Assembly: GCF_000772045.1 (NCBI RefSeq) | Contig: NZ_CP009754.1 | Location: 2,232,001-2,296,000, forward strand | DNA: 64,000 nt | DNA from: Streptomyces sp. CCM_MD2014 | Lineage (GTDB): Bacteria > Actinomycetota > Actinomycetes > Streptomycetales > Streptomycetaceae | Direction: 5' to 3' | Shown here: piece by piece, positions 1 through 64,000 of the stretch | How the letters are laid out: the number at the start of each line of letters is the position of its first letter | Numbering within the stretch: the stretch's first letter is position 1 | The notes under the pieces: model-generated | What the model was told of the DNA's origin: nothing | What the model saw: the letters and a program-made list of their open reading frames with translations, nothing else | The model's database searches: none | Translations under genes and position numbers: made by a program

Positions 1-138
1 CGGGGCCAGGCCGCGCGGGTCGTGACCGTCCTGCAGATCACGTACAGCTTCGTCTTCCTCACGGCGGCCGCCACCGCGCTGACCACCCGGATGCGGGACA
101 TGGTGGTCCGACGGCCCGAGCGGGGCCGCTTCCGCTGA
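1..138 (+). CDS. C-terminal fragment of a membrane protein, perhaps ion-channel family
   Basis: The frame is open from the left edge to a TGA at 136-138, giving the last 45 residues of a protein whose start lies outside the window. It shows one hydrophobic stretch (TVLQITYSFVFLTAAATAL) followed by a short cytoplasmic-looking tail with many arginines ending RGRFR. This looks like the last helix of a small two-helix ion-channel type membrane protein, but the pore signature is not in view, so the family is only a guess. Being a membrane protein C-terminus is well supported; the function is not. Confidence 0.5.
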   Translation, partial: RGQAARVVTVLQITYSFVFLTAAATALTTRMRDMVVRRPERGRFR

Positions 139-213
139 GGCGGGCCTTGAAACTGCCGCCGCGTCACCTCCTGGCCTCGGTCGCACACGCGCGGAGGAGC
201 CCGGAGGAACTGC

Positions 214-807
214 ATGACCCACACGACCGGCGGCACCCGGCGCATCGGCGAACTCGCGCGGGAGACCGGGCTGAGCATCCGCGCCCTGCGCCACTACGAC
301 CGGCTCGGGCTGCTCACCCCCTCTGCCCGCAGCGAGGGCGGCCACCGCTGCTACGACGCCGACGACGTCCGGCGCCTGCACCGGGTGCTGGCGCTGCGCA
401 GCTTCGGGCTCCCCCTGGCGCAGATCCGCGCGGTGCTGGACGACGAGCCGGACCACGATCCGGCGGAGCTGATCCGGCGCCGGCTCGACGTCGTCGAGGA
501 GCGGCTGCGGCAGACCGCCGAGCTGCGGCTCCGGTTGCTCGGCGCGCTGAGCGCGCTGGACGCCGCGGCCGACGGTTCGACCGAGGCTTATCTGGACGTG
601 ATCGAGGAGATGACCGCCGTGGAACGCCCGCTGACGCCGCAAGAGGTCGCCCGCCTGGGCGAGGCGCGCCGCCGCTGGGCCGCGTCGCTCGGCGAGGAGG
701 AGCTGCGTGCGCTGCACCACAGGCGCGCGGAGATCTTCGCCACGATGGGCGAGGACGAGAGGCGGCTGATGTCCGAGCGGCGACGCCAAGCGTTTCCGCA
801 GCCCTGA
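214..807 (+). CDS. MerR-family transcriptional regulator
   Basis: A 197-residue protein with an N-terminal MerR winged helix (residues about 8-75). It has the typical opening RRIGELARETGLSIRALRHY, the EGGHRCYD turn, and a long helical dimerisation region from about residue 85. The C-terminal part is helical, charged and without a recognisable ligand domain; no cysteine cluster suggests metal sensing. The ATG follows a GGAGGAA ribosome binding site. It lies upstream of, and points towards, the cobalamin riboswitch and cobalt importer genes but is separated from them by about 285 bases, so it may be unrelated to cobalt. Target promoter unknown. Confidence 0.9.
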   Translation: MTHTTGGTRRIGELARETGLSIRALRHYDRLGLLTPSARSEGGHRCYDADDVRRLHRVLALRSFGLPLAQIRAVLDDEPDHDPAELIRRRLDVVEERLRQTAELRLRLLGALSALDAAADGSTEAYLDVIEEMTAVERPLTPQEVARLGEARRRWAASLGEEELRALHHRRAEIFATMGEDERRLMSERRRQAFPQP

Positions 808-889
808 GGCGTGTGGGGCGGTCCGGAGGGGTGTCCGTCCGGCCCGAGGCCCGCTTGTGCCCACCCCCGTGGGAGCACTACTGTCGCCA

Positions 890-1052
890 CGCCTTGGTGA
901 ACGGGAAATCCGGTGTGATGCCGGTGCGGCCCTCGCCACTGTGAATCGGGAAGTCCGGCTCCGGCCCTCGCGGGCAGCCACTGGATCGCTTGCGATCCGG
1001 GAAGGCGGAGCACGGGCGGTGGTACCCGTAAGCCAGGAGACCGGCCAAGGCG
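890..1052 (+). promoter_or_regulatory. Cobalamin (B12) riboswitch upstream of cbiM
   Basis: The 286-base gap between the MerR gene and cbiM holds a cobalamin riboswitch. The outer stem is perfect: CGCCTTGG at 890-897 pairs with CCAAGGCG at 1045-1052. Inside are the conserved GCCACTGT element (about 934-941) and the B12 box AGCCAGGAGACCGGCC (1031-1046), with the CCGGTG/GATGCCGG arm near 910. The element ends 41 bases before the cbiM ATG, so B12 binding probably shuts off translation or transcription of the cobalt importer. A reading frame spanning 857-1090 is not a gene; the RNA explains this conservation. Confidence 0.93.
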
Positions 1053-1093
1053 CGTCGTCCATCCACGAGGTGCTGGAGAGGGTCTGCTGAGCC

Positions 1094-1792
1094 ATGCACA
1101 TAGCCGAGGGCTTTCTGCCGCCGGCGCACGCGATCGCCTGGGGTGTCGCGTCCGCGCCGTTCGTCGTCCACGGAGTCCGGTCACTCACCCGTGAGGTCAG
1201 GGAGCACCCGGAGAGCACGCTGCTCCTCGGCGCCTCCGGAGCCTTCACGTTCGTCCTGTCGGCCCTGAAACTGCCGTCCGTCACCGGGAGTTGCTCGCAT
1301 CCGACGGGCACCGGTCTGGGCGCGATCCTGTTCCGGCCGCCGATCATGGCGGTCCTGGGCACCATCACCCTGCTCTTCCAGGCGCTGCTGCTCGCCCACG
1401 GCGGGCTGACCACGCTCGGCGCCAACGTCTTCTCGATGGCGATCGTCGGCCCCTGGGCCGGGTACGGCGTCTACCGGTTGCTGCGCCGCTGGGACGTGCC
1501 GCTGATGGTCACCGTGTTCTTCGGCGCGTTCGTCGCCGACCTGTCCACGTACTGCGTGACCAGCGTGCAGCTTGCGCTGGCCTTCCCCGACCCGAGCAGC
1601 GGATTCCTGGGCGCGCTCGGCAAGTTCGGCTCGATCTTCGCCGTCACGCAGATCCCGCTCGCGGTCAGCGAGGGCCTGCTCACGGTGATCGTGATGCGGC
1701 TGCTCGTGCAGTCCAGCAAGGGCGAACTGACCCGGCTGGGCGTGCTGCTGACCCGGTCCGGCGAGCAGAAGCGGGAGGCGGTGGCCCGATGA
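1094..1792 (+). CDS. cbiM: Cobalt ECF transporter substrate-binding subunit CbiM
   Basis: A 232-residue integral membrane protein beginning MHIAEGFLP, the N-terminal motif in which Met1 and His2 of CbiM/NikM bind the metal ion. It has about six or seven hydrophobic segments and the usual family length. It is the first gene after the cobalamin riboswitch and overlaps cbiN by four bases (ATGA), so the genes are translationally coupled. The protein imports Co2+ for B12 synthesis together with CbiN, CbiQ and CbiO. Control by a B12 riboswitch rather than a nickel regulator supports cobalt as the substrate. Confidence 0.95.
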
Positions 1793-2145
1793 GCCGCAAC
1801 GCGAAGATCAACGCCCTGCTGCTGCTCGCCGTGGCCGCGCTGGCCGTACTCCCGCTGGTGCTGGGGCTGGGCGACCACAAGGAGGAACCGTTCGCCGGGG
1901 CCGACGCGGAGGCGGAGACGGCGATCACCGAGATCGAGCCGGACTACGAGCCGTGGTTCTCCCCGCTGTACGAACCGCCGTCCGGGGAGGTCGAGTCGGC
2001 GCTGTTCGCGCTGCAGGCCGCGCTCGGCGCGGGCGTGCTGGCGTACTACTTCGGGCTGCGCCGGGGCCGGCGGCAGGGCGAGCAGCGGGCGACGGCGGCC
2101 TCCGAGGCCGCGTCGGTGTCGCGGGACATCCCCGAGGGCGACTGA
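1789..2145 (+). CDS. cbiN: Cobalt transport accessory protein CbiN
   Basis: A 118-residue protein with two transmembrane helices, at about residues 8-27 and 65-82, around an acidic extracytoplasmic loop containing the [19 protein letters not shown] segment typical of CbiN. CbiN helps load metal into CbiM. The start overlaps the cbiM stop (ATGA), and the stop is immediately followed by the GTG of cbiQ. The C-terminal tail after the second helix is Arg/Gln/Ala-rich and rather long. It is annotated from the ATG at 1789 because a longer frame to the left only runs through cbiM in another phase. Confidence 0.93.
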
Positions 2146-2895
2146 GTGCTGCCGATCGACGCGGCGGCGCACGGCAGTCGCTGGCGCCGCCGCCATCCCG
2201 TGGACAAGGCCGTGCTCGGTCTCGGCCTGACCGTGCTGGCGATCTCGCTGCCGCCCTGGCCGGGCGCGGCACTGGTGCTGGTGGCGGCGCTGGCGGTACT
2301 GCTCGGCCCGGCGGGTGTGCCGGGGCGCCGGCTGTGGCGGGCGTACCGGGTGCCGCTGGGTTTCTGTGTGACGGGTGCGCTGCCGTTGCTCGTCCAGGTC
2401 GGGGGGCCGGACGGGTTCCTGACGGCGGCCGACGGCGACGCGGTGCGCGCGGGCGAGCTGCTGCTGCGCACCTCGGCGGCCTCGCTGGGGGTGCTGCTGT
2501 TCGCGTTCACCACGCCGATGTCCGACCTGCTGCCGCGCCTGGTGCGGGCCGGGGTGCCGGCGCCGGTCGTGGACGTGGCACTGGTGACGTACCGGATGAG
2601 TTTCCTGCTGCTGGACTCCGTGCGCCGGATCAGGGAGGCACAGGCGGCACGGCTCGGGCACACCACCCGGGCCGCTGCCTGGCGTTCGCTCGGCGGGCTG
2701 GGCGCCACCGCGTTCGTGCGGGCCTTCGACCGGGCGGCGCGGCTCCAGTCGGGGCTCGCCGGGCGCGGGTACGACGGCACCCTGCGCGTGCTGGTGCCCG
2801 AGGCCCGCGTCTCGGTGCCGTTCACGGCGGCGAGCGTCGCGCTCCTCGCGGCGCTGGCCGGCCTCACCCTCGTACTGGAAGGACCCCTGTCGTGA
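2146..2895 (+). CDS. cbiQ: Cobalt ECF transporter transmembrane subunit CbiQ
   Basis: A 249-residue membrane protein starting with GTG directly after the cbiN stop codon. It is the T component of the ECF transporter that couples CbiM to the ATPase. Several hydrophobic helices are visible in the N-terminal half, and the conserved coupling region with A-R-G type motifs (QSGLAGRGYDGTLR) lies at about residues 200-215. It ends in a GTGA overlap with cbiO. Length and order are normal for CbiMNQO operons. Confidence 0.93.
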   Translation: MLPIDAAAHGSRWRRRHPVDKAVLGLGLTVLAISLPPWPGAALVLVAALAVLLGPAGVPGRRLWRAYRVPLGFCVTGALPLLVQVGGPDGFLTAADGDAVRAGELLLRTSAASLGVLLFAFTTPMSDLLPRLVRAGVPAPVVDVALVTYRMSFLLLDSVRRIREAQAARLGHTTRAAAWRSLGGLGATAFVRAFDRAARLQSGLAGRGYDGTLRVLVPEARVSVPFTAASVALLAALAGLTLVLEGPLS

Positions 2896-3758
2896 GCGAA
2901 CCGGTGCGATCACCGGAACCGGCCCCCGCCCCTGCCCCGGCCTTGGTCGCCCTGCGGGGCGCGTCCTTCGCCTACGAGGAGGGCCCCGAGGTGCTGACGG
3001 GGCTGGACTTCGCGGTGCGCGAGGGGCGGGCGCTGGCGCTGCTCGGCCGCAACGGCAGCGGCAAGACCACGCTGATGCGGCTGCTCAGCGGCGGACTCAG
3101 GCCGCGCACGGGGACGTTGACGGTCGGCGGGGAGCCGGTGACCTACGACCGCAAGGGGCTGACCCGGCTGCGGACCACGGTGCAGTTGGTGGTGCAGGAC
3201 CCGGACGACCAGCTCTTCGCGGCCTCGGTCGGCCAGGACGTGTCCTTCGGGCCGCTGAACCTCGGTCTGCCCGACGCGGAGGTCCGCTCCCGGGTGGCGG
3301 AGGCGCTTGCCGCCCTGGACATCGCGGGGCTGGCCGACCGGCCCACGCATCTGCTGTCGTACGGGCAGCGCAAGCGGACCGCGATCGCCGGGGCCGTCGC
3401 GATGCGGCCCCGGGTGCTGATCCTCGACGAACCGACCGCCGGACTCGACCCGGACGGGCAGGAGCGGCTGCTCGCCACCCTGGACCGGCTGCGGGCCGCC
3501 GGCACCACCGTGGTGATGGCCACGCACGACGTCGATCTCGCCCTGCGCTGGTCGGACGACGCCGCCCTGCTCACCCCGGGCGGTGTGCGCACCGGCCCGG
3601 CCGCCGCGACGCTGGCCCGCACCGACCTGCTGCGCCAGGCCGGGCTGCGGTTGCCGTGGGGCGTCGCGGCGGCCGGACTGCTGCGGGCGCGGGGGCTGTT
3701 GCCCGACTCGGCGACCGGTCCGCGCACGGCCGAGGAACTGGCGGCGCTGGCCGACTGA
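2892..3758 (+). CDS. cbiO: Cobalt ECF transporter ATPase CbiO
   Basis: A 288-residue ABC ATPase. The Walker A motif GRNGSGKTT is near residue 57, the Q-loop lies in QDPDDQLF, the signature is LSYGQRKR rather than the usual LSGGQ, the Walker B is RVLILDEPTAGLD, and the switch is MATHD. It energises CbiMNQ for cobalt import at the cytoplasmic face. The GTG start overlaps the cbiQ stop (GTGA). The short Pro/Ala-rich N-terminus (residues 5-20) is unremarkable. A hairpin follows the stop codon, so cbiMNQO looks like a complete operon. Confidence 0.95.
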   Translation: MSEPVRSPEPAPAPAPALVALRGASFAYEEGPEVLTGLDFAVREGRALALLGRNGSGKTTLMRLLSGGLRPRTGTLTVGGEPVTYDRKGLTRLRTTVQLVVQDPDDQLFAASVGQDVSFGPLNLGLPDAEVRSRVAEALAALDIAGLADRPTHLLSYGQRKRTAIAGAVAMRPRVLILDEPTAGLDPDGQERLLATLDRLRAAGTTVVMATHDVDLALRWSDDAALLTPGGVRTGPAAATLARTDLLRQAGLRLPWGVAAAGLLRARGLLPDSATGPRTAEELAALAD

Positions 3759-3770
3759 CGGAACGCGGGC

Positions 3771-3789
3771 CCGGGGGGTCAGCCCCCGG
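3771..3789. terminator. Short GC hairpin between convergent cbiO and MFS gene
   Basis: CCGGGGG at 3771-3777 pairs with CCCCCGG at 3783-3789 around a five-base loop. It lies between the cbiO stop and the stop of the convergent transporter gene and overlaps the latter. It could serve as a terminator for both directions; there is no U tract, as is common in streptomycetes. Confidence 0.6.
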
Positions 3790-5401
3790 TGCGGCTCGGC
3801 TCGGCGTCCCGGTGCCGGGCCGTGCGCTGCGCGGACTCCTCCTCGGCGGCCCGCCGGGCCCGGCGGCCGGGCAGGACGGCCAGGACGACGGCCGTCCCGG
3901 CGGCCATGATGATGCCGCCGACCAGGCTGGTCGTCGAGACGCCGTGGGCGAAGGCCTTGTGCACGGCGTCGGCGAGGGCCTGCGCCTGCTCGGGGCCGGC
4001 GGCCGGGTTGGCGGCGAGGCGCTCGGCGACCGCCAGTCCCCCGCCCACCGAGTCCTGGGCGGTGTCCAGCGCGGCGGCCGGGAGCCGGTCGCCCACCAGG
4101 CCGGACAGTTCGTCGCGGTAGGAGGTGCCGAGGAGCGAGCCCAGGACGGCGATGCCCAGCGAGCCGCCGAGCTCCAGCGCGGTGTCGTTGGCGCCGCCGC
4201 CGACGCCCAGTTCGCTCTCCGGGAAGGATCCCATGATGGTGTCGGTGGCCGGGGAGACGCTGAGGCCGATGGCGAGGCCGAGCAGCAGCATCGGGGCGAG
4301 GAAGTCGGCGTAGGTGGAGCCCTGGTCGATCAGGACGAGCAGGAAGACGCCGACCGTGCCGATCGCCATGCCGGAGCCGACCATGGCCCGCACGCCCAGC
4401 TTCGGGGTCAGCCGCCCGGTCACCGCCGCGCCGACGAACACGGCACCGGCCAGCGGCAGCAGCCGTACGCCGGTCTCCAGCGCGCCGTAGCCGAGCACGA
4501 ACTGCAGGAACTGGGTGGCGTAGTAGATGGCGCCGTAGGTGCCGAAGAAGAAGAACAGCACCGCCAGCATGGAGCCGCTGAAGGGCCGCAGCAGGAAGCG
4601 CCGGACGTCCAGCATGGGGTGCGGGTGGCGCAGCTCCCAGGCCACGAAGGCGATCAGTCCGACCCCGGCCACCACGGCCGCGGCGACGGGACCGGCGCCC
4701 CAGCCGAAGTGCGGGCCCTCGATGGTCGCGTAGACCAGGCTGCCCACGGAGACGATGGAGAGCAGCCCGCCGACGTAGTCGATGCGGCCCGCGCCGGCCG
4801 CCTTCGACGGCGGTACGAGGATCAGCGCGCCGACGACGGCGAGGACCGCGACGGGGACGTTGACCAGGAAGGTGGAGCCCCAGGCGTGGTCCTCCAGGAG
4901 CCAGCCGGCGACCAGCGGCCCGACCGCGATGGCGAGTCCGGAGGTGGCGGTCCAGGCCGTGATGGCGCGGGCCCGCTCCCCCTTCGGGAAGACCGCGACC
5001 AGCAGGGACAGCGTGGCCGGCATGACCACGGCGGCACCGACGCCCATGATCGCGCGGGCCGCGACGACCAGCCCCGTCTCGTGCACCAGGCTGCCCATCA
5101 CCGAACCGCCCGCGAAGATCACCAGACCGGTGACGAGGGCACCGCGACGGCTGTACTTGTCGCCGATCGCGCCGAGCACCAGCATCAGCGCGGCGTACGG
5201 GACGGTGTAGCCGTCGATGACCCATTGCAGGTCGCTGCTGCTCAGGCCCAGGTCGGCGGTCATGTCCGGGGCGGCCACGATCAGGGACGTGTTGGCCATG
5301 ACGACGATCAGCAGGCTCAGGCAGAGCACCAGGAGAGCCCACCAGCGCCGGGCGTAGGGCCCGGGCATCTTCTCGACGGGGGTGGTGGCCAGTAGGGGCA
5401 T
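3779..5401 (-). CDS. MFS multidrug exporter, DHA2 (14-TM) family
   Basis: A 540-residue major facilitator protein with about 14 hydrophobic helices. The N-terminal half has the DHA2 pattern, including LQWVIDGYTVPYAALMLVLG and the motif A region GAIGDKYSRRGAL. The family exports drugs and antiseptics by proton antiport. It lies downstream of a TetR gene on the same strand, and a 6-6-6 palindrome sits in front of its start, the usual arrangement for a repressor-controlled efflux pump. The C-terminus is rich in Arg/Glu and cytoplasmic. The substrate cannot be inferred. Confidence 0.9.
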   Translation of the reverse strand: MPLLATTPVEKMPGPYARRWWALLVLCLSLLIVVMANTSLIVAAPDMTADLGLSSSDLQWVIDGYTVPYAALMLVLGAIGDKYSRRGALVTGLVIFAGGSVMGSLVHETGLVVAARAIMGVGAAVVMPATLSLLVAVFPKGERARAITAWTATSGLAIAVGPLVAGWLLEDHAWGSTFLVNVPVAVLAVVGALILVPPSKAAGAGRIDYVGGLLSIVSVGSLVYATIEGPHFGWGAGPVAAAVVAGVGLIAFVAWELRHPHPMLDVRRFLLRPFSGSMLAVLFFFFGTYGAIYYATQFLQFVLGYGALETGVRLLPLAGAVFVGAAVTGRLTPKLGVRAMVGSGMAIGTVGVFLLVLIDQGSTYADFLAPMLLLGLAIGLSVSPATDTIMGSFPESELGVGGGANDTALELGGSLGIAVLGSLLGTSYRDELSGLVGDRLPAAALDTAQDSVGGGLAVAERLAANPAAGPEQAQALADAVHKAFAHGVSTTSLVGGIIMAAGTAVVLAVLPGRRARRAAEEESAQRTARHRDAEPSRTGG

Positions 5402-5472
5402 GAGGGCTCCCGGGAAACGAGCGAGGGCGACTTAATTGCCCATAGACGTGCAGACAAGAGCAGAGTAGTTTG

Positions 5473-5490
5473 TTGCACACGGGCGTGCAA
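5473..5490. promoter_or_regulatory. Palindromic operator candidate upstream of the DHA2 exporter
   Basis: TTGCAC-ACGGGC-GTGCAA is an inverted repeat with 6-base perfect arms, 72-89 bases ahead of the exporter start and embedded in the most AT-rich stretch nearby (5430-5495). Size and position fit a TetR-type operator for the regulator encoded just upstream. Binding is inferred, not shown. Confidence 0.65.
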
Positions 5491-5535
5491 ATAAGGCGCC
5501 CACCGGTCGGGGGCGCCTGCTGAACGGGAGGGGGC

Positions 5536-5606
5536 CTACTCGGCCGGGACGGACTACTCGGCCGGGACGGCTACTCGGGCGGGAGGGACTACTCGGCCGG
5601 GACGGG
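5536..5606. repeat. Tandem 17-18 bp repeat at the 3' end of the TetR gene
   Basis: Read on the minus strand, the block CCGTCCCGGCCGAGTAG that ends the TetR gene is repeated about four times (units of 17-18 bp; the second copy carries substitutions). The first copy supplies the last codons and stop of the gene; the other copies lie in the gap before the exporter. It looks like slippage or unequal duplication of the gene tail. Confidence 0.85.
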
Positions 5607-6236
5607 CTTCGCGAGTACCGCCGGGCTCACGTTCTCGACCACGGCCCGCGCGGACCGCTCCGGAACCCCGGCCGCGATGAGGATGGCGGCTGCCGCCCGG
5701 GTGCCGTCGTCCTCCAGGGCACCGGTGTTGACCTGCTCGAGGAGCGCGACGACCATCGCCTCGAGACCCGCGCTCAGTACTGCGGGCGGCAGGTGGGCCG
5801 GGAAGACCCCGTCCCGCTGGCCGCGCTCCAGGATGGCGGTGACCTCGGCGCGGGCCGGGGCCAGGATCTCGGCCACGCGCTCCACACCCAGGTCGTGCCG
5901 GGCCAGGGCGAGCAGCATGCGGTAGCGGTCGCCCACGGGCCACATCAGCAGCGTGAAGTGCGCGAGCGCGCGGTCGGCCGGCTCCGCAGCGTCCGCCGCG
6001 TCGGCCATCGCGGAGCGCAGCACCTCGGACGCCTCCTCGGCGAGGGCTTCGAGGAGCGCGGCGCGCCCCGGGAAGTGACCGAAGAGGGTGCGCCGTACGA
6101 CACCGGCGGCGCGGGCCAGCTCCTCCAGGGTGGTGTCCGGGTTCCGCCCCAGCTCCCGGCGGGCGGTGGCCAGGATGCGCGCCCGGTTGGACCGGGCGTT
6201 GCGTCGCTGCGGCTCGCGGGCGACGGGCTTGCTCAC
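5589..6236 (-). CDS. TetR-family transcriptional regulator
   Basis: A 215-residue protein from a GTG start. The N-terminal helix-turn-helix spans about residues 18-62 (ARILATARRELGRNPDTTLE then GVVRRTLFGHFPGRAALLEA), and the rest is a helical ligand-binding domain with the LARHDLGVERVAEIL segment. The GTG was chosen over an upstream ATG because the extra N-terminus would be Pro-rich and non-conserved, and GAGGTT precedes the GTG. It reads towards the DHA2 exporter, which it probably represses. Its 3' end carries a tandem repeat that includes the stop codon. Confidence 0.88.
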   Translation of the reverse strand: MSKPVAREPQRRNARSNRARILATARRELGRNPDTTLEELARAAGVVRRTLFGHFPGRAALLEALAEEASEVLRSAMADAADAAEPADRALAHFTLLMWPVGDRYRMLLALARHDLGVERVAEILAPARAEVTAILERGQRDGVFPAHLPPAVLSAGLEAMVVALLEQVNTGALEDDGTRAAAAILIAAGVPERSARAVVENVSPAVLAKPVPAE

Positions 6237-6349
6237 GGGAACCTCGGGGCGGGACGGTGCGGGGCGGGGGGCAGAGCCCGCTGGTACGGGGGGCCATTCT
6301 GGCACGGCGGTCCCGCACCGGGCCGCACCGCCACCGCTCCCGCGGGGGG

Positions 6350-6419
6350 CGACCGGCCCTGCCGCCCTGCGGGGCCGGTCGGCCCTGCCGCCCCCGGGTG
6401 AGGGCGGCAGGGCCGGTCG
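6350..6419 (-). terminator. Strong hairpin(s) after the chitinase gene
   Basis: The right arm GGGCGGCAGGGCCGGTCG (6402-6419) is an exact 18-base complement of 6350-6367, and also pairs over 14 bases with a nearer second copy of the same arm at 6380-6393 (8-base loop). The sequence lies immediately downstream of the chitinase stop and before the TetR gene, so it is the likely chitinase terminator, with two alternative foldings. Confidence 0.8.
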
Positions 6420-6428
6420 CGCCTCGCC

Positions 6429-8729
6429 TCACTCCAGTCCGTCGTCCAGCGCGGTCATGAGCCGGCCGTCGGGGGCGTCGCCGGACATCTCCCAGACGAA
6501 GCCGCCCAGCAGTCCCCTGGACTTGACCCAGTCGGTCTTCTTGCCGATCGACCAGGTGTCGTCGAAGGACCACCACTGGCCGCCCGGACCGGTGTAGCCG
6601 AACGTGGACACCGACTCCTCGTCGTGGTGGACGGTCATGGACGGGTAGCTGGCGATCAGGTTGCCGTAGCCGCGGACCCCGGCCTCGGCGGGGAACTGCC
6701 CGGGTGCCGCGCCGTTGGCGTCCTGCCACTCACCGGCGACGCCGCCCTCGCTGACGCCCTGCCAGCCGCGCCCGTAGAAGGGGAAGCCGACCGTCAGCTT
6801 GCGCGGGTTGACCCCGGCGTCGAGATACGTCTGGATCGCGTTCTCGATGCTGAAGTGGAAGGGGTAGGGGTCCTCCGCGTCCGCGTAGAGGTTGGACGCG
6901 TGTCCGGTGCGGCTGGGCTCCCAGGAGTCGTCACTGCCCGAGCCGTGGAAGTCGTACCCCTGCACGTTGGCGTAGTCGAGGGAATCGAAGATCTTGGTCA
7001 GGTCCCAGCCGGACTCGATCTTCGCGGGGTCGGCCGGGGTGAAGGCGGTGAGCAGCTTGTGCTCGCCGCCGAGCGCGTCGAGCTGCCCCCGGAACTCGGC
7101 GAGCAGCGCGGTCAGGTTGTCCTTGTCCTGGGCGCCGTAGTGGTTGCCCGGGTGGCCCTCCGCGCCCGGCCACTCCCAGTCGATGTCGATGCCGTCGAAG
7201 ATGCCGGCCGCGGTGCCGGGACCGCCGGCGCCGTTGTAGACGGGCAGGTTGCCCTTGATCCACACGTCGATGCAGGACTCGACGAACTTCTTCCGGGACT
7301 CCGGTGTGGCGGCGGCGTCGGAGAAGAACTTCGAGTACGTCCAGCCGCCGAGGGACACGACGACCTTCAGGTGCGGGTACTTGGCCTTGAGCTTCTTCAG
7401 CTGGTTGAGGTTGCCGCGCAGTTTGCCCCAGCCGTCGTCGGCGACCCCGTCGACGGACTGGGCGGCGGACATGGGCCGCGCGTAGTCGGCGTCCGCGTCA
7501 CCGGCGCCGGTGCCCTCGTCCGGGTCCTGCGGGTTGCCGGAGGTGCCCTTGGTGACGCCCGCCTGGCAGGTGAGGTTGGTCGGGTCGAGGTTCTCGAAGG
7601 CGTAGTTGACGACGTCCAGTTGCTTGGCGGCGCCGGAGGTGTCGAGGTTCTTCACGAAGTACTGGCGTCCGTAGATGCCCCACTGCACGAAGTACCCGAC
7701 CTTGAGCTGCTTGCCCTCGCCCGCCATGTCGTCGGTGGTCACCTTCACGGCCGCGGAGGCCGCCGAGGAGTTGTCGGCGGTGTCCCGGGCCTTGACGGTG
7801 AAGGTGTAGGCGGTGGCCGGGGAGAGGCCGTCCACGGTGGCGGTCGCGGTGTCCGCACCGACGGTCTTGACGAGGGTGCCGCCGCGGTAGACGTCGTAGG
7901 CGGCCACGGCCACGTTGTCGGTGGCCTTGTCCCAGGCCAGGTCGACGCTGTAGGCGGTCTTGCCGGTGGAGCGCGGGTTGCCCGGCGCGGTCGGCGGCGT
8001 CGGGTCGGTCGACGGGTCCACCGTCTCGACGGTGAGCGGGGCACTGGCCGGCCCGACGTTGCCGCGCTTGTCCGTGGCCCGGACGGTGAAGGTGTAACTC
8101 GTCGCGGGGGTCAGATCGGTGACGGTCGTGGAGGTACCGCCGGTGGTGGCGACCGTCTCGGTGCCCCGCAGCACCTCGTAGGTGGTGACGGGGTGGTCAC
8201 CCGGCTCGGCCGCGGCCCATTTCAGCGCGACCGTGTGCGCGGTGACCGCGGTCGCCTCCGGCGCGCCGGGAGCGGCCGGCGGTATGTCGGGGCTGCCGTC
8301 GCACTTGTCGCCGTTGATCGTGCAGCCGGTCGGGGTGCCGACCGGGCCGGTCGCCGAGAACTGGTAACTGTAGGGCTCCGTGGTGCCGCCGGCCGGCACC
8401 TTGCCGTTGTAGTAGGCGTTCTCGACGGTCACGTGGCTGCCGGAGACGGTGGCCTCGCCGTAGAGGTGCCCGCTCACGGACACGCCGGGCGGCAGGTCGA
8501 ACTCCAGGGTCCAGCCGTCGGAGGCGGCCGTGCCGTTGTTGTGGACGACGTACTTGCCCGTCCAGCCGGACCCGTTGCTCTGGGAGCTGAAGGTCGCCGT
8601 CAGCGTCCCGGCCGCCTGCGCCGGCGTCGCGAGCGCGGTGAGCGCCGCGAGCGGCAGCAGCAGCGCGGTCAGCAGGGCGGCGATGCGCGATCTCGTACCG
8701 GTCAGTGGTGGTCTGCGCCTGTGGTACAT
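6429..8729 (-). CDS. Secreted GH18 chitinase with CBM2-type and two FnIII domains
   Basis: A 766-residue exported enzyme. Order of parts: signal peptide to about residue 40 (ending TPAQAA), a cellulose/chitin-binding CBM2-like domain (about 41-140, with the NGSGWTGKYVVHNNG pattern), two fibronectin III domains (about 155-240 and 250-335), then the GH18 barrel. Its active site DGIDIDWEW lies near residue 515, with the catalytic Glu present. It hydrolyses chitin outside the cell. The ATG follows AGGGAG. The promoter carries a DasR-like site, so N-acetylglucosamine control is likely. Family identity is certain; endo/exo mode is not determined. Confidence 0.96.
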   Translation of the reverse strand: MYHRRRPPLTGTRSRIAALLTALLLPLAALTALATPAQAAGTLTATFSSQSNGSGWTGKYVVHNNGTAASDGWTLEFDLPPGVSVSGHLYGEATVSGSHVTVENAYYNGKVPAGGTTEPYSYQFSATGPVGTPTGCTINGDKCDGSPDIPPAAPGAPEATAVTAHTVALKWAAAEPGDHPVTTYEVLRGTETVATTGGTSTTVTDLTPATSYTFTVRATDKRGNVGPASAPLTVETVDPSTDPTPPTAPGNPRSTGKTAYSVDLAWDKATDNVAVAAYDVYRGGTLVKTVGADTATATVDGLSPATAYTFTVKARDTADNSSAASAAVKVTTDDMAGEGKQLKVGYFVQWGIYGRQYFVKNLDTSGAAKQLDVVNYAFENLDPTNLTCQAGVTKGTSGNPQDPDEGTGAGDADADYARPMSAAQSVDGVADDGWGKLRGNLNQLKKLKAKYPHLKVVVSLGGWTYSKFFSDAAATPESRKKFVESCIDVWIKGNLPVYNGAGGPGTAAGIFDGIDIDWEWPGAEGHPGNHYGAQDKDNLTALLAEFRGQLDALGGEHKLLTAFTPADPAKIESGWDLTKIFDSLDYANVQGYDFHGSGSDDSWEPSRTGHASNLYADAEDPYPFHFSIENAIQTYLDAGVNPRKLTVGFPFYGRGWQGVSEGGVAGEWQDANGAAPGQFPAEAGVRGYGNLIASYPSMTVHHDEESVSTFGYTGPGGQWWSFDDTWSIGKKTDWVKSRGLLGGFVWEMSGDAPDGRLMTALDDGLE

Positions 8730-8802
8730 GGCTCTCCCTGTGGTGGTGGGGTGGTACAGGGGTGAGGTGAACCGTGCGCGCGTGAGGGAGTTGAGCGCCC
8801 AC

Positions 8803-8831
8803 AACGTAGAAGGTCTGGACCAATGCGTCAA
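8803..8831 (-). promoter_or_regulatory. Chitinase promoter with DasR-type (dre) operator in the spacer
   Basis: On the minus strand, TTGACG (8826-8831) and TACGTT (8803-8808) are separated by exactly 17 bases, and the spacer contains the palindrome GGTCCAGACC (8812-8821; extended TTGGTCCAGACCTT). This matches the DasR-responsive-element consensus of streptomycete chitin genes. A repressor bound there would block the polymerase until glucosamine phosphates accumulate. The -35 hexamer overlaps the stop of the upstream gene by three bases. Confidence 0.85.
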
Positions 8832-9292
8832 CAGGCGAGGGGCGGTGCCGAGTACTCCGCCCACACCGTCTTGCCCGGCCCTCCGGGCCGCGGGTGCCGG
8901 CCCCAGCGCTCGGCGAGCGCGGCGACCAACAGCAGCCCCCGGCCGCCGGTGGACTCGTCGTCGGGTGCGCACACTCCCTCCGGCTCCGGCGGCAGGCTCT
9001 CGCCACGGCTGTCGGTGACCTCGATCCGCACAGTGCCGCAGGGCGCGTTCGCGTGCAGGCGCAGGTGAAAGTCCCGGCCGGGGACGTGGCCGTGCCGCAC
9101 CGCGTTGGCGGTCAACTCGCCGAGCACCAGCACGATCTCCTCGTGCGGACGGGTGCCGTACGGGATGCCCCAGGTGTCCAGCCGGTGCGCGGCCAGTCGG
9201 CGGGCGAGGCGGGCACCGCGCGGAGTGGAGGTGAAGCGCATCTCGAACGTACGCCTCAAGGCACCGGGGGCGAGGACGGGTTGGTTCGTCAT
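8828..9292 (-). CDS. Anti-sigma-type ATP-binding protein (HATPase_c)
   Basis: A 154-residue protein with the small histidine-kinase-like ATPase fold of RsbW/SpoIIAB relatives. The N box is ELTANAVRHG and the G1 region is DSRGESLP; a glycine-rich STGGRGLLLVAALAERWG segment follows. There is no sensor or phospho-acceptor domain. Such genes beside XRE and DUF397 genes form the WhiJ/AbaA-like regulatory clusters found many times in streptomycete genomes, usually linked to development and antibiotic control. Here it is divergent from the XRE gene with a 144-base gap. Partner sigma factor unknown. Confidence 0.88.
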   Translation of the reverse strand: MTNQPVLAPGALRRTFEMRFTSTPRGARLARRLAAHRLDTWGIPYGTRPHEEIVLVLGELTANAVRHGHVPGRDFHLRLHANAPCGTVRIEVTDSRGESLPPEPEGVCAPDDESTGGRGLLLVAALAERWGRHPRPGGPGKTVWAEYSAPPLAC

Positions 9293-9436
9293 GCCGACAA
9301 CGGTGCCGTCGGTCGCGTAGCGTGACCAGTGGTGACGCACCGACGCGGCCCGGTGTACGCGCGGCGCCGCCACGGGTACGAGCCGCGCGGCGTAACGGGT
9401 CCGCCGGGACGGCGTTGGGGCAGGGAGGCGGTGCCG

Positions 9437-10255
9437 ATGAGCGAGGGTGCGGACACGTCCGGACAGACGGTGGTCGCCGCGTTCGGCCAGACGATGAAGA
9501 CCCTGCGGGTGCGGGCGGGCCTGGAACGCGAGGAGTTCGGGCGCCGGATCGGCTACTCGGCGGCCACCGTGGCGTCGTACGAGCAGGGGCGGCGCATCCC
9601 CGCGCCCAGGACCATCGAGCGGGCGGACGAGGTCCTGGACGCGGGCGGGTTGCTGACCGTGTGGAAGGAGCAGGTGGAGCGGGCGCAGTATCCGGTGTTC
9701 TTCCAGGGGATGGCGGCGTTGGAGAAGGAGGCCCTTGAGCTGCTCATGTACGACACTCACGTCGTCAACGGCCTCCTTCAGACCGAGGAATACATGCGGG
9801 CCCTCCTCGCCATGCGGCGCCCGCCACTGGATCAGGAGACGATCGAGCAGCGTGTGATCGCCCGGCTCGCCCGGCAGGACTTGTTCGACCATCAGGCCGC
9901 TCCATTACTGAGCTTCGTCATGGACGAGGCAGTGCTGCTTCACCGATACGGCGGCAAGACCGTACTGCGGGGACAGTTGGAACACCTGCTGCTGGTCGGC
10001 GACAAACGCAACGTGGAGATCCAAGTCATGCCGGTGGACTGCGAGGACAACGCGGGCGTGAACGGACCCTTCACCGTGGTCACCCGCAAAGACGCCAAGA
10101 AGTTCGTGTACTCCGAGGCTCACGCGACCAGCACCCTGGAGACCGACCCGGAGCAAACGGGGCTCGCGGCGGCCCGCTATGGGATTATCCGATCGCAGGC
10201 TCTCAGTCCGCGAGAGTCACTGAAGTTGATCGAAGGGTTGTTGGGATCGCTATGA
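9437..10255 (+). CDS. XRE-family DNA-binding regulator (WhiJ-like, DUF5753)
   Basis: A 272-residue protein with an N-terminal helix-turn-helix (about residues 15-70, RRIGYSAATVASYEQGRRIP) and a C-terminal DUF5753 domain, the layout of WhiJ-type regulators. The ATG at 9437 follows GGGAGG. Codon 157 is TTA (9905-9907), read only by the bldA tRNA, so full-length protein should appear late in growth. The stop overlaps the DUF397 start by four bases (ATGA), the normal pairing in which the small protein modulates the DNA-binding partner. Confidence 0.92.
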   Translation: MSEGADTSGQTVVAAFGQTMKTLRVRAGLEREEFGRRIGYSAATVASYEQGRRIPAPRTIERADEVLDAGGLLTVWKEQVERAQYPVFFQGMAALEKEALELLMYDTHVVNGLLQTEEYMRALLAMRRPPLDQETIEQRVIARLARQDLFDHQAAPLLSFVMDEAVLLHRYGGKTVLRGQLEHLLLVGDKRNVEIQVMPVDCEDNAGVNGPFTVVTRKDAKKFVYSEAHATSTLETDPEQTGLAAARYGIIRSQALSPRESLKLIEGLLGSL

Positions 10256-10500
10256 ACAACGCTGAATCCGCGGCCATCGCGTCCGACCTCACCTGGTTCA
10301 AGAGCAGCTACAGCGGAACAGAAGGCGGCCAGTGCCTCGAAGTCGCGTGGCTCAAGAGCAGCTACAGCGGAACCGAAGGCGGCGACTGCGTCGAAATAGC
10401 CGCAGGCACACACGCTGTCCTCGTCCGGGACTCCAAGGCCGCGCCCGGCCCCGTGATCCGCGTGTCGCGCGAGGCGTGGGCGGGGTTCATCCGCCGCTGA
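10252..10500 (+). CDS. DUF397 small protein with duplicated core motif
   Basis: An 82-residue DUF397 protein, coupled to the XRE regulator by an ATGA overlap. The family's signature W-K-S-S-Y-S-G-x-x-G-G-x-C-[LV]-E-[VI]-A occurs twice in tandem (residues 15-32 and 33-50); most members have it once. The two copies are 54-base direct repeats that are nearly identical in DNA, so the duplication is recent. The C-terminal part (VLVRDSKAAPGPVIRVS) is normal. Expected role: partner of the XRE protein. The last 14 bases overlap the convergent monooxygenase gene. Confidence 0.9.
   Translation: MNNAESAAIASDLTWFKSSYSGTEGGQCLEVAWLKSSYSGTEGGDCVEIAAGTHAVLVRDSKAAPGPVIRVSREAWAGFIRR
10294..10401 (+). repeat. 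Two 54-bp direct repeats inside the DUF397 gene
   Basis: Copy 1 is 10294-10347 and copy 2 is 10348-10401, directly abutting and in frame. Each encodes an 18-residue motif beginning W-[FL]-K-S-S-Y-S-G-T-E-G-G. The first two thirds of the copies are almost identical at DNA level, while the last third has diverged. Confidence 0.92.
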
Positions 10501-11644
10501 GCGCGCGCAGCCGTTCGTTGCGCTGCTCCAGGGCCTCGGCCGTGGTCGGGAACAGGGTGCCGCCGCCCGCGCCGACCCGGTCCTGAGTGCGGGTCACGAG
10601 GTCACGCGCCCCGCGCTCGTACGCGGCGAAGCCCGCCATGTGGTCCCCGTCGGCCAGGGCACCGGCCAGGTGGTACGCGCCGATGAGGGCGAGGCTGGTG
10701 CCCTGTCCGGTGAGGAACGACGGCGCGTGCGCGGCGTCGCCCGCCAGCGCCACCCGGCCGCTGGACCAGCGGGGCATGCGGATCTGGCTCACCGCGTCGA
10801 AGAACAGGTCGTCCGCGTCCTCCAGGGCCGCCAGGATGTCCGGGACCTTCCACCCGGCGTCGGCGAACACCTCGGCGACCAGGTCCCGTTGGGCCTGCGG
10901 ATCGCCGAACGCGTCGTGGGGCGGTTCGGGCCGGGCGAAGTTCAGGAAGGCGTGTACCTCGTCGTCGTCTCCGACGGCGTAGAGCGCGGCGGTCCTGCCC
11001 GGGGTGTTCCACATGACCGTCTCGTGGGACAGGCCGAGGGTGTTGGGCATGGTGAACACGGCGAAGCAGTGGCCGAGATACCGGTGGAACCGCTTCTCGG
11101 GGCCGAACACCAGCTCCCTGGTGCGCGAGTGCATGCCGTCCGCGCCGAAGACCAGGTCGAAGGTACGGCTGCCGCCGCCGCGGAAGGTGACGTCGACGCC
11201 GTGCCCGGACTGGTCGAGGGTGTCGACGGAGTCGTCGAACAGGAACTCCACGTCGTCCCGGACCGCCGTGTACAGCGCGTCCGTGAGGTCTCCGCGCCGC
11301 ACCTCCAGGTCCCGCCCCGTGGCACCGCCGGTGACGGCGTGCGGGTGCAGGGAGGCGATCTCACCGCCGTCCGCGTCGAGGAAGGTGAGGCGGCGCAGGT
11401 CGATGTGCGCGTCCCGCAGTCGCGGCAGGAGCCCCATCCGCTCCACCACGTCGAGGGCGGGGCCGCGTACGTCGATGGGGTAACCGCCGCTGCGGATCGT
11501 GCGCGCCTTCTCGACGACGGTGACGGCGTATCCGTGGCGGTTGAGCCAGTGGGCCAGGGCGGGGCCGGCGATGCTGGCCCCGGAGACGAGGGCCGTGGGC
11601 CTGGGCTTGGCGCGGTGCTTGGTGCGGGACGCGGTGCGGGTCAT
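10487..11644 (-). CDS. FAD-dependent monooxygenase (TetX/PHBH-like)
   Basis: A 385-residue class A flavoprotein hydroxylase. The FAD dinucleotide-binding motif is GASIAGPALAHWL at about residue 22, the middle motif FGADGMHSRTR is present, and the second FAD motif VALAGDAAHAPSFLTGQGTS lies near residue 300. The family hydroxylates aromatic compounds or inactivates antibiotics such as tetracyclines and rifamycins. It starts in an ATGA overlap with the MFS gene upstream and is therefore co-translated with that transporter, suggesting a detoxification or modification-plus-export unit. Substrate unknown. Confidence 0.9.
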   Translation of the reverse strand: MTRTASRTKHRAKPRPTALVSGASIAGPALAHWLNRHGYAVTVVEKARTIRSGGYPIDVRGPALDVVERMGLLPRLRDAHIDLRRLTFLDADGGEIASLHPHAVTGGATGRDLEVRRGDLTDALYTAVRDDVEFLFDDSVDTLDQSGHGVDVTFRGGGSRTFDLVFGADGMHSRTRELVFGPEKRFHRYLGHCFAVFTMPNTLGLSHETVMWNTPGRTAALYAVGDDDEVHAFLNFARPEPPHDAFGDPQAQRDLVAEVFADAGWKVPDILAALEDADDLFFDAVSQIRMPRWSSGRVALAGDAAHAPSFLTGQGTSLALIGAYHLAGALADGDHMAGFAAYERGARDLVTRTQDRVGAGGGTLFPTTAEALEQRNERLRALSGG

Positions 11645-13047
11645 GCGGTGACTCCCTTGCGCAGGGTGCGGGTGACGAACAGGGCCAGGGACGTGACGAC
11701 GCCGGCGACGACGAATCCGGTGACGTAGGCCGATTCGGCGGCGACCTCCGAGCCGGAGGGGGTGGCGGCGGTGAGGAGCGCGCCGCCGAGCTGGCCGCCG
11801 ACGGCGTAGCCGAGGACGCGGCTCACGAGGATCAGGCTGGTGGCGATGCCGGTGTCGTTACGGTCGACGGCGGTGGCGGTGCTGGTCATCATCGCCGTGA
11901 CGCACAGCCCGTTGGCCAGCGCGATCAGCGCCTTGCCGACGACGAGGTGCCAGACCTCGCTGTGCACGGCCGCCAGGGCGACCAGGGAGACGGCCATCAT
12001 GACGACGCCGGCGGTGACGACGGCCCGGGAACCGAAACGCCGGTCGCCCATGCCGCCGAGCGGCCCGGCCAGCGTCGCGGCGACGGCGCCGGGCAGCAGG
12101 AAGACGCCGATCTCGGTGGCGCTCGCTCCGAAGCCGTATCCGTCGCCGCGCTCGTCGAGCAGCTGGGGGACGAGGTAGACCGCCATCGCGGTGCCGAGGC
12201 AGATCACGAAGGTCAGTACGCACGCCTTCCAGATCGCGGGCCGGGCCAGCATGCGCAGGTCGATCATGGGCGAGGCGGCACGCCGTTCCACCCGCACCCA
12301 GCCGGTGACGAACGCGGCCAGGACCAGCACGAGGGCGACGAGCACGAGCGGCTGGGAGGCCGCTTCGGGCGCCAGCGCGAGGACGAGCATGAGCGTGACC
12401 AGCATCCCGCTCAGGAGCAGCAGGCCGGGCCAGTCGATCCCCGCACCGTCCGTCCGGCCCGGCGGATCGGCGGGCATCAGCCTGTTCACCAGCAGGGTGG
12501 CCCCGACGACCGCGATCGTCGGAAGGGCGAACATCCAGTGCCGGGAGAGCTGTTCGGCCACCGGACCGGCCGACAGCATGCCGACCATGCCGCCCCCGAC
12601 GAAGAGGCCGCTGACCACGCCGATGGCCACCTTGGACTCACCCGCGGGGAGGTGTTTGCGGACCACGATGAACGACAGGGGCAGCGCGCCCACCATCGCG
12701 CCCTGGAGGACCTGACCGAGCAGCAGCACGGGCAGGTTCGGGGCGAGGGCGGACACCGTGCCGCCGGCCGAGACCACCGCCATCAGCAGGATCAGGACCC
12801 GCTTGCCGCCGTAGCGGTCACCGAACTTGCCCGCCAGCGGGGTGACGAGCGCGCCGGTGATGAGGAGGACGATGCTGAGCAGGGCCCCCTCCGACTGGCT
12901 CATGTCCAGTTCGCGTTCCAGGAGCGGGATCGTCGGTGACACCACCGATTCCAAGGCGCCCGTGGACAGCGCCAGCAGGCCGAGGGCCCCGACCGCGGCC
13001 TTCCCGATGCGGGCCGGTGGCGCGAGGGTGGTCGTCGTCGCGGTCAT
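11641..13047 (-). CDS. MFS exporter, DHA2-like
   Basis: A 468-residue major facilitator transporter with many hydrophobic helices. The GALVTPLAGKFGDRYGGKRV motif A lies after the second helix. It starts in an ATGA overlap with a 40-codon Gln/Glu-repeat ORF and ends in an ATGA overlap with the flavin monooxygenase, so three reading frames are chained by translational coupling. Likely a drug or metabolite exporter acting with the monooxygenase. Substrate cannot be told from sequence. Confidence 0.9.
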   Translation of the reverse strand: MTATTTTLAPPARIGKAAVGALGLLALSTGALESVVSPTIPLLERELDMSQSEGALLSIVLLITGALVTPLAGKFGDRYGGKRVLILLMAVVSAGGTVSALAPNLPVLLLGQVLQGAMVGALPLSFIVVRKHLPAGESKVAIGVVSGLFVGGGMVGMLSAGPVAEQLSRHWMFALPTIAVVGATLLVNRLMPADPPGRTDGAGIDWPGLLLLSGMLVTLMLVLALAPEAASQPLVLVALVLVLAAFVTGWVRVERRAASPMIDLRMLARPAIWKACVLTFVICLGTAMAVYLVPQLLDERGDGYGFGASATEIGVFLLPGAVAATLAGPLGGMGDRRFGSRAVVTAGVVMMAVSLVALAAVHSEVWHLVVGKALIALANGLCVTAMMTSTATAVDRNDTGIATSLILVSRVLGYAVGGQLGGALLTAATPSGSEVAAESAYVTGFVVAGVVTSLALFVTRTLRKGVTA

Positions 13048-13166
13048 GAGCGACCGGCCGCGGTCGCACCGGCCGGCTCACCGGTGCCGTGCGCTTCCTG
13101 CTCTCCCTGCTCTTGCTGCTCTCCCTGCTCTTGCTGCTCTTGCTGCTCTTGCTGTCGGGTCGTCAT
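13044..13166 (-). CDS. Gln/Glu-repeat leader ORF coupled to MFS gene
   Basis: A 40-residue reading frame with an ideal ribosome binding site (AAGGAGG, 6 bases before the ATG) and a stop that overlaps the MFS start as ATGA. After MTTR, the peptide consists of repeated [Q/G]-E-Q triplets followed by an Ala/Gly-rich tail; it is soluble and low in complexity. It has no recognisable family. Its probable role is to deliver ribosomes to the MFS gene, with the repeat number possibly tuning this. Whether a stable peptide accumulates is unknown. Confidence 0.7.
   Translation of the reverse strand: MTTRQQEQQEQQEQGEQQEQGEQEAHGTGEPAGATAAGRS
13095..13154 (-). repeat. 9-bp minisatellite in the leader ORF
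   Basis: On the minus strand, six or so units of CAAGAGCAG or GGAGAGCAG follow each other in frame. Unit length is a multiple of three, so copy-number change keeps the frame. Confidence 0.85.
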
Positions 13167-13264
13167 CTCTGCCTCCTTGTCCGTGCGGGCGCCGTCCGCG
13201 GGCGGTACGGCGGTCCCTGGGCGACGGGAGGCAGAGTGCGGTGACGCCCGCGCGCCGGGCGTCA

Positions 13265-13299
13265 TACCCGGGAGCCAACGTGGAGGTACTACCGGGGTA
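13265..13299. promoter_or_regulatory. Imperfect dyad upstream of the MFS/monooxygenase operon
   Basis: TACCCGG (13265-13271) and CCGGGGTA (13292-13299) form an inverted repeat about 100 bases ahead of the leader ORF, with an inner GGTACTACC near-palindrome. It may be the control site of this operon, but no adjacent regulator gene points to a binder. Confidence 0.35.
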
Positions 13300-13325
13300 G
13301 GGGGTGGGGACGGCGACCGGGTCGG

Positions 13326-14501
13326 TCAGAGGTGGGTACCGATCCGCAGGAAGGCCTGGAGGAGCGGAGCGGGCGGTACGGCCGGGGAGACGACCTGGGA
13401 GCCGAAGTGGACGGCGACCATGTCGAGGCCGGGCGAGACGAGCAGCCGCTGGCCGTGGATGCCGCTGGCCAGGTAGGAGCCGTAGGGGTCGTTCGGGATC
13501 CACCACAGGTCGTGGTAGGAGAGCGTGGCCGGTGAGTCGGGCGGCGCGGCGGGGAACCGGACCCGGCGCGGATACCCGTCGGGGACACCGCTGGTGATCG
13601 TCGTCGCCACCTCCTCGGGCACGACCTGACGGTCGCCGACGGCTCCGCCGCAGCGCAGCATCTCGCCGAGGCGGGCGACGTCGCGCGCCGTGGCGCTGAA
13701 ACCGCCGCAGGCCGCCTCCACGCCCTCGCCGTCGAGGACGTAGTAGGCGTCCTCCTCGGCACCGATCTTCGACCAGATCATCTCGCTGAGCAGCGCGGAG
13801 GTGGTGAGTCCCGTGACCCGGCGCAGCACCTCGGCCAGCGCCTCGACGTTGCCGTTCTCGTAGCGGAAGCCGGTGCCCGGCCGGCCGGTGGCGCGGGCCG
13901 TCAGGAGGTGTTCGCGGATGGTGGTGGGCCCGTTGTAGCCGAACGGCCGCAACTGCGGGGCGACGACGGCGTGGTAGCGCTGGGCTTCCATCGCCTTGTC
14001 GAAGGGGCGGCCCGCGTAGCCGACCTCGGTGCCCATGTGCAGCAGGTCCTGGACGGTGGCGTCGCCGAAGGCGGTCCCCGCGAGTTCGGGGACGTAGCCG
14101 TGGACGGGGGCCGACCGGTCCAGGAGTCCCTGGTGGGCCAGGGTCGCCGCCATCAGACCGAGGTACGACTTGGCCGCCGAGGCGTTGAAGTGCGGGGTGT
14201 GCGCCTCGGTGCCGTGCCGGTAGGTCTCGTGGACGACCGCGCCCCCGTGCAGCACGAGGAACGCGTCCGTCTCGGCGGCGGCGAACAGGTCCTCGAGCTT
14301 GGTGGTGGTGCCGCCGAGCTCGATGTCCAGCGCGTGCAGATCGGCGGGGCGCCCGGGCAGGTCGCGGGCGGGCTCCGGGCCGCGCCACACGCGGCGGCTG
14401 GGGGCCAGTTCACGGCCGGCGGACGTGAAGCGGCGGATCCAGGCGGGGTCCGTGTAACCGCGGGTCCAGCGGAGATCACCGAGCCGCGTCGGGTCGTTCA
14501 T
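13326..14501 (-). CDS. Serine beta-lactamase-fold hydrolase (class C/EstB-like esterase)
   Basis: A 391-residue protein with the SxxK motif in FNASAAKSYLG (about residue 115) and the Tyr-x-Asn motif in FRYENGN (about 205). This is the catalytic pattern of class C beta-lactamases and EstB-type esterases. No signal peptide is evident, so it is probably a cytoplasmic esterase or amidase rather than a resistance enzyme. The ATG follows GGAGGGGGAGAG. It is divergent from a symporter gene whose promoter carries an operator-like sequence shared with the ligase promoter further right, so it may release the acid that the neighbours import and activate. Confidence 0.85.
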   Translation of the reverse strand: MNDPTRLGDLRWTRGYTDPAWIRRFTSAGRELAPSRRVWRGPEPARDLPGRPADLHALDIELGGTTTKLEDLFAAAETDAFLVLHGGAVVHETYRHGTEAHTPHFNASAAKSYLGLMAATLAHQGLLDRSAPVHGYVPELAGTAFGDATVQDLLHMGTEVGYAGRPFDKAMEAQRYHAVVAPQLRPFGYNGPTTIREHLLTARATGRPGTGFRYENGNVEALAEVLRRVTGLTTSALLSEMIWSKIGAEEDAYYVLDGEGVEAACGGFSATARDVARLGEMLRCGGAVGDRQVVPEEVATTITSGVPDGYPRRVRFPAAPPDSPATLSYHDLWWIPNDPYGSYLASGIHGQRLLVSPGLDMVAVHFGSQVVSPAVPPAPLLQAFLRIGTHL

Positions 14502-14525
14502 GGACAACTCTCCCCCTCCAGGGTC

Positions 14526-14565
14526 TTGAACAATGACGCCGCTAACGTACAACCTGTTCGACATC
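14526..14565 (+). promoter_or_regulatory. Promoter with operator site 1 of the TetR/symporter module
   Basis: TTGAAC (14526-14531), 18 bases, then CAACCT (14550-14555) form a plausible promoter for the symporter gene. Overlapping the -10 is a 25-base sequence (14541-14565) sharing 17 positions with one at 16661-16685, both containing ACAACCTGT. It lies in the 104-base gap between the divergent esterase and symporter genes and could control both. Confidence 0.6.
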
Positions 14566-14605
14566 GGGGGACAGAGTCCTTCCTCCAGAGCCGCAGGAGA
14601 GCCCC

Positions 14606-16033
14606 ATGGTCGAACCGTCCACACCCGCGCCGCCCCGCGAGCCCGCCGCCACGGCACCACCGCGGCCGGTGTTCGACCGCCGACGGGCCTGGCTGATCAC
14701 CGCGTTGATCGTGGCGTTCATGCTGATCAACTACGCGGACAAGTCCGTCCTGGGCCTGGCGGCCGTGCCGATCATGGACGAACTGGGGATCAGCAACAGC
14801 ACGTACGGAATGATCTCCAGCTCGTTCGCCCTGCTGTTCAGCCTCTCCGGGCTGATCGTCGGCTTCGTCTCGGCGCGCGTCTCCAGCCGGGTCCTGCTGT
14901 TCACGATGGCCGTCGTCTGGGCGGTGGCCCAACTGCCCGTGCTGGTCGTGGCGTCGGTGCCGGCCCTGGTGGCCGGACGCGTGCTGCTCGGGGCGGCGGA
15001 GGGGCCCGCGGCCTCGATGTCGATGCACGCCCTGTACAAGTGGTTCCCGGCGAACCTGCGCGGCCTGCCGTCAGCGCTGCAGATCAGCGGTGCCGCGCTG
15101 GGCACGCTGTTCGCGGCGCCGGTCGTGACCTGGCTGATCACCGGTTTCGGCTGCCGCTCCGCCTTCCTGGTGCTCGCTGTGACGAGCGTGGTGTGGAGCC
15201 TGGTCTGGTGGAGGGTGGGGCACGACGGCCCCTACGGCGAGGACCGCGCGCCGGGCGCCGATGACGACGCTTCGCGCGACCGCGACCGCGACCGCGCCCC
15301 CGCTCCGCGGAAGCGGCTGCCGTACCGGCACCTCCTGCTGAACGGCACGGTCCTCGGCAGCGTCGCCGGGGCGTTCGGCGCCTCCTGGGCGCTGGCGTTG
15401 AGCCACGCCTGGCTGCCCGTCTACCTGCGCACGCAGCTGGATCTGACGCCGGGCGCCGCCGCCGGGCTGATCAGCGCGATCTCCGGGTTCAGCCTGGTGC
15501 TGCTGCTGTCGGTGCCGCCGCTGGTGGACCGGCTCCGCCGCCGCGGCCGCTCCGCCCGATGGTCGACCGGCGCCCCCCAGGGGATCGCGGTGGTCCTGGC
15601 GGCCGTGGCCATGGCGACCTTTCCCTTCGTCGACGGGACGGTGCCCCATCTCGTCCTGCTCGCCCTGGCGTTCGGCGGTCACGCCATCGTCTTCCCGCTG
15701 CACTACATGACCGCCTCCGCCGTGGTCCCGCCGCTGCAGCGCGGGGCGGTCTTCGGCGTCGTCGCCGCGACCGGCACCCTGCCGGGCCTCGTCGCCCCCT
15801 ACCTGACCGGGCGCCTGCTGGACTCGGCGGACTCCGCCGGCGCCGGCTACACCCACGCCTTCCTGCTGTCCGCCGCCGTCATGCTGGTCTGCGGGTTTCT
15901 GGCGCTGGTGGCCATCCGACCGGAACGGGACGCGCGACGGCTGGGCCTGGCCGTCCGGGCGGACGGCCCCCGGACAAACGCCTCCCGGGCGGACGCCCCT
16001 CAGGCGGACGGCTCGAAGCCGCTGGCCCAGTAA
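14606..16033 (+). CDS. MFS symporter, anion:cation (ACS) type
   Basis: A 475-residue major facilitator protein of about 12 helices. The first helix runs into an NYADKS motif, similar to the NYxDR/K signature of ACS-family carboxylate and sugar-acid importers, and a hydrophilic loop of some 35 residues (around residue 210-245) separates the halves. The ATG follows AGGAGAGCCCC. Its neighbours (esterase, acyl-CoA ligase, acyl-CoA dehydrogenase, TetR) suggest import of an organic acid. The last 34 bases overlap the convergent TetR gene. Confidence 0.85.
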   Translation: MVEPSTPAPPREPAATAPPRPVFDRRRAWLITALIVAFMLINYADKSVLGLAAVPIMDELGISNSTYGMISSSFALLFSLSGLIVGFVSARVSSRVLLFTMAVVWAVAQLPVLVVASVPALVAGRVLLGAAEGPAASMSMHALYKWFPANLRGLPSALQISGAALGTLFAAPVVTWLITGFGCRSAFLVLAVTSVVWSLVWWRVGHDGPYGEDRAPGADDDASRDRDRDRAPAPRKRLPYRHLLLNGTVLGSVAGAFGASWALALSHAWLPVYLRTQLDLTPGAAAGLISAISGFSLVLLLSVPPLVDRLRRRGRSARWSTGAPQGIAVVLAAVAMATFPFVDGTVPHLVLLALAFGGHAIVFPLHYMTASAVVPPLQRGAVFGVVAATGTLPGLVAPYLTGRLLDSADSAGAGYTHAFLLSAAVMLVCGFLALVAIRPERDARRLGLAVRADGPRTNASRADAPQADGSKPLAQ

Positions 16034-16596
16034 CGTCCGCGCATCGCCAGGTCGAGCAGCATCCGCACGACCTCCTCCGCGGGCAGGGACGGCGTCTCCT
16101 GCTCCACCCACCAGCGCAGTACGCCGAGCTGCTCGCCCACCCAGACCCGGGCGAGCAGCTCGGGGTCGATGCGCGGTTCCACCGCGTTGCGCTCCGCGCG
16201 GGCGCGGAACTCCTCGGCCGTCACGCGTGCGCAGGCGTCGGCGAACATCTGGAGCGGCTTTCCGTCACCCTCGCCGCGCAGCACGATCCGGTACAGGTCG
16301 CGCTCCTCGCGCGCGTGCCGCAGCATCTCGAGGACCGGCTTGCCCGTGAAGCCGACCGCGCTGTCGGCCATGGCGGGGGCCAGCCGCTCGGCGAGCCCGG
16401 CCAGCAGGTCGTCCGTCACCCGGGCGAACAGGTCCTCCTTGTCCCGGAAGTGGGCGTAGAAGGTGGCGCGGGCCACGTCCGCCCGCTCGGTGATGTCCTC
16501 CACGGTCAGCGCGGTGAAGCCGCGCTCCAGGACCAGTTCGACCAGGGCGGCGCCCAGGGCACGGCGCGACCGCCTCGTCCGTCTGTCCTCGGCCAT
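16000..16596 (-). CDS. TetR-family regulator of the ligase/symporter module
   Basis: A 198-residue TetR protein: helix-turn-helix at about residues 10-55 (VEDITERADVARATFYAHFR) and a helical effector domain. The ATG at 16596 is chosen because GAGGAGG lies just before it; an upstream in-frame ATG would add 19 unconserved residues. It is divergent from the acyl-CoA ligase, with operator-like site 2 between them, and convergent with the symporter, whose own promoter has site 1. The likely effector is an acyl-CoA or the imported acid, as in FadR-like TetR proteins; this is inference. Confidence 0.88.
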   Translation of the reverse strand: MAEDRRTRRSRRALGAALVELVLERGFTALTVEDITERADVARATFYAHFRDKEDLFARVTDDLLAGLAERLAPAMADSAVGFTGKPVLEMLRHAREERDLYRIVLRGEGDGKPLQMFADACARVTAEEFRARAERNAVEPRIDPELLARVWVGEQLGVLRWWVEQETPSLPAEEVVRMLLDLAMRGRYWASGFEPSA

Positions 16597-16646
16597 GGGC
16601 CCTCCTCGATCGTCCCGCCCGGTGCGGTGCCCAGTGTAGGAGACTC

Positions 16647-16685
16647 TTGACACTCAACCAGTTAATGAACAACCTGTCTGTAATT
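16647..16685 (+). promoter_or_regulatory. Promoter with operator site 2 of the TetR/ligase module
   Basis: A perfect TTGACA (16647-16652), 17 bases, then CAACCT (16670-16675) form the probable ligase promoter. The 25-base segment 16661-16685 matches site 1 at 14541-14565 (G-TAA-G-ACAACCTGT core). Both sites therefore cover the -10 region, as expected for repression. Confidence 0.65.
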
Positions 16686-16743
16686 GATCTGACTGTCGAC
16701 TTCCGACTCCCACCGCCCTGTACCCGCTTACGGAAGCAGCCCC

Positions 16744-18309
16744 ATGAACCTCGGCACCTACCTGACGCGCAGCGCCCGCTACTGGCCCCAGGCCCCGGCC
16801 CTCGTGTGCGGCGACCGCTCCTGGACCTTCGCGGAACTGGACGGTTCGACCGGCCGCCTGGCCTCCGCCCTCCGCGCCCGTGGCCTGCGCCCCGGCGACG
16901 CGGTGGCCTCGCTCGCCTGGAACCGCGGCGAGCTGGTGGAGGTGGAGTTCGGCCTGTACAAGGCCGGGTTGACGCGTGCACCGATCAACGCACGCCTCGG
17001 CCGCGGCGAGATCGAGCACATCCTGCGCTACGCCCCGGTCCGCGCCCTGATCTTCGACGCCGCCCACCGCGAGGACGCCCTGGCCGCCATCGCCGCGGCC
17101 GGCACCGGCTGCCTGCCCGTCCCGCTGGACGCCCCCTCGGCACCGGGCCCCGACGAGGTCCCGTACACGACGCTCCTCCAAGAGGGCGACGAGGCACCGG
17201 ACCTGGTGGAGGTGGGCGAGGACCAGCCCTGTGTCCTGAACTTCACCTCCGGCTCCACGGGGGCGCTGAAGGCCGCGGTGCAGACCGTCGGCAACCGGCT
17301 CGCCAACATGCGCAAGCTGCTGATGTCCGACGAGTCCCGCCCCCGCCCCGGCACCCGCTATCTCGCCTGCGGCCCCATCACCCACGCCACCGGAATGGGC
17401 CTGCTGGCCGGCGTGTTCGGCGGCTCGACGACGTACGTCCTGCCGGCCTGGAGCCCGAAGAGCTTCCTGGAGACGGTCGAGCGGGAGCGCATCACGGCCA
17501 CCTTCCTCGTGCCGGCCATGGTGAACACGGTGCTCGCCCACCCGGGAGCCGCCGACCACGACCTGTCTTCGCTCACCAGCGTGCGCGTCGGCGGCGCCCC
17601 CATCTCGCCCCAGCGGCTGCGCGACGCGGTCGAGTTCTTCGGCCCCGTGGTCGCCCAGGGGTACGGCCTCGGCGAGACGACCAGCGTGGTCGCGGGCCTG
17701 AGCGGCGCGGAGATCGCCCGCGCCGTGAAGGAGGACGCGGAGCTGCTCCAGTCCTGCGGCCGGGCCACGTACGACACCGAGGTGCGCGTCGTCGACGAGG
17801 CGGGCCGCGAACTGGCACCGCGCGAGGTCGGCGAGGTCATCGTGCGCGGACCCGACTGCGTACGGGAGTACTGGCGGGAGCCGGAGCTGTCGGCCGAGAC
17901 GTTCCGCGACGGCTGGGTGCACACCGGGGACCTGGCGTGGATGCGGGAGGACGGCTACCTCTTCCTCGTCGACCGCAAGAAGGACATGATCATCTCGGGC
18001 GGCTTCAACATCTACTGCACCGAGGTCGAGGCCGCGCTCTACGAGCACCCCGCCGTCCAGGAGGCCTGCGTCGTCGGCGTCCCGGACGAGCAGTGGGGCG
18101 AGGCCGTCAAGGCCGTCGTCGTCCGCCAGGCCGGGAGCGAGGTCGCCGCGGAGGAGCTGATCGCCTTCTGCGCCGACCGCCTGGACCGCTTCAAGAAGCC
18201 GCGCTCGGTCGACTTCACGACCGGACTCCCCCACAACCGCAACGGCAAGCTCGACCGCAAGGCCGTCCGCGAGCCGTACTGGGCCGACGCCACCCGCCGC
18301 GTCAACTGA
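16744..18309 (+). CDS. Acyl-CoA ligase (AMP-forming)
   Basis: A 521-residue ANL-superfamily enzyme. The P-loop is NFTSGSTGALKAAV, the aromatic motif lies in QGYGLGETT, then HTGDLAW, and the C-terminal hinge is DRKKDMIISGGFNIY; the catalytic Lys is in NRNGKLDRKA. It activates a carboxylic acid to the acyl-CoA through an acyl-adenylate. A GGAAGC site precedes the ATG. It is followed after 24 bases by an acyl-CoA dehydrogenase, so the pair probably starts the breakdown of a short, branched or aromatic acid. Confidence 0.92.
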   Translation: MNLGTYLTRSARYWPQAPALVCGDRSWTFAELDGSTGRLASALRARGLRPGDAVASLAWNRGELVEVEFGLYKAGLTRAPINARLGRGEIEHILRYAPVRALIFDAAHREDALAAIAAAGTGCLPVPLDAPSAPGPDEVPYTTLLQEGDEAPDLVEVGEDQPCVLNFTSGSTGALKAAVQTVGNRLANMRKLLMSDESRPRPGTRYLACGPITHATGMGLLAGVFGGSTTYVLPAWSPKSFLETVERERITATFLVPAMVNTVLAHPGAADHDLSSLTSVRVGGAPISPQRLRDAVEFFGPVVAQGYGLGETTSVVAGLSGAEIARAVKEDAELLQSCGRATYDTEVRVVDEAGRELAPREVGEVIVRGPDCVREYWREPELSAETFRDGWVHTGDLAWMREDGYLFLVDRKKDMIISGGFNIYCTEVEAALYEHPAVQEACVVGVPDEQWGEAVKAVVVRQAGSEVAAEELIAFCADRLDRFKKPRSVDFTTGLPHNRNGKLDRKAVREPYWADATRRVN

Positions 18310-18333
18310 ACGATCCCTCTGAGGAGTTATGCA

Positions 18334-19539
18334 GTGACCTTCTCCCTCCGCCCCGCCCACGACGACCCGAGCACCGCCGAACTGGTCGAGCGCCTGCGCG
18401 ACTACCTGGACGGCGAGCTGGCCGACTACGAGCGCGAACGCGGCATCACCCACGCCGCCCGCCTCACCCGCGCCGACCTCGAACCGGTCTGGCGGCGCAG
18501 CCGCGAACTCGGCTTCTACGGCATCCACCTGCCCGAGGAGTACGGCGGCCAGAACCTCACGTACACCCAGCTCGCCGCGCTCAAGGAGGAGGTGGGCGCC
18601 TCCGGACGCGTCCTGTCGCACTGCGTCCTCGGCGACATGGGCGGACCGCTGCGCGCCGGCGACATCCTCAAGCACGCCACGGAGCAGCAGCTGGACACCT
18701 ATCTGCTGCCCCTGATCCGCGGCGAGCGGGCCTGCTGCTTCTCCCTCACCGAGACCGACGCGGGATCCGACGTCCGTTCCATGCGCACCGTCGCCGTACG
18801 CGACACCGGCGACGGCCGCGACGGCTACCGGCTGACCGGCCACAAGGTCTTCTCCTCCGCGGGCCCCTTCGCGGACTTCGCGATCGTCGTGGCCCGGATG
18901 GCCGGGACCGGGGAGCGGGAGGGCGACAAGCCGCGGTTCTCCGCCTTCCTCGTGGACCTCGACAGCCCCGGCTGCCGCGTCGAGGACGGCGCGACGCCGA
19001 TGTCGGGCGAGCACATCGAGAGCGACGTCGTCCTTCAGGACTGCTACGTCCCCGCCGCGAACCTGCTCGGCGAGGAGGGCGCCGGCATGCGCATCGCCCT
19101 CGGCCGTGTCACCACCAACCGCCTGCTGCACTGCCCCACCGTGCTGGGCGCCACCCGCCGCGCCCTCCGGCTCACCCTGGACCGGACCCGCACCCGCCAG
19201 GTGGCCGGGCAGCCCCTGCTGATGCTCCAGGCCATCCAGCACAAGGTCGCCGACATGGCCACCGAGCTGTACGCCGCGCGCTCCATGACCTACGCCGCGC
19301 TCGCCGCCCTCGACCAGGGCCGCGAGGTCCCCGCCGAGGCCTTCATGTGCAAGCTGTTCGTCGCCGAGTCCGCCTTCCGGATCCTCGACCAGGCCGTACA
19401 GATCCACGGCAAGGAGGGGCTCACGCAGGGCAACGAGATCGAGTACCTGTTCCGCAAGATCCGTATGTTCCGCGTGCTCACCGGAACGTCCGAGATCCAG
19501 CGCAACGGCATCGCGAAGGTCCTCGCCTTCCAGCACTGA
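18334..19539 (+). CDS. Acyl-CoA dehydrogenase
   Basis: A 401-residue flavoprotein with the family motifs CCFSLTETDAGSDVRSM (FAD/substrate region) and, near the C-terminus, GLTQGNEIEYLFRKIR and LTGTSEIQRNGIAK. It introduces an alpha-beta double bond in an acyl-CoA. Translation starts at GTG 18334 after GAGGAG; the ATG five bases upstream is closed at once by a stop. It forms a two-gene operon with the ligase under the TetR-type promoter. Confidence 0.93.
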   Translation: MTFSLRPAHDDPSTAELVERLRDYLDGELADYERERGITHAARLTRADLEPVWRRSRELGFYGIHLPEEYGGQNLTYTQLAALKEEVGASGRVLSHCVLGDMGGPLRAGDILKHATEQQLDTYLLPLIRGERACCFSLTETDAGSDVRSMRTVAVRDTGDGRDGYRLTGHKVFSSAGPFADFAIVVARMAGTGEREGDKPRFSAFLVDLDSPGCRVEDGATPMSGEHIESDVVLQDCYVPAANLLGEEGAGMRIALGRVTTNRLLHCPTVLGATRRALRLTLDRTRTRQVAGQPLLMLQAIQHKVADMATELYAARSMTYAALAALDQGREVPAEAFMCKLFVAESAFRILDQAVQIHGKEGLTQGNEIEYLFRKIRMFRVLTGTSEIQRNGIAKVLAFQH

Positions 19540-19590
19540 TCCGGCACAGGCGGCGCGTTACGGCCACCCGGCGCAGGGGACTCGCCGCCC

Positions 19591-20379
19591 ATGACACTCA
19601 CACGGCGCACGCACCGCTCGCGCGGCTCCGGCCCGGGGGCGGCCACGAGCATCGGCCTCGGTGCCGCGGCAGGCCTCACGGCGGCGGCCGGTCTCCTGCT
19701 CGGCCGCAAGGCGGCCACGGCCGGCCGGATCGGCAAGGGGCACCCGCTCAAGCACCGCGCGCTGGACCTGGCGGCCGGGGCCCTGCAGCGGAAGTACCCG
19801 CTGGAGGCGATGAGCACGTACCTCAACGGCTTCCACATGTACGCCGACGACATGGGCCGGCAGGTGGAGGCCACGCACCTGTGCATCCACCTCCGGCACG
19901 ACCTGCACCAGTGCGTGATCTTCGACCGCAACGCGCCCGACGCCCGCCTGATCGGCATCGAGTACATCATCACCGAGGAACGCTTCCGCTCCCTGCCCGA
20001 GGACGAGAAACGGCTCTGGCACAGCCACCACTACGAGGTGAAGTCCGGCATCCTCACCGCCCCCGGCATCCCCGACCTGGCCGAGCACGCCTACTTCGAG
20101 GACCTCGTCACCACCTACGGCAAGACGTTCCACACCTGGCAGTACGACCGTGACGACTTCCCCTACGGCATCCCCCAGCTCATGATGGGCTTCACCGAGG
20201 ACGGACAGGCGTCGGACGAGATGATCCGGGCCCGGGACGACAGGCTCGGCCTCTCGACACCGGGCAAGCGCGAGAGGCGGGCGGACATCCCCGTGCCGGA
20301 CGTGGCCCCGGGCGCCAACGCGTGGGAAAGCGGCCGCACGGTGCAGACCCGCATCGAGGAGACCGGCTTCAAACGCTGA
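19591..20379 (+). CDS. DUF1264 / oil-body-associated-protein-like protein
   Basis: A 262-residue protein resembling plant oil-body-associated proteins (OBAP, DUF1264). The central region HLCIHLRHDLHQCVIFD, the GIEYIITEERF segment and the HSHHYEVKSGILTAPG stretch are characteristic. The N-terminus has an Ala/Gly-rich hydrophobic stretch (about residues 17-42) that may be an export signal or anchor. The molecular function of the family is unknown; bacterial members are scattered. It follows the dehydrogenase by 51 bases and could be cotranscribed with it. Confidence 0.8.
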   Translation: MTLTRRTHRSRGSGPGAATSIGLGAAAGLTAAAGLLLGRKAATAGRIGKGHPLKHRALDLAAGALQRKYPLEAMSTYLNGFHMYADDMGRQVEATHLCIHLRHDLHQCVIFDRNAPDARLIGIEYIITEERFRSLPEDEKRLWHSHHYEVKSGILTAPGIPDLAEHAYFEDLVTTYGKTFHTWQYDRDDFPYGIPQLMMGFTEDGQASDEMIRARDDRLGLSTPGKRERRADIPVPDVAPGANAWESGRTVQTRIEETGFKR

Positions 20380-20464
20380 CCGCGCGCCCGTCCGCTCCCT
20401 CCACCGGGCGGTTACGGGCAAGGCCGCCGACCGCGCCCGACGGTGCGGATGTGACACTGGGCGT

Positions 20465-21085
20465 GTGCTCGTACAGTTCTCGACCGCGGCCGGTGTCCTG
20501 GCCGTGCTGACCGTCGTGCCCGGGCCGGACATGGCCGTCGTGACCAAGCGTGCCGTCGCCTCCGGCCCGCAGGACGGACTGCGGACCGTGGGCGGGATCA
20601 CCGCGGGACTGCTGGTCTGGGGCGTACTCACGGTGGCCGGCCTCGCCGCCGTCCTGGCCGCGTCCGCCGCCGCGTACACCGTGGTCAAGCTCGCCGGCGC
20701 CGCCTACCTGGTGTTCCTCGGCGTCCAGGCACTGCTGCAGAGCCTTCGCGGCCGCTCCGAGACACCGGCCGCGGCCGTCGCCCGGCCGCGCGGCAACCCC
20801 TGGCGGACGGGCCTGGTGAGCAACGTCCTCAATCCCAAGATCGCCGTCTTCTACACGGGCCTGCTGCCGACGCTGGCCCCGGCCGGGCTCGCCCCGCACA
20901 CCGGCATGGCCCTGCTGGTCCTCGTCCACGCCCTGCTGACCTCGGTGTGGCTCGGCGGGTACGTCCTGCTGCTGTCCAGGGCGCGCGCCTTCTTCGAGAG
21001 GCCTGCCGTACGCCGTGGCATGGACCGGGTCACCGGCGTCGTACTGATCGGATTCGGACTGAAGGTCGCCGCGACCCGGCCCTGA
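20465..21085 (+). CDS. LysE/RhtB-family amino-acid exporter
   Basis: A 206-residue membrane protein from GTG, with about six helices and the family pattern VVPGPDMAVVTKRAVASGPQ near the N-terminus and NVLNPKIAVFYTGLLP in the middle. LysE/RhtB proteins export amino acids such as lysine, threonine or homoserine. The GNAT gene follows after 27 bases and may be cotranscribed. Substrate not predictable. Confidence 0.9.
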   Translation: MLVQFSTAAGVLAVLTVVPGPDMAVVTKRAVASGPQDGLRTVGGITAGLLVWGVLTVAGLAAVLAASAAAYTVVKLAGAAYLVFLGVQALLQSLRGRSETPAAAVARPRGNPWRTGLVSNVLNPKIAVFYTGLLPTLAPAGLAPHTGMALLVLVHALLTSVWLGGYVLLLSRARAFFERPAVRRGMDRVTGVVLIGFGLKVAATRP

Positions 21086-21112
21086 GCAGCCCCACCGGGA
21101 AGGGAGAGCCCG

Positions 21113-21892
21113 ATGACGAACGACAACGCCCCGGTACTGGGCAATCCGGTACACGCCGATCCGGTACTCGGTGACCCAGTACCCGGTGACCCGGTGCTCG
21201 ACGACCCGGTGCTCGACGACCCGGTGGGTCAGTCGCTCGGCGCCCGGCACGCGCCTCTCGCACGCCGCCTCGGCCGGGCCGCCACCTACCTCCCGGACGT
21301 GGCGACCTTCTCCGCCGTGTCCACCGACCCCGACGCGGCGGACTGGGCCGACCTCGCCGAGCTGCTCGGCTCCGGTGCCTTCGCCGACATGTTCAGCTGC
21401 CCGGCCCTCCCCCCGCCGGATTGGGAGCCCGTCTTCAGCCTCGAAGGCCGCCAGATGATCTGGTCCGGAGCCGCCCGTCCCGACCGGCCGGGCTCGGAGC
21501 CCGCCGCGGGCGTGGCCGAGCTGGGCGCGGACAGCGTGCCCGAGATGCTCGACCTCGTCGCGCGGACCGAGCCCGGGCCCTTCCGGCCGCGCACCCGCGA
21601 ACTGGGCACGTACCTGGGCGTCCGGGTGAACGGCACCCTGGTGGCGATGGCCGGGGAGCGCCTGCACCCTCCGGGATGGACCGAGATCAGCGCCGTCTGC
21701 ACCGCTCCCGAAGCCCGCGGGCAGGGCCACGCCGCCCGTCTGATCAGCGCGCTCGCCGCCCGCATCCTGGCGCGCGGCGAGCGCCCTTTCCTCCACGTGG
21801 CCGAGACCAACACCGGCGCGATCGCGCTGTACGAGCGGCTCGGCTTCCGGACCCGGCGGCCGGTGACCTTCCGCGGCTTCCGCACTCCCTGA
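21113..21892 (+). CDS. GNAT-family N-acetyltransferase with repetitive N-terminus
   Basis: A 259-residue protein whose C-terminal half is a GNAT acetyltransferase, with the acetyl-CoA binding loop in TAPEARGQGHAARLI and the late ALYERLGFRTRR motif. The N-terminus (about residues 11-39) is made of six DPV[LP][GD]-type pentapeptides encoded by a 15-bp minisatellite. The ATG follows GGGAAGGGAGAG. The middle region (residues 60-135) is less conserved. It lies behind the LysE exporter and is convergent with the arabinofuranosidase gene. Substrate unknown. Confidence 0.88.
   Translation: MTNDNAPVLGNPVHADPVLGDPVPGDPVLDDPVLDDPVGQSLGARHAPLARRLGRAATYLPDVATFSAVSTDPDAADWADLAELLGSGAFADMFSCPALPPPDWEPVFSLEGRQMIWSGAARPDRPGSEPAAGVAELGADSVPEMLDLVARTEPGPFRPRTRELGTYLGVRVNGTLVAMAGERLHPPGWTEISAVCTAPEARGQGHAARLISALAARILARGERPFLHVAETNTGAIALYERLGFRTRRPVTFRGFRTP
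21143..21229 (+). repeat. 15-bp tandem repeat in the GNAT gene
   Basis: About six units of GACCCGGTGCTCGAC-type sequence, in frame, encoding [ND]-P-V-x-x pentapeptides. Units 4 and 5 are identical; earlier ones have drifted. Confidence 0.88.
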
Positions 21893-21918
21893 GACCGCCG
21901 CCCAGATCCTTCTCCGGG

Positions 21919-25188
<3,270 letters not shown>

Positions 25189-25202
25189 CGTGACAGCCTG
25201 CC

Positions 25203-25241
25203 GGTCCCGGGTCGCCGCCACGGTGGCGGCGGCCCGGGACC
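25203..25241 (+). terminator. Intrinsic terminator of xlnA
   Basis: A near-perfect 18-bp hairpin with a 3-base loop starts 14 bases after the xlnA stop. GGTCCCGGG (25203-25211) pairs with CCCGGGACC (25233-25241), and GCCGCCA pairs with TGGCGGC inside. There is no U tract, as is usual in streptomycetes. Confidence 0.9.
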
Positions 25242-25324
25242 GTCCGTCGCGGGAGGGCGCCTCCGGCGACCGGTCGCCCTTGGACGGTGCCCTTCCTGGA
25301 CCGGGCGGCTCGTACACTGACGAA

Positions 25325-26164
25325 ATGGAGGGGCATACGACCACCCCCGGGACCGCTGCACGTCCGGCGCCCGTCTTGCGGAAGTACGTCGACTCGTATG
25401 TCGGCTTCGACCTCCGCGGGCTTCCTACGGGGGTGCACTGCGGCCCGCCGAGCCGCGCGCTCACCGCGGTGATCAGCCTGTCGGATCCTCTGGAAGTGGC
25501 GGCGGGCGTCGACGACGGGTCACCGGTCACCCGATTCGACGGCGTGGCCGGCGGCCTGATGCGCCGGTCCGTCGCGATTCACCACGACGGCCGCCAACTA
25601 GGAGTCCAGGTAGCGCTGACACCACTCGGGGCCCGGGCCGTCTACGGCGTGCCCGCCGCCGAGCTCGCCCACCGACTGGTCCCGCTCGACGAGCTTCTCG
25701 GAACGCTCGCCGACGAGCTGGTCGACCGGCTCCGGTCGGCGTCGACGTGGGCGGCGCGGTTCGCCGCGCTGGACGAACTGCTCCTCCGAGCGGTCGGCCG
25801 CGGCCCCTGCGGCGACCGTGTGCGCGGGGTGCGCCCCGAAGTGGCCGAGGCGTGGCGCCGCCTCGTCGCCGCGCGGGGCCGCGCCCAGGTCGGTGCGGTC
25901 GCCGCGGAACTGGGCTGGAGCCGCCGGTACCTCACCGAGCGGTTCCGCGGTGAGGTGGGGCTGTCGCCGAAGACCTTCGCCCGAGTCCTGCGCTTCGAGC
26001 ACGCGCACGAACTGGCGGCGGCGCGGGACCCGCTCCCGTGGGGCGATGTGGCAACCGTCTCCGGCTACGCCGACCAGGCCCATCTCGTGCGGGACTGGCG
26101 GGAGTTCACGGGACGGTCACCGACGGCCTGGCGCCGCGGTGAGGTCCTCCTCGGAGCCGGCTGA
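25325..26164 (+). CDS. AraC-family transcriptional regulator
   Basis: A 279-residue regulator. The C-terminal two-helix AraC DNA-binding domain covers about residues 185-270, with VAAELGWSRRYLTERFRGEV and the second helix-turn-helix VATVSGYADQAHLVRDWREF. The N-terminal half is a DUF6597/AraC-like sensor domain (YVGFDLRGLPTG). The ATG at 25325 is chosen because the extra upstream residues overlap the xlnA terminator region. It stands alone between the xylanase and a cupin gene; a role in xylan control is possible but unsupported. Confidence 0.88.
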   Translation: MEGHTTTPGTAARPAPVLRKYVDSYVGFDLRGLPTGVHCGPPSRALTAVISLSDPLEVAAGVDDGSPVTRFDGVAGGLMRRSVAIHHDGRQLGVQVALTPLGARAVYGVPAAELAHRLVPLDELLGTLADELVDRLRSASTWAARFAALDELLLRAVGRGPCGDRVRGVRPEVAEAWRRLVAARGRAQVGAVAAELGWSRRYLTERFRGEVGLSPKTFARVLRFEHAHELAAARDPLPWGDVATVSGYADQAHLVRDWREFTGRSPTAWRRGEVLLGAG

Positions 26165-26267
26165 CCGCCAACTGCCGGCCCGTACCCGTCGCCCGCCGGC
26201 CCGTCACGCCTGCGTCTGTTCCCTTTTCTTCAAGACTGCCCCGTCGCCGCGGTGGACGATCGTCGGC

Positions 26268-26741
26268 ATGGGACTCGTCAACCACGAACACAACGCCGCC
26301 ACGGACTTGCGGACCACCCCTGTGCACCTCGGACTGGGTTCGAGAGCGAAACCCGTCGAGGGCTTCGCCTGGGACCCGGAGGCGCTCCAGGCCTACAGCG
26401 CCGCGGTCGCGGAGGACGGCGCCGAGGGCCGGATGGTGATGATCTTCGACGGCGACGGGCTCGGCGAGCACTGGGAGAGCCACCCTGCGGGCGACGAACT
26501 GGTCGTCTGCCTCACCGGGTCCGTGACGGTCACCCGCGACGTGGACGGGATGCCCGACCGCATACTGCTCGGACCGGGCGAGGCCACCGTCAACCCGGCC
26601 GGGGTGTGGCACGTGGTCGACATGGAGGGCCCGTCGTCCATCCTGACCATCACCGCCACCCTCGGCACCGACCACCGTCCTCGGACCGACACCCGCCCGG
26701 CCGGGGGCGTCGGCACGCCCAGCCCGGAGGAAGCGCCGTGA
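26268..26741 (+). CDS. Cupin-domain protein
   Basis: A 157-residue single cupin: EHWESHPAGDELVVCLTGSV carries the first cupin motif and GPGEATVNPAGVWHVVD the second, with the His/Glu metal ligands largely present. Cupins of this kind are metal-binding enzymes or sensors. It overlaps the SGNH hydrolase gene by four bases (GTGA), so the two are coupled. Substrate unknown. Confidence 0.82.
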   Translation: MGLVNHEHNAATDLRTTPVHLGLGSRAKPVEGFAWDPEALQAYSAAVAEDGAEGRMVMIFDGDGLGEHWESHPAGDELVVCLTGSVTVTRDVDGMPDRILLGPGEATVNPAGVWHVVDMEGPSSILTITATLGTDHRPRTDTRPAGGVGTPSPEEAP

Positions 26742-27457
26742 CGACACGCGTCGCGTGCCTCGGCGACAGCCTCACCCGCGCGCAGATCAGCGCCGACTAC
26801 CTGGACCTTCTCGAACGACGCCACGCCCCCGGCGACGTGCGGCTCGCCCGTTTCGGCGCCAACGGCGACTTCACTCACAACCTCCTGCAGCGCCTCGACG
26901 CCGTCGTCGGGGACCCACCCGATGTGATCACCGTGTTGATCGGGACCAACGACGCCCGAGCGAGCCTCGCCGGCTACCCCGTCGAGCGGGCCATGAAGCG
27001 CAAACGGCTCCCCCGTCGCCCCTCGGCAGGCTGGTTCCAACAGTGCCTGGGAGCCGTCGTCACACGGCTGCGGGCGGAGACCGACGCGACGATCGGCCTG
27101 CTGTCGCTGCCGGTACTCGGCCAGCAGATCGACGGAGCGGCGGCACAGGCCTCGCAGGCGTACAGCCGGATGATCGCGGAGGTCGCCGCCACCCACGAGG
27201 TGGCCTACCTTCCGCTCCACGAACGTCAGATCGAGGAACTGCGCCGAGCGGACCCGTCGCCGATTCCGTACCGCGCACCGACGCCCGCAGCGGGCCTCGG
27301 CGTCCTCCTCCAGCACGCGGTGCTGCGCCGCAGCCTCGACACGATCTCGCGGCGGCGGGGTCTCGTGCTCACGACCGACCACGTCCACCAGAACAGCCGC
27401 GGCGCCGCCCTCATCGCCGAGGTCATCGACGCCGGTCTGCCGGCCCGGAGCGCGTAG
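26738..27457 (+). CDS. SGNH/GDSL-family hydrolase
   Basis: A 239-residue esterase-type hydrolase. Block I is CLGDSLTRA with the nucleophile Ser, block III is LIGTNDA, and block V is TTDHVHQNSRGA with the Asp-x-x-His pair. There is no signal peptide, so it acts in the cytoplasm. The GTG start overlaps the cupin stop and follows GGAGGAA. The pair could process a small ester, with the cupin acting on the product; this is a guess from context. Confidence 0.88.
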   Translation: MTTRVACLGDSLTRAQISADYLDLLERRHAPGDVRLARFGANGDFTHNLLQRLDAVVGDPPDVITVLIGTNDARASLAGYPVERAMKRKRLPRRPSAGWFQQCLGAVVTRLRAETDATIGLLSLPVLGQQIDGAAAQASQAYSRMIAEVAATHEVAYLPLHERQIEELRRADPSPIPYRAPTPAAGLGVLLQHAVLRRSLDTISRRRGLVLTTDHVHQNSRGAALIAEVIDAGLPARSA

Positions 27458-27519
27458 CCGGTTCAAACCGCGACTCCCGGGCATTCGAGCAAACACGTCT
27501 CAAGCCCGGGAGGTTCATC

Positions 27520-27762
27520 GTGGTGATCATAGGAATCGTCGCCGTGTGCGTCGTTCTCGCCGTTCTCGCCTTCTTCGTGCCGCGGCTCTCCCGCCATCCG
27601 CAACGAGGGACCCAGCGCACGCTCGGCGCCGGGTCCCGAGCCGGAAGCAAGGCCCCCGGTATCCTCGGCCGCGCCTTCAGCAAGCCCTTCCGCAGCAGCT
27701 CCAAGGCCGTTGGCCGCAGCAGCTCTGCCGGCCGACGGGCCCGTGGCCACATGCCGTTCTGA
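27520..27762 (+). CDS. Small conserved-looking single-helix membrane protein
   Basis: An 80-residue protein starting with GTG 7 bases after GGGAGG. Residues 2-22 form one hydrophobic helix (VIIGIVAVCVVLAVLAFFVP); the rest is basic and Ser/Gly/Arg-rich with PGILGRAFSKPF and ends GHMPF. Small proteins of this build occur widely in streptomycetes without known function. It lies 62 bases behind the SGNH hydrolase and may have its own transcript. Confidence 0.75.
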   Translation: MVIIGIVAVCVVLAVLAFFVPRLSRHPQRGTQRTLGAGSRAGSKAPGILGRAFSKPFRSSSKAVGRSSSAGRRARGHMPF

Positions 27763-27914
27763 ACCGGCGCGGCACTCCGCCATGAACGCGATTTCTCCGA
27801 AACATCCCCAAAGTCCTTATCCTGTAGGTGTGTTGTGAATCGCCTGGGGCATTCGGTATGTCACGCAGACATGAAGTGACGACGGCCGCTACTCGTTGAG
27901 GAGGGGCCGGGAAG

Positions 27915-28799
27915 ATGGGGATTCACATGCGTGTCAAGGGGACGAGGACGGGTGCGATCGTGGTGTCCGCCGTCATGGGGACCGTCGTCCTGTCGGGGTG
28001 CGGAGGAGACGGCGAGTCCGAGGCGAAGGGGAGCGACGCGTCGCAGAGCGCGAGCGGCAGCGACGGCGCCCGCGAACAGGGCACGACGAAGGTGCGGGCT
28101 GCCTACGACAAGACGGCCGAGGCCGAGTCGGCGCGGATGGCGATCCGGATGAAGCTCTCGGCGGAGGGCAAGACGATCACCTCCGACGGCAAGGGCGCCA
28201 TCGACCTGGCCGAGGGTGACAGCGTCATGAAGGTCACCGCACAGGGCGAGAGCATTGAACAGCGCGTCGTCGACCAGGTGCTCTACCAGAAGTCCCCCGA
28301 CCAGAAGGCCCCTGGCGGCAAGTCCTGGATCAAGATCGACCTGAAGAAGGTGGCCGCGCAGCAGGGCCTGAGCAACCAGCAGATCGGCGACCCGGCGCAG
28401 ACCGCCGCCTACTCCAAGGCGATCACCGACAAGGACGTCAAGAAGGTCGGCACCGAGAAGATCGACGGAGTCAACACCACCCACTACAAGGTCACGGTGG
28501 ACGTCTCCAAACTGCCGGGCGGCGACCGGATGAGCCAACAGCTCGGCCCTACGCTGCCCATGCAGGTCTGGCTCGACGACGAGGGCCGGCTCCGGCAGCA
28601 ACAGATCGACATGACCCTCAAGGCTCCCGCTTCGGCATCGGCGAAGCCGGACAACAGCGCGTCTTCGAATCAGCTCAAGATGAGCACCGTGATGCAGTTC
28701 TCCGACTTCGGCACCGAGGTCGACGCCGAGGCGCCGCCGGCCGAGCAGGTGACCGACATGACCGGTCAGGCACTGCAGGACGGAAACAAGCAGGGCTGA
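27915..28799 (+). CDS. Secreted lipoprotein, LolA/LppX-like fold
   Basis: A 294-residue lipoprotein. The signal sequence ends in a lipobox LSGC (Cys at about 33), and an acidic Ser/Gly linker follows (residues 37-60). The remaining 230 residues resemble LppX/LprAFG or LolA-type lipid-binding beta domains, with repeated strands and the MQVWLDDEGRLRQQQIDM motif. It is attached to the outer face of the membrane. GAGGAGG precedes the ATG at 27915; an ATG four codons later is an alternative. A hairpin terminator follows. Confidence 0.88.
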   Translation: MGIHMRVKGTRTGAIVVSAVMGTVVLSGCGGDGESEAKGSDASQSASGSDGAREQGTTKVRAAYDKTAEAESARMAIRMKLSAEGKTITSDGKGAIDLAEGDSVMKVTAQGESIEQRVVDQVLYQKSPDQKAPGGKSWIKIDLKKVAAQQGLSNQQIGDPAQTAAYSKAITDKDVKKVGTEKIDGVNTTHYKVTVDVSKLPGGDRMSQQLGPTLPMQVWLDDEGRLRQQQIDMTLKAPASASAKPDNSASSNQLKMSTVMQFSDFGTEVDAEAPPAEQVTDMTGQALQDGNKQG

Positions 28800-28818
28800 C
28801 CGCCGAGCGGAGACAGCT

Positions 28819-28855
28819 CGTGGGCAGGGCACGGCACGTGCGTGTCCTGCCCACG
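28819..28855. terminator. Bidirectional hairpin after the lipoprotein gene
   Basis: CGTGGGCAGGGCAC (28819-28832) pairs with GTGTCCTGCCCACG (28842-28855), 14 bp with one wobble, around a 9-base loop. It lies 20 bases after the lipoprotein stop, and on the other strand ends what comes from the right. Confidence 0.88.
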
Positions 28856-28859
28856 AACG

Positions 28860-28985
28860 TCAGGAATAGGGGAACCAGACCGCCAGACGCTTGGCAATGG
28901 CCGGTACATCGACATTGTCCTGCGCGACGTCCTCGACGAACGGGCCGGCAACGGAGACGGGCGGCGGGACGGTACGGGCGCTCAC
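28860..28985 (-). CDS. Doubtful 41-codon ORF or gene remnant
   Basis: In the 208 bases between the lipoprotein and the RNA methyltransferase genes a minus-strand frame from GTG 28985 ends at a TGA next to the hairpin at 28819-28855. It has GC-rich third positions and a natural-looking C-terminus (AKRLAVWFPYS). There is no ribosome binding site and no recognised family. It could be the tail of a decayed gene or chance. Confidence 0.2.
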   Translation of the reverse strand: MSARTVPPPVSVAGPFVEDVAQDNVDVPAIAKRLAVWFPYS

Positions 28986-29007
28986 GCCGTTGAACCGCAG
29001 GAAGACA

Positions 29008-30384
29008 TCAGGAACCTTTGCCCACCGGTTCCAGAATCGCGACGCACTCCACATGATGCGTCATCGGAAACAGATCGAACACCCGCAGCATCCGTACCCG
29101 GTACCCCCCGTCCCGGAAGTAGCCCAGGTCACGGGCGAGGGCGGCCGGGTCGCAGGCCACGTAGGCGATTCTGCGGGCGGCCAGGGACGACAGGTGCTGG
29201 ACCGTCTTGCGGCCGGCGCCCGCGCGGGGCGGGTCGAGGACGATGAGGTCGACCTCGTCGATGCCGGTGCGGGGCAGGACGGACTCGACCTTGCCCTGCT
29301 CGATGCGGACGCGGTCGAAGCCGGCGAGGTTGTGGCGGGCGTCCTCGACGGCGCGCTTGCCGGACTCGATGCCCAGGACCGCGCCCTGGTCGCCGACGCG
29401 GTCGGCCAGGGCGCCGGCGAAGAGGCCGACGCCGCAGTAGAGGTCCAGGGCCATGTCGCCCTTGCGGGGCAGCAGGCCCTGCATGACGGCCGTCACCAGG
29501 GTGTCGGCGGCCTTCGGGTGGACCTGCCAGAAGCCGCCGGAGCCGACCCGGTAGGTGCGGCCGTCGGCACGCTCACGTACGAAGGGGCGGCCGTGGACGC
29601 GGTGGACGCCGCCGTCCTTCTCACCGACGCGCATGACCGAGACCGGGCGGTCCAGTTCCACGATGGGCAGGCGGGCGCCGGGGCGCGGGGTCAGGATGAC
29701 CTGGCGGTCCTGGGAGCCCGTCGCCGCGATCGCCTCGACGGACGCCATGCCGGGCCAGTCCCGCGCCTCGATGCCCAGCTCGCTGACACCCTCCGCGGCG
29801 ATCATGCAGTGGTCGACGGGCTCCACCTCGTGGGAGCGGTGCTTGCGCAGGCCCGCGCGGCCCTCGGAGTCGACGGCGTACTGGACGCGGGTGCGCCAGG
29901 AGGGCACCTGTCCGGCGGGGACCTTGTCGCCCTCGGCCGGCATCACCGTGCCGTCCCAGCCGGCCTCCTCGGGGGTGAGGCCCGCCAGGCGCTGGAGCTG
30001 TTCGGCGACGACCTCGCCCTTCAGCCGGCGCTGGGCGCCCGGCTTGGCGTGCTGCCAGTCGCAGCCGCCGCAGCGGCCGGGGCCGGAGAAGGGGCAGGGG
30101 GCCTCGATGCGGTCCTTGGAGGGGTCCAGGATCTCGACCGCGTCCGCGCGCAGGAAGCGGGCGCCCTCCTCGCCCTCCGTCACCCGGGCGACGACCCGCT
30201 CGCCGGGCAGCGTGTGCCGGACGAACAGCACCTGGCCCTCGGACGTGCGGGCGATGCAGTGGCCGCCGTGGGCGACGGGGCCGACCTCGACCTCGTACTC
30301 CTCCCCCACCAGCGAGACCGGCTGCGAGACCGGCGGCGCTGCCGCTCGCGATTCCGCCTGCGACTTCTTCGGTTCTGCCTGCAT
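29008..30384 (-). CDS. TrmA/RlmD-family RNA (uracil-5-)-methyltransferase
   Basis: A 458-residue enzyme. An N-terminal TRAM domain (about 25-85, VGPVAHGGHCIAR) is followed by an Fe-S type cysteine set (CPFSGPGRCGGCDWQH) and a C-terminal SAM methyltransferase domain (LDLYCGVGLFAGALAD). The catalytic Cys is in AYVACDPAALARDLG and the general base Glu in HHVECVA. It methylates C5 of a uridine in rRNA or tRNA in the cytoplasm; which site is not predictable. The ATG at 30384 starts the TRAM region; an upstream frame through the permease gene is a shadow. GGAG lies 13 bases upstream. Confidence 0.93.
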   Translation of the reverse strand: MQAEPKKSQAESRAAAPPVSQPVSLVGEEYEVEVGPVAHGGHCIARTSEGQVLFVRHTLPGERVVARVTEGEEGARFLRADAVEILDPSKDRIEAPCPFSGPGRCGGCDWQHAKPGAQRRLKGEVVAEQLQRLAGLTPEEAGWDGTVMPAEGDKVPAGQVPSWRTRVQYAVDSEGRAGLRKHRSHEVEPVDHCMIAAEGVSELGIEARDWPGMASVEAIAATGSQDRQVILTPRPGARLPIVELDRPVSVMRVGEKDGGVHRVHGRPFVRERADGRTYRVGSGGFWQVHPKAADTLVTAVMQGLLPRKGDMALDLYCGVGLFAGALADRVGDQGAVLGIESGKRAVEDARHNLAGFDRVRIEQGKVESVLPRTGIDEVDLIVLDPPRAGAGRKTVQHLSSLAARRIAYVACDPAALARDLGYFRDGGYRVRMLRVFDLFPMTHHVECVAILEPVGKGS

Positions 30385-30437
30385 GGCGGGGTGACTCCAG
30401 AGAACGGGGGGACGACCAAGGACAACAGCCGTCCAGT

Positions 30438-32510
30438 CTACGTGGACGAGGAGGAGTCCTTGGGACGGTCCTGGTGAGGGTGCTGGGCCGGGCCGCGCCG
30501 TACCGCGCCGGGGGCGTTCCAGTCCTGGCGCTTGCGGGCCCGGCGCCGGGCCGCCTCGGAGGACTCCAGCTGGTAGGGCACCGACGTGACCATGACGCCC
30601 GGTGTGAACAGCAGGCGGCCCTTGAGGCGCAGCGCGCTCTGGTTGTGCAGCAGGTGCTCGTACCAGTGGCCGACGACGTACTCGGGGATGATGACCGAGA
30701 CCGCGTCGCGCGGGGACTCCTTGCGCAGGCTCTTGACGTACTCGATGACCGGCCGCGTGATCTCGCGGTACGGCGAGTCGAGGACCTTCAGCGGTACGGC
30801 GATGCCGCGGCGCTCCCACTCCTCGCGCAGCGCCTTGGTCTCGGCCGGGTCGACGTTGACGCTGAGCGCCTCCAGGCTGTCGGAGCGCATGAGCTTGGCG
30901 TAGGCGAGGGCGCGGAGCGTGGGGCGGTGGATCTTGGAGATCAGGACCACCGAGTGGACGCGGGAGGGGCGCACCATGTCGTCGCTCTGTGCCTCCTCGG
31001 GGTCCTCGGGGGCGGCGATCTCCTCGGCGACGCGGTCGTAGTGCTTGCGGATCGCCGTCATCGTCGCGAAGAAGATGCACATGCCGAGCAGCGCGACCCA
31101 GGCTCCGTGGGTGAACTTCGTGGCCAGGACGACGACCAGGACGAGGCCGGTGAAGAAGGCGCCGAAGGCGTTGATGGCGCGGGAGCGGATCATGTGGCGG
31201 CGCCTGGCCTGGTCGCGTTCGCCGGCCAGGTTGCGGTTCCAGTGCCGGACCATGCCGATCTGGCTGAGCGTGAAGGAGACGAAGACGCCGACGATGTACA
31301 GCTGGATCAGCCGGGTCGAGTCGGCGCCGTAGACGACGACCAGGAGCATGGCGGCGCCGGCCAGGAGCACGATGCCGTTGGAGAAGGCCAGGCGGTCGCC
31401 GCGGGTGTGGAGCTGGCGCGGCAGGTAGCGGTCCTGGGCGAGGATCGAGCCGAGCAGCGGGAAGCCGTTGTAGGCGGTGTTGGCGGCCAGGAAGAGGACC
31501 AGCGCGGTGGCGGCGGCGAGGATGACGAACAGGAAGCTGCCCTCGCCGAAGACCGCCTCGGCGACCTGCGAGATCACGGGGTGCTGGACGTAGTCGGCGC
31601 CGACCGCGACGCCGTTGTGGAAGAGCTCGGTGGCCGGGTTCTCCGACATGCGGACGTCGGTCGTGGCGGCCAGCGCGATGATGCCGCAGAACATGGTGAC
31701 GGCGAGCAGGCCCATCATCGCGAGCGTGTTGCCCGCGTTCTTGGACTTGGGCTTGCGGAAGGCCGGGACGCCGTTGGAGATCGCCTCGACGCCGGTGAGC
31801 GCCGCGCAGCCGGAGGAGAAGGCGCGCAGGAGGAGGAAGACCAGGGCGAAGCCGGCGAGGCCGCCGTGCTCCGGTTTGATCTGGTAGTCGGCGGTCGGGG
31901 CGCGCATGGTGTCGCCCAGGACCAGGCCCCGGAACGCGCCCCACACGATCATGATGAAGACGCCCGCGACGAAGACGTACGTCGGGATGGCGAACAGGGT
32001 GCCCGATTCCCGCACCCCGCGCAGGTTCATCAGCGTCAGCAGCAGGATGACGGCGACCGCGCACAGGACCTTGTGCTCCACGACGAAGGGGATCGCCGAG
32101 CCCAGGTTCTCGATGCCGGAGGAGATGGAGACGGCGACCGTCAGGACGTAGTCCACCAGCAGGGCGCTGGCCACGGTCAGACCGGCCTTCGGGCCCAGGT
32201 TGGTGGTGGCCACCTCGTAGTCGCCGCCGCCGCTCGGGTAGGCGTGGACGTTCTGGCGGTAGGAGGCGACCACCGTGAACATCAGGACGACGACCGCGAC
32301 CGCGATCCAGGGGCTGAAGTGGTACGCCGACACGCCCGCGATGGACAGGACCAGCAGCACCTCGCCGGGCGCGTACGCCACGGAGGAGAGCGGGTCGGAC
32401 GCGAAGACGGGCAGGGCGATGCGCTTCGGCAGGAGCGTTTCCCCCAGCCGGTCGCTGCGCAGTGCGCGCCCGATCAGGATCCGTTTGGGCACGTCGGTCA
32501 GTTTGGACAC
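30438..32510 (-). CDS. APC-superfamily permease (amino-acid/potassium transporter type)
   Basis: A 690-residue membrane protein from GTG 32510 (the sequence after it, SKLTDVPKRILIGRA, looks like the true N-terminus). The APC signature FASDPLSSVAYAPGEVLLVL opens the membrane part, about twelve helices fill residues 30-440, and a soluble C-terminal domain of about 200 residues follows, as in large KUP-like or YjeH-like APC members of actinobacteria. It lies 53 bases upstream of the RNA methyltransferase on the same strand and probably shares its transcript. Substrate unknown. An upstream ATG at 32594 would add 28 Arg-rich residues. Confidence 0.88.
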   Translation of the reverse strand: MSKLTDVPKRILIGRALRSDRLGETLLPKRIALPVFASDPLSSVAYAPGEVLLVLSIAGVSAYHFSPWIAVAVVVLMFTVVASYRQNVHAYPSGGGDYEVATTNLGPKAGLTVASALLVDYVLTVAVSISSGIENLGSAIPFVVEHKVLCAVAVILLLTLMNLRGVRESGTLFAIPTYVFVAGVFIMIVWGAFRGLVLGDTMRAPTADYQIKPEHGGLAGFALVFLLLRAFSSGCAALTGVEAISNGVPAFRKPKSKNAGNTLAMMGLLAVTMFCGIIALAATTDVRMSENPATELFHNGVAVGADYVQHPVISQVAEAVFGEGSFLFVILAAATALVLFLAANTAYNGFPLLGSILAQDRYLPRQLHTRGDRLAFSNGIVLLAGAAMLLVVVYGADSTRLIQLYIVGVFVSFTLSQIGMVRHWNRNLAGERDQARRRHMIRSRAINAFGAFFTGLVLVVVLATKFTHGAWVALLGMCIFFATMTAIRKHYDRVAEEIAAPEDPEEAQSDDMVRPSRVHSVVLISKIHRPTLRALAYAKLMRSDSLEALSVNVDPAETKALREEWERRGIAVPLKVLDSPYREITRPVIEYVKSLRKESPRDAVSVIIPEYVVGHWYEHLLHNQSALRLKGRLLFTPGVMVTSVPYQLESSEAARRRARKRQDWNAPGAVRRGPAQHPHQDRPKDSSSST

Positions 32511-32681
32511 AACAGAGGATCGTAAGCGTTCGAACGGGCGACCGCGCAACCGCCACCCCCGATCGGTGCCGGTCTGCCCTACGGGTGAATTCACGGGGCG
32601 GTTCGGCTGGGGATGGGACGGGCGGCGGCGTTCGCATGGCTATATGACCAACACCGCCCGTCGCCCTGTGAGGGAGATCCC

Positions 32682-32795
32682 ATGCATCTGTCCGCGGAGC
32701 TGATCGGCGGCGTGGTCACGCTCGTCGGTCTCGGTGTCCTGGCCTTCGCCAGCATCCGCAGCATCGGCCGGCGGGGGTCGTCGGCGGAGGGGTGA
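32682..32795 (+). CDS. 37-residue single-helix membrane protein
   Basis: A small reading frame with an excellent ribosome binding site (GAGGGAG, 6 bases before the ATG). The peptide is one hydrophobic helix (residues 5-24, with IGGVVTLVGLGVLAFASIRS) and a short basic tail RRGSSAEG. Its start lies 171 bases from that of the divergent APC permease, so it may be a regulatory subunit of that transporter or independent. No known function. Confidence 0.72.
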   Translation: MHLSAELIGGVVTLVGLGVLAFASIRSIGRRGSSAEG

Positions 32796-32813
32796 GGGGG
32801 CGCCCGGGAGAAC

Positions 32814-33701
32814 TCAGGAGAACGGGGACTCGCGGCCTTCCAGCATCTCGTTGAGCGTGTGCTGGATGGTGTCCTTCACCTCGCCCGCGAGCTTCTCGAC
32901 CATCAGCGGGTCCTCCGCCGCGTCCTCGGGGAAGGCGTCGGTGTGGATCGGGGCATCGAAGCGGATCGTCCACTTGGTCGGCATCGGGATCAGGCCGAGC
33001 ACGCCGAGCAACGGGAACGTCGGGGTGATCGGGAAGTACGGCAGCTTCAGCATCCGGGCCAGGGTCGGGGCGGAGCCGATCATGGGGTAGATCTCCTCGG
33101 CGCCGACGATCGAGCACGGCACCATGGGGCGCCGCGAGCGCAGCGCCACCGCGGCGAAGCCGCCCCGCCCGAAGCGCTGGAGCCGGTAGCGCTCCTCGAA
33201 GGGCTTGCCGAGCCCCTTGTAGCCCTCCGGCATCACGCCGACCAGTTCCCCGGAGCCGAGCAGCCGCAGGGCGTTCTCGGGGCAGGCCCGCACGTGGCCC
33301 GCCTTGCGCGCGAGGTCGCGGACGACGGGGAGCTCGAAGGCCAGGTCGGCGGCGAGCAGCCGCAGCCTGCGGTGGGCGTCGTGGTGGTCGCGCAGGGCCA
33401 CCTGGAGCATCAGGGCGTCCAGCGGCAGGGTGCCGGAGTGGTTGGCCACCAGCAGCGCGCCCCCCTCGGCGGGTACGTGCTCCAGGCCCTCCACGTCGAC
33501 CCGGAAGTACTTCTCGTACAGCAGCCGCAGGACGGGGAGCAGGTAGTCGTCGGTCAGCTCCGGGTCGAAGCCGAAGTCGTCGACGGCGCCCTCGTCGGAG
33601 GTCAGCCGGGCGAACGCGTCCGCGCCGCCGGCCAGGACCTCGCGCAGCACCTCGGCGGTCAGGGACGCCTCGGCCTCTCCGAAGGGGATGTCTCCGGTCA
33701 T
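32814..33701 (-). CDS. PlsC-type lysophospholipid acyltransferase
   Basis: A 295-residue protein with the acyltransferase motif NHSGTLPLD (His and Asp catalytic pair) at about residue 82 and the second block EGYKGLGKPFEERYRL (about 160-175), then PMVPCSIVG. It probably acylates glycerophosphate or a lysolipid at the membrane. It lies just beyond redF on the same strand but is separated from it by a strong hairpin, so it is taken as the first gene outside the red cluster. GAGG precedes the ATG. Convergent with the 37-residue peptide gene. Confidence 0.88.
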   Translation of the reverse strand: MTGDIPFGEAEASLTAEVLREVLAGGADAFARLTSDEGAVDDFGFDPELTDDYLLPVLRLLYEKYFRVDVEGLEHVPAEGGALLVANHSGTLPLDALMLQVALRDHHDAHRRLRLLAADLAFELPVVRDLARKAGHVRACPENALRLLGSGELVGVMPEGYKGLGKPFEERYRLQRFGRGGFAAVALRSRRPMVPCSIVGAEEIYPMIGSAPTLARMLKLPYFPITPTFPLLGVLGLIPMPTKWTIRFDAPIHTDAFPEDAAEDPLMVEKLAGEVKDTIQHTLNEMLEGRESPFS

Positions 33702-33750
33702 GCGTGCCTCGTCTCGGTTCTGTGGGTGGGTCTGGGGTCTCCGCCCGGTA

Positions 33751-33781
33751 CGGCGGCCCCCTCGCCGGGAGGGGGCCGCCG
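33751..33781 (-). terminator. Strong terminator after redF
   Basis: A perfect 13-bp hairpin: CGGCGGCCCCCTC (33751-33763), five-base loop, GAGGGGGCCGCCG (33769-33781). It lies 21 bases past the redF stop and 50 bases before the next start. It is the likely end of the 20-kb redP-to-redF transcript. Confidence 0.9.
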
Positions 33782-33801
33782 AACGCGCGTGACGGGCGGG
33801 G

Positions 33802-34482
33802 TCAGTACACGAACGGGACGAACTTGGCCGTCCGGGACGCGTACTCGTCGAAGGCCTCGCCGTAGCGCTCGGCGAGGTACTTGTCGAGCATGGGGATGTT
33901 CAGGAAGACGAACATGCAGACCATGATCAGCGGGATGGCGAACGCCCACACCGTGCCGGTCACCAGCGCGAATCCCGAGAAGAGCACGGCGTCACCGAAG
34001 TAGTTGACGTGCATGGAGTACTTGAACAGGCCTTCGGTGTAGAGCTTGCCCTTGTTCTCCGGGCGCTTCTTCCAGAGTTTGCGCTGGTACTCCGACCCCG
34101 TGTTCAGGTAGGACCCGAAGAGATAGAGGGCGACGCCCAGCCAGGTGAACACGCTCACGCCGGCGTCGTTGGTGCCGCCGAAGTACGCCATCGTGCCGTG
34201 GATCACCAGGACCCAGATGCCGATGGTGAACGCCTCCGACCACTCCATCTTGCGTTGCAGCATCACGAAGTTCGTCGCGATGAAGCGCAGCAGGTAGAGC
34301 ACCGACAACGCCGCCAGCAGGACCCGGCGCACGGTCGCCGCCTCGTCGAAGTCGGTGCCGAACCAGTCCGCCACGGTGTCCGCGCCGCCGAAGAGGAACC
34401 ACACCGCGATGGCCACGGCGACGGTGTTGAACGTCGTCACCACCGTCTTGGGGCCGGTCGACGCGTCGTATCCGCCGTACAT
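33802..34482 (-). CDS. redF: RedF, membrane protein of the red cluster
   Basis: A 226-residue integral membrane protein with about five hydrophobic segments and a C-terminal region resembling DUF1295/isoprenylcysteine methyltransferase-like proteins (GLFKYSMHVNYFGDAVLFSG, then YLAERYGEAFDEYA). It is the last gene of the long minus-strand red operon, 42 bases after redG. Its role in prodiginine biosynthesis is not established; the SAM-binding-type C-terminal motif makes a methyltransferase or membrane reductase conceivable. The call rests on position and family. Confidence 0.85.
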   Translation of the reverse strand: MYGGYDASTGPKTVVTTFNTVAVAIAVWFLFGGADTVADWFGTDFDEAATVRRVLLAALSVLYLLRFIATNFVMLQRKMEWSEAFTIGIWVLVIHGTMAYFGGTNDAGVSVFTWLGVALYLFGSYLNTGSEYQRKLWKKRPENKGKLYTEGLFKYSMHVNYFGDAVLFSGFALVTGTVWAFAIPLIMVCMFVFLNIPMLDKYLAERYGEAFDEYASRTAKFVPFVY

Positions 34483-34524
34483 CTCTCACTCTCGCTCTCT
34501 CTTGTCCGTCCCCCGTCTTCGGGT

Positions 34525-35751
34525 CTACGGGCGCGCGGCCGCGTCCTCCTTGGGCTTGGCGCCGCGCCGTGTGCCGCCGGTTCCCCGGCCGCCCGCCGTG
34601 GCACGGGCCGGCGTGCCGTTGCCGGCCGTCGCGTCCGGCGCGGGCGCCGGTTCCCGGACCGGCTCGCGGGCCGCGTCCCCGGTCCGCGCCGGGGCCGGTG
34701 CCGGTTCCCGTGCCGCGGCGGCGTCCGCGAGCAGCTTGGCGCGCATCGAGATGTACTTGGCGTTCATCTCGTCGACGGGGATGAACTTGTTCACGCCGCC
34801 GGCACTGATCTTGGGCTCCTGGTGCTCCATGATGCGGACGTCCTGGGGGTCCTGCACCCACTTCTCCATGTAGAGCGACGCCCAGGGCAGCAGCCGGCGC
34901 AGCGGTTCGATCCGCAGGACCGGCTTGACCTGTTCGTACTCGTACCAGCGCAGGATGTGTTCCGTGTTCTCGTCGTCGATCGGGACCAGCCAGGAGGTGG
35001 TCTCGAACTGCTCGGTCTGCACGTGCACCATGCACGGGAAGGTGAACGTGATGACGTAGTGGGTGGTGTTGGTCGGGTCGTCCTCCTGGCAGTGGTCGAA
35101 GGAGTAGCGGATGGTCTGGCCCTCCGCCTCCGTCTCCACCTTGTGGTTGGTGATCCGGGTGGCGGCCAGGTAGCGCTCGCGGCCGTCCAGCCCGAACTTG
35201 CTCGGCGTGCCGTACAGGAGCAGGTAGTCGATGTAGTTGAACCAGTGGTCCCGGTGCACGTAGGTCACGTGGTAGAACTCGAGCAGGCTCTCGATGTAAC
35301 GGGTGTAGTGCACCGGACGGGTCCAGCGCTTGGTGGCGTAGAGCTTCCGGTTCTCCGTCACCTCGGCCGGGGCCAGGACGGGCGGCAGGTCGGCCGCGGG
35401 ACGCTCGTCGCCCCACCACATCCACACCAGCCCGAACCGCTCCTGGACCGGGTAGGTGGGCACGCGCAGGGAGCCGGGGATGCGGGCGCCGGAGCCCATG
35501 GCCGGGATCACCCGGCAGGCGCCGTCGGCTCCGTAGCGGAAGCCGTGGTACGGGCACTCGATGGTGTTGCCCTTCATGCGGCCGTCGCCGAGGTTGGCGC
35601 CCTTGTGCGGGCAGCGGGCGCCCTGGCAGACGAGGTTTCCGTCGATGTCGCGCCAGAGCACGATGTCCTGGCCCATGCGGCGCAGACCGAGGGGTTTGTC
35701 GTTGCGCACCTCCTGCGCCTCGACGATGGGGTACCACTGGTTGGGGATCAT
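34525..35751 (-). CDS. redG: RedG, Rieske oxygenase for prodiginine cyclisation
   Basis: A 408-residue Rieske non-haem iron oxygenase. The [2Fe-2S] ligands are in CPHKGANLG and ECPYHGFRYG (Cys-x-His and Cys-x2-His), and the iron site follows in LEFYHVTYVHRDHW. RedG-type enzymes oxidatively close the alkyl chain of undecylprodigiosin onto the pyrrole to give a carbocycle (streptorubin B in S. coelicolor; a different ring with the homologue McpG). Which ring forms here cannot be told by eye. The C-terminal 60 residues are a low-complexity Pro/Ala/Arg tail. Confidence 0.95.
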   Translation of the reverse strand: MIPNQWYPIVEAQEVRNDKPLGLRRMGQDIVLWRDIDGNLVCQGARCPHKGANLGDGRMKGNTIECPYHGFRYGADGACRVIPAMGSGARIPGSLRVPTYPVQERFGLVWMWWGDERPAADLPPVLAPAEVTENRKLYATKRWTRPVHYTRYIESLLEFYHVTYVHRDHWFNYIDYLLLYGTPSKFGLDGRERYLAATRITNHKVETEAEGQTIRYSFDHCQEDDPTNTTHYVITFTFPCMVHVQTEQFETTSWLVPIDDENTEHILRWYEYEQVKPVLRIEPLRRLLPWASLYMEKWVQDPQDVRIMEHQEPKISAGGVNKFIPVDEMNAKYISMRAKLLADAAAAREPAPAPARTGDAAREPVREPAPAPDATAGNGTPARATAGGRGTGGTRRGAKPKEDAAARP

Positions 35752-35778
35752 CGGGTCGTCTCCCGTCTGGGTGGGAAT

Positions 35779-35796
35779 CCGCCCCGTGCGGGGCGG
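35779..35796 (-). terminator. Hairpin in the redH-redG gap
   Basis: CCGCCCCG (35779-35786) and CGGGGCGG (35789-35796) form a tight stem in the 76-base gap between redH and redG. It may weaken read-through into redG-redF, or protect the message end, and so lower the cyclase relative to RedH. No U tract. Confidence 0.5.
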
Positions 35797-35827
35797 TCGT
35801 GGTCTCTCGTTGCGGCGGTGGCGGGGC

Positions 35828-38668
35828 TCAGTCGTGGGCGGCGTCGGCCGGGCTCGCGTCGGCTCCGGGCGTGCTCCGCGCGTCGGCGTCCGCGCTCCCG
35901 GCGCCCTCGGTGTCCGCGCCCCCGGTGTCCGCGCTCTCGACGACCTCGACCGTGCCCGCGTCGCCGTCGACCACGATCAGGTCGCCGGTGTTGATGCGCT
36001 GGGTGGCGTCCTTGGTGTTCACCACCGACGGCACGTGGAACTCGCGGGCCACGATGGAACTGTGCGAGAGCATCGACCCGATGTCGGTGACGACCCCGCC
36101 GGCGATGGCGAACAGCGGCGTCCAGGAGGCGTCCGTGTACCGGGTCACCAGGATCTCCCCGGCCTCGAACTCGTCCGCCTGCCACACCAGGTCCTCGACG
36201 ATGCGGGCGCGGCCCACGATCCGGCCGGGGCTGGCGGCCAGCCCTTCGAGACGGGCGCCGTCGGCGGCGGGCCGCACCGAGGCGGTGATGTCGTGCACGC
36301 CGACGAAGGTCAACGGCGGTTCCGGCAGCCGCTTGTTGTGCTCGTGCAGCCGGCGGGCCGCGTCGATGCGGGCCCGGTCGAAGACGCGTACGGCGTCCTC
36401 GTCGCCGGCGAGGTAGCGGCGCACGTCCTCGAAGTCCAGGTGGGCGACCTCGTCCAGGGAGTGCAGGACGCCGTCGGCGACCAGGCGCCGGCCGACCTCG
36501 TAGACCACGTTCCGCACCAGCCAGATGGAGGTGATCATGGACATCCGAGTCGTCTCCCGCAGCTCGCTGCACAGGGCGTAGAGGGAGATGACGGTGTCCA
36601 GGATCTGGCGCTTGGGCATCGGCAGCCGGTCCAGCACCTCGCGGGAGTCGTCGGACCAGCCGCTGCTGCGCCGCAGGATGTCGTCGATGGAGAAGCCGTC
36701 GGCGACGTAGCGCCGGATCATCTGGAAGATGTACGACGGGTCGTCTATCCACCGCGGGTGGGTGATCTCCATCTCCTGGTGGCCGCGCGTGCCGTTGGCG
36801 CGCAGGAACGGCTCCATGTGCCGGTCCCAGAAGCGCCGTCCGGCGGGGTCCTCGCGCAGCAGCCGGGCGATGTCCTCCAGCGGCTCGTCCTTGATGATCT
36901 TCAGGACGGCCGGGTCGTTCTTGGCGGCCTGGGCGACCGCCCAGACCTCCTTGGCCGACTCGACGGTGCGCAGGCTGGACATGTCGGTCTTGACGCGGTT
37001 CTGCAGGCCGGTGCCGTCGCTGCCGAGCCAGCGGGCGCACAGCTCGGTGAGCAGGCCGTAGAACGCGAACGCGTTGATGTAGTACGGCATGTAGCCGACG
37101 TGCATGTCGTGGAACCAGGCGAGGTCGCGGTGGAGCTCGCCGTGCAGCTCGCGCCGGCTCATCCGGGTCAGGTCCAGGCCGCGGGCGCGGTCGAACTCGT
37201 AGAGGCGGGCGTCGACCATCTGCTGCGACCGGGACTTCATCTGCGTCATCTCACGGGCCGTGTGCTGCAGCCAGTGGACGGTGGACAGCAGGTCCTCCAT
37301 GCCGCCGGGGAAGGTGCCGAACGGGTTCTCGTAGGTGGAGAGGTCCACCTCCTCGCTGACGAAGCGGCTGGTGAAGTGGCGCTGGTCGCGGGTGGGCAGG
37401 CACTGGGCCAGCAGGTAGGAGCTGTAGGAGATGTTGAGGTAGACGTGCCCCTGGTAGAAGCCCATGTGCAGGTCGGCCTCGCCGGTGTCGCGCACGCCCA
37501 GGGCACCGGCGCAGTCCGTGTGGACGTTGCGCTGGTAGTAGCGGGCGAAGCTCAGGCCGAGCGGGGTCATCAGGCCGACGAAGATCTCGCCGATGTCCAT
37601 GCGCGACCACAGGGTGCCGTTCAGGATCGGCTCCGGCTGCGGGGCGACGTACGGGCTGAGCGCGCCGGACGGGGCCGGGGGGGCGGTGGGGCGGGTGGTG
37701 ATCGGACGGGTCTGGAACAGGTGGAAGGCGCCGTCGCGCACGCCCCACTCGATGTCCTGCTCGCTGCCGTAGAGGTCGCGGATGCGGACGGCGAGGGCGC
37801 CGAGTTCGCGCAACTGGTCGTGGGTGAGGCAGGGGACGCTGCGGGAGGCGGCGTCCACCTTCGTCATGCCGATGCGGCCGGGCTCCAGCGGCGCGCACTT
37901 GGTGACCTTGTAGCGCACCCGCTCCTCGACGACCTCCAGCTTCTCGTCGTCGACGACGAAGAAGTCGCTGGAGACCTGCCCGGAGACCAGTCCTTCGCCC
38001 AGGCCCTGGCAGGCCTCCACGACGAGGCGGTGCGGGCGCGGGTTGACCGGGTCGACGGTGAACATCACGCCGCTGACGTCGGTGTGGATCATCTCCTGGA
38101 CGACCACGGCGAGGGAGTCGGGGGCGTCGGTGTCCCGGTACACGGTGGCGCGGTCGGACCACAGGGAGGCCCAGCAGCGCAGGACCGCGTCCAGTACGTC
38201 CTCGTCGCCGCAGACGTCGAGGACCGTGTCGTGCTGGCCGGCGAAGGACTGGGCTGCGGAGTCCTCCCGGAGTCCGGAGGAGCGCACCGCCACTCGGGGG
38301 CGGCCCATGCTGCCGTAGGCGTCGAGGACGGCGTCCGCGATCGGGGCGGGCATCCGGGTGCCGAGGATGCGCTCGCGCATCGTGCGGGGTTCGGCGCCCG
38401 GTGCCTCGGCGGCGATCCCGGTCTCCCGCAGGTAGGCGTCGAAGAGGGCGGTGGTCAGGCAGAACGCGGGCGGGACGGGCAGTCCGGCGGCGGAGAGCTC
38501 GGCGAGGCGGGTGCCCTTGCCGCCGAGTTCCCCGCGGTGGTCCGTGGCCGGGGCGCCCGTGCCCAGGGTGACGACACAGGCGGCGTATCCGGCCGGGTCG
38601 GTGACCGGGCTCGCGGGGCGCTCTCCTGCCGCGGCGGCGGTCGTCGAGTCGCTGACGTGCGTGTCCAT
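35828..38668 (-). CDS. redH: RedH, prodiginine condensing enzyme (PEP-synthase-like)
   Basis: A 946-residue enzyme built like phosphoenolpyruvate synthase. An ATP-grasp domain (about 45-350; GGKGTRLAELSAAGLPVP, then VRSSGLREDSAAQSFAGQ and QEMIHTDVSGVMFT) is followed by a long middle domain and a C-terminal phosphohistidine-type swivelling domain with the catalytic His in GSMLSHSSIVARE (about 870). RedH condenses the bipyrrole aldehyde (MBC) with 2-undecylpyrrole to form undecylprodigiosin. The ATG follows TAGGAG. An acidic Ala/Asp-rich tail of about 40 residues ends it. Confidence 0.95.
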   Translation of the reverse strand: MDTHVSDSTTAAAAGERPASPVTDPAGYAACVVTLGTGAPATDHRGELGGKGTRLAELSAAGLPVPPAFCLTTALFDAYLRETGIAAEAPGAEPRTMRERILGTRMPAPIADAVLDAYGSMGRPRVAVRSSGLREDSAAQSFAGQHDTVLDVCGDEDVLDAVLRCWASLWSDRATVYRDTDAPDSLAVVVQEMIHTDVSGVMFTVDPVNPRPHRLVVEACQGLGEGLVSGQVSSDFFVVDDEKLEVVEERVRYKVTKCAPLEPGRIGMTKVDAASRSVPCLTHDQLRELGALAVRIRDLYGSEQDIEWGVRDGAFHLFQTRPITTRPTAPPAPSGALSPYVAPQPEPILNGTLWSRMDIGEIFVGLMTPLGLSFARYYQRNVHTDCAGALGVRDTGEADLHMGFYQGHVYLNISYSSYLLAQCLPTRDQRHFTSRFVSEEVDLSTYENPFGTFPGGMEDLLSTVHWLQHTAREMTQMKSRSQQMVDARLYEFDRARGLDLTRMSRRELHGELHRDLAWFHDMHVGYMPYYINAFAFYGLLTELCARWLGSDGTGLQNRVKTDMSSLRTVESAKEVWAVAQAAKNDPAVLKIIKDEPLEDIARLLREDPAGRRFWDRHMEPFLRANGTRGHQEMEITHPRWIDDPSYIFQMIRRYVADGFSIDDILRRSSGWSDDSREVLDRLPMPKRQILDTVISLYALCSELRETTRMSMITSIWLVRNVVYEVGRRLVADGVLHSLDEVAHLDFEDVRRYLAGDEDAVRVFDRARIDAARRLHEHNKRLPEPPLTFVGVHDITASVRPAADGARLEGLAASPGRIVGRARIVEDLVWQADEFEAGEILVTRYTDASWTPLFAIAGGVVTDIGSMLSHSSIVAREFHVPSVVNTKDATQRINTGDLIVVDGDAGTVEVVESADTGGADTEGAGSADADARSTPGADASPADAAHD

Positions 38669-38688
38669 GGCGGGTGTCTCCTAGGCGG

Positions 38689-39777
38689 TCAGGCGTACGC
38701 GACGCGCTTGCTGGTGCCCGTGAAGGCGTGGAACTGCTCGCCCGGGACGATCCGGGTGGCCTCGACGTCGTCGAACCCGGCCTGACGGAGCTGGTCCACC
38801 AGCTCGTCGGCCTGCGGCAGCGGGCCGCCGAAGTCGGCGTAGGTGAACCAGAGGTTGAGCGCCTCCAGGCCGATGTTGCCGCCCTTGCACGAGGTGGTGA
38901 GCAGCAGCCGGCCGCCGGGCGCCAGCAGGTCGTGGGCCCGGCGCAGGGCGTCGACGCGCTCGGCCTCGGGGAAGTAGTAGATGTTGTTGTGCAGGGTGAC
39001 CAGGTCGAACTGGGGCTGCGCGTCGAGAGTGCGCAGGTCGGCCTGGCGGGTCTCGACCCGGTCGGTCAGCCCCCACTCGGCCATGTTCGCCGCGGCGCTG
39101 TCCGCCACGTCCTGCTGGAGGTCGACGGCGAGCGCCGACAGGCGGGGGTTGAGTTCGGCGGCGTAGCGGACGTAGGCGCCGCTGCCGCAGCCGACCTCCA
39201 GGAGCCGTACCGGCGCGTCCCGGTCCAGCGTGCGGGCGATGGCCTCCTCGACCAGCGGCTGCACCACCCGGGTGGAGCGGGCGATCACCAGGCCGTCCTG
39301 GTCGTCGAGGGAGAAGCGGCGGCCCTCGCGCAGCATGCGGGGTGCGTTGAGCAGAGCGGGCACGTGGAAGCGCAGGACTTCCTCCAGCGCCGCGGCGATG
39401 GCGTCGTTGCCGGGCTGGGCGAGTGCCTTGGCGGGCAGGCTGCGCAGCTTGTAGCAGCCCTCGCGCTTGGTGAGGTCGCCGAGGCGGATGCCCATGTCCA
39501 GCCACTCCTTGAGGCGCGGCCGGTCCTCGTCGGCGATGCGGAGCCGTTCCGCCAGCGACTCCAGGTCGCAGGGGCGCACGGCGAGTGCGTGGAGCACGCC
39601 CGAACTCGCGGCCGAGGCCAGGAAGGCGGCCCGGTACACCGGCTCCACGAAGCCCTTGGACAGGGCGAGGAGCAGCGGCATGTGCGGGTTGCCGAGCACC
39701 TTGGTGACGGTGCGCAGGTCGGTCAGCGGCGCCTCGACGCGGCTGCCGACGCTCTTGGCCAGGCTCAGAATGTCCAT
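38689..39777 (-). CDS. redI: RedI, O-methyltransferase
   Basis: A 362-residue class I SAM methyltransferase with the glycine motif LLEVGCGSGAYVRYA at about residue 195 and an N-terminal winged-helix-like dimerisation region. In the red pathway RedI adds the methoxy methyl group to the hydroxy-bipyrrole. It overlaps redJ by 13 bases and is followed by redH after 20 bases, all in one operon. Confidence 0.92.
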   Translation of the reverse strand: MDILSLAKSVGSRVEAPLTDLRTVTKVLGNPHMPLLLALSKGFVEPVYRAAFLASAASSGVLHALAVRPCDLESLAERLRIADEDRPRLKEWLDMGIRLGDLTKREGCYKLRSLPAKALAQPGNDAIAAALEEVLRFHVPALLNAPRMLREGRRFSLDDQDGLVIARSTRVVQPLVEEAIARTLDRDAPVRLLEVGCGSGAYVRYAAELNPRLSALAVDLQQDVADSAAANMAEWGLTDRVETRQADLRTLDAQPQFDLVTLHNNIYYFPEAERVDALRRAHDLLAPGGRLLLTTSCKGGNIGLEALNLWFTYADFGGPLPQADELVDQLRQAGFDDVEATRIVPGEQFHAFTGTSKRVAYA

Positions 39778-40607
39778 GTTGCTTCCCTTGTTGCCTTCCT
39801 GTGCGGGGTGGTGCCGAGGGCGTCGAGTTCGGTGCCCAGGTGGGCGAGCAGCCGGTCGCGGGACGGGCCGCCGTTCAGGAAGAAGTGGTTGCCCGGCAGG
39901 TGGCGGCGCAGGAACGAGCCCGTGGTGTAGGGCCGCCAGGCCTCGACCGCCTCCGGGGCGGCGATGGGGTCCTCGGTGGCGGAGAACGCGGTCGTCGGGC
40001 AGTCCAGCGGCGGCCGGGGCTGCCAGCGGTAGCGCTCGCAGGCGCGCAGGTCGGCGCGGAGCACCGGGAGCCTGCGGTCGAAGTAGGCGGCGCCGAGGGT
40101 GTCCGCGTCGTCGAGGCCGCCCAGGTCCCGGATCACCTCGCGCAGTCCGGCGTCGGACAGGGTGTGGTCGGCGCGGTCGCCGTACAGGTGCGGTGCCCGG
40201 CTGCCGGAGACGAACAGGTGCCGGGGGGCCGGCAGTGCGCGCCGGCGCAGCAGGCAGGCCACCTCGTAGGCGAGCAGGGCGCCCATGCTGTGCCCGAACA
40301 GGGCGTAGTCGTGGACCAGCCCGTGCTCCTCCAGGGCGTCCGCGACCGCTTCGGCGAGGGGCGCCATGGTGTCGTACGGGCGTTCGCGCAGCCGCAGTCC
40401 GCGGCCGGGCAGTTGCACGGGGACGACGGCGACGGCGTCGCCCAGGTGCTCCTGCCAGCCGCGGAACGCGGAGACCGTGCCCCCGGCGTAGGGGAAGCAG
40501 ACCAGGCGCAGCGGTGCGGTCGCCGGGTCGGGCTGCCCGGCGGCCGGTGACGCGACGGGGCGGGGAAACCAGGCGGACCGCTGGGAGAGCAGGTCAGCGG
40601 GCGACAT
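39765..40607 (-). CDS. redJ: RedJ, type II thioesterase
   Basis: A 280-residue alpha/beta hydrolase of the TEII family: FPYAGGTVSAFRGW near the N-terminus, the nucleophile elbow FGHSMGALLAYE at about residue 115, and the late catalytic His in PGNHFFLNGG. In the red pathway RedJ is thought to release the C12 fatty acid from the RedQ carrier for RedL, or to clear mis-loaded carriers. It overlaps redK and redI by 14 and 13 bases. Confidence 0.93.
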   Translation of the reverse strand: MSPADLLSQRSAWFPRPVASPAAGQPDPATAPLRLVCFPYAGGTVSAFRGWQEHLGDAVAVVPVQLPGRGLRLRERPYDTMAPLAEAVADALEEHGLVHDYALFGHSMGALLAYEVACLLRRRALPAPRHLFVSGSRAPHLYGDRADHTLSDAGLREVIRDLGGLDDADTLGAAYFDRRLPVLRADLRACERYRWQPRPPLDCPTTAFSATEDPIAAPEAVEAWRPYTTGSFLRRHLPGNHFFLNGGPSRDRLLAHLGTELDALGTTPHRKATREATWTF

Positions 40608-41637
40608 GGGCGCGCCCCTCCGCCGAGTCGAGCCAGGCGACGGTGCGCCGCATGCCCTCCTTGAAGTCGACCTCGCCCTTGAAGCCCAGCTCCTCCTGGG
40701 CCCGCCCGATGGGGTAGGACTGGTCGCGGTCGAAGAGGTGGACCGCGTGCCGGGTCAGCACGGGCCGCGAGTCGATGCGCAGGACGCCCCACAGCTTCTC
40801 GGAGACGGTGGCCACCGCGGTGGCGACGGGCGTGGGCAGGCTCAGCCAGGGGGCCTTCACGCCCAGGCCCTCGGCGAGTGCCTCGACGTACTCGCGCCAG
40901 GTGGTGTCGTGCGGGTCGCGCAGGTTGTAGGCGCGGCCCGCGGTGTGCTCGCCGGTCGCTGCGGCGATGATGCCGTCCACGGCGTTGGAGACGTAGAGCA
41001 GTCCGGCGGGCACCCGGCCGCCGCGGATGTAGACCATCTGCTTGCTCAGCAGCAGGTTGGCGATCTCGATCACGAAGTCCTTGCTGCCCGGGCCGTAGAC
41101 GGAGACGGGGCGGACCACGGTGACGGGCAGGCCGGTGCGTTCGGCGGCGGCCCACACGGCGCGCTCGCCCAGCATCTTGCTGCGGTTGTAGGGCAGGCCG
41201 ATGTCGCGCGGGGCGGTGGTCTCGTCGCAGGGCCGCTCGGGGTAGCCGTAGACGTCGGTGGTGCTGAGGTGGACCAGGCGCTCGACCGTCCCGGCCTCGT
41301 GGGCGGCGTCCACGAGGTTCTTGGCGCCGTCCACGTTGACCGCGCGGAACCGGTCCCACGGGCCCCAGTCGGCCGAGAGTCCGGCGCAGTTGTAGACGTG
41401 GCGCACTCCGTCGGTGGCGCGGCGCAGGCTGTCGGTGTCACCGAGGTCGCCGACGGTGACCTGGGCGGCGGCCCCGGCGAAGGCCGCGCGGTCGCTGGTG
41501 GAGCGCGCCAGGACGCGGACGCGGTGCCCGCGCTCGGCCAGCCGGTGCACCAGGTGACCGCCGATGAATCCGCTGGCGCCGGTGACCAGGACGTCGGGGG
41601 CGGCGGCGGACGGGCTGTCTTGGCTGAGTGAGGACAT
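40594..41637 (-). CDS. redK: RedK, NAD(P)-dependent oxidoreductase of the SDR/epimerase family
   Basis: A 347-residue extended short-chain dehydrogenase. The cofactor motif VTGASGFIGGHLVHRL opens the protein (about residue 18) and the catalytic Tyr-x3-Lys is in LPYNRSKMLGE (about 155). It reduces the keto group of the pyrroline made by RedL, giving 2-undecylpyrrole after loss of water. Only three bases separate it from the end of redL. Confidence 0.93.
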   Translation of the reverse strand: MSSLSQDSPSAAAPDVLVTGASGFIGGHLVHRLAERGHRVRVLARSTSDRAAFAGAAAQVTVGDLGDTDSLRRATDGVRHVYNCAGLSADWGPWDRFRAVNVDGAKNLVDAAHEAGTVERLVHLSTTDVYGYPERPCDETTAPRDIGLPYNRSKMLGERAVWAAAERTGLPVTVVRPVSVYGPGSKDFVIEIANLLLSKQMVYIRGGRVPAGLLYVSNAVDGIIAAATGEHTAGRAYNLRDPHDTTWREYVEALAEGLGVKAPWLSLPTPVATAVATVSEKLWGVLRIDSRPVLTRHAVHLFDRDQSYPIGRAQEELGFKGEVDFKEGMRRTVAWLDSAEGRAHVAR

Positions 41638-41640
41638 GGA

Positions 41641-44600
41641 TCACACCAGGAGGTCGAGGGAGTGTTCGAGGTCTGCTTCGCTGTGGTCCGCGTTGATGAA
41701 GAAGCGGAGCCGGCACTGGTCGCGCGGGACGGCGGGGTAGCCGATCGGCATGACGTTGACGCCGCGCTCCAGCAGCGAGTTGGAGAGCGCCATCGTCTTC
41801 TCCCAGTCGCCGGTGATCACGGGGATCACGGCGGAGAGGCGGGAGACTCCGACGTCGAGGCCGCGGGCGCGGGCGCCGGCCCGGAAGAACTCGGCGAGTT
41901 CCTGGACGCGTGCGACGCGTTCCGGCTCGTCCTGGACGACGCGCAGCGCCTCCAGCGCGGCGGCGGCGTTGGCCGGGGAGATGCCGGTGGAGAAGATGTG
42001 CAGCGGCGCGGTGAACTTGAGGTACTCGATGATCGGGCGGCGGGCCGCGATGTAGCCGCCGAGGCTGCCCAGCGCCTTGCTGAGGGTGCCCATCCACAGG
42101 TCGACGTCGGCCGGGTCGGTGCCGTAGTGCTCGCCCACGCCGCGGCCGGTGCGGCCCAGGACGCCGATGGAGTGCGCCTCGTCGATCATCAGCATCGCGC
42201 CGTGCCGCTTCTTGACCTCGATGAAGCGCGGCAGGTCGGGAATGTCGCCGTCCTGGCTGTAGGCGCCCTCGATGACGACCAGCGCCCGGCGGTGCGAGGC
42301 CCGGGCGCCGGCCAGGATGCGGTCCAGGGCGGCCCAGTCGTTGTGCGGGAAGGACCGGCGCCGGGCGCCGGAGAGGATGCAGCCGCGCACGGTGCTGTCG
42401 TGGATCCACGCGTCGTGCACCACCAGGTCCTCCGGGCCGAACAGGTGGCCGACGGTGGCGACGTTGGTGGCGTGGCCGCCGGAGAACACGATGGCCGCCT
42501 CGGCACCGATGAACCGGGCGATCTCGGCTTCGAGTTCGTGGTGCAGCGGGGTCTCGCCGAACAGCAGCGGGGTGGCGGAGGCCGAGGTGCCGTAGCGGTC
42601 CACGGCGTCCTTGGCGGCCTGGCGCACCCGGGGGTGGTGGGAGAGCGCGAGGTAGTTGAAGGCGGCGAAGTTGACGACCTTGGTGCCGTCGACCGTGGCG
42701 AGCGCGGAGTTGAAGCCCTCGTGGGTGCGGCCGTAGGGGTTGGAGCCGCTGGTCCGGGTCTGCCGGAGCCTGCCCTGGAGTTCGGCGTACTCCGCCCAGT
42801 CCTCGAAGGTGTGCTCCTGGCGGACGGGGGCGGCGGCGGACGCCGGCGCGGGGGCGGCGGACGCGGGCGCCGGGGTGGGGGCCGCCTGGGCCGGGGCGGG
42901 CGGCGTCGGGACCGGGGCGGGCGGCGTCTGGACCGGGGCGGGCGGCGTCGGGGAGGGGAACGGGAACGCCTGCTGCGGGAACGGCTGGGGGACGTAGTAG
43001 GCGTACGCGGGGGCGCCGTGCGGCGGGTAGCCGTACGGGTACGGGTACGGCACCCCCGGCTGCGGGACGGGAGCGGCGACGGCGTAGCCGTGCGGCGGGG
43101 CCGGGAAGGCGCCGTAGGGGCCGTACTGGGGTGCCGGGGCGTGCGGCGCCGCAGGTACGGCCGCTGGAGGGGCGGCCGGCGGCGCGCTCGCGCCGGTGCC
43201 GGCACCGGCGGCAGGGGTGGCGTCGCGGTCGTCGCCCGCGGAGAGCCGGCCGATGATGTCCTGCACCGTGGGGTCCTCCGGCACGTCCTGGAGCGTGTGC
43301 ATCCGTTGGGGGAAGCGGTCGGTGAGACGGCGCTGGAGGTCGGTCCGCATCAGCGAGTCGAACCCCAGGTCGAGACCCAGCCGGGCGTGCACCGGCAGGT
43401 CGGCCACGGGGAATCCGCAGACGGCTGCGACGGCGTCGAGCACGGTGCGGGAGACCTCGCCCGCCGGGTCCGTCTCGGCTGTGCTCGTCGCCGTGGGCTG
43501 GGACGGCATGGGATCGCCTTCCTGGTCGGGAGTGGGAGCGTGGAACCGGTAGGTCCGGCGCTCGAAGGGCGTGTGCGGCAGCGGGACGCGGGCGGGCGGG
43601 TGCTCGCCGTCCAGGGCGGACCAGTCCACGCTCCCGCCGGCGCAGTGGTGGGCGCCCAGCGACCGGAGCAGGGTGCGCCGGCCGGGGGCGCCGCGGCGCA
43701 GCGAGGGCAGCCACAGCGTCGGGCGCCCGTCGCCCGCCGGGGCGTCGGCGACGGCGGCCCGGCCCAGGTTCAGCAGGGTCGGGTGCGGGCCGATCTCGAC
43801 GAAGGCGTCGCAGAACAGACCGCCCTCCGTGTCCCGGTCGCGCAGGCGGGCGAAGCCCTCGGCGAAGCGCACGGTGCCGAGCAGGTGCCGGACCCAGTAC
43901 TCCGCGTCCACCCGCTCCACCGGTTCGCCGGTGGCGTCGGAGATCCAGGGGATGCGCGGGGCGTGGAACTCGACGGCGCGGGCGGCCTTGCGCAGCGGCT
44001 CAGCGGCGCCCGCCATCAGCGGTGAGTGGAAGGCGTGCGAGACGACGAGCGGCCGGACGGTGACCCCCTTGCGCTCCAGGTCGGCACGGAGCGCCGCGAC
44101 CCGGTCGGCCGCGCCGGAGAGCACCAGGTTGCGGGGCCCGTTGACCGCGGCGAGCGCCACCTCCTCGTGGCCGGCGGCGATGTCGCGCACCGTCTCCGGG
44201 TCGCCGACGCAGGCGATCATCGCGCCCTCGCCGGGCTGCTCGTCCATGGCGCGCCCGCGGACGACCGCGAGCGTGAGGGCGTCCTCCAGAGAGAGGACGC
44301 CGGCGACGCAGGCGGCGGCGAGCGCGCCGACGCTGTGCCCGAGCACGGCGGCCGGGCGCACTCCGCAGCTCTCCCACAGGTCCGCGAGGGCGACTTCGAG
44401 GGCGACCAGGGCGGGCTGGCAGTAGCGGGTGCGGGCCAGGTCCTCGGCGTGCTCCGGGTCGAAGAGCAGGCCGAGCAGCGGGATCTCGCCCAGGTCGCGC
44501 AGGACCGCGTCGGCGCGCCGCAGGGTGCGGGCGAACACGGGGTGGGCGTCGTACAGGTCGCGGCCCATGCCCGGGTACTGGGTGCCCTGGCCGCCGAAGA

Positions 44601-47600
44601 GGAAGGCGACGGTGGGTGCGCCGCCGGGCGCGGGTTCGCCGCGGGCCACGTCGACGGCGGGCTCGCGACGGATCAGCGCGTCCAGCGCGGCGTCCAGTTC
44701 GTCCCTGGTCCCGGCGGTGAGGACCGCGCGGTGCGGCAGCGGGGAGCGGCCGGTGCTGGCGGAGCGGCACAGGGCGGCGAGCGGCACGTCGGGGTGGGCG
44801 GCGAGGTGGGTGCGGTAGAGGCCGGCCAGGGTGGTCAGGGCGGTCTCGGTGTGCGCGGACAGGGCCAGGGCGTGCACCGTGCCGTCGGGGGTCTCGGACG
44901 CGTCGGCGGGGGCCTGGGGTTCGGGCGCGGACTCGACGATCACGTGGGCGTTGGTGCCGCCGAAGCCGAAGGAGCTGACGCCGGCGCGCAGGGTGCCCTC
45001 GGCGGGCAGGGCCCTGCGGGTGGTGGGCACGGTCAGGCCCGAACCCGTCCAGTCCAGGTGCCGGTTGGGGGTTTCCAGGTGCAGCAGCGGCGGTACCTCC
45101 CGGTGCCGTACCACGAGCACCGCCTTGATCAGCCCGGCGATGCCCGCGGCCGCCTCCAGGTGGCCGATGCCGGTCTTGACGGAGCCGACCGGGCAGGGCG
45201 CGTCGGCGGGGCGGCCCCGGCCGTAGACACCGGCCAGCGCCTCCCATTCGACGGGGTCGCCCAGGGCGGTGCCGGTGCCGTGCGCCTCGACGAAGTCGAT
45301 CTGCCCGGGTTCGACCCCGGCCCGCTCCAGCGCCCCGGTCATCACGGCGCGCTGGGCGGTGGTGCGGGGCGCGGTCAGGCCGTTGGCCCGGCCGCCGTGG
45401 CCGAGCGCGGAGCCGGTGAGCACGGCGTGCACGCGGTCGCCGTCGGCCAGTGCGGCGGACAGCGGTTTGAGGCACACCAGGCCCGCGCCCTCGCCGCGCA
45501 CATAGCCGTCGGCGCCGTCGTCGAAGGTGCGGCAGCGTCCGCCGGGGCCGAGCATCCCGCCCCGGGCGAGCGCCGCCGAAAGGCCCGGGGCCAGCATCAG
45601 GTTGACGCCGCCGGCGAGGGCGATACCGCACTCGCCGTCCCGCAGGCTGCGCAGGGCGGTGTGGACGGCGGCGAGCGAGGACGAGCAGGCGGTGTCGAGG
45701 GCGAGGCTCGGCCCGCGCAGGTCGAAGAAGTAGGAGAGCCGGCCCGCCGCGACGGACTGGGCGTTGCCGGTGGCCGAGTACATGTCGACGACGTCGGGGT
45801 GGGGCATCTGGAGGTCGGCGTAGTCGTGCCCGCTGACCCCGACGAAGACGCCCGTGTCCGAGCCCGCCAGGGAGGAGGGAGCGATGCCCGCGTCCTCCAG
45901 GGTCTGCCAGGCGACCTCCAGGAGCAGCCGCTGCTGGGGGTCCATGCGTTCGGCCTCGCGGGCGGAGATGCCGAAGAAGCGGGCGTCGAAGTCGTAGACG
46001 TCGTCCAGGAAGCCGCCCGGGCGCCCGCCGGGACCCGCGACGTCGGCCGCCCGGTCGGCGGGGGCCTCGCCCACGGCGTCCCGGCCGTCCCGCAGCAGCC
46101 GCCAGTAGCTGTCGGCGTCGGGGGCGCCGGGGAAGCGGCAGCCGATGCCGACCACGGCGACGGGCTCGTCGGCGGGGGTGCGGCGGGCGGTGCCGCGCGG
46201 ACGCGGGTGCGGGGCGGCGTCGGTGCCGGGGGCCGGGGTGCGGCTCCCGGCGCCCCTCGTCGCGTCGGCGGTGACGTGCGCCGCCAGGGACTCGACGGTC
46301 GGGTGGTCGTAGACGGTGGCCGGCGTGACGGGGGTGCCGAGCCAGTCGCCGAACCGGTCGGCGAGGGACACCGCCTGCTTGGAGTCCAGGCCCAGGGAGG
46401 TGAAGGGCACGGTCGGGTCGATCACCGAGGGGCGCAGGCCCAGCCGGGCGGCGACGGCGCGCCGCAGCCAGGTCACGGCCTCCGTCCGGGTCCGGCCCGG
46501 CGCGGGTGCCGGCGTGGCGTCGGCCAGGGCCGTCCGGCACAGTGCGGTCAGGGCGTCGGCGCCGTCCGGTTCGGGGCCGGACAGGAGCGTGCCGACGTCC
46601 AGGGCGACGCCGAGGCCGTCGGCCAGTGTGCGTACGGCCGTCAGCAGCCGTGAGTAGCGCGGGGCCCCCTCGGCGGCGTGCGAGGCGGCGAGGGCGTCGG
46701 CGACGAGGGCGGCCGTGCGCTCCGGTGCGCCGGGGCCCGAAAGGCGCGGCCCGGTGGCGTCGGGGAGTGTGCCGTCCTGGACGACGCTCGCGGCCACCAC
46801 GGGCAGTTCGAGGTCGAGCAGTTGCTGACGGCAGGCGCTGCGCTGGATCTTGCCGCTGGTGGTGCGCGGCACCGAGGAGCGCCTGAGCAGCACGACGGTG
46901 TGCGGAGTCACCTGGTGCTCGTCGGCGATGGCGGTGCGCAGACGGGCCAGCAGGGCGTGCGGGTCCCCGGCGCCGGGCCCGCCGATCTCGTAGGCGAGCG
47001 CCAGTTGTTCGCCGTCCTCGGTGGGGATGCCGAACGCGGCCCCGTGCCCGGCGCGCAGACCGGCGCCGACGCGCTCGGCCGTCTGCTCCACGTCCTGCGG
47101 ATGGATGTTGCGGCCCTGGACGATGATCACGTCCTTGGTCCTGCCGACGACGAAGAGCTGGCCGTCGTGGCGGAACCCGAGGTCTCCGGTGCGCAGCCAC
47201 GCGGTGTCGGGTCCGTCCTCGACGCGGGTGCCGAAGACGTCCGCGCCGGCCCCGGGGCGCTTCCAGTAGCCGCGGGCGACGTTCGGTCCGGTCACCCGGA
47301 TCTCGGCGACGGTGCCGTCGGGGACCCGGTGGCCGGTGGCGGCGTCGACCAGCGCGACCTCGACGTCGTCGACGGGTGCTCCGCAGCCGACGACGCGGGT
47401 GGTGCGTACGCTGCCCGGATCCGCCCGGCGTGCGGTGCCCGCCTCCAGGGCCGCCGCGTCGAAGGACTCCACCACGGGTGGCTCGGCCGGTTCGGCGCCG
47501 GTGACCATGAGGGTCGCCTCCGCGAGGCCGTAGCAGGGCAGCAGCGCGGTGCGGTCGAAGCCGGCCGGTGCGAAGTACTCGGCGAACCGGTCGAGGGTGT

Positions 47601-48579
47601 CGGGGCGGATCGGCTCGGCCCCGTTCAGGGCGAGGCGCCAGCGGCTGAGGTCCAGGCCGGCCCGCTGTTCGGGGCTGATCCGGCGCAGGCACTGCTCGAA
47701 GCCGAAGTTCGGCGCGACGCTGGTGGAGGCGCCGGTGCGGGAGAGGGTCTCCAGCCACAGCAGCGGGCGCTGCACGAAGGTCATCGGGGCCATCAGATGC
47801 GCGGGGAAGCCGCCGTACACCGGGGTGAGGATGCCGCCGATGAGGCCCATGTCGTGGTACGGCGGCAGCCAGGACACCATGCCGGAGCCGGCGTCGTGGC
47901 CGAGCCTGAGGTGGATGGAGCGCAGGTTGCGCACCAGGTTGCCGTGCTCGACCATCACGCCCTTGGGCGCGGCCGTGGAGCCGGAGGTGTACTGGAGGAA
48001 GGCCAGGGAGTCCGCCGTGAGGCCGGGGTCCTCCCAGGGGGCGGTGGAGTCGCCGGTGTAGAGGTCCTCGGTCACCAGCCAGCGCACGTCGTCGAGTTCG
48101 GCGCCGACGTGTCCGGTGCCGCGGGCGGCGACCGCCTCGCGGACCTTGCCGGTGGTGAGGGCGTGGGTGGCGGCGGAGTCCCGGGCGATGGCGGCGAGGC
48201 GGGGCACCGTCTGCCCGAACCGGGCGTTGTCCGGCGGGTAGGCGGGGACGGCCACCGCACCGGCGTACAGGCAGCCGAAGAACGCGGCGAGGTAGTCGAG
48301 GCCCGGCGGGTGCAGCAGCAGGACGGGGCCCTGGCCCACCTGCTCGCGGCGCAGGTGGGCGGCCACCTCGCGGGCGTGCAGGTCGAGTTCGCGGTAGGTC
48401 CAGGCGACGGAGGTGCCGTCGCCGTCGATGAGGAAGCGGTGGGCGAGGGCGTCCGGGGTGTGCTCCGCCCGGTGCCGCAGCAGGGCGGTGACGGTCTCCG
48501 GTTCGGGTCCCTGCCAGTGCGCGCGTATCGGCTCCGTCGGCCCCTGACTCACGTTCTTCTCCATGGATCGCCGGGCCAC
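41641..48579 (-). CDS. redL: RedL, hybrid acyl-AMP ligase/PKS/alpha-oxoamine synthase
   Basis: A 2312-residue megaenzyme that turns dodecanoic acid, malonate and glycine into a 2-undecylpyrroline. Order: fatty acyl-AMP ligase (about 20-590, TSGSTAAPKGVMVEHG); carrier 1 (about 700-780, LGLDSK); ketosynthase (800-1225, Cys in DTACSSSLAAV near 965); malonyl acyltransferase (1325-1625, GHSVGALAAA); carrier 2 (about 1740, LGFDSLMRTDL); a Pro/Ala/Tyr-rich linker (1790-1920); and a PLP alpha-oxoamine synthase (1920-2312, Lys in TLSKALGSLGG). GTG 48579 follows GGAACGG by 8 bases; ATG 48564 is an alternative without such a site. Confidence 0.96.
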   Translation of the reverse strand: MARRSMEKNVSQGPTEPIRAHWQGPEPETVTALLRHRAEHTPDALAHRFLIDGDGTSVAWTYRELDLHAREVAAHLRREQVGQGPVLLLHPPGLDYLAAFFGCLYAGAVAVPAYPPDNARFGQTVPRLAAIARDSAATHALTTGKVREAVAARGTGHVGAELDDVRWLVTEDLYTGDSTAPWEDPGLTADSLAFLQYTSGSTAAPKGVMVEHGNLVRNLRSIHLRLGHDAGSGMVSWLPPYHDMGLIGGILTPVYGGFPAHLMAPMTFVQRPLLWLETLSRTGASTSVAPNFGFEQCLRRISPEQRAGLDLSRWRLALNGAEPIRPDTLDRFAEYFAPAGFDRTALLPCYGLAEATLMVTGAEPAEPPVVESFDAAALEAGTARRADPGSVRTTRVVGCGAPVDDVEVALVDAATGHRVPDGTVAEIRVTGPNVARGYWKRPGAGADVFGTRVEDGPDTAWLRTGDLGFRHDGQLFVVGRTKDVIIVQGRNIHPQDVEQTAERVGAGLRAGHGAAFGIPTEDGEQLALAYEIGGPGAGDPHALLARLRTAIADEHQVTPHTVVLLRRSSVPRTTSGKIQRSACRQQLLDLELPVVAASVVQDGTLPDATGPRLSGPGAPERTAALVADALAASHAAEGAPRYSRLLTAVRTLADGLGVALDVGTLLSGPEPDGADALTALCRTALADATPAPAPGRTRTEAVTWLRRAVAARLGLRPSVIDPTVPFTSLGLDSKQAVSLADRFGDWLGTPVTPATVYDHPTVESLAAHVTADATRGAGSRTPAPGTDAAPHPRPRGTARRTPADEPVAVVGIGCRFPGAPDADSYWRLLRDGRDAVGEAPADRAADVAGPGGRPGGFLDDVYDFDARFFGISAREAERMDPQQRLLLEVAWQTLEDAGIAPSSLAGSDTGVFVGVSGHDYADLQMPHPDVVDMYSATGNAQSVAAGRLSYFFDLRGPSLALDTACSSSLAAVHTALRSLRDGECGIALAGGVNLMLAPGLSAALARGGMLGPGGRCRTFDDGADGYVRGEGAGLVCLKPLSAALADGDRVHAVLTGSALGHGGRANGLTAPRTTAQRAVMTGALERAGVEPGQIDFVEAHGTGTALGDPVEWEALAGVYGRGRPADAPCPVGSVKTGIGHLEAAAGIAGLIKAVLVVRHREVPPLLHLETPNRHLDWTGSGLTVPTTRRALPAEGTLRAGVSSFGFGGTNAHVIVESAPEPQAPADASETPDGTVHALALSAHTETALTTLAGLYRTHLAAHPDVPLAALCRSASTGRSPLPHRAVLTAGTRDELDAALDALIRREPAVDVARGEPAPGGAPTVAFLFGGQGTQYPGMGRDLYDAHPVFARTLRRADAVLRDLGEIPLLGLLFDPEHAEDLARTRYCQPALVALEVALADLWESCGVRPAAVLGHSVGALAAACVAGVLSLEDALTLAVVRGRAMDEQPGEGAMIACVGDPETVRDIAAGHEEVALAAVNGPRNLVLSGAADRVAALRADLERKGVTVRPLVVSHAFHSPLMAGAAEPLRKAARAVEFHAPRIPWISDATGEPVERVDAEYWVRHLLGTVRFAEGFARLRDRDTEGGLFCDAFVEIGPHPTLLNLGRAAVADAPAGDGRPTLWLPSLRRGAPGRRTLLRSLGAHHCAGGSVDWSALDGEHPPARVPLPHTPFERRTYRFHAPTPDQEGDPMPSQPTATSTAETDPAGEVSRTVLDAVAAVCGFPVADLPVHARLGLDLGFDSLMRTDLQRRLTDRFPQRMHTLQDVPEDPTVQDIIGRLSAGDDRDATPAAGAGTGASAPPAAPPAAVPAAPHAPAPQYGPYGAFPAPPHGYAVAAPVPQPGVPYPYPYGYPPHGAPAYAYYVPQPFPQQAFPFPSPTPPAPVQTPPAPVPTPPAPAQAAPTPAPASAAPAPASAAAPVRQEHTFEDWAEYAELQGRLRQTRTSGSNPYGRTHEGFNSALATVDGTKVVNFAAFNYLALSHHPRVRQAAKDAVDRYGTSASATPLLFGETPLHHELEAEIARFIGAEAAIVFSGGHATNVATVGHLFGPEDLVVHDAWIHDSTVRGCILSGARRRSFPHNDWAALDRILAGARASHRRALVVIEGAYSQDGDIPDLPRFIEVKKRHGAMLMIDEAHSIGVLGRTGRGVGEHYGTDPADVDLWMGTLSKALGSLGGYIAARRPIIEYLKFTAPLHIFSTGISPANAAAALEALRVVQDEPERVARVQELAEFFRAGARARGLDVGVSRLSAVIPVITGDWEKTMALSNSLLERGVNVMPIGYPAVPRDQCRLRFFINADHSEADLEHSLDLLV

Positions 48580-50178
48580 TTAGCGGGCCGTTCCGAGCGG
48601 TGCGTCGGCGCGCGGGTCCGCGTCGAGGCCGAGTCGGCGGTAGTCGGTCTTGCCGTTGGGGTTGAGGGGCATCCGGTCCAGGCGGACGGCGCCGTGCGGG
48701 ACCATGTAGGTCGGCAGGTGCCGTGCGCAGTGCTGCTTGAGCTCCACCAGGCCGATCCGGTCGGCGCCCTCGCGCAGGGTGTAATAGAGCCTGAGCCGCG
48801 CCCGGGGGCCGGAGCCGTCGACCAGGACGGCGGCGTCGGCGATGCCGGGGTGGCGCAGCGCGGCGGCCTCGATCTCGCCCAGCTCGATCCGGTAGCCGGA
48901 GAGCTTCACCATGCGGTCCTTGCGCCCGCGGTAGACGAGCCGGCCGTCCTCCTCGTAGCTGACCAGGTCGCCGGTGGGGTGCACGCCCCGGCAGTGGGCG
49001 GTGGAGACGGGCTCCTCGGCGCGCCGCCAGTAGCCGGGGGTCACACACACGCCGGACACGTGGAGTTCGCCGATGGCGCCGGGCTCGCGGACGGTGCGGC
49101 CGGCGTCGTCGACGACGGTGGTCGTGGCGCCGGTGATCGGCAGCCCGATCGGTACCGGGGTGGCGCGGTGCAGGTCCTCGGGGCGGACCCGGTGGTAGGT
49201 GCAGACGTTGGTCTCGGTGGGGCCGTAGAGGTTGTAGAGGGGGGTGCCGGCGGGGAGCAGTTCGCTGAGCGCGCGCAGCTGCGGGACGGGGAAGACCTCG
49301 CCGGCGAAGAGGACGTAGCGCAGGCTCGCGGCGTGCTCGGGCGTGAGCGCGGCGGAGGCGGTCAGCAGGTGCAGGACCGACGGGACGGAGTACCAGACGG
49401 TGACCCGGTGCCGGCGGATGCCCTCGGCCAGCGCGGTCACGTCCTTGGTCGCCGCGTCGGGGACGATCCACAGCGCGGCGCCGCAGGACAGCGCGGTGAA
49501 CAGGTCGAAGGTGCTCAGGTCGAAGTTGAACGAGGCGTGGCCGGCGAACACGTCGTCGGGTCCGACGTCCAGTTCGTTGCGGGCCCAGGCCACGAAGTTG
49601 GCCAGTGAGCCGTGCGAGATCTGCACGCCCTTGGGCGTGCCGGTGGACCCGGAGGTGTAGAGGACGGCGGCGAGGTCGCCGGGGGTGAGGGAGGGCAGCA
49701 GCGTGACCCCGCCCGCGCGGCCCTGCTCCCAGCTCTCCCAGGTGGCGACCGGTGTGCCGCCCACGGCGGTGGGCAGCCCGTCGCCGACGGCCACGACCGT
49801 GGTGACGGAGGCCGGCAGGTCGTCGTCGCCGAGCAGGGCGGCGTGGTGCGCGTCGGTGAACAGGACGACGGGTTCGGCGTCCGCCAGGATGGTCCGCACC
49901 CTGCTCACCGGCTGGCCGCCGTCCAGGGGGACGTAGGCGCACCCTGCCTCCAGGGCGGCGACGATCGCCTCGGCGTAGCGCGGCTGCTTGTCCATCCAGA
50001 TCGCGATGCGGTCGCCCGCGCGCGCCCCGAGGCTGAGCAGGTGGGCGGCCACGGCCTCGACCCGGGCGGTGAACTCCCCGTACGTCAGGGGGTCGGAGCC
50101 GACGAAGGCGGGCCGGGAGGCGTGCTGCGCGGACGCGGCCCTGGGCAGGCGTATCACGGAGGGAGTGGTGGCGCTCAT
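48580..50178 (-). CDS. redM: RedM, L-proline adenylation enzyme
   Basis: A 532-residue free-standing NRPS-type adenylation domain: LYTSGSTGTPKGVQISHGSL (core A3), then NLYGPTETN (A5), PTGDLVSYEEDGRLVYRGRK (A7/A8) and the Lys of A10 in NPNGKTDYRRL. It activates L-proline and loads it on RedO, the first step of the bipyrrole half. AGGAGAAGGG precedes the ATG. It lies behind a 115-base gap with hairpins after redN and is directly followed by redL. Confidence 0.94.
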   Translation of the reverse strand: MSATTPSVIRLPRAASAQHASRPAFVGSDPLTYGEFTARVEAVAAHLLSLGARAGDRIAIWMDKQPRYAEAIVAALEAGCAYVPLDGGQPVSRVRTILADAEPVVLFTDAHHAALLGDDDLPASVTTVVAVGDGLPTAVGGTPVATWESWEQGRAGGVTLLPSLTPGDLAAVLYTSGSTGTPKGVQISHGSLANFVAWARNELDVGPDDVFAGHASFNFDLSTFDLFTALSCGAALWIVPDAATKDVTALAEGIRRHRVTVWYSVPSVLHLLTASAALTPEHAASLRYVLFAGEVFPVPQLRALSELLPAGTPLYNLYGPTETNVCTYHRVRPEDLHRATPVPIGLPITGATTTVVDDAGRTVREPGAIGELHVSGVCVTPGYWRRAEEPVSTAHCRGVHPTGDLVSYEEDGRLVYRGRKDRMVKLSGYRIELGEIEAAALRHPGIADAAVLVDGSGPRARLRLYYTLREGADRIGLVELKQHCARHLPTYMVPHGAVRLDRMPLNPNGKTDYRRLGLDADPRADAPLGTAR

Positions 50179-50233
50179 GGGGTGTGGGCCCTTCTCCTTG
50201 ACGTGCGTGGGTGGCTCGGGGCCCGGGCCCCGT

Positions 50234-50256
50234 CCGGCAGGGAGGGGGCCTGCCGG
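50234..50256 (-). terminator. Hairpin in the redN-redM gap
   Basis: CCGGCAGG (50234-50241) and CCTGCCGG (50249-50256) form an 8-bp stem with a 7-base loop in the 115-base gap between redN and redM. A second self-complementary stretch (GGGCCCGGGCCC region, about 50217-50232) lies beside it. It could attenuate transcription or set message decay; the operon must still read through. Confidence 0.5.
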
Positions 50257-50293
50257 TCGGGGGCCGGACGTGCGGGGCGGACGGAGACGGCCG

Positions 50294-52207
50294 CTACGGG
50301 GTGCCGGGCAGCACCCCGGTCTCGCGGGCCGCCTCGACGAAGATCCCGGCGGCCTCGTCCAGGTCCTGCGGGGTGTGCTCGCAGGTGACGCTGACGCGCA
50401 GGCGGGCGTCGCCGAGGGGGACGCCGGGGTAGACCACGGTCTGGCAGAACAGGCCGCGGGCGCGTACGGCCCGGCCCATCTCCATGGCGCGGCGTTCGTC
50501 GCCGATGACGATGGGCAGGATCGCGCTCTCGGAGTGCTCCAGGTCGAACCCGGCCTCCAGCAGCCGGTCGCGCAGCGTGCCGATGTTGGTCCACAGCCGC
50601 TTGAGGCGTTCGGGCTCGGCCTCGATGACGTCGATGGCGGCGATCAGGCCGGCCGCGACCCCGGCGGGGATGTTCGCGGCGAAGACGTAGGAGTTGGAGT
50701 AGTAGCGCAGGTACTCGACGACCTCCTCCTCGCCGACGACGAACCCGCCCATGCCGGCCAGGGTCTTGCTCATGGTGCCCAGCTCCAGGTCGACCTCGCC
50801 CTTGAGGCCGAAGTGCTCGGCGGTGCCGGAGCCGCGGACGCCGAGGACGCCGGTGGCGTGCGCGTCGTCGATCATGACGCGGGCGTCGTACTCCTTGGCC
50901 AGGCGGACGATCTCGGGGAGGTCGCAGACGTCGCCGTGCATGCTGAAGACGCCGTCGGCGACGATCAGCCTGCCGCCGGTGCCCTCCGCGGCGCTGCGGC
51001 TGAGGATCCGCTCCAGGTCGGCCATGTCGTTGTGCCGGTAGATCTTGCGCACCGCGCCGGAGAGCCGGGCGCCGTCGACGATGCTCATGTGGTTGAGGCG
51101 GTCGACGACGAGGGTGTCGTAGCTCTTGACCAGGGCCGAGATGGCGCCGAGGTTCGCGGAGTAGCCGCCGGGATAGACGATGCAGGCGGGCCGCTGTTTG
51201 AAGGCCGCCAGCCTGCGCTCCAGTTCCTTGTGCAGCATGTTGGTGCCGCCGATGAACCGGGAGCCGGTGTGGGTGGCGCCGTAGGTGCGGGTGGCGTCGC
51301 AGACGGCCTCGACGACACTGGGGTGGTTGGCGAGACCGAGGTAGTTGTTGGAGGCGAACATGAGGAACTCGCGCTTGCGGCCCTCCAGTTCGTCGAAGAT
51401 GACGGCACGGTTGCCGCACTTGGAGTGCAGCGGCATGCCGTACCAGTACAGGCGGTCCTTCTCGCGGGAGCGCAGGTAGCCGGCGAAGCTGCGGGTCTTG
51501 GCGAACAGGTCGGGGTCGCGCTGCTCGGTGAAGTCCTTCATGGAGCGGTGGTCCCAGCCGTCCCCGTCGGCTCCGGGCGCCGAGCCGGGGGTCTGCCGAG
51601 GCTGGTCCGTGCCCGCGCCGTTGCCCGTGTCCCGGGCGGCGGTGTCGCAGGCGCGCAGCGCGTCGGCCAGGGTGCGCAGGGTCGTGGCACCGGAGAGGTC
51701 CGGGGCCGCGCCGGTGATCCCGAGCTGCTCGGTGGCCTCGGCGACGACGGAGGTCAGGACAACCGAGTCGACGCCCAGCTCGCCCTCCAGGTCGGCGTCG
51801 AGGGCGAGTTGGTGGCGCTGGTACTGGGTCTGCCGCATGGCGGCGGCGACCACGGCCTCGGTGACGGGGTCGTCCGCTCCCCCGTCGGCGGCGGGCGCGG
51901 CCCCGGCGGTGGCGGACGCGGACCCGGCGGTGGCGGACGTGTCGGCGTCGGCCAGCGCGGTCCGTACGGCGTCCACGAGTTCGCCGATGGTCGCCGAGCC
52001 GGCCGGCAGCTCGGCGGAGAGGGCGAAGTGCTCGCGGACGGAGGCCAGGACGGACTCCATGATGACCGAGTCGATGCCGAGATCGGCCTCGAAGTGGCTC
52101 TCCGGCCGCAGGTGGGCGACGTCGTACAGGGTGCGGGCGGCGATGACCTCCACGACGCCGTCGCGGATGCGCGCGGTGTCCGGGTGGGTGTCCACGGGAT
52201 TCGTCAT
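50294..52207 (-). CDS. redN: RedN, di-carrier alpha-oxoamine synthase
   Basis: A 637-residue protein with two tandem carrier domains (phosphopantetheine Ser47 in LGIDSVIM and Ser148 in LGVDSVVL) and a C-terminal PLP alpha-oxoamine synthase like 8-amino-7-oxononanoate synthase (from about 225; Lys in TMSKTLAGMGG). In the red pathway it holds malonyl units for RedX and condenses the pyrrolyl-ketide with serine to form the second pyrrole ring. An Ala/Gly/Ser linker (about 90-115) joins the carriers. The start overlaps the redO stop (ATGA). Confidence 0.94.
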   Translation of the reverse strand: MTNPVDTHPDTARIRDGVVEVIAARTLYDVAHLRPESHFEADLGIDSVIMESVLASVREHFALSAELPAGSATIGELVDAVRTALADADTSATAGSASATAGAAPAADGGADDPVTEAVVAAAMRQTQYQRHQLALDADLEGELGVDSVVLTSVVAEATEQLGITGAAPDLSGATTLRTLADALRACDTAARDTGNGAGTDQPRQTPGSAPGADGDGWDHRSMKDFTEQRDPDLFAKTRSFAGYLRSREKDRLYWYGMPLHSKCGNRAVIFDELEGRKREFLMFASNNYLGLANHPSVVEAVCDATRTYGATHTGSRFIGGTNMLHKELERRLAAFKQRPACIVYPGGYSANLGAISALVKSYDTLVVDRLNHMSIVDGARLSGAVRKIYRHNDMADLERILSRSAAEGTGGRLIVADGVFSMHGDVCDLPEIVRLAKEYDARVMIDDAHATGVLGVRGSGTAEHFGLKGEVDLELGTMSKTLAGMGGFVVGEEEVVEYLRYYSNSYVFAANIPAGVAAGLIAAIDVIEAEPERLKRLWTNIGTLRDRLLEAGFDLEHSESAILPIVIGDERRAMEMGRAVRARGLFCQTVVYPGVPLGDARLRVSVTCEHTPQDLDEAAGIFVEAARETGVLPGTP

Positions 52208-52467
52208 GCGGCGCTGCCCCCCTCGGTCTGCCGGAGCCGGTCGACCAGGGCGCAGATCGCGTTGACGGACCGGAAGTTCTGCGGGGTGACCTCGGGCAGG
52301 GGCACCGTGACGCGGAACTCGCCCTGCAGGTAGTGGACGAGGTCGAAGATGGCGGCGGAGTCGATGATGTTGAGCTCCGCGATGGGGGTGTCCGGCTCCA
52401 GGCCTTCGGCGTCGCCGCCCATCCAGGCGTCGGCGATGTAGTCGGTGATCAGTTTCCGAGGAGTCAT
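52204..52467 (-). CDS. redO: RedO, prolyl carrier protein
   Basis: An 87-residue carrier protein with the attachment Ser in ELNIIDSAAIFDLV (about residue 37). It receives L-proline from RedM; RedW then oxidises the bound proline to pyrrole-2-carboxyl-RedO. AAGGACG precedes the ATG; an upstream longer frame is not coding. It follows redP by 71 bases and overlaps redN by four. Confidence 0.93.
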   Translation of the reverse strand: MTPRKLITDYIADAWMGGDAEGLEPDTPIAELNIIDSAAIFDLVHYLQGEFRVTVPLPEVTPQNFRSVNAICALVDRLRQTEGGSAA

Positions 52468-52538
52468 GGTCGTCCTTGGTTCATCGGTCGTCTGCACGCG
52501 CTGGGATCGGACTCCGCTCCGGGTCCGGCCCGCCGCCC

Positions 52539-53546
52539 TCAGACCGGATCGATGGCGGGCCAGGTCAGTGCGGCGGCGCCCCAGGTGAGTCCGCCGCCGA
52601 ACGCGGTGAGCAGGATCCGGTCGCCGGGCCGGATGGTGCCCTGGGCATGCGCGTGGTCGAGCGCGAGGGGGATGGAGGCGGCCGCCGTGTTGCCCACCTC
52701 GGCGATGTTGCCGACGCTGCGCTGTCGGGGAATGCCGATCTCGTCGGCCAGTCGTGCGGTGATGCGGTGGTTGGCCTGGTGGCTGACCAGCCAGTCCACG
52801 TCCTCCAGTTGCCAGCCGGCCCGGTCGAGCACGCTCGCCGCGCACTCGCCCATGCGCTGGACGGCGAGCCAGAAGACCCGCTTGCCCTCCATGGTGAAGT
52901 AGCGGTCGGCGGAGTCGGCCGGTGCCGTCTCGCCCGGCCGCGGGGGGCCGCCGGCCGGCACGGTGATCAGGTCCACGCCGGTGCCGTCGCTGCCCAGCCG
53001 CAGCGGGCCGAGGGCGCCGGTCTCGTCCGCCTCGCCGGCCCGCAGGACGACGGCTCCCGCGCCGTCACCGAAGATCACCGAGGTGGACCGGTCCTCGGGG
53101 TTGAGGATCCGGGAGAACGTCTCCGCGCCGATGACGAGGACCCGTTCCGCGGCACCCGAGGCGATCAGGCCGGACGCCGTGGCGAGCCCGTAGAGGAACC
53201 CGGAGCACACCGCGGCGACGTCGAACGCCGTGATCGGGCCGGCCCCCAGCCTGGCCGCCACCGTCGGCGCGGTCGCCGGGCAGGGCCGGTCCGGGGTGGT
53301 CGTGGCCACGATGACCGCGTCGATCGCGTCCGGGGTCAGACGCGCGGACTTCAGCGCCCGCTCGGCGGCGCCCACCGCCAGGTCGGAGGTGCGGGTGCCG
53401 TCGTCGGCGACGTAGCGCTGCGCGATGCCCGTCCGCGCCCTGATCCAGGCGTCCGAGGTGTCCATGGTCCGTTCCAGCTCGGCGTTGGTGACGCACCTGG
53501 ACGGCAGACAGGAGCCGATGCCGGCTACCACGGACGCCCGGCTCAC
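52539..53546 (-). CDS. redP: RedP, ketosynthase III (FabH-like)
   Basis: A 335-residue KASIII with Cys in AAVCSGFLYGLA, His in SHQANHRITARL and Asn in GNTAAASIPLAL. It starts fatty-acid chain building from acetyl-CoA and malonyl-RedQ for the C12 chain of prodiginine. The GTG 53546 start has no ribosome binding site of its own but overlaps the stop of a 24-codon leader ORF (GTGA) that has one; GTG 53591 would add 15 unconserved residues with no site either. First main gene of the long minus-strand operon. Confidence 0.92.
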   Translation of the reverse strand: MSRASVVAGIGSCLPSRCVTNAELERTMDTSDAWIRARTGIAQRYVADDGTRTSDLAVGAAERALKSARLTPDAIDAVIVATTTPDRPCPATAPTVAARLGAGPITAFDVAAVCSGFLYGLATASGLIASGAAERVLVIGAETFSRILNPEDRSTSVIFGDGAGAVVLRAGEADETGALGPLRLGSDGTGVDLITVPAGGPPRPGETAPADSADRYFTMEGKRVFWLAVQRMGECAASVLDRAGWQLEDVDWLVSHQANHRITARLADEIGIPRQRSVGNIAEVGNTAAASIPLALDHAHAQGTIRPGDRILLTAFGGGLTWGAAALTWPAIDPV

Positions 53547-53617
53547 CGGGCACCGCCCACGGAGCGGCTCCGGTGTGCGGTCTGCCGGCACGTGCGGCGG
53601 CGGAGACGGGAAACCAC
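53543..53617 (-). CDS. Candidate Arg-rich leader ORF coupled to redP
   Basis: A 24-codon frame from GTG 53617, with GAGGAG 7 bases upstream, encodes MVSRLRRRTCRQTAHRSRSV plus four residues; eight of 24 residues are Arg. Its TGA overlaps the redP GTG as GTGA. It lies in the untranslated part of the SARP-driven redP transcript. It gives the missing translation start signal for redP. Whether the peptide itself does anything is unknown. Confidence 0.5.
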   Translation of the reverse strand: MVSRLRRRTCRQTAHRSRSVGGAR

Positions 53618-53693
53618 GTGTGTGCTCCTCGCGTGATGGACGGTTTACCGGCCGGCCGGTGCGGGGAGTAACCCGGGCACCCCGGCCGCACCG

Positions 53694-53736
53694 AGTCTGG
53701 CCGGGTCCCCTGACCGGGCGCTGACGTCCCGCTGAC
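53694..53736 (-). promoter_or_regulatory. SARP-type promoter of redP operon
   Basis: On the minus strand three heptamers GTCAGCG, GTCAGCG, GTCAGGG begin 11 bases apart (53736, 53725, 53714). The last is followed by exactly 8 bases and then CAGACT (53699-53694), a usable -10. This is the layout of SARP activator promoters, and RedD is the cluster's SARP by established knowledge. Confidence 0.88.
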
Positions 53737-53770
53737 CGCGGCTCCCGTCCGGCGGGCGCAGCGCCCCGGG

Positions 53771-53813
53771 GTCAGCCAGCCGTCAGCGGGCCGTCAGCGC
53801 ACCGCCCCAGACT
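53771..53813 (+). promoter_or_regulatory. SARP-type promoter of redQ operon
   Basis: Heptamers GTCAGCC, GTCAGCG, GTCAGCG begin at 53771, 53782 and 53793 (11-base pitch). Eight bases (53800-53807) then separate the last from CAGACT (53808-53813). It is a mirror image of the redP promoter, with the same -10 sequence. The two sets are 34 bases apart and face away from each other. Confidence 0.88.
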
Positions 53814-53918
53814 TGACGCAGCGTCGCATCGCCGCCGCACGCCGCACGCGCACCACCCCGTCGGCGGGCCGGGGCGGCATGCGGCGACCGATCCACCCAG
53901 GAAAGGCGGACCACACTG

Positions 53919-54164
53919 ATGAGCACCACCTACGACAGGCTCGTTGATCTGCTGGTCGACGGTTTCGCGGTGGACCGCGCTGCGATCCGTCCGGACGTGA
54001 CCTTCGAAGAGCTGGAGATGGACTCGCTGTTCCTCGTGGAACTGCTCCTCGTCATCCAGTCCGAGTTCGGTGTGAAGATCAGCGACGACGCCGCGGTCCC
54101 GACCGACACCATCGCCCACGCGGTGGCGCTGGTCGACAGCGAGATAGCGGCCACGGCGTCATGA
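53919..54164 (+). CDS. redQ: RedQ, acyl carrier protein
   Basis: An 81-residue acyl carrier protein with the phosphopantetheine Ser36 in LEMDSLFLVEL. It carries the growing C12 chain made by RedP, RedR and shared fatty-acid enzymes. First gene of the plus-strand red operon, about 105 bases downstream of the SARP promoter. It overlaps redR by four bases (ATGA). Confidence 0.94.
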   Translation: MSTTYDRLVDLLVDGFAVDRAAIRPDVTFEELEMDSLFLVELLLVIQSEFGVKISDDAAVPTDTIAHAVALVDSEIAATAS

Positions 54165-55384
54165 CCGACCGCTCCGTTGCCGTGACCGGACTCGGTCTGG
54201 TGACCGCGGCCGGACTGGGCGTCGACGCCACCTGGGAAGGGGTGCTGCGCGGGGAGTCGGCGGGAGCCAAGGACGACCGGCTCGCGGGACTGCCCGTGGA
54301 CATCGCCTGTGCGGTGCCGGGCCTGGACCCGGCGCGCCACGTGGACCGGCGCAGCAAGCTGGTGCACGACCGCTTCGTACAGCTGGCGATCGTGGCCGCC
54401 CGGGAGGCCGTGGCCGACGCCGGACTCGATCCGCTGACCTGGGACGGTGCCCGGGTGGGCGTGGTCGTGGGCTGCGGGCTGGGCGGCGTGTCGACGTGGG
54501 AGACCCAGCACCGGCGGCTGCTGGAGCGCGGTCCCGAGGCGGTCTCCGCGCTGCTGGTGCCGATGCTGGTGCCCAACATGGCGGCCGGGCACCTCGCGAT
54601 GGACCTGCGGGCCCTCGGCCCCAACCTGGTGACCGCGACCGCCTGCGCCTCGGGCGGCACCGCGCTCGGCACCGCCGCCCGGCTGCTGCAGGACGGGACG
54701 TGCGACATCGTCGTGGCCGGTGGCAGCGAGGCCGGGGTCAGCCCGCTCATGGTCACCGGCTTCGCGCAGATGGGCGCGCTGTCCCGCCGGGTCGGGGAGC
54801 CCGCGGCGGCGTCCCGGCCCTTCGACGCCGACCGGGACGGCTTCGTCATCGGCGAGGGCAGCGGCATGCTCGTCCTGGAGCGGCCGGCGGACGCCGAGGC
54901 GCGCGGCGCCACGGTCCGTGCCCGGCTCGTGGGTCACGGCGCGTCGGCCGACGCCCACCACGTCACGGCACCCGATCCCGAGGGCGCCGGCGCGCAGCGG
55001 GCGATGGAGGCGGCCCTGGCCCAGGCAGGCGTCTCGGGCCGCGACATCGACCACGTGAACGCGCACGGCACCTCGACGCCGCTCAACGACGCGGTGGAGG
55101 CCGCGGTGCTGGGCCGGCTGCTGGGCGACGGGGCGACCGTCACCTCGACCAAGGGTGTCCTCGGGCACACGCTGGGCGCCGCCGGTGCCATCGAGGCGGC
55201 GCTGACCGTGCTGTCCGTCGAGCGGTCCACCGTCCCGCCGACCGCGAACCTCCGGCGGCAGGACCCCGCCGTCGACCTGGACGTGGTCGCCGGCGCCCCG
55301 CGGGAGCAGAAGGTGGAGTTGGCGATGAGCAACTCCTTCGGCTTCGGCGGGCAGAACGCGGTCCTGGTCTTCGCCTCCCCGTAG
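54161..55384 (+). CDS. redR: RedR, ketosynthase II (FabF-like)
   Basis: A 407-residue KASII with the active Cys in TATACASGGTALG, His in VNAHGTSTPLND and the second His in KGVLGHTLGAAG. It elongates the RedQ-bound chain up to dodecanoyl. The length and the GFGGQNAVLVF C-terminus are normal. It is coupled to redQ. Confidence 0.95.
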   Translation: MTDRSVAVTGLGLVTAAGLGVDATWEGVLRGESAGAKDDRLAGLPVDIACAVPGLDPARHVDRRSKLVHDRFVQLAIVAAREAVADAGLDPLTWDGARVGVVVGCGLGGVSTWETQHRRLLERGPEAVSALLVPMLVPNMAAGHLAMDLRALGPNLVTATACASGGTALGTAARLLQDGTCDIVVAGGSEAGVSPLMVTGFAQMGALSRRVGEPAAASRPFDADRDGFVIGEGSGMLVLERPADAEARGATVRARLVGHGASADAHHVTAPDPEGAGAQRAMEAALAQAGVSGRDIDHVNAHGTSTPLNDAVEAAVLGRLLGDGATVTSTKGVLGHTLGAAGAIEAALTVLSVERSTVPPTANLRRQDPAVDLDVVAGAPREQKVELAMSNSFGFGGQNAVLVFASP

Positions 55385-55519
55385 AGCCCGCCCGGCGGCC
55401 ACCGCCCCCGGCCGTCTCCCCGAACGCGTACGCGCGGACCCGTACGCGCGGCCCCGTACCCCGTCACGAGCGTCCCCCGTTCGGGGCGCCCCTCGTCAAC
55501 CTCCGGAAGAAGCTGTCCC
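55385..55519 (+). other. redR-redS intercistronic structure
   Basis: This 135-base gap, the longest in the redQ-V operon, has two direct copies of CGTACGCGCGG (about 55426-55436 and 55441-55451) and an inverted pair CCCCGAAC (55418-55425) / GTTCGGGG (55479-55486). It could be a processing or attenuation site, or just spacer. No gene seen. Confidence 0.45.
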
Positions 55520-55960
55520 GTGACCGGACGAAACCTGATCCTCCAGCGCATCGTCGGCGCCCTCTACATCCTTGCGGGGATAGGCAAGTTCTTCCCGCAG
55601 CTGGAATCGGTGGAGGGGCGCCTGGACGACGCCTCGGAAGCCAACCAAGGAACCGTGATCTCCGGCTTCGTGGACTGGCTGGACGGCCACCCCACCGGCG
55701 TCATGTGGTTCGTCGCCGTCGCGATGGTCGCGGCGGGCGTGGCTCTGCTGTGGAACCGCCGGGGCCTGGTGATCGCCGCGCTCTACGGACAGTTGCTGAT
55801 GCTGGTGATGTTCGTGATCATCCTGGTGAGCAGTGTCCCGCAGATCCTGGTGATGGACGCCGCGTTCTTCGCCGCCGCGATCTACCTCTTGTACCGGTAC
55901 CACTCGTCGCCGGGCGGGCGGTTCGCCGCGCCGTCGGGCCCGACCCGGGAAGCCCGGTGA
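55520..55960 (+). CDS. redS: RedS, DoxX-like membrane protein
   Basis: A 146-residue membrane protein with four hydrophobic helices (about 8-24, 58-80, 86-110, 113-130), similar in build to DoxX-type proteins. It starts with GTG after GGAAGAAG. Its role in prodiginine production is unknown. The gene identity comes from its place between redR and redT. Confidence 0.85.
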   Translation: MTGRNLILQRIVGALYILAGIGKFFPQLESVEGRLDDASEANQGTVISGFVDWLDGHPTGVMWFVAVAMVAAGVALLWNRRGLVIAALYGQLLMLVMFVIILVSSVPQILVMDAAFFAAAIYLLYRYHSSPGGRFAAPSGPTREAR

Positions 55961-55967
55961 CCCGGCC

Positions 55968-56858
55968 ATGACCTTCTCCGTACCCTCCGACGCGCTCGAC
56001 ACCCTGGAGGACGAGGTCACGCGGGCGCTGCGGACCACCGACGACCGGGCCCTGACCATCCTCGGCTACGGGGAGGTGACGCTGGTGCTGCGCCTGGAGA
56101 CCGACGCGGGCGCGTTCGCGTGCAAGCGGCTGCCCGTCTTCCCGTCCCCACAGCGGCTGGACCGGCACTCGGCCTTGGTCGACGACTACATCACCCGGCT
56201 GGACAAGGGCGGCGTCTCGGTCGCCGAGACCCGCATGTGGCACCGGCCGCTGCGGGGCGGCCGGGCCGTCGCCTACTGCGTCCAGGAGGCGCTGCCCGAG
56301 GAGCGGCTGTGCTCGCGCCTGCTGCACACGGCCGGCGAGGCCTGGTGCGACGGGTTCTTCGAGCGGTTCCTCGACCGCGTCGAGGCGACCGTGACGCCCC
56401 GGCTGGGGCTGGACGGGCAGGCGTCCAACTGGATCGAGGTCGACGGCGAGTTGGTGTACCTCGACGTGACGACTCCGCTGATGCGCGACGAACGCGAGCG
56501 GGAACTCCTCGACGTGCCCCTGTTCTTCACCTCGCTGCCGTGGCTGCTGCGGGACGTGGTGCGGCTGGCGATGACGAAGTCGATCTTCGACAAGTTCTAC
56601 ACGCCGCGCGGAGTGGTCCTCGATTTCCTCGGCAACCTGCACAAGGAGCGGCTGGAGTGGCTGGTCCCCCGCTTCCTCGAGCAGGCCAACGCCCGCCTGG
56701 ACCGGCCGCTGGACGCCGAGGAGGTCAGGGCCTACTACCGTGAGGACGCGCGGATGTGGGAGCTGATCCAGCGGCTGCGCAAGGCGGACCGCTTCGTCCA
56801 CAACAAGGTGCTGCACCGGCCCTACCCGTTCCTGCTGCCCCGTCATGTCGCCCGGTGA
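55968..56858 (+). CDS. redT: RedT, unknown function, kinase-like
   Basis: A 296-residue protein with no assigned function. By eye it shows a protein-kinase-like pattern: a Gly-containing loop GYGEVTLVLRL (about 24-34), a Lys in FACKRLPVF (about 45), and later ASNWIEVDGELVYLDVTTP (about 150-170), where Asn and Asp sit as in the catalytic and DFG-like motifs of small-molecule kinases. The His-x-Asp of the usual catalytic loop is missing (GLDGQASN), so activity is doubtful. It overlaps redU by 14 bases. Confidence 0.85.
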   Translation: MTFSVPSDALDTLEDEVTRALRTTDDRALTILGYGEVTLVLRLETDAGAFACKRLPVFPSPQRLDRHSALVDDYITRLDKGGVSVAETRMWHRPLRGGRAVAYCVQEALPEERLCSRLLHTAGEAWCDGFFERFLDRVEATVTPRLGLDGQASNWIEVDGELVYLDVTTPLMRDERERELLDVPLFFTSLPWLLRDVVRLAMTKSIFDKFYTPRGVVLDFLGNLHKERLEWLVPRFLEQANARLDRPLDAEEVRAYYREDARMWELIQRLRKADRFVHNKVLHRPYPFLLPRHVAR

Positions 56859-57642
56859 GACCGCGACGGCCCGCACGGCGGGCGGCCTCGCGGACCAGGT
56901 GGTGCTGGACGTGTCCCGGCCGCTGCGGGTCACGCATTTGACGCCGGCGGCGCGGCGGCTCACCCTCGCCGTGGTGTCCATCGGCTGGCTGCGCGGGCGG
57001 AGCGAGGAGGCCCTCGCCGAACTGCGCGCGCGGTACCTGACGCCCGCCGAGGCGGAGCGGGCCGCGATGCTGCACGCGCCCCGCCGCAGGCACGAGTGGC
57101 TGGCCGGCCGGCTCGCGCTGAAGCACGCCGTCAGTGCGCACGGCCGGCGGCACTGGCATGTGGACCGGGCGCCCGGCACCGTCGAGGTGCGCACCGTGGT
57201 CGGGGGCATCCAGGCGGGAAGGCCGGTGGTGGACGCGCCCGTCGAGGTGGGTCTGACGCACTCGGGGGACTTCGCGGTCGCGGTGTGCGGACCGCACGCG
57301 ATCGGCGTCGATCTGGAGTACGACCGGCCGATGCCGCCGACCCTGGCCAGGGTGCTCGACCGGGAGTGCGACCCGGGGGCGCCGTCACCGGACGCCCGGC
57401 GGCTGGCGGCCATGCCGCCGGCCCTGCGCTGGACGTGCAAGGAGGCCGTGCTCAAGTACTACGGCTTCGGACTGCGGGTCGACGCCCGCGAGGTGGCGCT
57501 GACCGGCTGGCTGCCGGACGGCCGCTTCACCTGGCGGCCCGGGGGCGGGCTGCTGCGTCACGCCCCCACCGCCGAGACGCGGCGGCCGACGGGATGGGCG
57601 GGCGCCGTCCACGGCCACCACCTGGCTCTCGTGGGGCGATGA
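56845..57642 (+). CDS. redU: RedU, phosphopantetheinyl transferase
   Basis: A 265-residue Sfp-type enzyme: the metal-binding motif IGVDLEYDRP (about residue 153) and the W-T-C-K-E-A motif (RWTCKEAVLKYYG, about 195) are both clear. It attaches phosphopantetheine to carrier proteins, in the red pathway chiefly RedO. The last bases overlap the possible upstream start of redV. Confidence 0.94.
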   Translation: MSPGETATARTAGGLADQVVLDVSRPLRVTHLTPAARRLTLAVVSIGWLRGRSEEALAELRARYLTPAEAERAAMLHAPRRRHEWLAGRLALKHAVSAHGRRHWHVDRAPGTVEVRTVVGGIQAGRPVVDAPVEVGLTHSGDFAVAVCGPHAIGVDLEYDRPMPPTLARVLDRECDPGAPSPDARRLAAMPPALRWTCKEAVLKYYGFGLRVDAREVALTGWLPDGRFTWRPGGGLLRHAPTAETRRPTGWAGAVHGHHLALVGR

Positions 57643-57668
57643 GCCCGGCTTTCGAAGAGGAGACCGTC

Positions 57669-58913
57669 ATGACGACCCGCAGCTCGGACCACGCCGCCGC
57701 GCCGGTGTCCACGTTCGCACAGGCTCTTGAGGCGGCGGCGGGGACGGCGGCGCTGAGTCCCTCCTCGCACAACTGCCAGCCGTGGGGCCTCGCCCGTGCC
57801 ACGACCACGGCGGCGCGGCGGGCGGCGGCGGACCTGACCGGCCAGGACGCGGACGAGTACCTGGTCCTGGCACTGGACCGCGAGCGGGAGCTGACCGCGC
57901 TGGCCGCCCATGCCGTCGAGATGGAGGTGAGCTGCGGCATCTACTGGCGGATCCTGCTGCGCGCCCTGGCGGCCCAGGGCTGGACGGCCGCCGCGGTGCG
58001 CACCCTGGACGGCGACGGCTTGACCGGCAGTGGGGACGAGACCGGATCCGGGGGCGGGTCCGGATCCGCGAGCGGCTCCCGGGGGGCGTCCGGGGCCGTC
58101 GGTGGTGCTCTGCTCGGTGCCGGGTGGCCGGCGGCGTGGACGCCGCTGTGCGTGGTGGCGCTGCGCCCCGGGACGCCGTCCGCGGAGCGGCTGGACGACC
58201 TGCGCGAGACCGCGCTGGCCCGCCGCACCCACCGCGGGCCGTACCGGCCGGCGCCGGTCTCCGCGGAGCTGCTGCGCGACCTGGCGAAGACCGCCTCGCC
58301 GGAGGGCGGGAAGGACGCGGTCCGCCTGCGGCACCTGACCGAGCGGCGGGACCTGCGCGCGTTCGCCGCGTTCGTCGCCCGGCACGCGGGCCTCGACTTC
58401 GCGCACCGTGCCGCCTGGCGGGAGACCCACTCCTTCCTGCGCCGGGACCTCGCGGACGCCGCCGCGCGGGGAGACGGGTTCACACTGGAGCAGCTCTTCG
58501 GGCCGATGTCCCGGCCGCGCCGGGCCGCGATGCGCCGCGCGCTGGCGCCGGCCACGATGCACCTGCTGGGGAAGGTCGGCTACCACCGGGTGCTGGCCGC
58601 CGGGCTCGCCGACATCGTGCGCCGCACTCCGGCCGTGGTGACCATGGGTTTCGCGGAGCGGGCGCCCGCCCGGGCGGAACTGCTGCGCGGCGGAGCGCGA
58701 CTGGCCGACTACTGGTGGCGGGCGACCCGGCACGGGCTGTCCCTGCACCCCGTCAGCATCGTCATCCAGCACGAGGACCTGCGCGTCCGGCTGGAGCGCG
58801 AGCTGTCCCTGCCCGGCGGCCGCACGTTCTTCGTGAGCCGGATCGGTGTCGCCGGACGTCCCGCGCCGCACTCCCACCGGCGCGACGACGCCGCCGGGCA
58901 CGTGGCGATCTGA
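57669..58913 (+). CDS. redV: RedV, nitroreductase-family oxidoreductase
   Basis: A 414-residue flavin-dependent nitroreductase-like protein. SPSSHNCQPW near the N-terminus is the FMN-binding region, RRTHRGPY lies in the middle, and GGARLADYWWRAT near the C-terminus is typical. The ATG at 57669 is preferred over 57639 because GAAGAGGAG lies 8 bases upstream. RedV resembles PigM and is thought to oxidise the bipyrrole methanol to the aldehyde. A Gly/Ser-rich insert lies at about residues 120-145. Confidence 0.9.
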   Translation: MTTRSSDHAAAPVSTFAQALEAAAGTAALSPSSHNCQPWGLARATTTAARRAAADLTGQDADEYLVLALDRERELTALAAHAVEMEVSCGIYWRILLRALAAQGWTAAAVRTLDGDGLTGSGDETGSGGGSGSASGSRGASGAVGGALLGAGWPAAWTPLCVVALRPGTPSAERLDDLRETALARRTHRGPYRPAPVSAELLRDLAKTASPEGGKDAVRLRHLTERRDLRAFAAFVARHAGLDFAHRAAWRETHSFLRRDLADAAARGDGFTLEQLFGPMSRPRRAAMRRALAPATMHLLGKVGYHRVLAAGLADIVRRTPAVVTMGFAERAPARAELLRGGARLADYWWRATRHGLSLHPVSIVIQHEDLRVRLERELSLPGGRTFFVSRIGVAGRPAPHSHRRDDAAGHVAI

Positions 58914-59166
58914 GGCGGACAGGCACGCGACCAGCGGCATTCACAAGATTCCCGACAAGATCTTCATCAGGGTGAAACAGATTCGTATCAGGCTGTCACC
59001 CGGACGTCACAAGCCACTCTCCAGGCGCGCACAAGCGTGCTAAGTTTGGCCGCATGACGCATATCGGGGGAATCGCAAAGAAAGGCGTCCGGCTCCGAGC
59101 GGTCACCGCCGGGCCCGATCCGCAGCATATGAGCCATTCAGATCCCTCCCGTCCGAAAGCCCGCGC
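58914..59166 (+). promoter_or_regulatory. redV-redZ intergenic region
   Basis: This 253-base region is clearly more AT-rich than its surroundings between 58935 and 59170. It has a repeated ACAAGAT (58947 and 58958) and a TAAGTT at 59041 as possible promoter elements. No GTCAG heptamer array is visible, so redZ is probably not under the SARP. The ribosome binding site before redZ is weak. Confidence 0.45.
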
Positions 59167-59820
59167 ATGACGACCCGTGTCCTGGTGTGCTGCGACCGCC
59201 TCATCATGGGCGAGGGAATGCGTGCACTGCTGGAGCGGCACCATCTGAAGGTGCAGGTGGAGACCACCCTGCGTGGCTCGCTCAGCACCGCGGCGGAGAC
59301 CGGGCCCGACGTCCTGGTCGCCGTCGCGCCCCTGGTGACCCTGGACAACATCGACAGACTGACCGAGCTGGCCCGCCTCGGCAAGACGATTCTCCTGAGC
59401 AAACCGGAGAACACCCATCGCGCATTCGAGGCACTCCGTGTCGGAGTACGCGCTGTATTGTCGGCGGAAACATCGGTCGAAGAGCTGGTGCACGTCATCA
59501 AAACCATCACCGAAGTGAACGCCATAATCGCCCCGGAAGAGGCCCAGGAGGCCTTGACGCGCTATTGGCGGAGCAAAGCACCGAAGAATCTCCGCCCGGA
59601 CCTGACTCCGCGGGAAACAGAAGTGCTTATTTTACTGACCCAGGGGAAGACGAACACCGAGATGGCCGGGCACCTTTCCGTCTCGTCCACCACGGTCCGG
59701 TCGCATGTGCACCGGGTCCTGCGCAAACTGGGTGCGGCGACCCGCGCCCAGGCCGTCGCCATCGCCTACGAGTCGGGGCTCCTGGGCACCTGCCCGGGCT
59801 ACGGCTCTCCGACACGCTGA
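59167..59820 (+). CDS. redZ: RedZ, atypical LuxR-type response regulator
   Basis: A 217-residue regulator with an N-terminal receiver-like domain and a C-terminal LuxR helix-turn-helix (LTPRETEVLILLTQGKTNTE, then LSVSSTTVRSHVHRVLRKLG). The receiver lacks the phospho-acceptor Asp: the expected site reads VLVAVAPL. It therefore works without phosphorylation, as known for RedZ, which activates redD. Codon 156 is TTA (59632-59634), so translation depends on the bldA tRNA. Codon use is less GC-rich than in its neighbours. Confidence 0.95.
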   Translation: MTTRVLVCCDRLIMGEGMRALLERHHLKVQVETTLRGSLSTAAETGPDVLVAVAPLVTLDNIDRLTELARLGKTILLSKPENTHRAFEALRVGVRAVLSAETSVEELVHVIKTITEVNAIIAPEEAQEALTRYWRSKAPKNLRPDLTPRETEVLILLTQGKTNTEMAGHLSVSSTTVRSHVHRVLRKLGAATRAQAVAIAYESGLLGTCPGYGSPTR

Positions 59821-59833
59821 GATTCCCGCGCCT

Positions 59834-59874
59834 CCGGGGGGGCCGGACGGCTACGCCGCCGTTCGGTCCCCCGG
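59834..59874. terminator. Hairpin between convergent redZ and redY
   Basis: The arm beginning CCGGGGG (59834) pairs with the arm ending CCCCCGG (59874), continuing inwards to ACGGC/GCCGT, about 17 pairs with one bulge and two wobbles. It lies 14 bases after redZ and 28 bases from the redY stop. Probably bidirectional. Confidence 0.8.
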
Positions 59875-59902
59875 GGCTCCGCCGTGCCGGCGGACCGCCG
59901 CG

Positions 59903-60223
59903 TCAGGGCCGTGCCACGTAGCCCGGTTCCACGCGTTCGCCGCTCATCTCCTCGACAACCGAGGCCATCGTGTCGAATGCGGCGACCAGGCCCTGAAAGG
60001 CTTCCGATTTCATGTCCCTGGAGAATGCGTCCAGCGTGCTCACCGTGATGGTCTCGAAGTAGTGGAATGGAGCGTCCCGTTCCGTGCTCACCCGCTGCAC
60101 CGCGAAGGCGCGCACACTGGGCAGGAGCGGACAGGTCGCGTAGTCGACGTCCCGGACCCAGGCCTCGAAACGGGCCGGGTCCACTCCGTCGTGCAGACGA
60201 ATACGGTGGATGATGACGTCCAT
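59903..60223 (-). CDS. redY: RedY, small dimeric alpha-beta barrel-like protein
   Basis: A 106-residue protein starting MDVIIHRIRLHDGVDPARFE, a build close to Dabb/antibiotic-biosynthesis-monooxygenase-like ferredoxin folds, with FHYFETITVSTLDAF in the second half. Its function in the red pathway is not established. It follows redW by 22 bases in the same operon; its stop faces redZ across a hairpin. Confidence 0.85.
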   Translation of the reverse strand: MDVIIHRIRLHDGVDPARFEAWVRDVDYATCPLLPSVRAFAVQRVSTERDAPFHYFETITVSTLDAFSRDMKSEAFQGLVAAFDTMASVVEEMSGERVEPGYVARP

Positions 60224-60245
60224 GTCTGGTTTCTCCCCTGTGCGT

Positions 60246-61421
60246 TCAGCGGCGTGCCGCGGGACGCCGGCGCCCCAGGCCCAGCGCTCGCGCTACGTTG
60301 TTCTTCTGGATCTCGTTGGTACCGGAGAAGATCCGGGCGGGCAGCGCGTCCCGCAGCAGGGTCTCCGCCTCCCCGTCCAGCACGCCCAGCGCACCCCGCA
60401 CCTGGACGGCGTCCAGCCCGAGTTGCACGGCGGCCTCGCTGACCGCGATCTTCGCGAGGGCCGGGCCGATCTCGTCCGCCGTGCCGTCGGCCAGTGACCG
60501 CGCCGCCCGGTAGAGCAGCAGCCTGGCACCCTCGTAGCGGCCCAGCATGTCGACGATGCGGTGACTGACCGCCTGGAACTCCCCGATGGGCGAGCCGAAC
60601 TGCTCCCGGTCCCGGGCGTGTTCCACCGTGGACTCCAGCACCCGGCGCATCGCTCCGAGGTAGGCCGCGAAGAGGCAGGTGCGCTCCCATTTCATGGACC
60701 CGGAGAAGATGCTCGCCCCGGCACCCTCCGCCCCCAGTACCGCGGCGGCCGGGACGGGGCAGTCGTCGAAGTGGACGTCGGCCGTCGGGGAGCCGCGCAG
60801 CCCGACCTTGTCGTACGGCTGCCCCACCGTGAGCCCCGGGGTGGATGCCTCGACCAGGAAGGTGGTCAGCCCGAAGAAGCCGCCGTTCGGGTCGGTGGCG
60901 GCCTGCACCACGAACATGTCGGCCACCGGGGCGTTGGTGATGAAGCACTTGGAACCGTTGAGGACGTAGCCGCCGTCGACGGCCCGGGCGCGGGTGCGCA
61001 GACGCAGCGCGTCCGACCCGGCCTCCGGCTCGGTGATGGCGTGCGCGGCGATCCGCTCGCCCGAGCTGAGGGCCGGCAGCCACGCGGCGCGCTGCTCCTC
61101 GGTGCCGAACTCGACGATCGGCATCACGGCGGCGAACAGGTGCGCGGCGACCGAGAAGGCGAAGCCGGTGTCCGCGCAGCCGTACCCGAGCGCCTCCATC
61201 GTCGCGGCCGCGGCCACCGCGTCCAGGCCGCTGCCGCCGTACTCGCCCGGCACGGTGGTGCCCACCAGGCCCTGTTTGCCTGCCAGGCGCCAGCGCCGCC
61301 GGAAGTCGTCGGCGTCGGCGAAGCGTCCGGAAGAGTCCAGCTCGCGCCGGGCGAACCGCACGACCATGTCGCGCATCTCCGCCGTCTCGGCGTCGAACCC
61401 GGCCTCGAAATCGAAGTTCAT
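60246..61421 (-). CDS. redW: RedW, L-prolyl-carrier dehydrogenase
   Basis: A 391-residue acyl-CoA-dehydrogenase-type flavoenzyme: [20 protein letters not shown] (FAD region), [14 protein letters not shown], and near the end [20 protein letters not shown]. It oxidises prolyl-RedO to pyrrolyl-2-carboxyl-RedO. The start overlaps the redX stop (ATGA). It belongs with RedM and RedO functionally although it lies in another operon. Confidence 0.94.
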
Positions 61422-64000
61422 CGCGTTGCGTCCGTGCCTTCCTCGATGAGCAGGTGGTAGTTGATGCCGCCGGTTCCGAACGCGCTCACCGCGGCGCGCC
61501 GCGGCCGGTCCGGCCCGGCGGGCCAGGGCAGGGCCTGCGTGGCCACCCGCGCCGGGACGGCGTCCAGGGCGAGGTCGGGGCTGAGTTCGCTCAGGTTGAC
61601 GCTGGGCGGCAGGGTCGTCTGCCGCAACGCCTGGAGCGTGCGCAGCAGTCCGGCCGCGCCGGCCGCGGCGAAGGTGTGGCCGAGGAAGGACTTGGCGGAC
61701 CCGATGTGCAGCGGTGCGCCGCGCCGCCCCGTGCCGTACACCTGAGCGACGGCGGCGACCTCCACCCGGTCGCCCAGCCGGGTCCCGGTGCCGTGGGCCT
61801 CCAGGTAGTCCACGTCGTCCGGTCCGAAGTCCACCTGGGCGAAGGCCTGCCGCACCGCCCGCGCCTGGCCGTCGGCGTCCGGCGCGATCAGCGACTTGGC
61901 GTCGTTGGAGGCACCGACCGCGCGGAGCACGCCGAACACCGGGTCGCCGTCGCGCCGGGCGTCCGCCAGGCGCTTGAGCAGGAACAGCGCGCAGCCGTCG
62001 CCCGGGGTGAAGCCGTCGGCCGCCGCGTCGAAAGGGGTGATCCTGCTGTGCGACAGCAGGCCCAGCGCGGAGCACAGCACCATGTCCCGTGCGTTGCAGG
62101 GCAGTTCCACTCCCCCGGCGACGGCGTAGTCGGCGGCGCCGGCGCGCAGTCGTCCCACCGCGACGTCGAGCGCCGCCAGCGAGGAGGCGCAGGCGGCCTC
62201 CACGGCCACCGGTACGGCGTCCAGGCGGTGTTCGTTGCCGACCAGGGCGGCGATGCCGCTGGCGACGCTGCCGTCCCAGGCGGCCGGCACGTCGACCGGG
62301 CCCGGATCCGCGAACCGGTCCCGCACCAGCTTGGTCAGCGTCTCGACCTCGTCCGGCCCCAGCCGGCCGAGCGCGGCGAGGGAACGGACGTCCGCCTCCA
62401 GGTCGTCCAGGCACAGGCCCGTGTGCAGCCGGCGTTCCCTGGACAGGCCCAGGTTGCTGCCCACGGCCACCGTGCCGACGCCCTTGAGCGAGTGCGGCGG
62501 GCGCCCGTGGCGGGCGAACATCTCGGTCGCCACGTCGAGTGCGAGGCGCTGGGCCGCGTCCATCGCCGCGTACCGGTGGGGCGGGATGCGCATCCCGGCG
62601 GGCGGCGCGTCCGGCACCGGGACGGGCGCGCCGAGGTCGGTGTAGCTGCGGCCGCGGGCGAGCGCGCCCGGCGCGTGGTAGAGGTCGCGGTCGAAGGACT
62701 CGGCCGGCAGCGGCCCGATCCGGTCCCGCCCGGAGAGCATGGTCCGCCAGAAGCCGTCCGCGTCGGGCGAGTCGGCGAACCGCCCGCCGAAGCCGACGAT
62801 CGCGACGGGCTCCCCGACACCGCGCACCGGCGCCGCGGCACCGCCCCGCACCGGCGAACCGGCTCCGCCGCGTACGGGGGAGCCGACGGCACCGCCTCCC
62901 GGCAGACCGGCGCCGCCCCCTCCGGGCAGACCGGCGCCACCGTCCCCGGACGCGTCGGCGCCACCGCGCACGGCGGCTGCCCCCTCGGCCCCGGGGCTCA
63001 CACCGGCCGGGCCGACCCGGGCACCGGCGTACGGGCCGGCCAGGGCGCCGTCCGCCGAGCCCACCGACGCACGGGCCTGCGAACCACTCACGGTCCCGTC
63101 CCCCGAGCCGGCCGCGACGCCGTCCGGCGAGCCGGCGGCAGGTTCCGGAGTCCCGGCGGCAGCCGGTACGTGCTCTTCGAGCAGCACGTGGCAGACCGTT
63201 CCGGTCAGCGAGGAGCCCAGCACCGCCGCCCGGCGGGGCGTGCCGTCCGCGGGCGGTCCCCACGGCTCGGCCGTGCGCGGCGCCCGGAACGGCTCCGCGG
63301 TCGCGGCGGGCCCGGTGCCGGTCCGCGCCGGGGGCACGGTGCGGTGGTGCAGGGCCAGCGCCGCCTTGGTGACACCGGCGAGCCCCGCGTTGGCGAAGGT
63401 GTGGCCGAGCCGGTCGCGCACGCTGCCCAGGGCCACCGAGCCCCGCGGCGCGCCGGCGTGGAGCGCGGCGATGGCCTCCTGCTCGGCGCGCCCCAGCGCG
63501 TCCGTGCCCTGCCCGGCGCACTCGACGAGGCCCACCGACCCGGGCGCGACGCCCGCCGTACGGTGCGCGGCCTCGGCGACCGCCCTGCGGTGCCCGGCCG
63601 ACAGCGAGTGGCGGAAGGTGCCCGGCCGCCCCTCGTGCCGCAACGCGCAGTCCAGGACCGACGCGTACACGCGGTCGCCGTCCCGCCGCGCGGTCGAGCG
63701 GCGCTTGAGCAGCAGCGCCCCGAGTCCCTCGGCGAGTACGGGGGCGTCGCCGGCCCCGTCCGGTCCGGCCGCGAATCCCTTCGCCGCCAGCGCCCGCCGC
63801 GCGAACCGGCCCTCGTCGCGCTGCCCCACCACGACCAGCGCGGCGTCGGTCAGCCCGGCGCGCAGGCTGTCCACGGCATGGGCGAGGGCCCAGTACGAGG
63901 TGGCGTCCGCCGACTCGACGGCGAGGGTGCGTCCGCGCAGCTTGAAGGCGGACGCGATGCGCGCCGGGATCGTACTGGCCATTTCGCCCACCCGGTCGTG
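61418..64000 (-). CDS. redX: RedX, tandem ketosynthase (5' end cut off)
   Basis: At least 860 residues; the N-terminus lies beyond the window. Two ketosynthase domains are visible. The first is degenerate: the Cys position reads Asp in [13 protein letters not shown] (about 63910) and the first His is lost ([12 protein letters not shown]). The second is intact: Cys in [13 protein letters not shown] (about 62190), His in [11 protein letters not shown] and [10 protein letters not shown] Gly/Pro-rich linker (about 62825-63005) joins them. RedX extends pyrrolyl-RedO with malonyl-RedN. This layout matches PigJ. Confidence 0.93.

Follow-up and report, generated by a model that had tools for sequence, protein, structure and literature searches.

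Back-to-back GTCAG repeat arrays between redP and redQ as putative SARP operators conserved in red-type gene clusters

In the red-type (prodiginine) gene cluster of Streptomyces sp. CCM_MD2014, redP and redQ lead operons that run in opposite directions, and the DNA between them raises the question of which activator turns the two operons on, and whether it does so through one coupled device or through two separate promoters. The window analyzed here is the whole 64,000-nucleotide stretch that contains this region, and its red genes are named by what is established for their counterparts in S. coelicolor. The leftward operon is headed by redP (52539 to 53591, minus strand; start codon uncertain), which Pfam matches PF08545/PF08541 and the list of open reading frames identify as a FabH-type ketoacyl-ACP synthase III. 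Past redP, the leftward genes (32814 to 52207, minus strand) encode an ACP-aminotransferase, an AMP-binding enzyme, a dehydrogenase, a thioesterase, a methyltransferase, a PPDK-like enzyme, a Rieske oxygenase and others, together with a 2312-aa ORF that presumably occupies the position of the redL megasynthase. The rightward operon is headed by redQ (53919 to 54164, plus strand), an acyl carrier protein gene recognized by PF00550 and by related clusters, and continues with redR (KAS II), DUF6041 and DUF6206 genes and a phosphopantetheinyl transferase gene (54161 to 57642, plus strand). A preliminary description, made from the letters alone, had named redP and redQ as the targets, which agrees with our results, and had divided the operons into a bipyrrole/condensation and a fatty-acid set, which is inexact, since the gene heading the supposed bipyrrole/condensation operon is the FabH-type synthase.

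Regulatory genes are found on the redQ side. A LuxR-type regulator with a Pfam GerE domain lies in the position of redZ (59167 to 59820, plus strand), and a RedD-type SARP gene with BTAD and Trans_reg_C domains lies 590 bp past the window end (L033:8590-9708, or 64590-65708 in window numbering, minus strand), about 11 kb from the redP-redQ intergenic region and within the same cluster. Homologues of redD are also present in most related clusters. In the sequence beyond the window, a ketosynthase-like ORF in place of redX starts about 38 bp after the end of redD, which leaves little space for a separate redX promoter.

The redP-redQ intergenic region contains two arrays of three GTCAGSS heptamers, each at exact 11-bp pitch, that point away from each other. 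The putative operator of redP (53708 to 53736, minus strand) reads leftwards from 53736 as GTCAGCG GGAC GTCAGCG CCCG GTCAGGG, or GTCAGCGGGAC GTCAGCGCCCG GTCAGGG with each spacer joined to its repeat, and is followed by 8 bp (GACCCGGC) and by CAGACT, the putative -10 of the redP promoter, at 53699 to 53694. The putative operator of redQ (53771 to 53799, plus strand) reads from 53771 as GTCAGCC AGCC GTCAGCG GGCC GTCAGCG, or GTCAGCCAGCC GTCAGCGGGCC GTCAGCG, and is likewise followed by 8 bp (CACCGCCC) and by CAGACT, the putative redQ -10, at 53808 to 53813. The positions and spacing of all six heptamers and both hexamers had been given earlier to the exact base. SARP-dependent promoters typically have direct heptamer repeats spaced by 11 or 22 bp, a -10 located 8 bp past the 3′ repeat, and a poor or absent -35, and both strands display this geometry. 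As read from the sequence, the hexamers 17 bp upstream of CAGACT are AGCGGG (redQ) and AGCGCC (redP), both of them inside the repeats, and neither promoter has a good -35 at normal spacing.

To evaluate conservation, 16 loci were fetched by homology with the DUF6206 protein; of the named relatives retrieved, S. coelicoflavus was the nearest, although the search may have omitted records very close to the window itself. Arrays on both strands, beside redP and redQ/redR, were detected at the scan threshold in eight of these loci. A ninth (L046) has looser arrays, identified by eye, each 8 bp before CAGACT or GAGACT, so that 9 of the 16 carry both arrays in the same divergent position. Three more red-type clusters with arrays on both strands (L054, L056 and L057) came from a genus-wide pattern search; a further record, L055, seems to duplicate the stretch in L045. 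In five Actinomadura loci (L037, L038, L040, L041 and L042) the arrangement differs: redD immediately precedes redP in the same orientation, and redP is preceded by a single array, at a pitch of 11 then 12 bp, whose last repeat lies 8 bp before CAGGGT or CAAGGT. One record (L039) breaks off within redP. The Myxococcota locus (L049, from a MAG) encodes a homologue of the DUF6206 red protein that is 48% identical; no match to redP, redQ, redR or redD was obtained there by tblastn, and no array was found.

When the arrays were aligned on their last repeat, the information was concentrated in the three GTCAG cores and, within the -10 hexamer (the redP CAGACT included), in its A, A and T, and a matching hexamer was located 8 bp past the last repeat in all 24 Streptomyces-type and all 5 Actinomadura arrays aligned. 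The position of the sites is conserved with the target genes, and each related locus of sufficient length contains both the arrays and a redD homologue. Other dimensions varied: most Streptomyces arrays have a pitch of 11+11 and those of Actinomadura one of 11+12, and, depending on the cluster, 9 to 161 bp separate the opposing arrays. Five loci (L043, L045, L054, L056 and L057) have four GTCAG repeats per array on both sides. It is conceivable, although we hold this idea with less than even confidence, that the constant 8-bp distance, set against the drift in repeat number, pitch and inter-array gap, reflects a last repeat that alone is rigidly fixed to the polymerase, and that the outer repeats act as adjustable affinity modules.

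Similar arrays were observed beyond the redP-redQ position. In L050 (about 3790-3940) and L051 (about 4100-4215), back-to-back GTCAG arrays lie beside a gene for a PLP-dependent (PALP) enzyme, and the array directed at this gene has CAGGCT 8 bp downstream. Neither locus gave a red-gene match in the vicinity, and both apparently belong to another cluster type. Since back-to-back arrays also occur in such places, the divergent layout is a recurrent theme. In L052 (4017-4112), back-to-back arrays, both 8 bp before CAGACT, are flanked by an alpha/beta-hydrolase gene on one side and the end of the contig on the other; with a redR-like gene about 3.6 kb away, this is a second array position in a red-like cluster.

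Short repeats are numerous in GC-rich DNA, and the arrays could in principle be products of base composition without function. The exact GTCAG triple pattern, however, was found at only two sites in the 8.27-Mb genome, both of them here, and a reversed control pattern was found at none; no triple appeared in 300 first-order Markov windows of 64 kb and the same composition. Within the window and 8 kb beyond it, no further place matched at least 13 of the 15 positions of three GTCAG at 11-bp pitch. A weight matrix built from the more distant clusters only gave scores of 43.1 for the redQ array and 28.8 for the redP array, which is the weaker match, while the best score elsewhere in the 72 kb was 6.3 (a one-repeat-shifted overlap excepted) and the best among ten simulated 72-kb sequences was 15.5. 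The earlier judgment that chance was very unlikely is borne out by the simulations and by a fixed geometry conserved across genera; that conservation already contradicts a chance origin, which can for practical purposes be dismissed. The preliminary description had also proposed scanning the rest of the cluster, particularly upstream of redX, for the same array, and we found none above noise there, including upstream of redX, redD and redZ; a plasmid collection searched with the intergenic region gave no match.

One alternative is that the arrays act as one unit, in which the equal firing proposed at the outset would be forced by RedD molecules that occupy both arrays jointly or touch across the gap. 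The two arrays in the window do form an inverted repeat of 57 nt, although an imperfect one (72% complementary), and back-to-back arrays recur in several clusters. But a coupled unit should hold its arrays at a fixed distance, and the gap is free to vary as described above; moreover, the Actinomadura clusters, in which redP is not divergent, retain only one array. Published induction is also unequal: in the work of Mast et al. (2020; PMC7040171), the SARP PapR2 raised redP transcripts 57-fold and redQ transcripts 492-fold in S. lividans, although such fold changes depend on basal levels and are not a direct measure of equal output. We consider a coupled device very unlikely and, given the variable gap, set it aside; the claim of equal firing is left unsupported. 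Since the 8-bp distance to the -10 holds while the gap varies, two independent SARP-dependent promoters are most likely. A different possibility is that the repeats are SARP operators but respond in this strain mainly to a SARP other than RedD, by cross-regulation. Both S. lividans promoters are bound and activated by PapR2, which comes from a different species, and 222 of the 393 genomes in the genus contain GTCAG triples, so the motif is probably common to several SARPs. The location of redD in the same cluster, and its co-occurrence with the arrays in the related loci, make this explanation very unlikely.

We therefore regard it as very probable that the region contains two separate, back-to-back SARP-dependent promoters, with RedD binding the repeats and each array driving only its own operon. 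The part of the initial proposal that had SARP operators driving redP and redQ agrees with the standard geometry, the redD-type gene in the cluster, the conservation of the arrays with the genes, and the action of PapR2 on the S. lividans promoters. RedD is the likely binder on this DNA; an open-access literature search found no RedD binding experiment on this DNA, no mapped transcription start and no DAP-seq study of RedD. RedD would bind the GTCAGSS repeats on one face of the DNA, and the promoter-proximal repeats would seat a SARP pair that, by analogy with AfsR, could keep RNA polymerase and sigma-HrdB region 4 in place over the CAGACT -10, for which no usable -35 is available. The third, outer repeat probably accommodates a further protomer. 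Each array would recruit polymerase to its own CAGACT, and one shared activator would produce co-regulation, with outputs that are not necessarily equal.

The SARP sites between redP and redQ are correctly identified here but are already known in kind and place, having been published for close relatives, and our analysis supports the published site without suggesting a new principle. What the comparison across genera confirms is that each operon has its own operator, and that the cluster has no strong SARP target of this kind outside the redP-redQ intergenic region; the two arrays also offer a clean pair of sites on which the working of three-repeat SARP promoters can be measured. In the accessible text of Mast et al. 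(2020; PMC7040171), which cites earlier predictions by Iqbal et al. (2012), S. lividans has two GTCAGSS motifs between redP and redQ, and PapR2 binds each promoter fragment in gel shifts. The genes (SCO5888/SCO5887 homologues), intergenic position and heptamer consensus are the same as here, with motif matches of 100 and 96.5% there and all six heptamers fitting GTCAGSS in the window, whereas the mirror arrangement and cross-cluster conservation studied here are absent from the discussion in that text. A 2025 paper (PMC12692060) describes a predicted SARP-binding sequence upstream of redQ (SCO5887) as RedD-regulated. The PapR2 operators of Streptomyces pristinaespiralis share the GTCAGSS consensus, as stated in the same paper (PMC7040171), but serve a different cluster and activator. 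The geometry of SARP operators and the structure of the AfsR complex have been published, and the afs box to which AfsR binds in the afsS promoter (PMC10936776) likewise has 11-bp direct repeats, the last of them 8 bp before the -10, that overlap the -35 region; it differs in having two repeats, compared with three here, a large SARP, and a single promoter.
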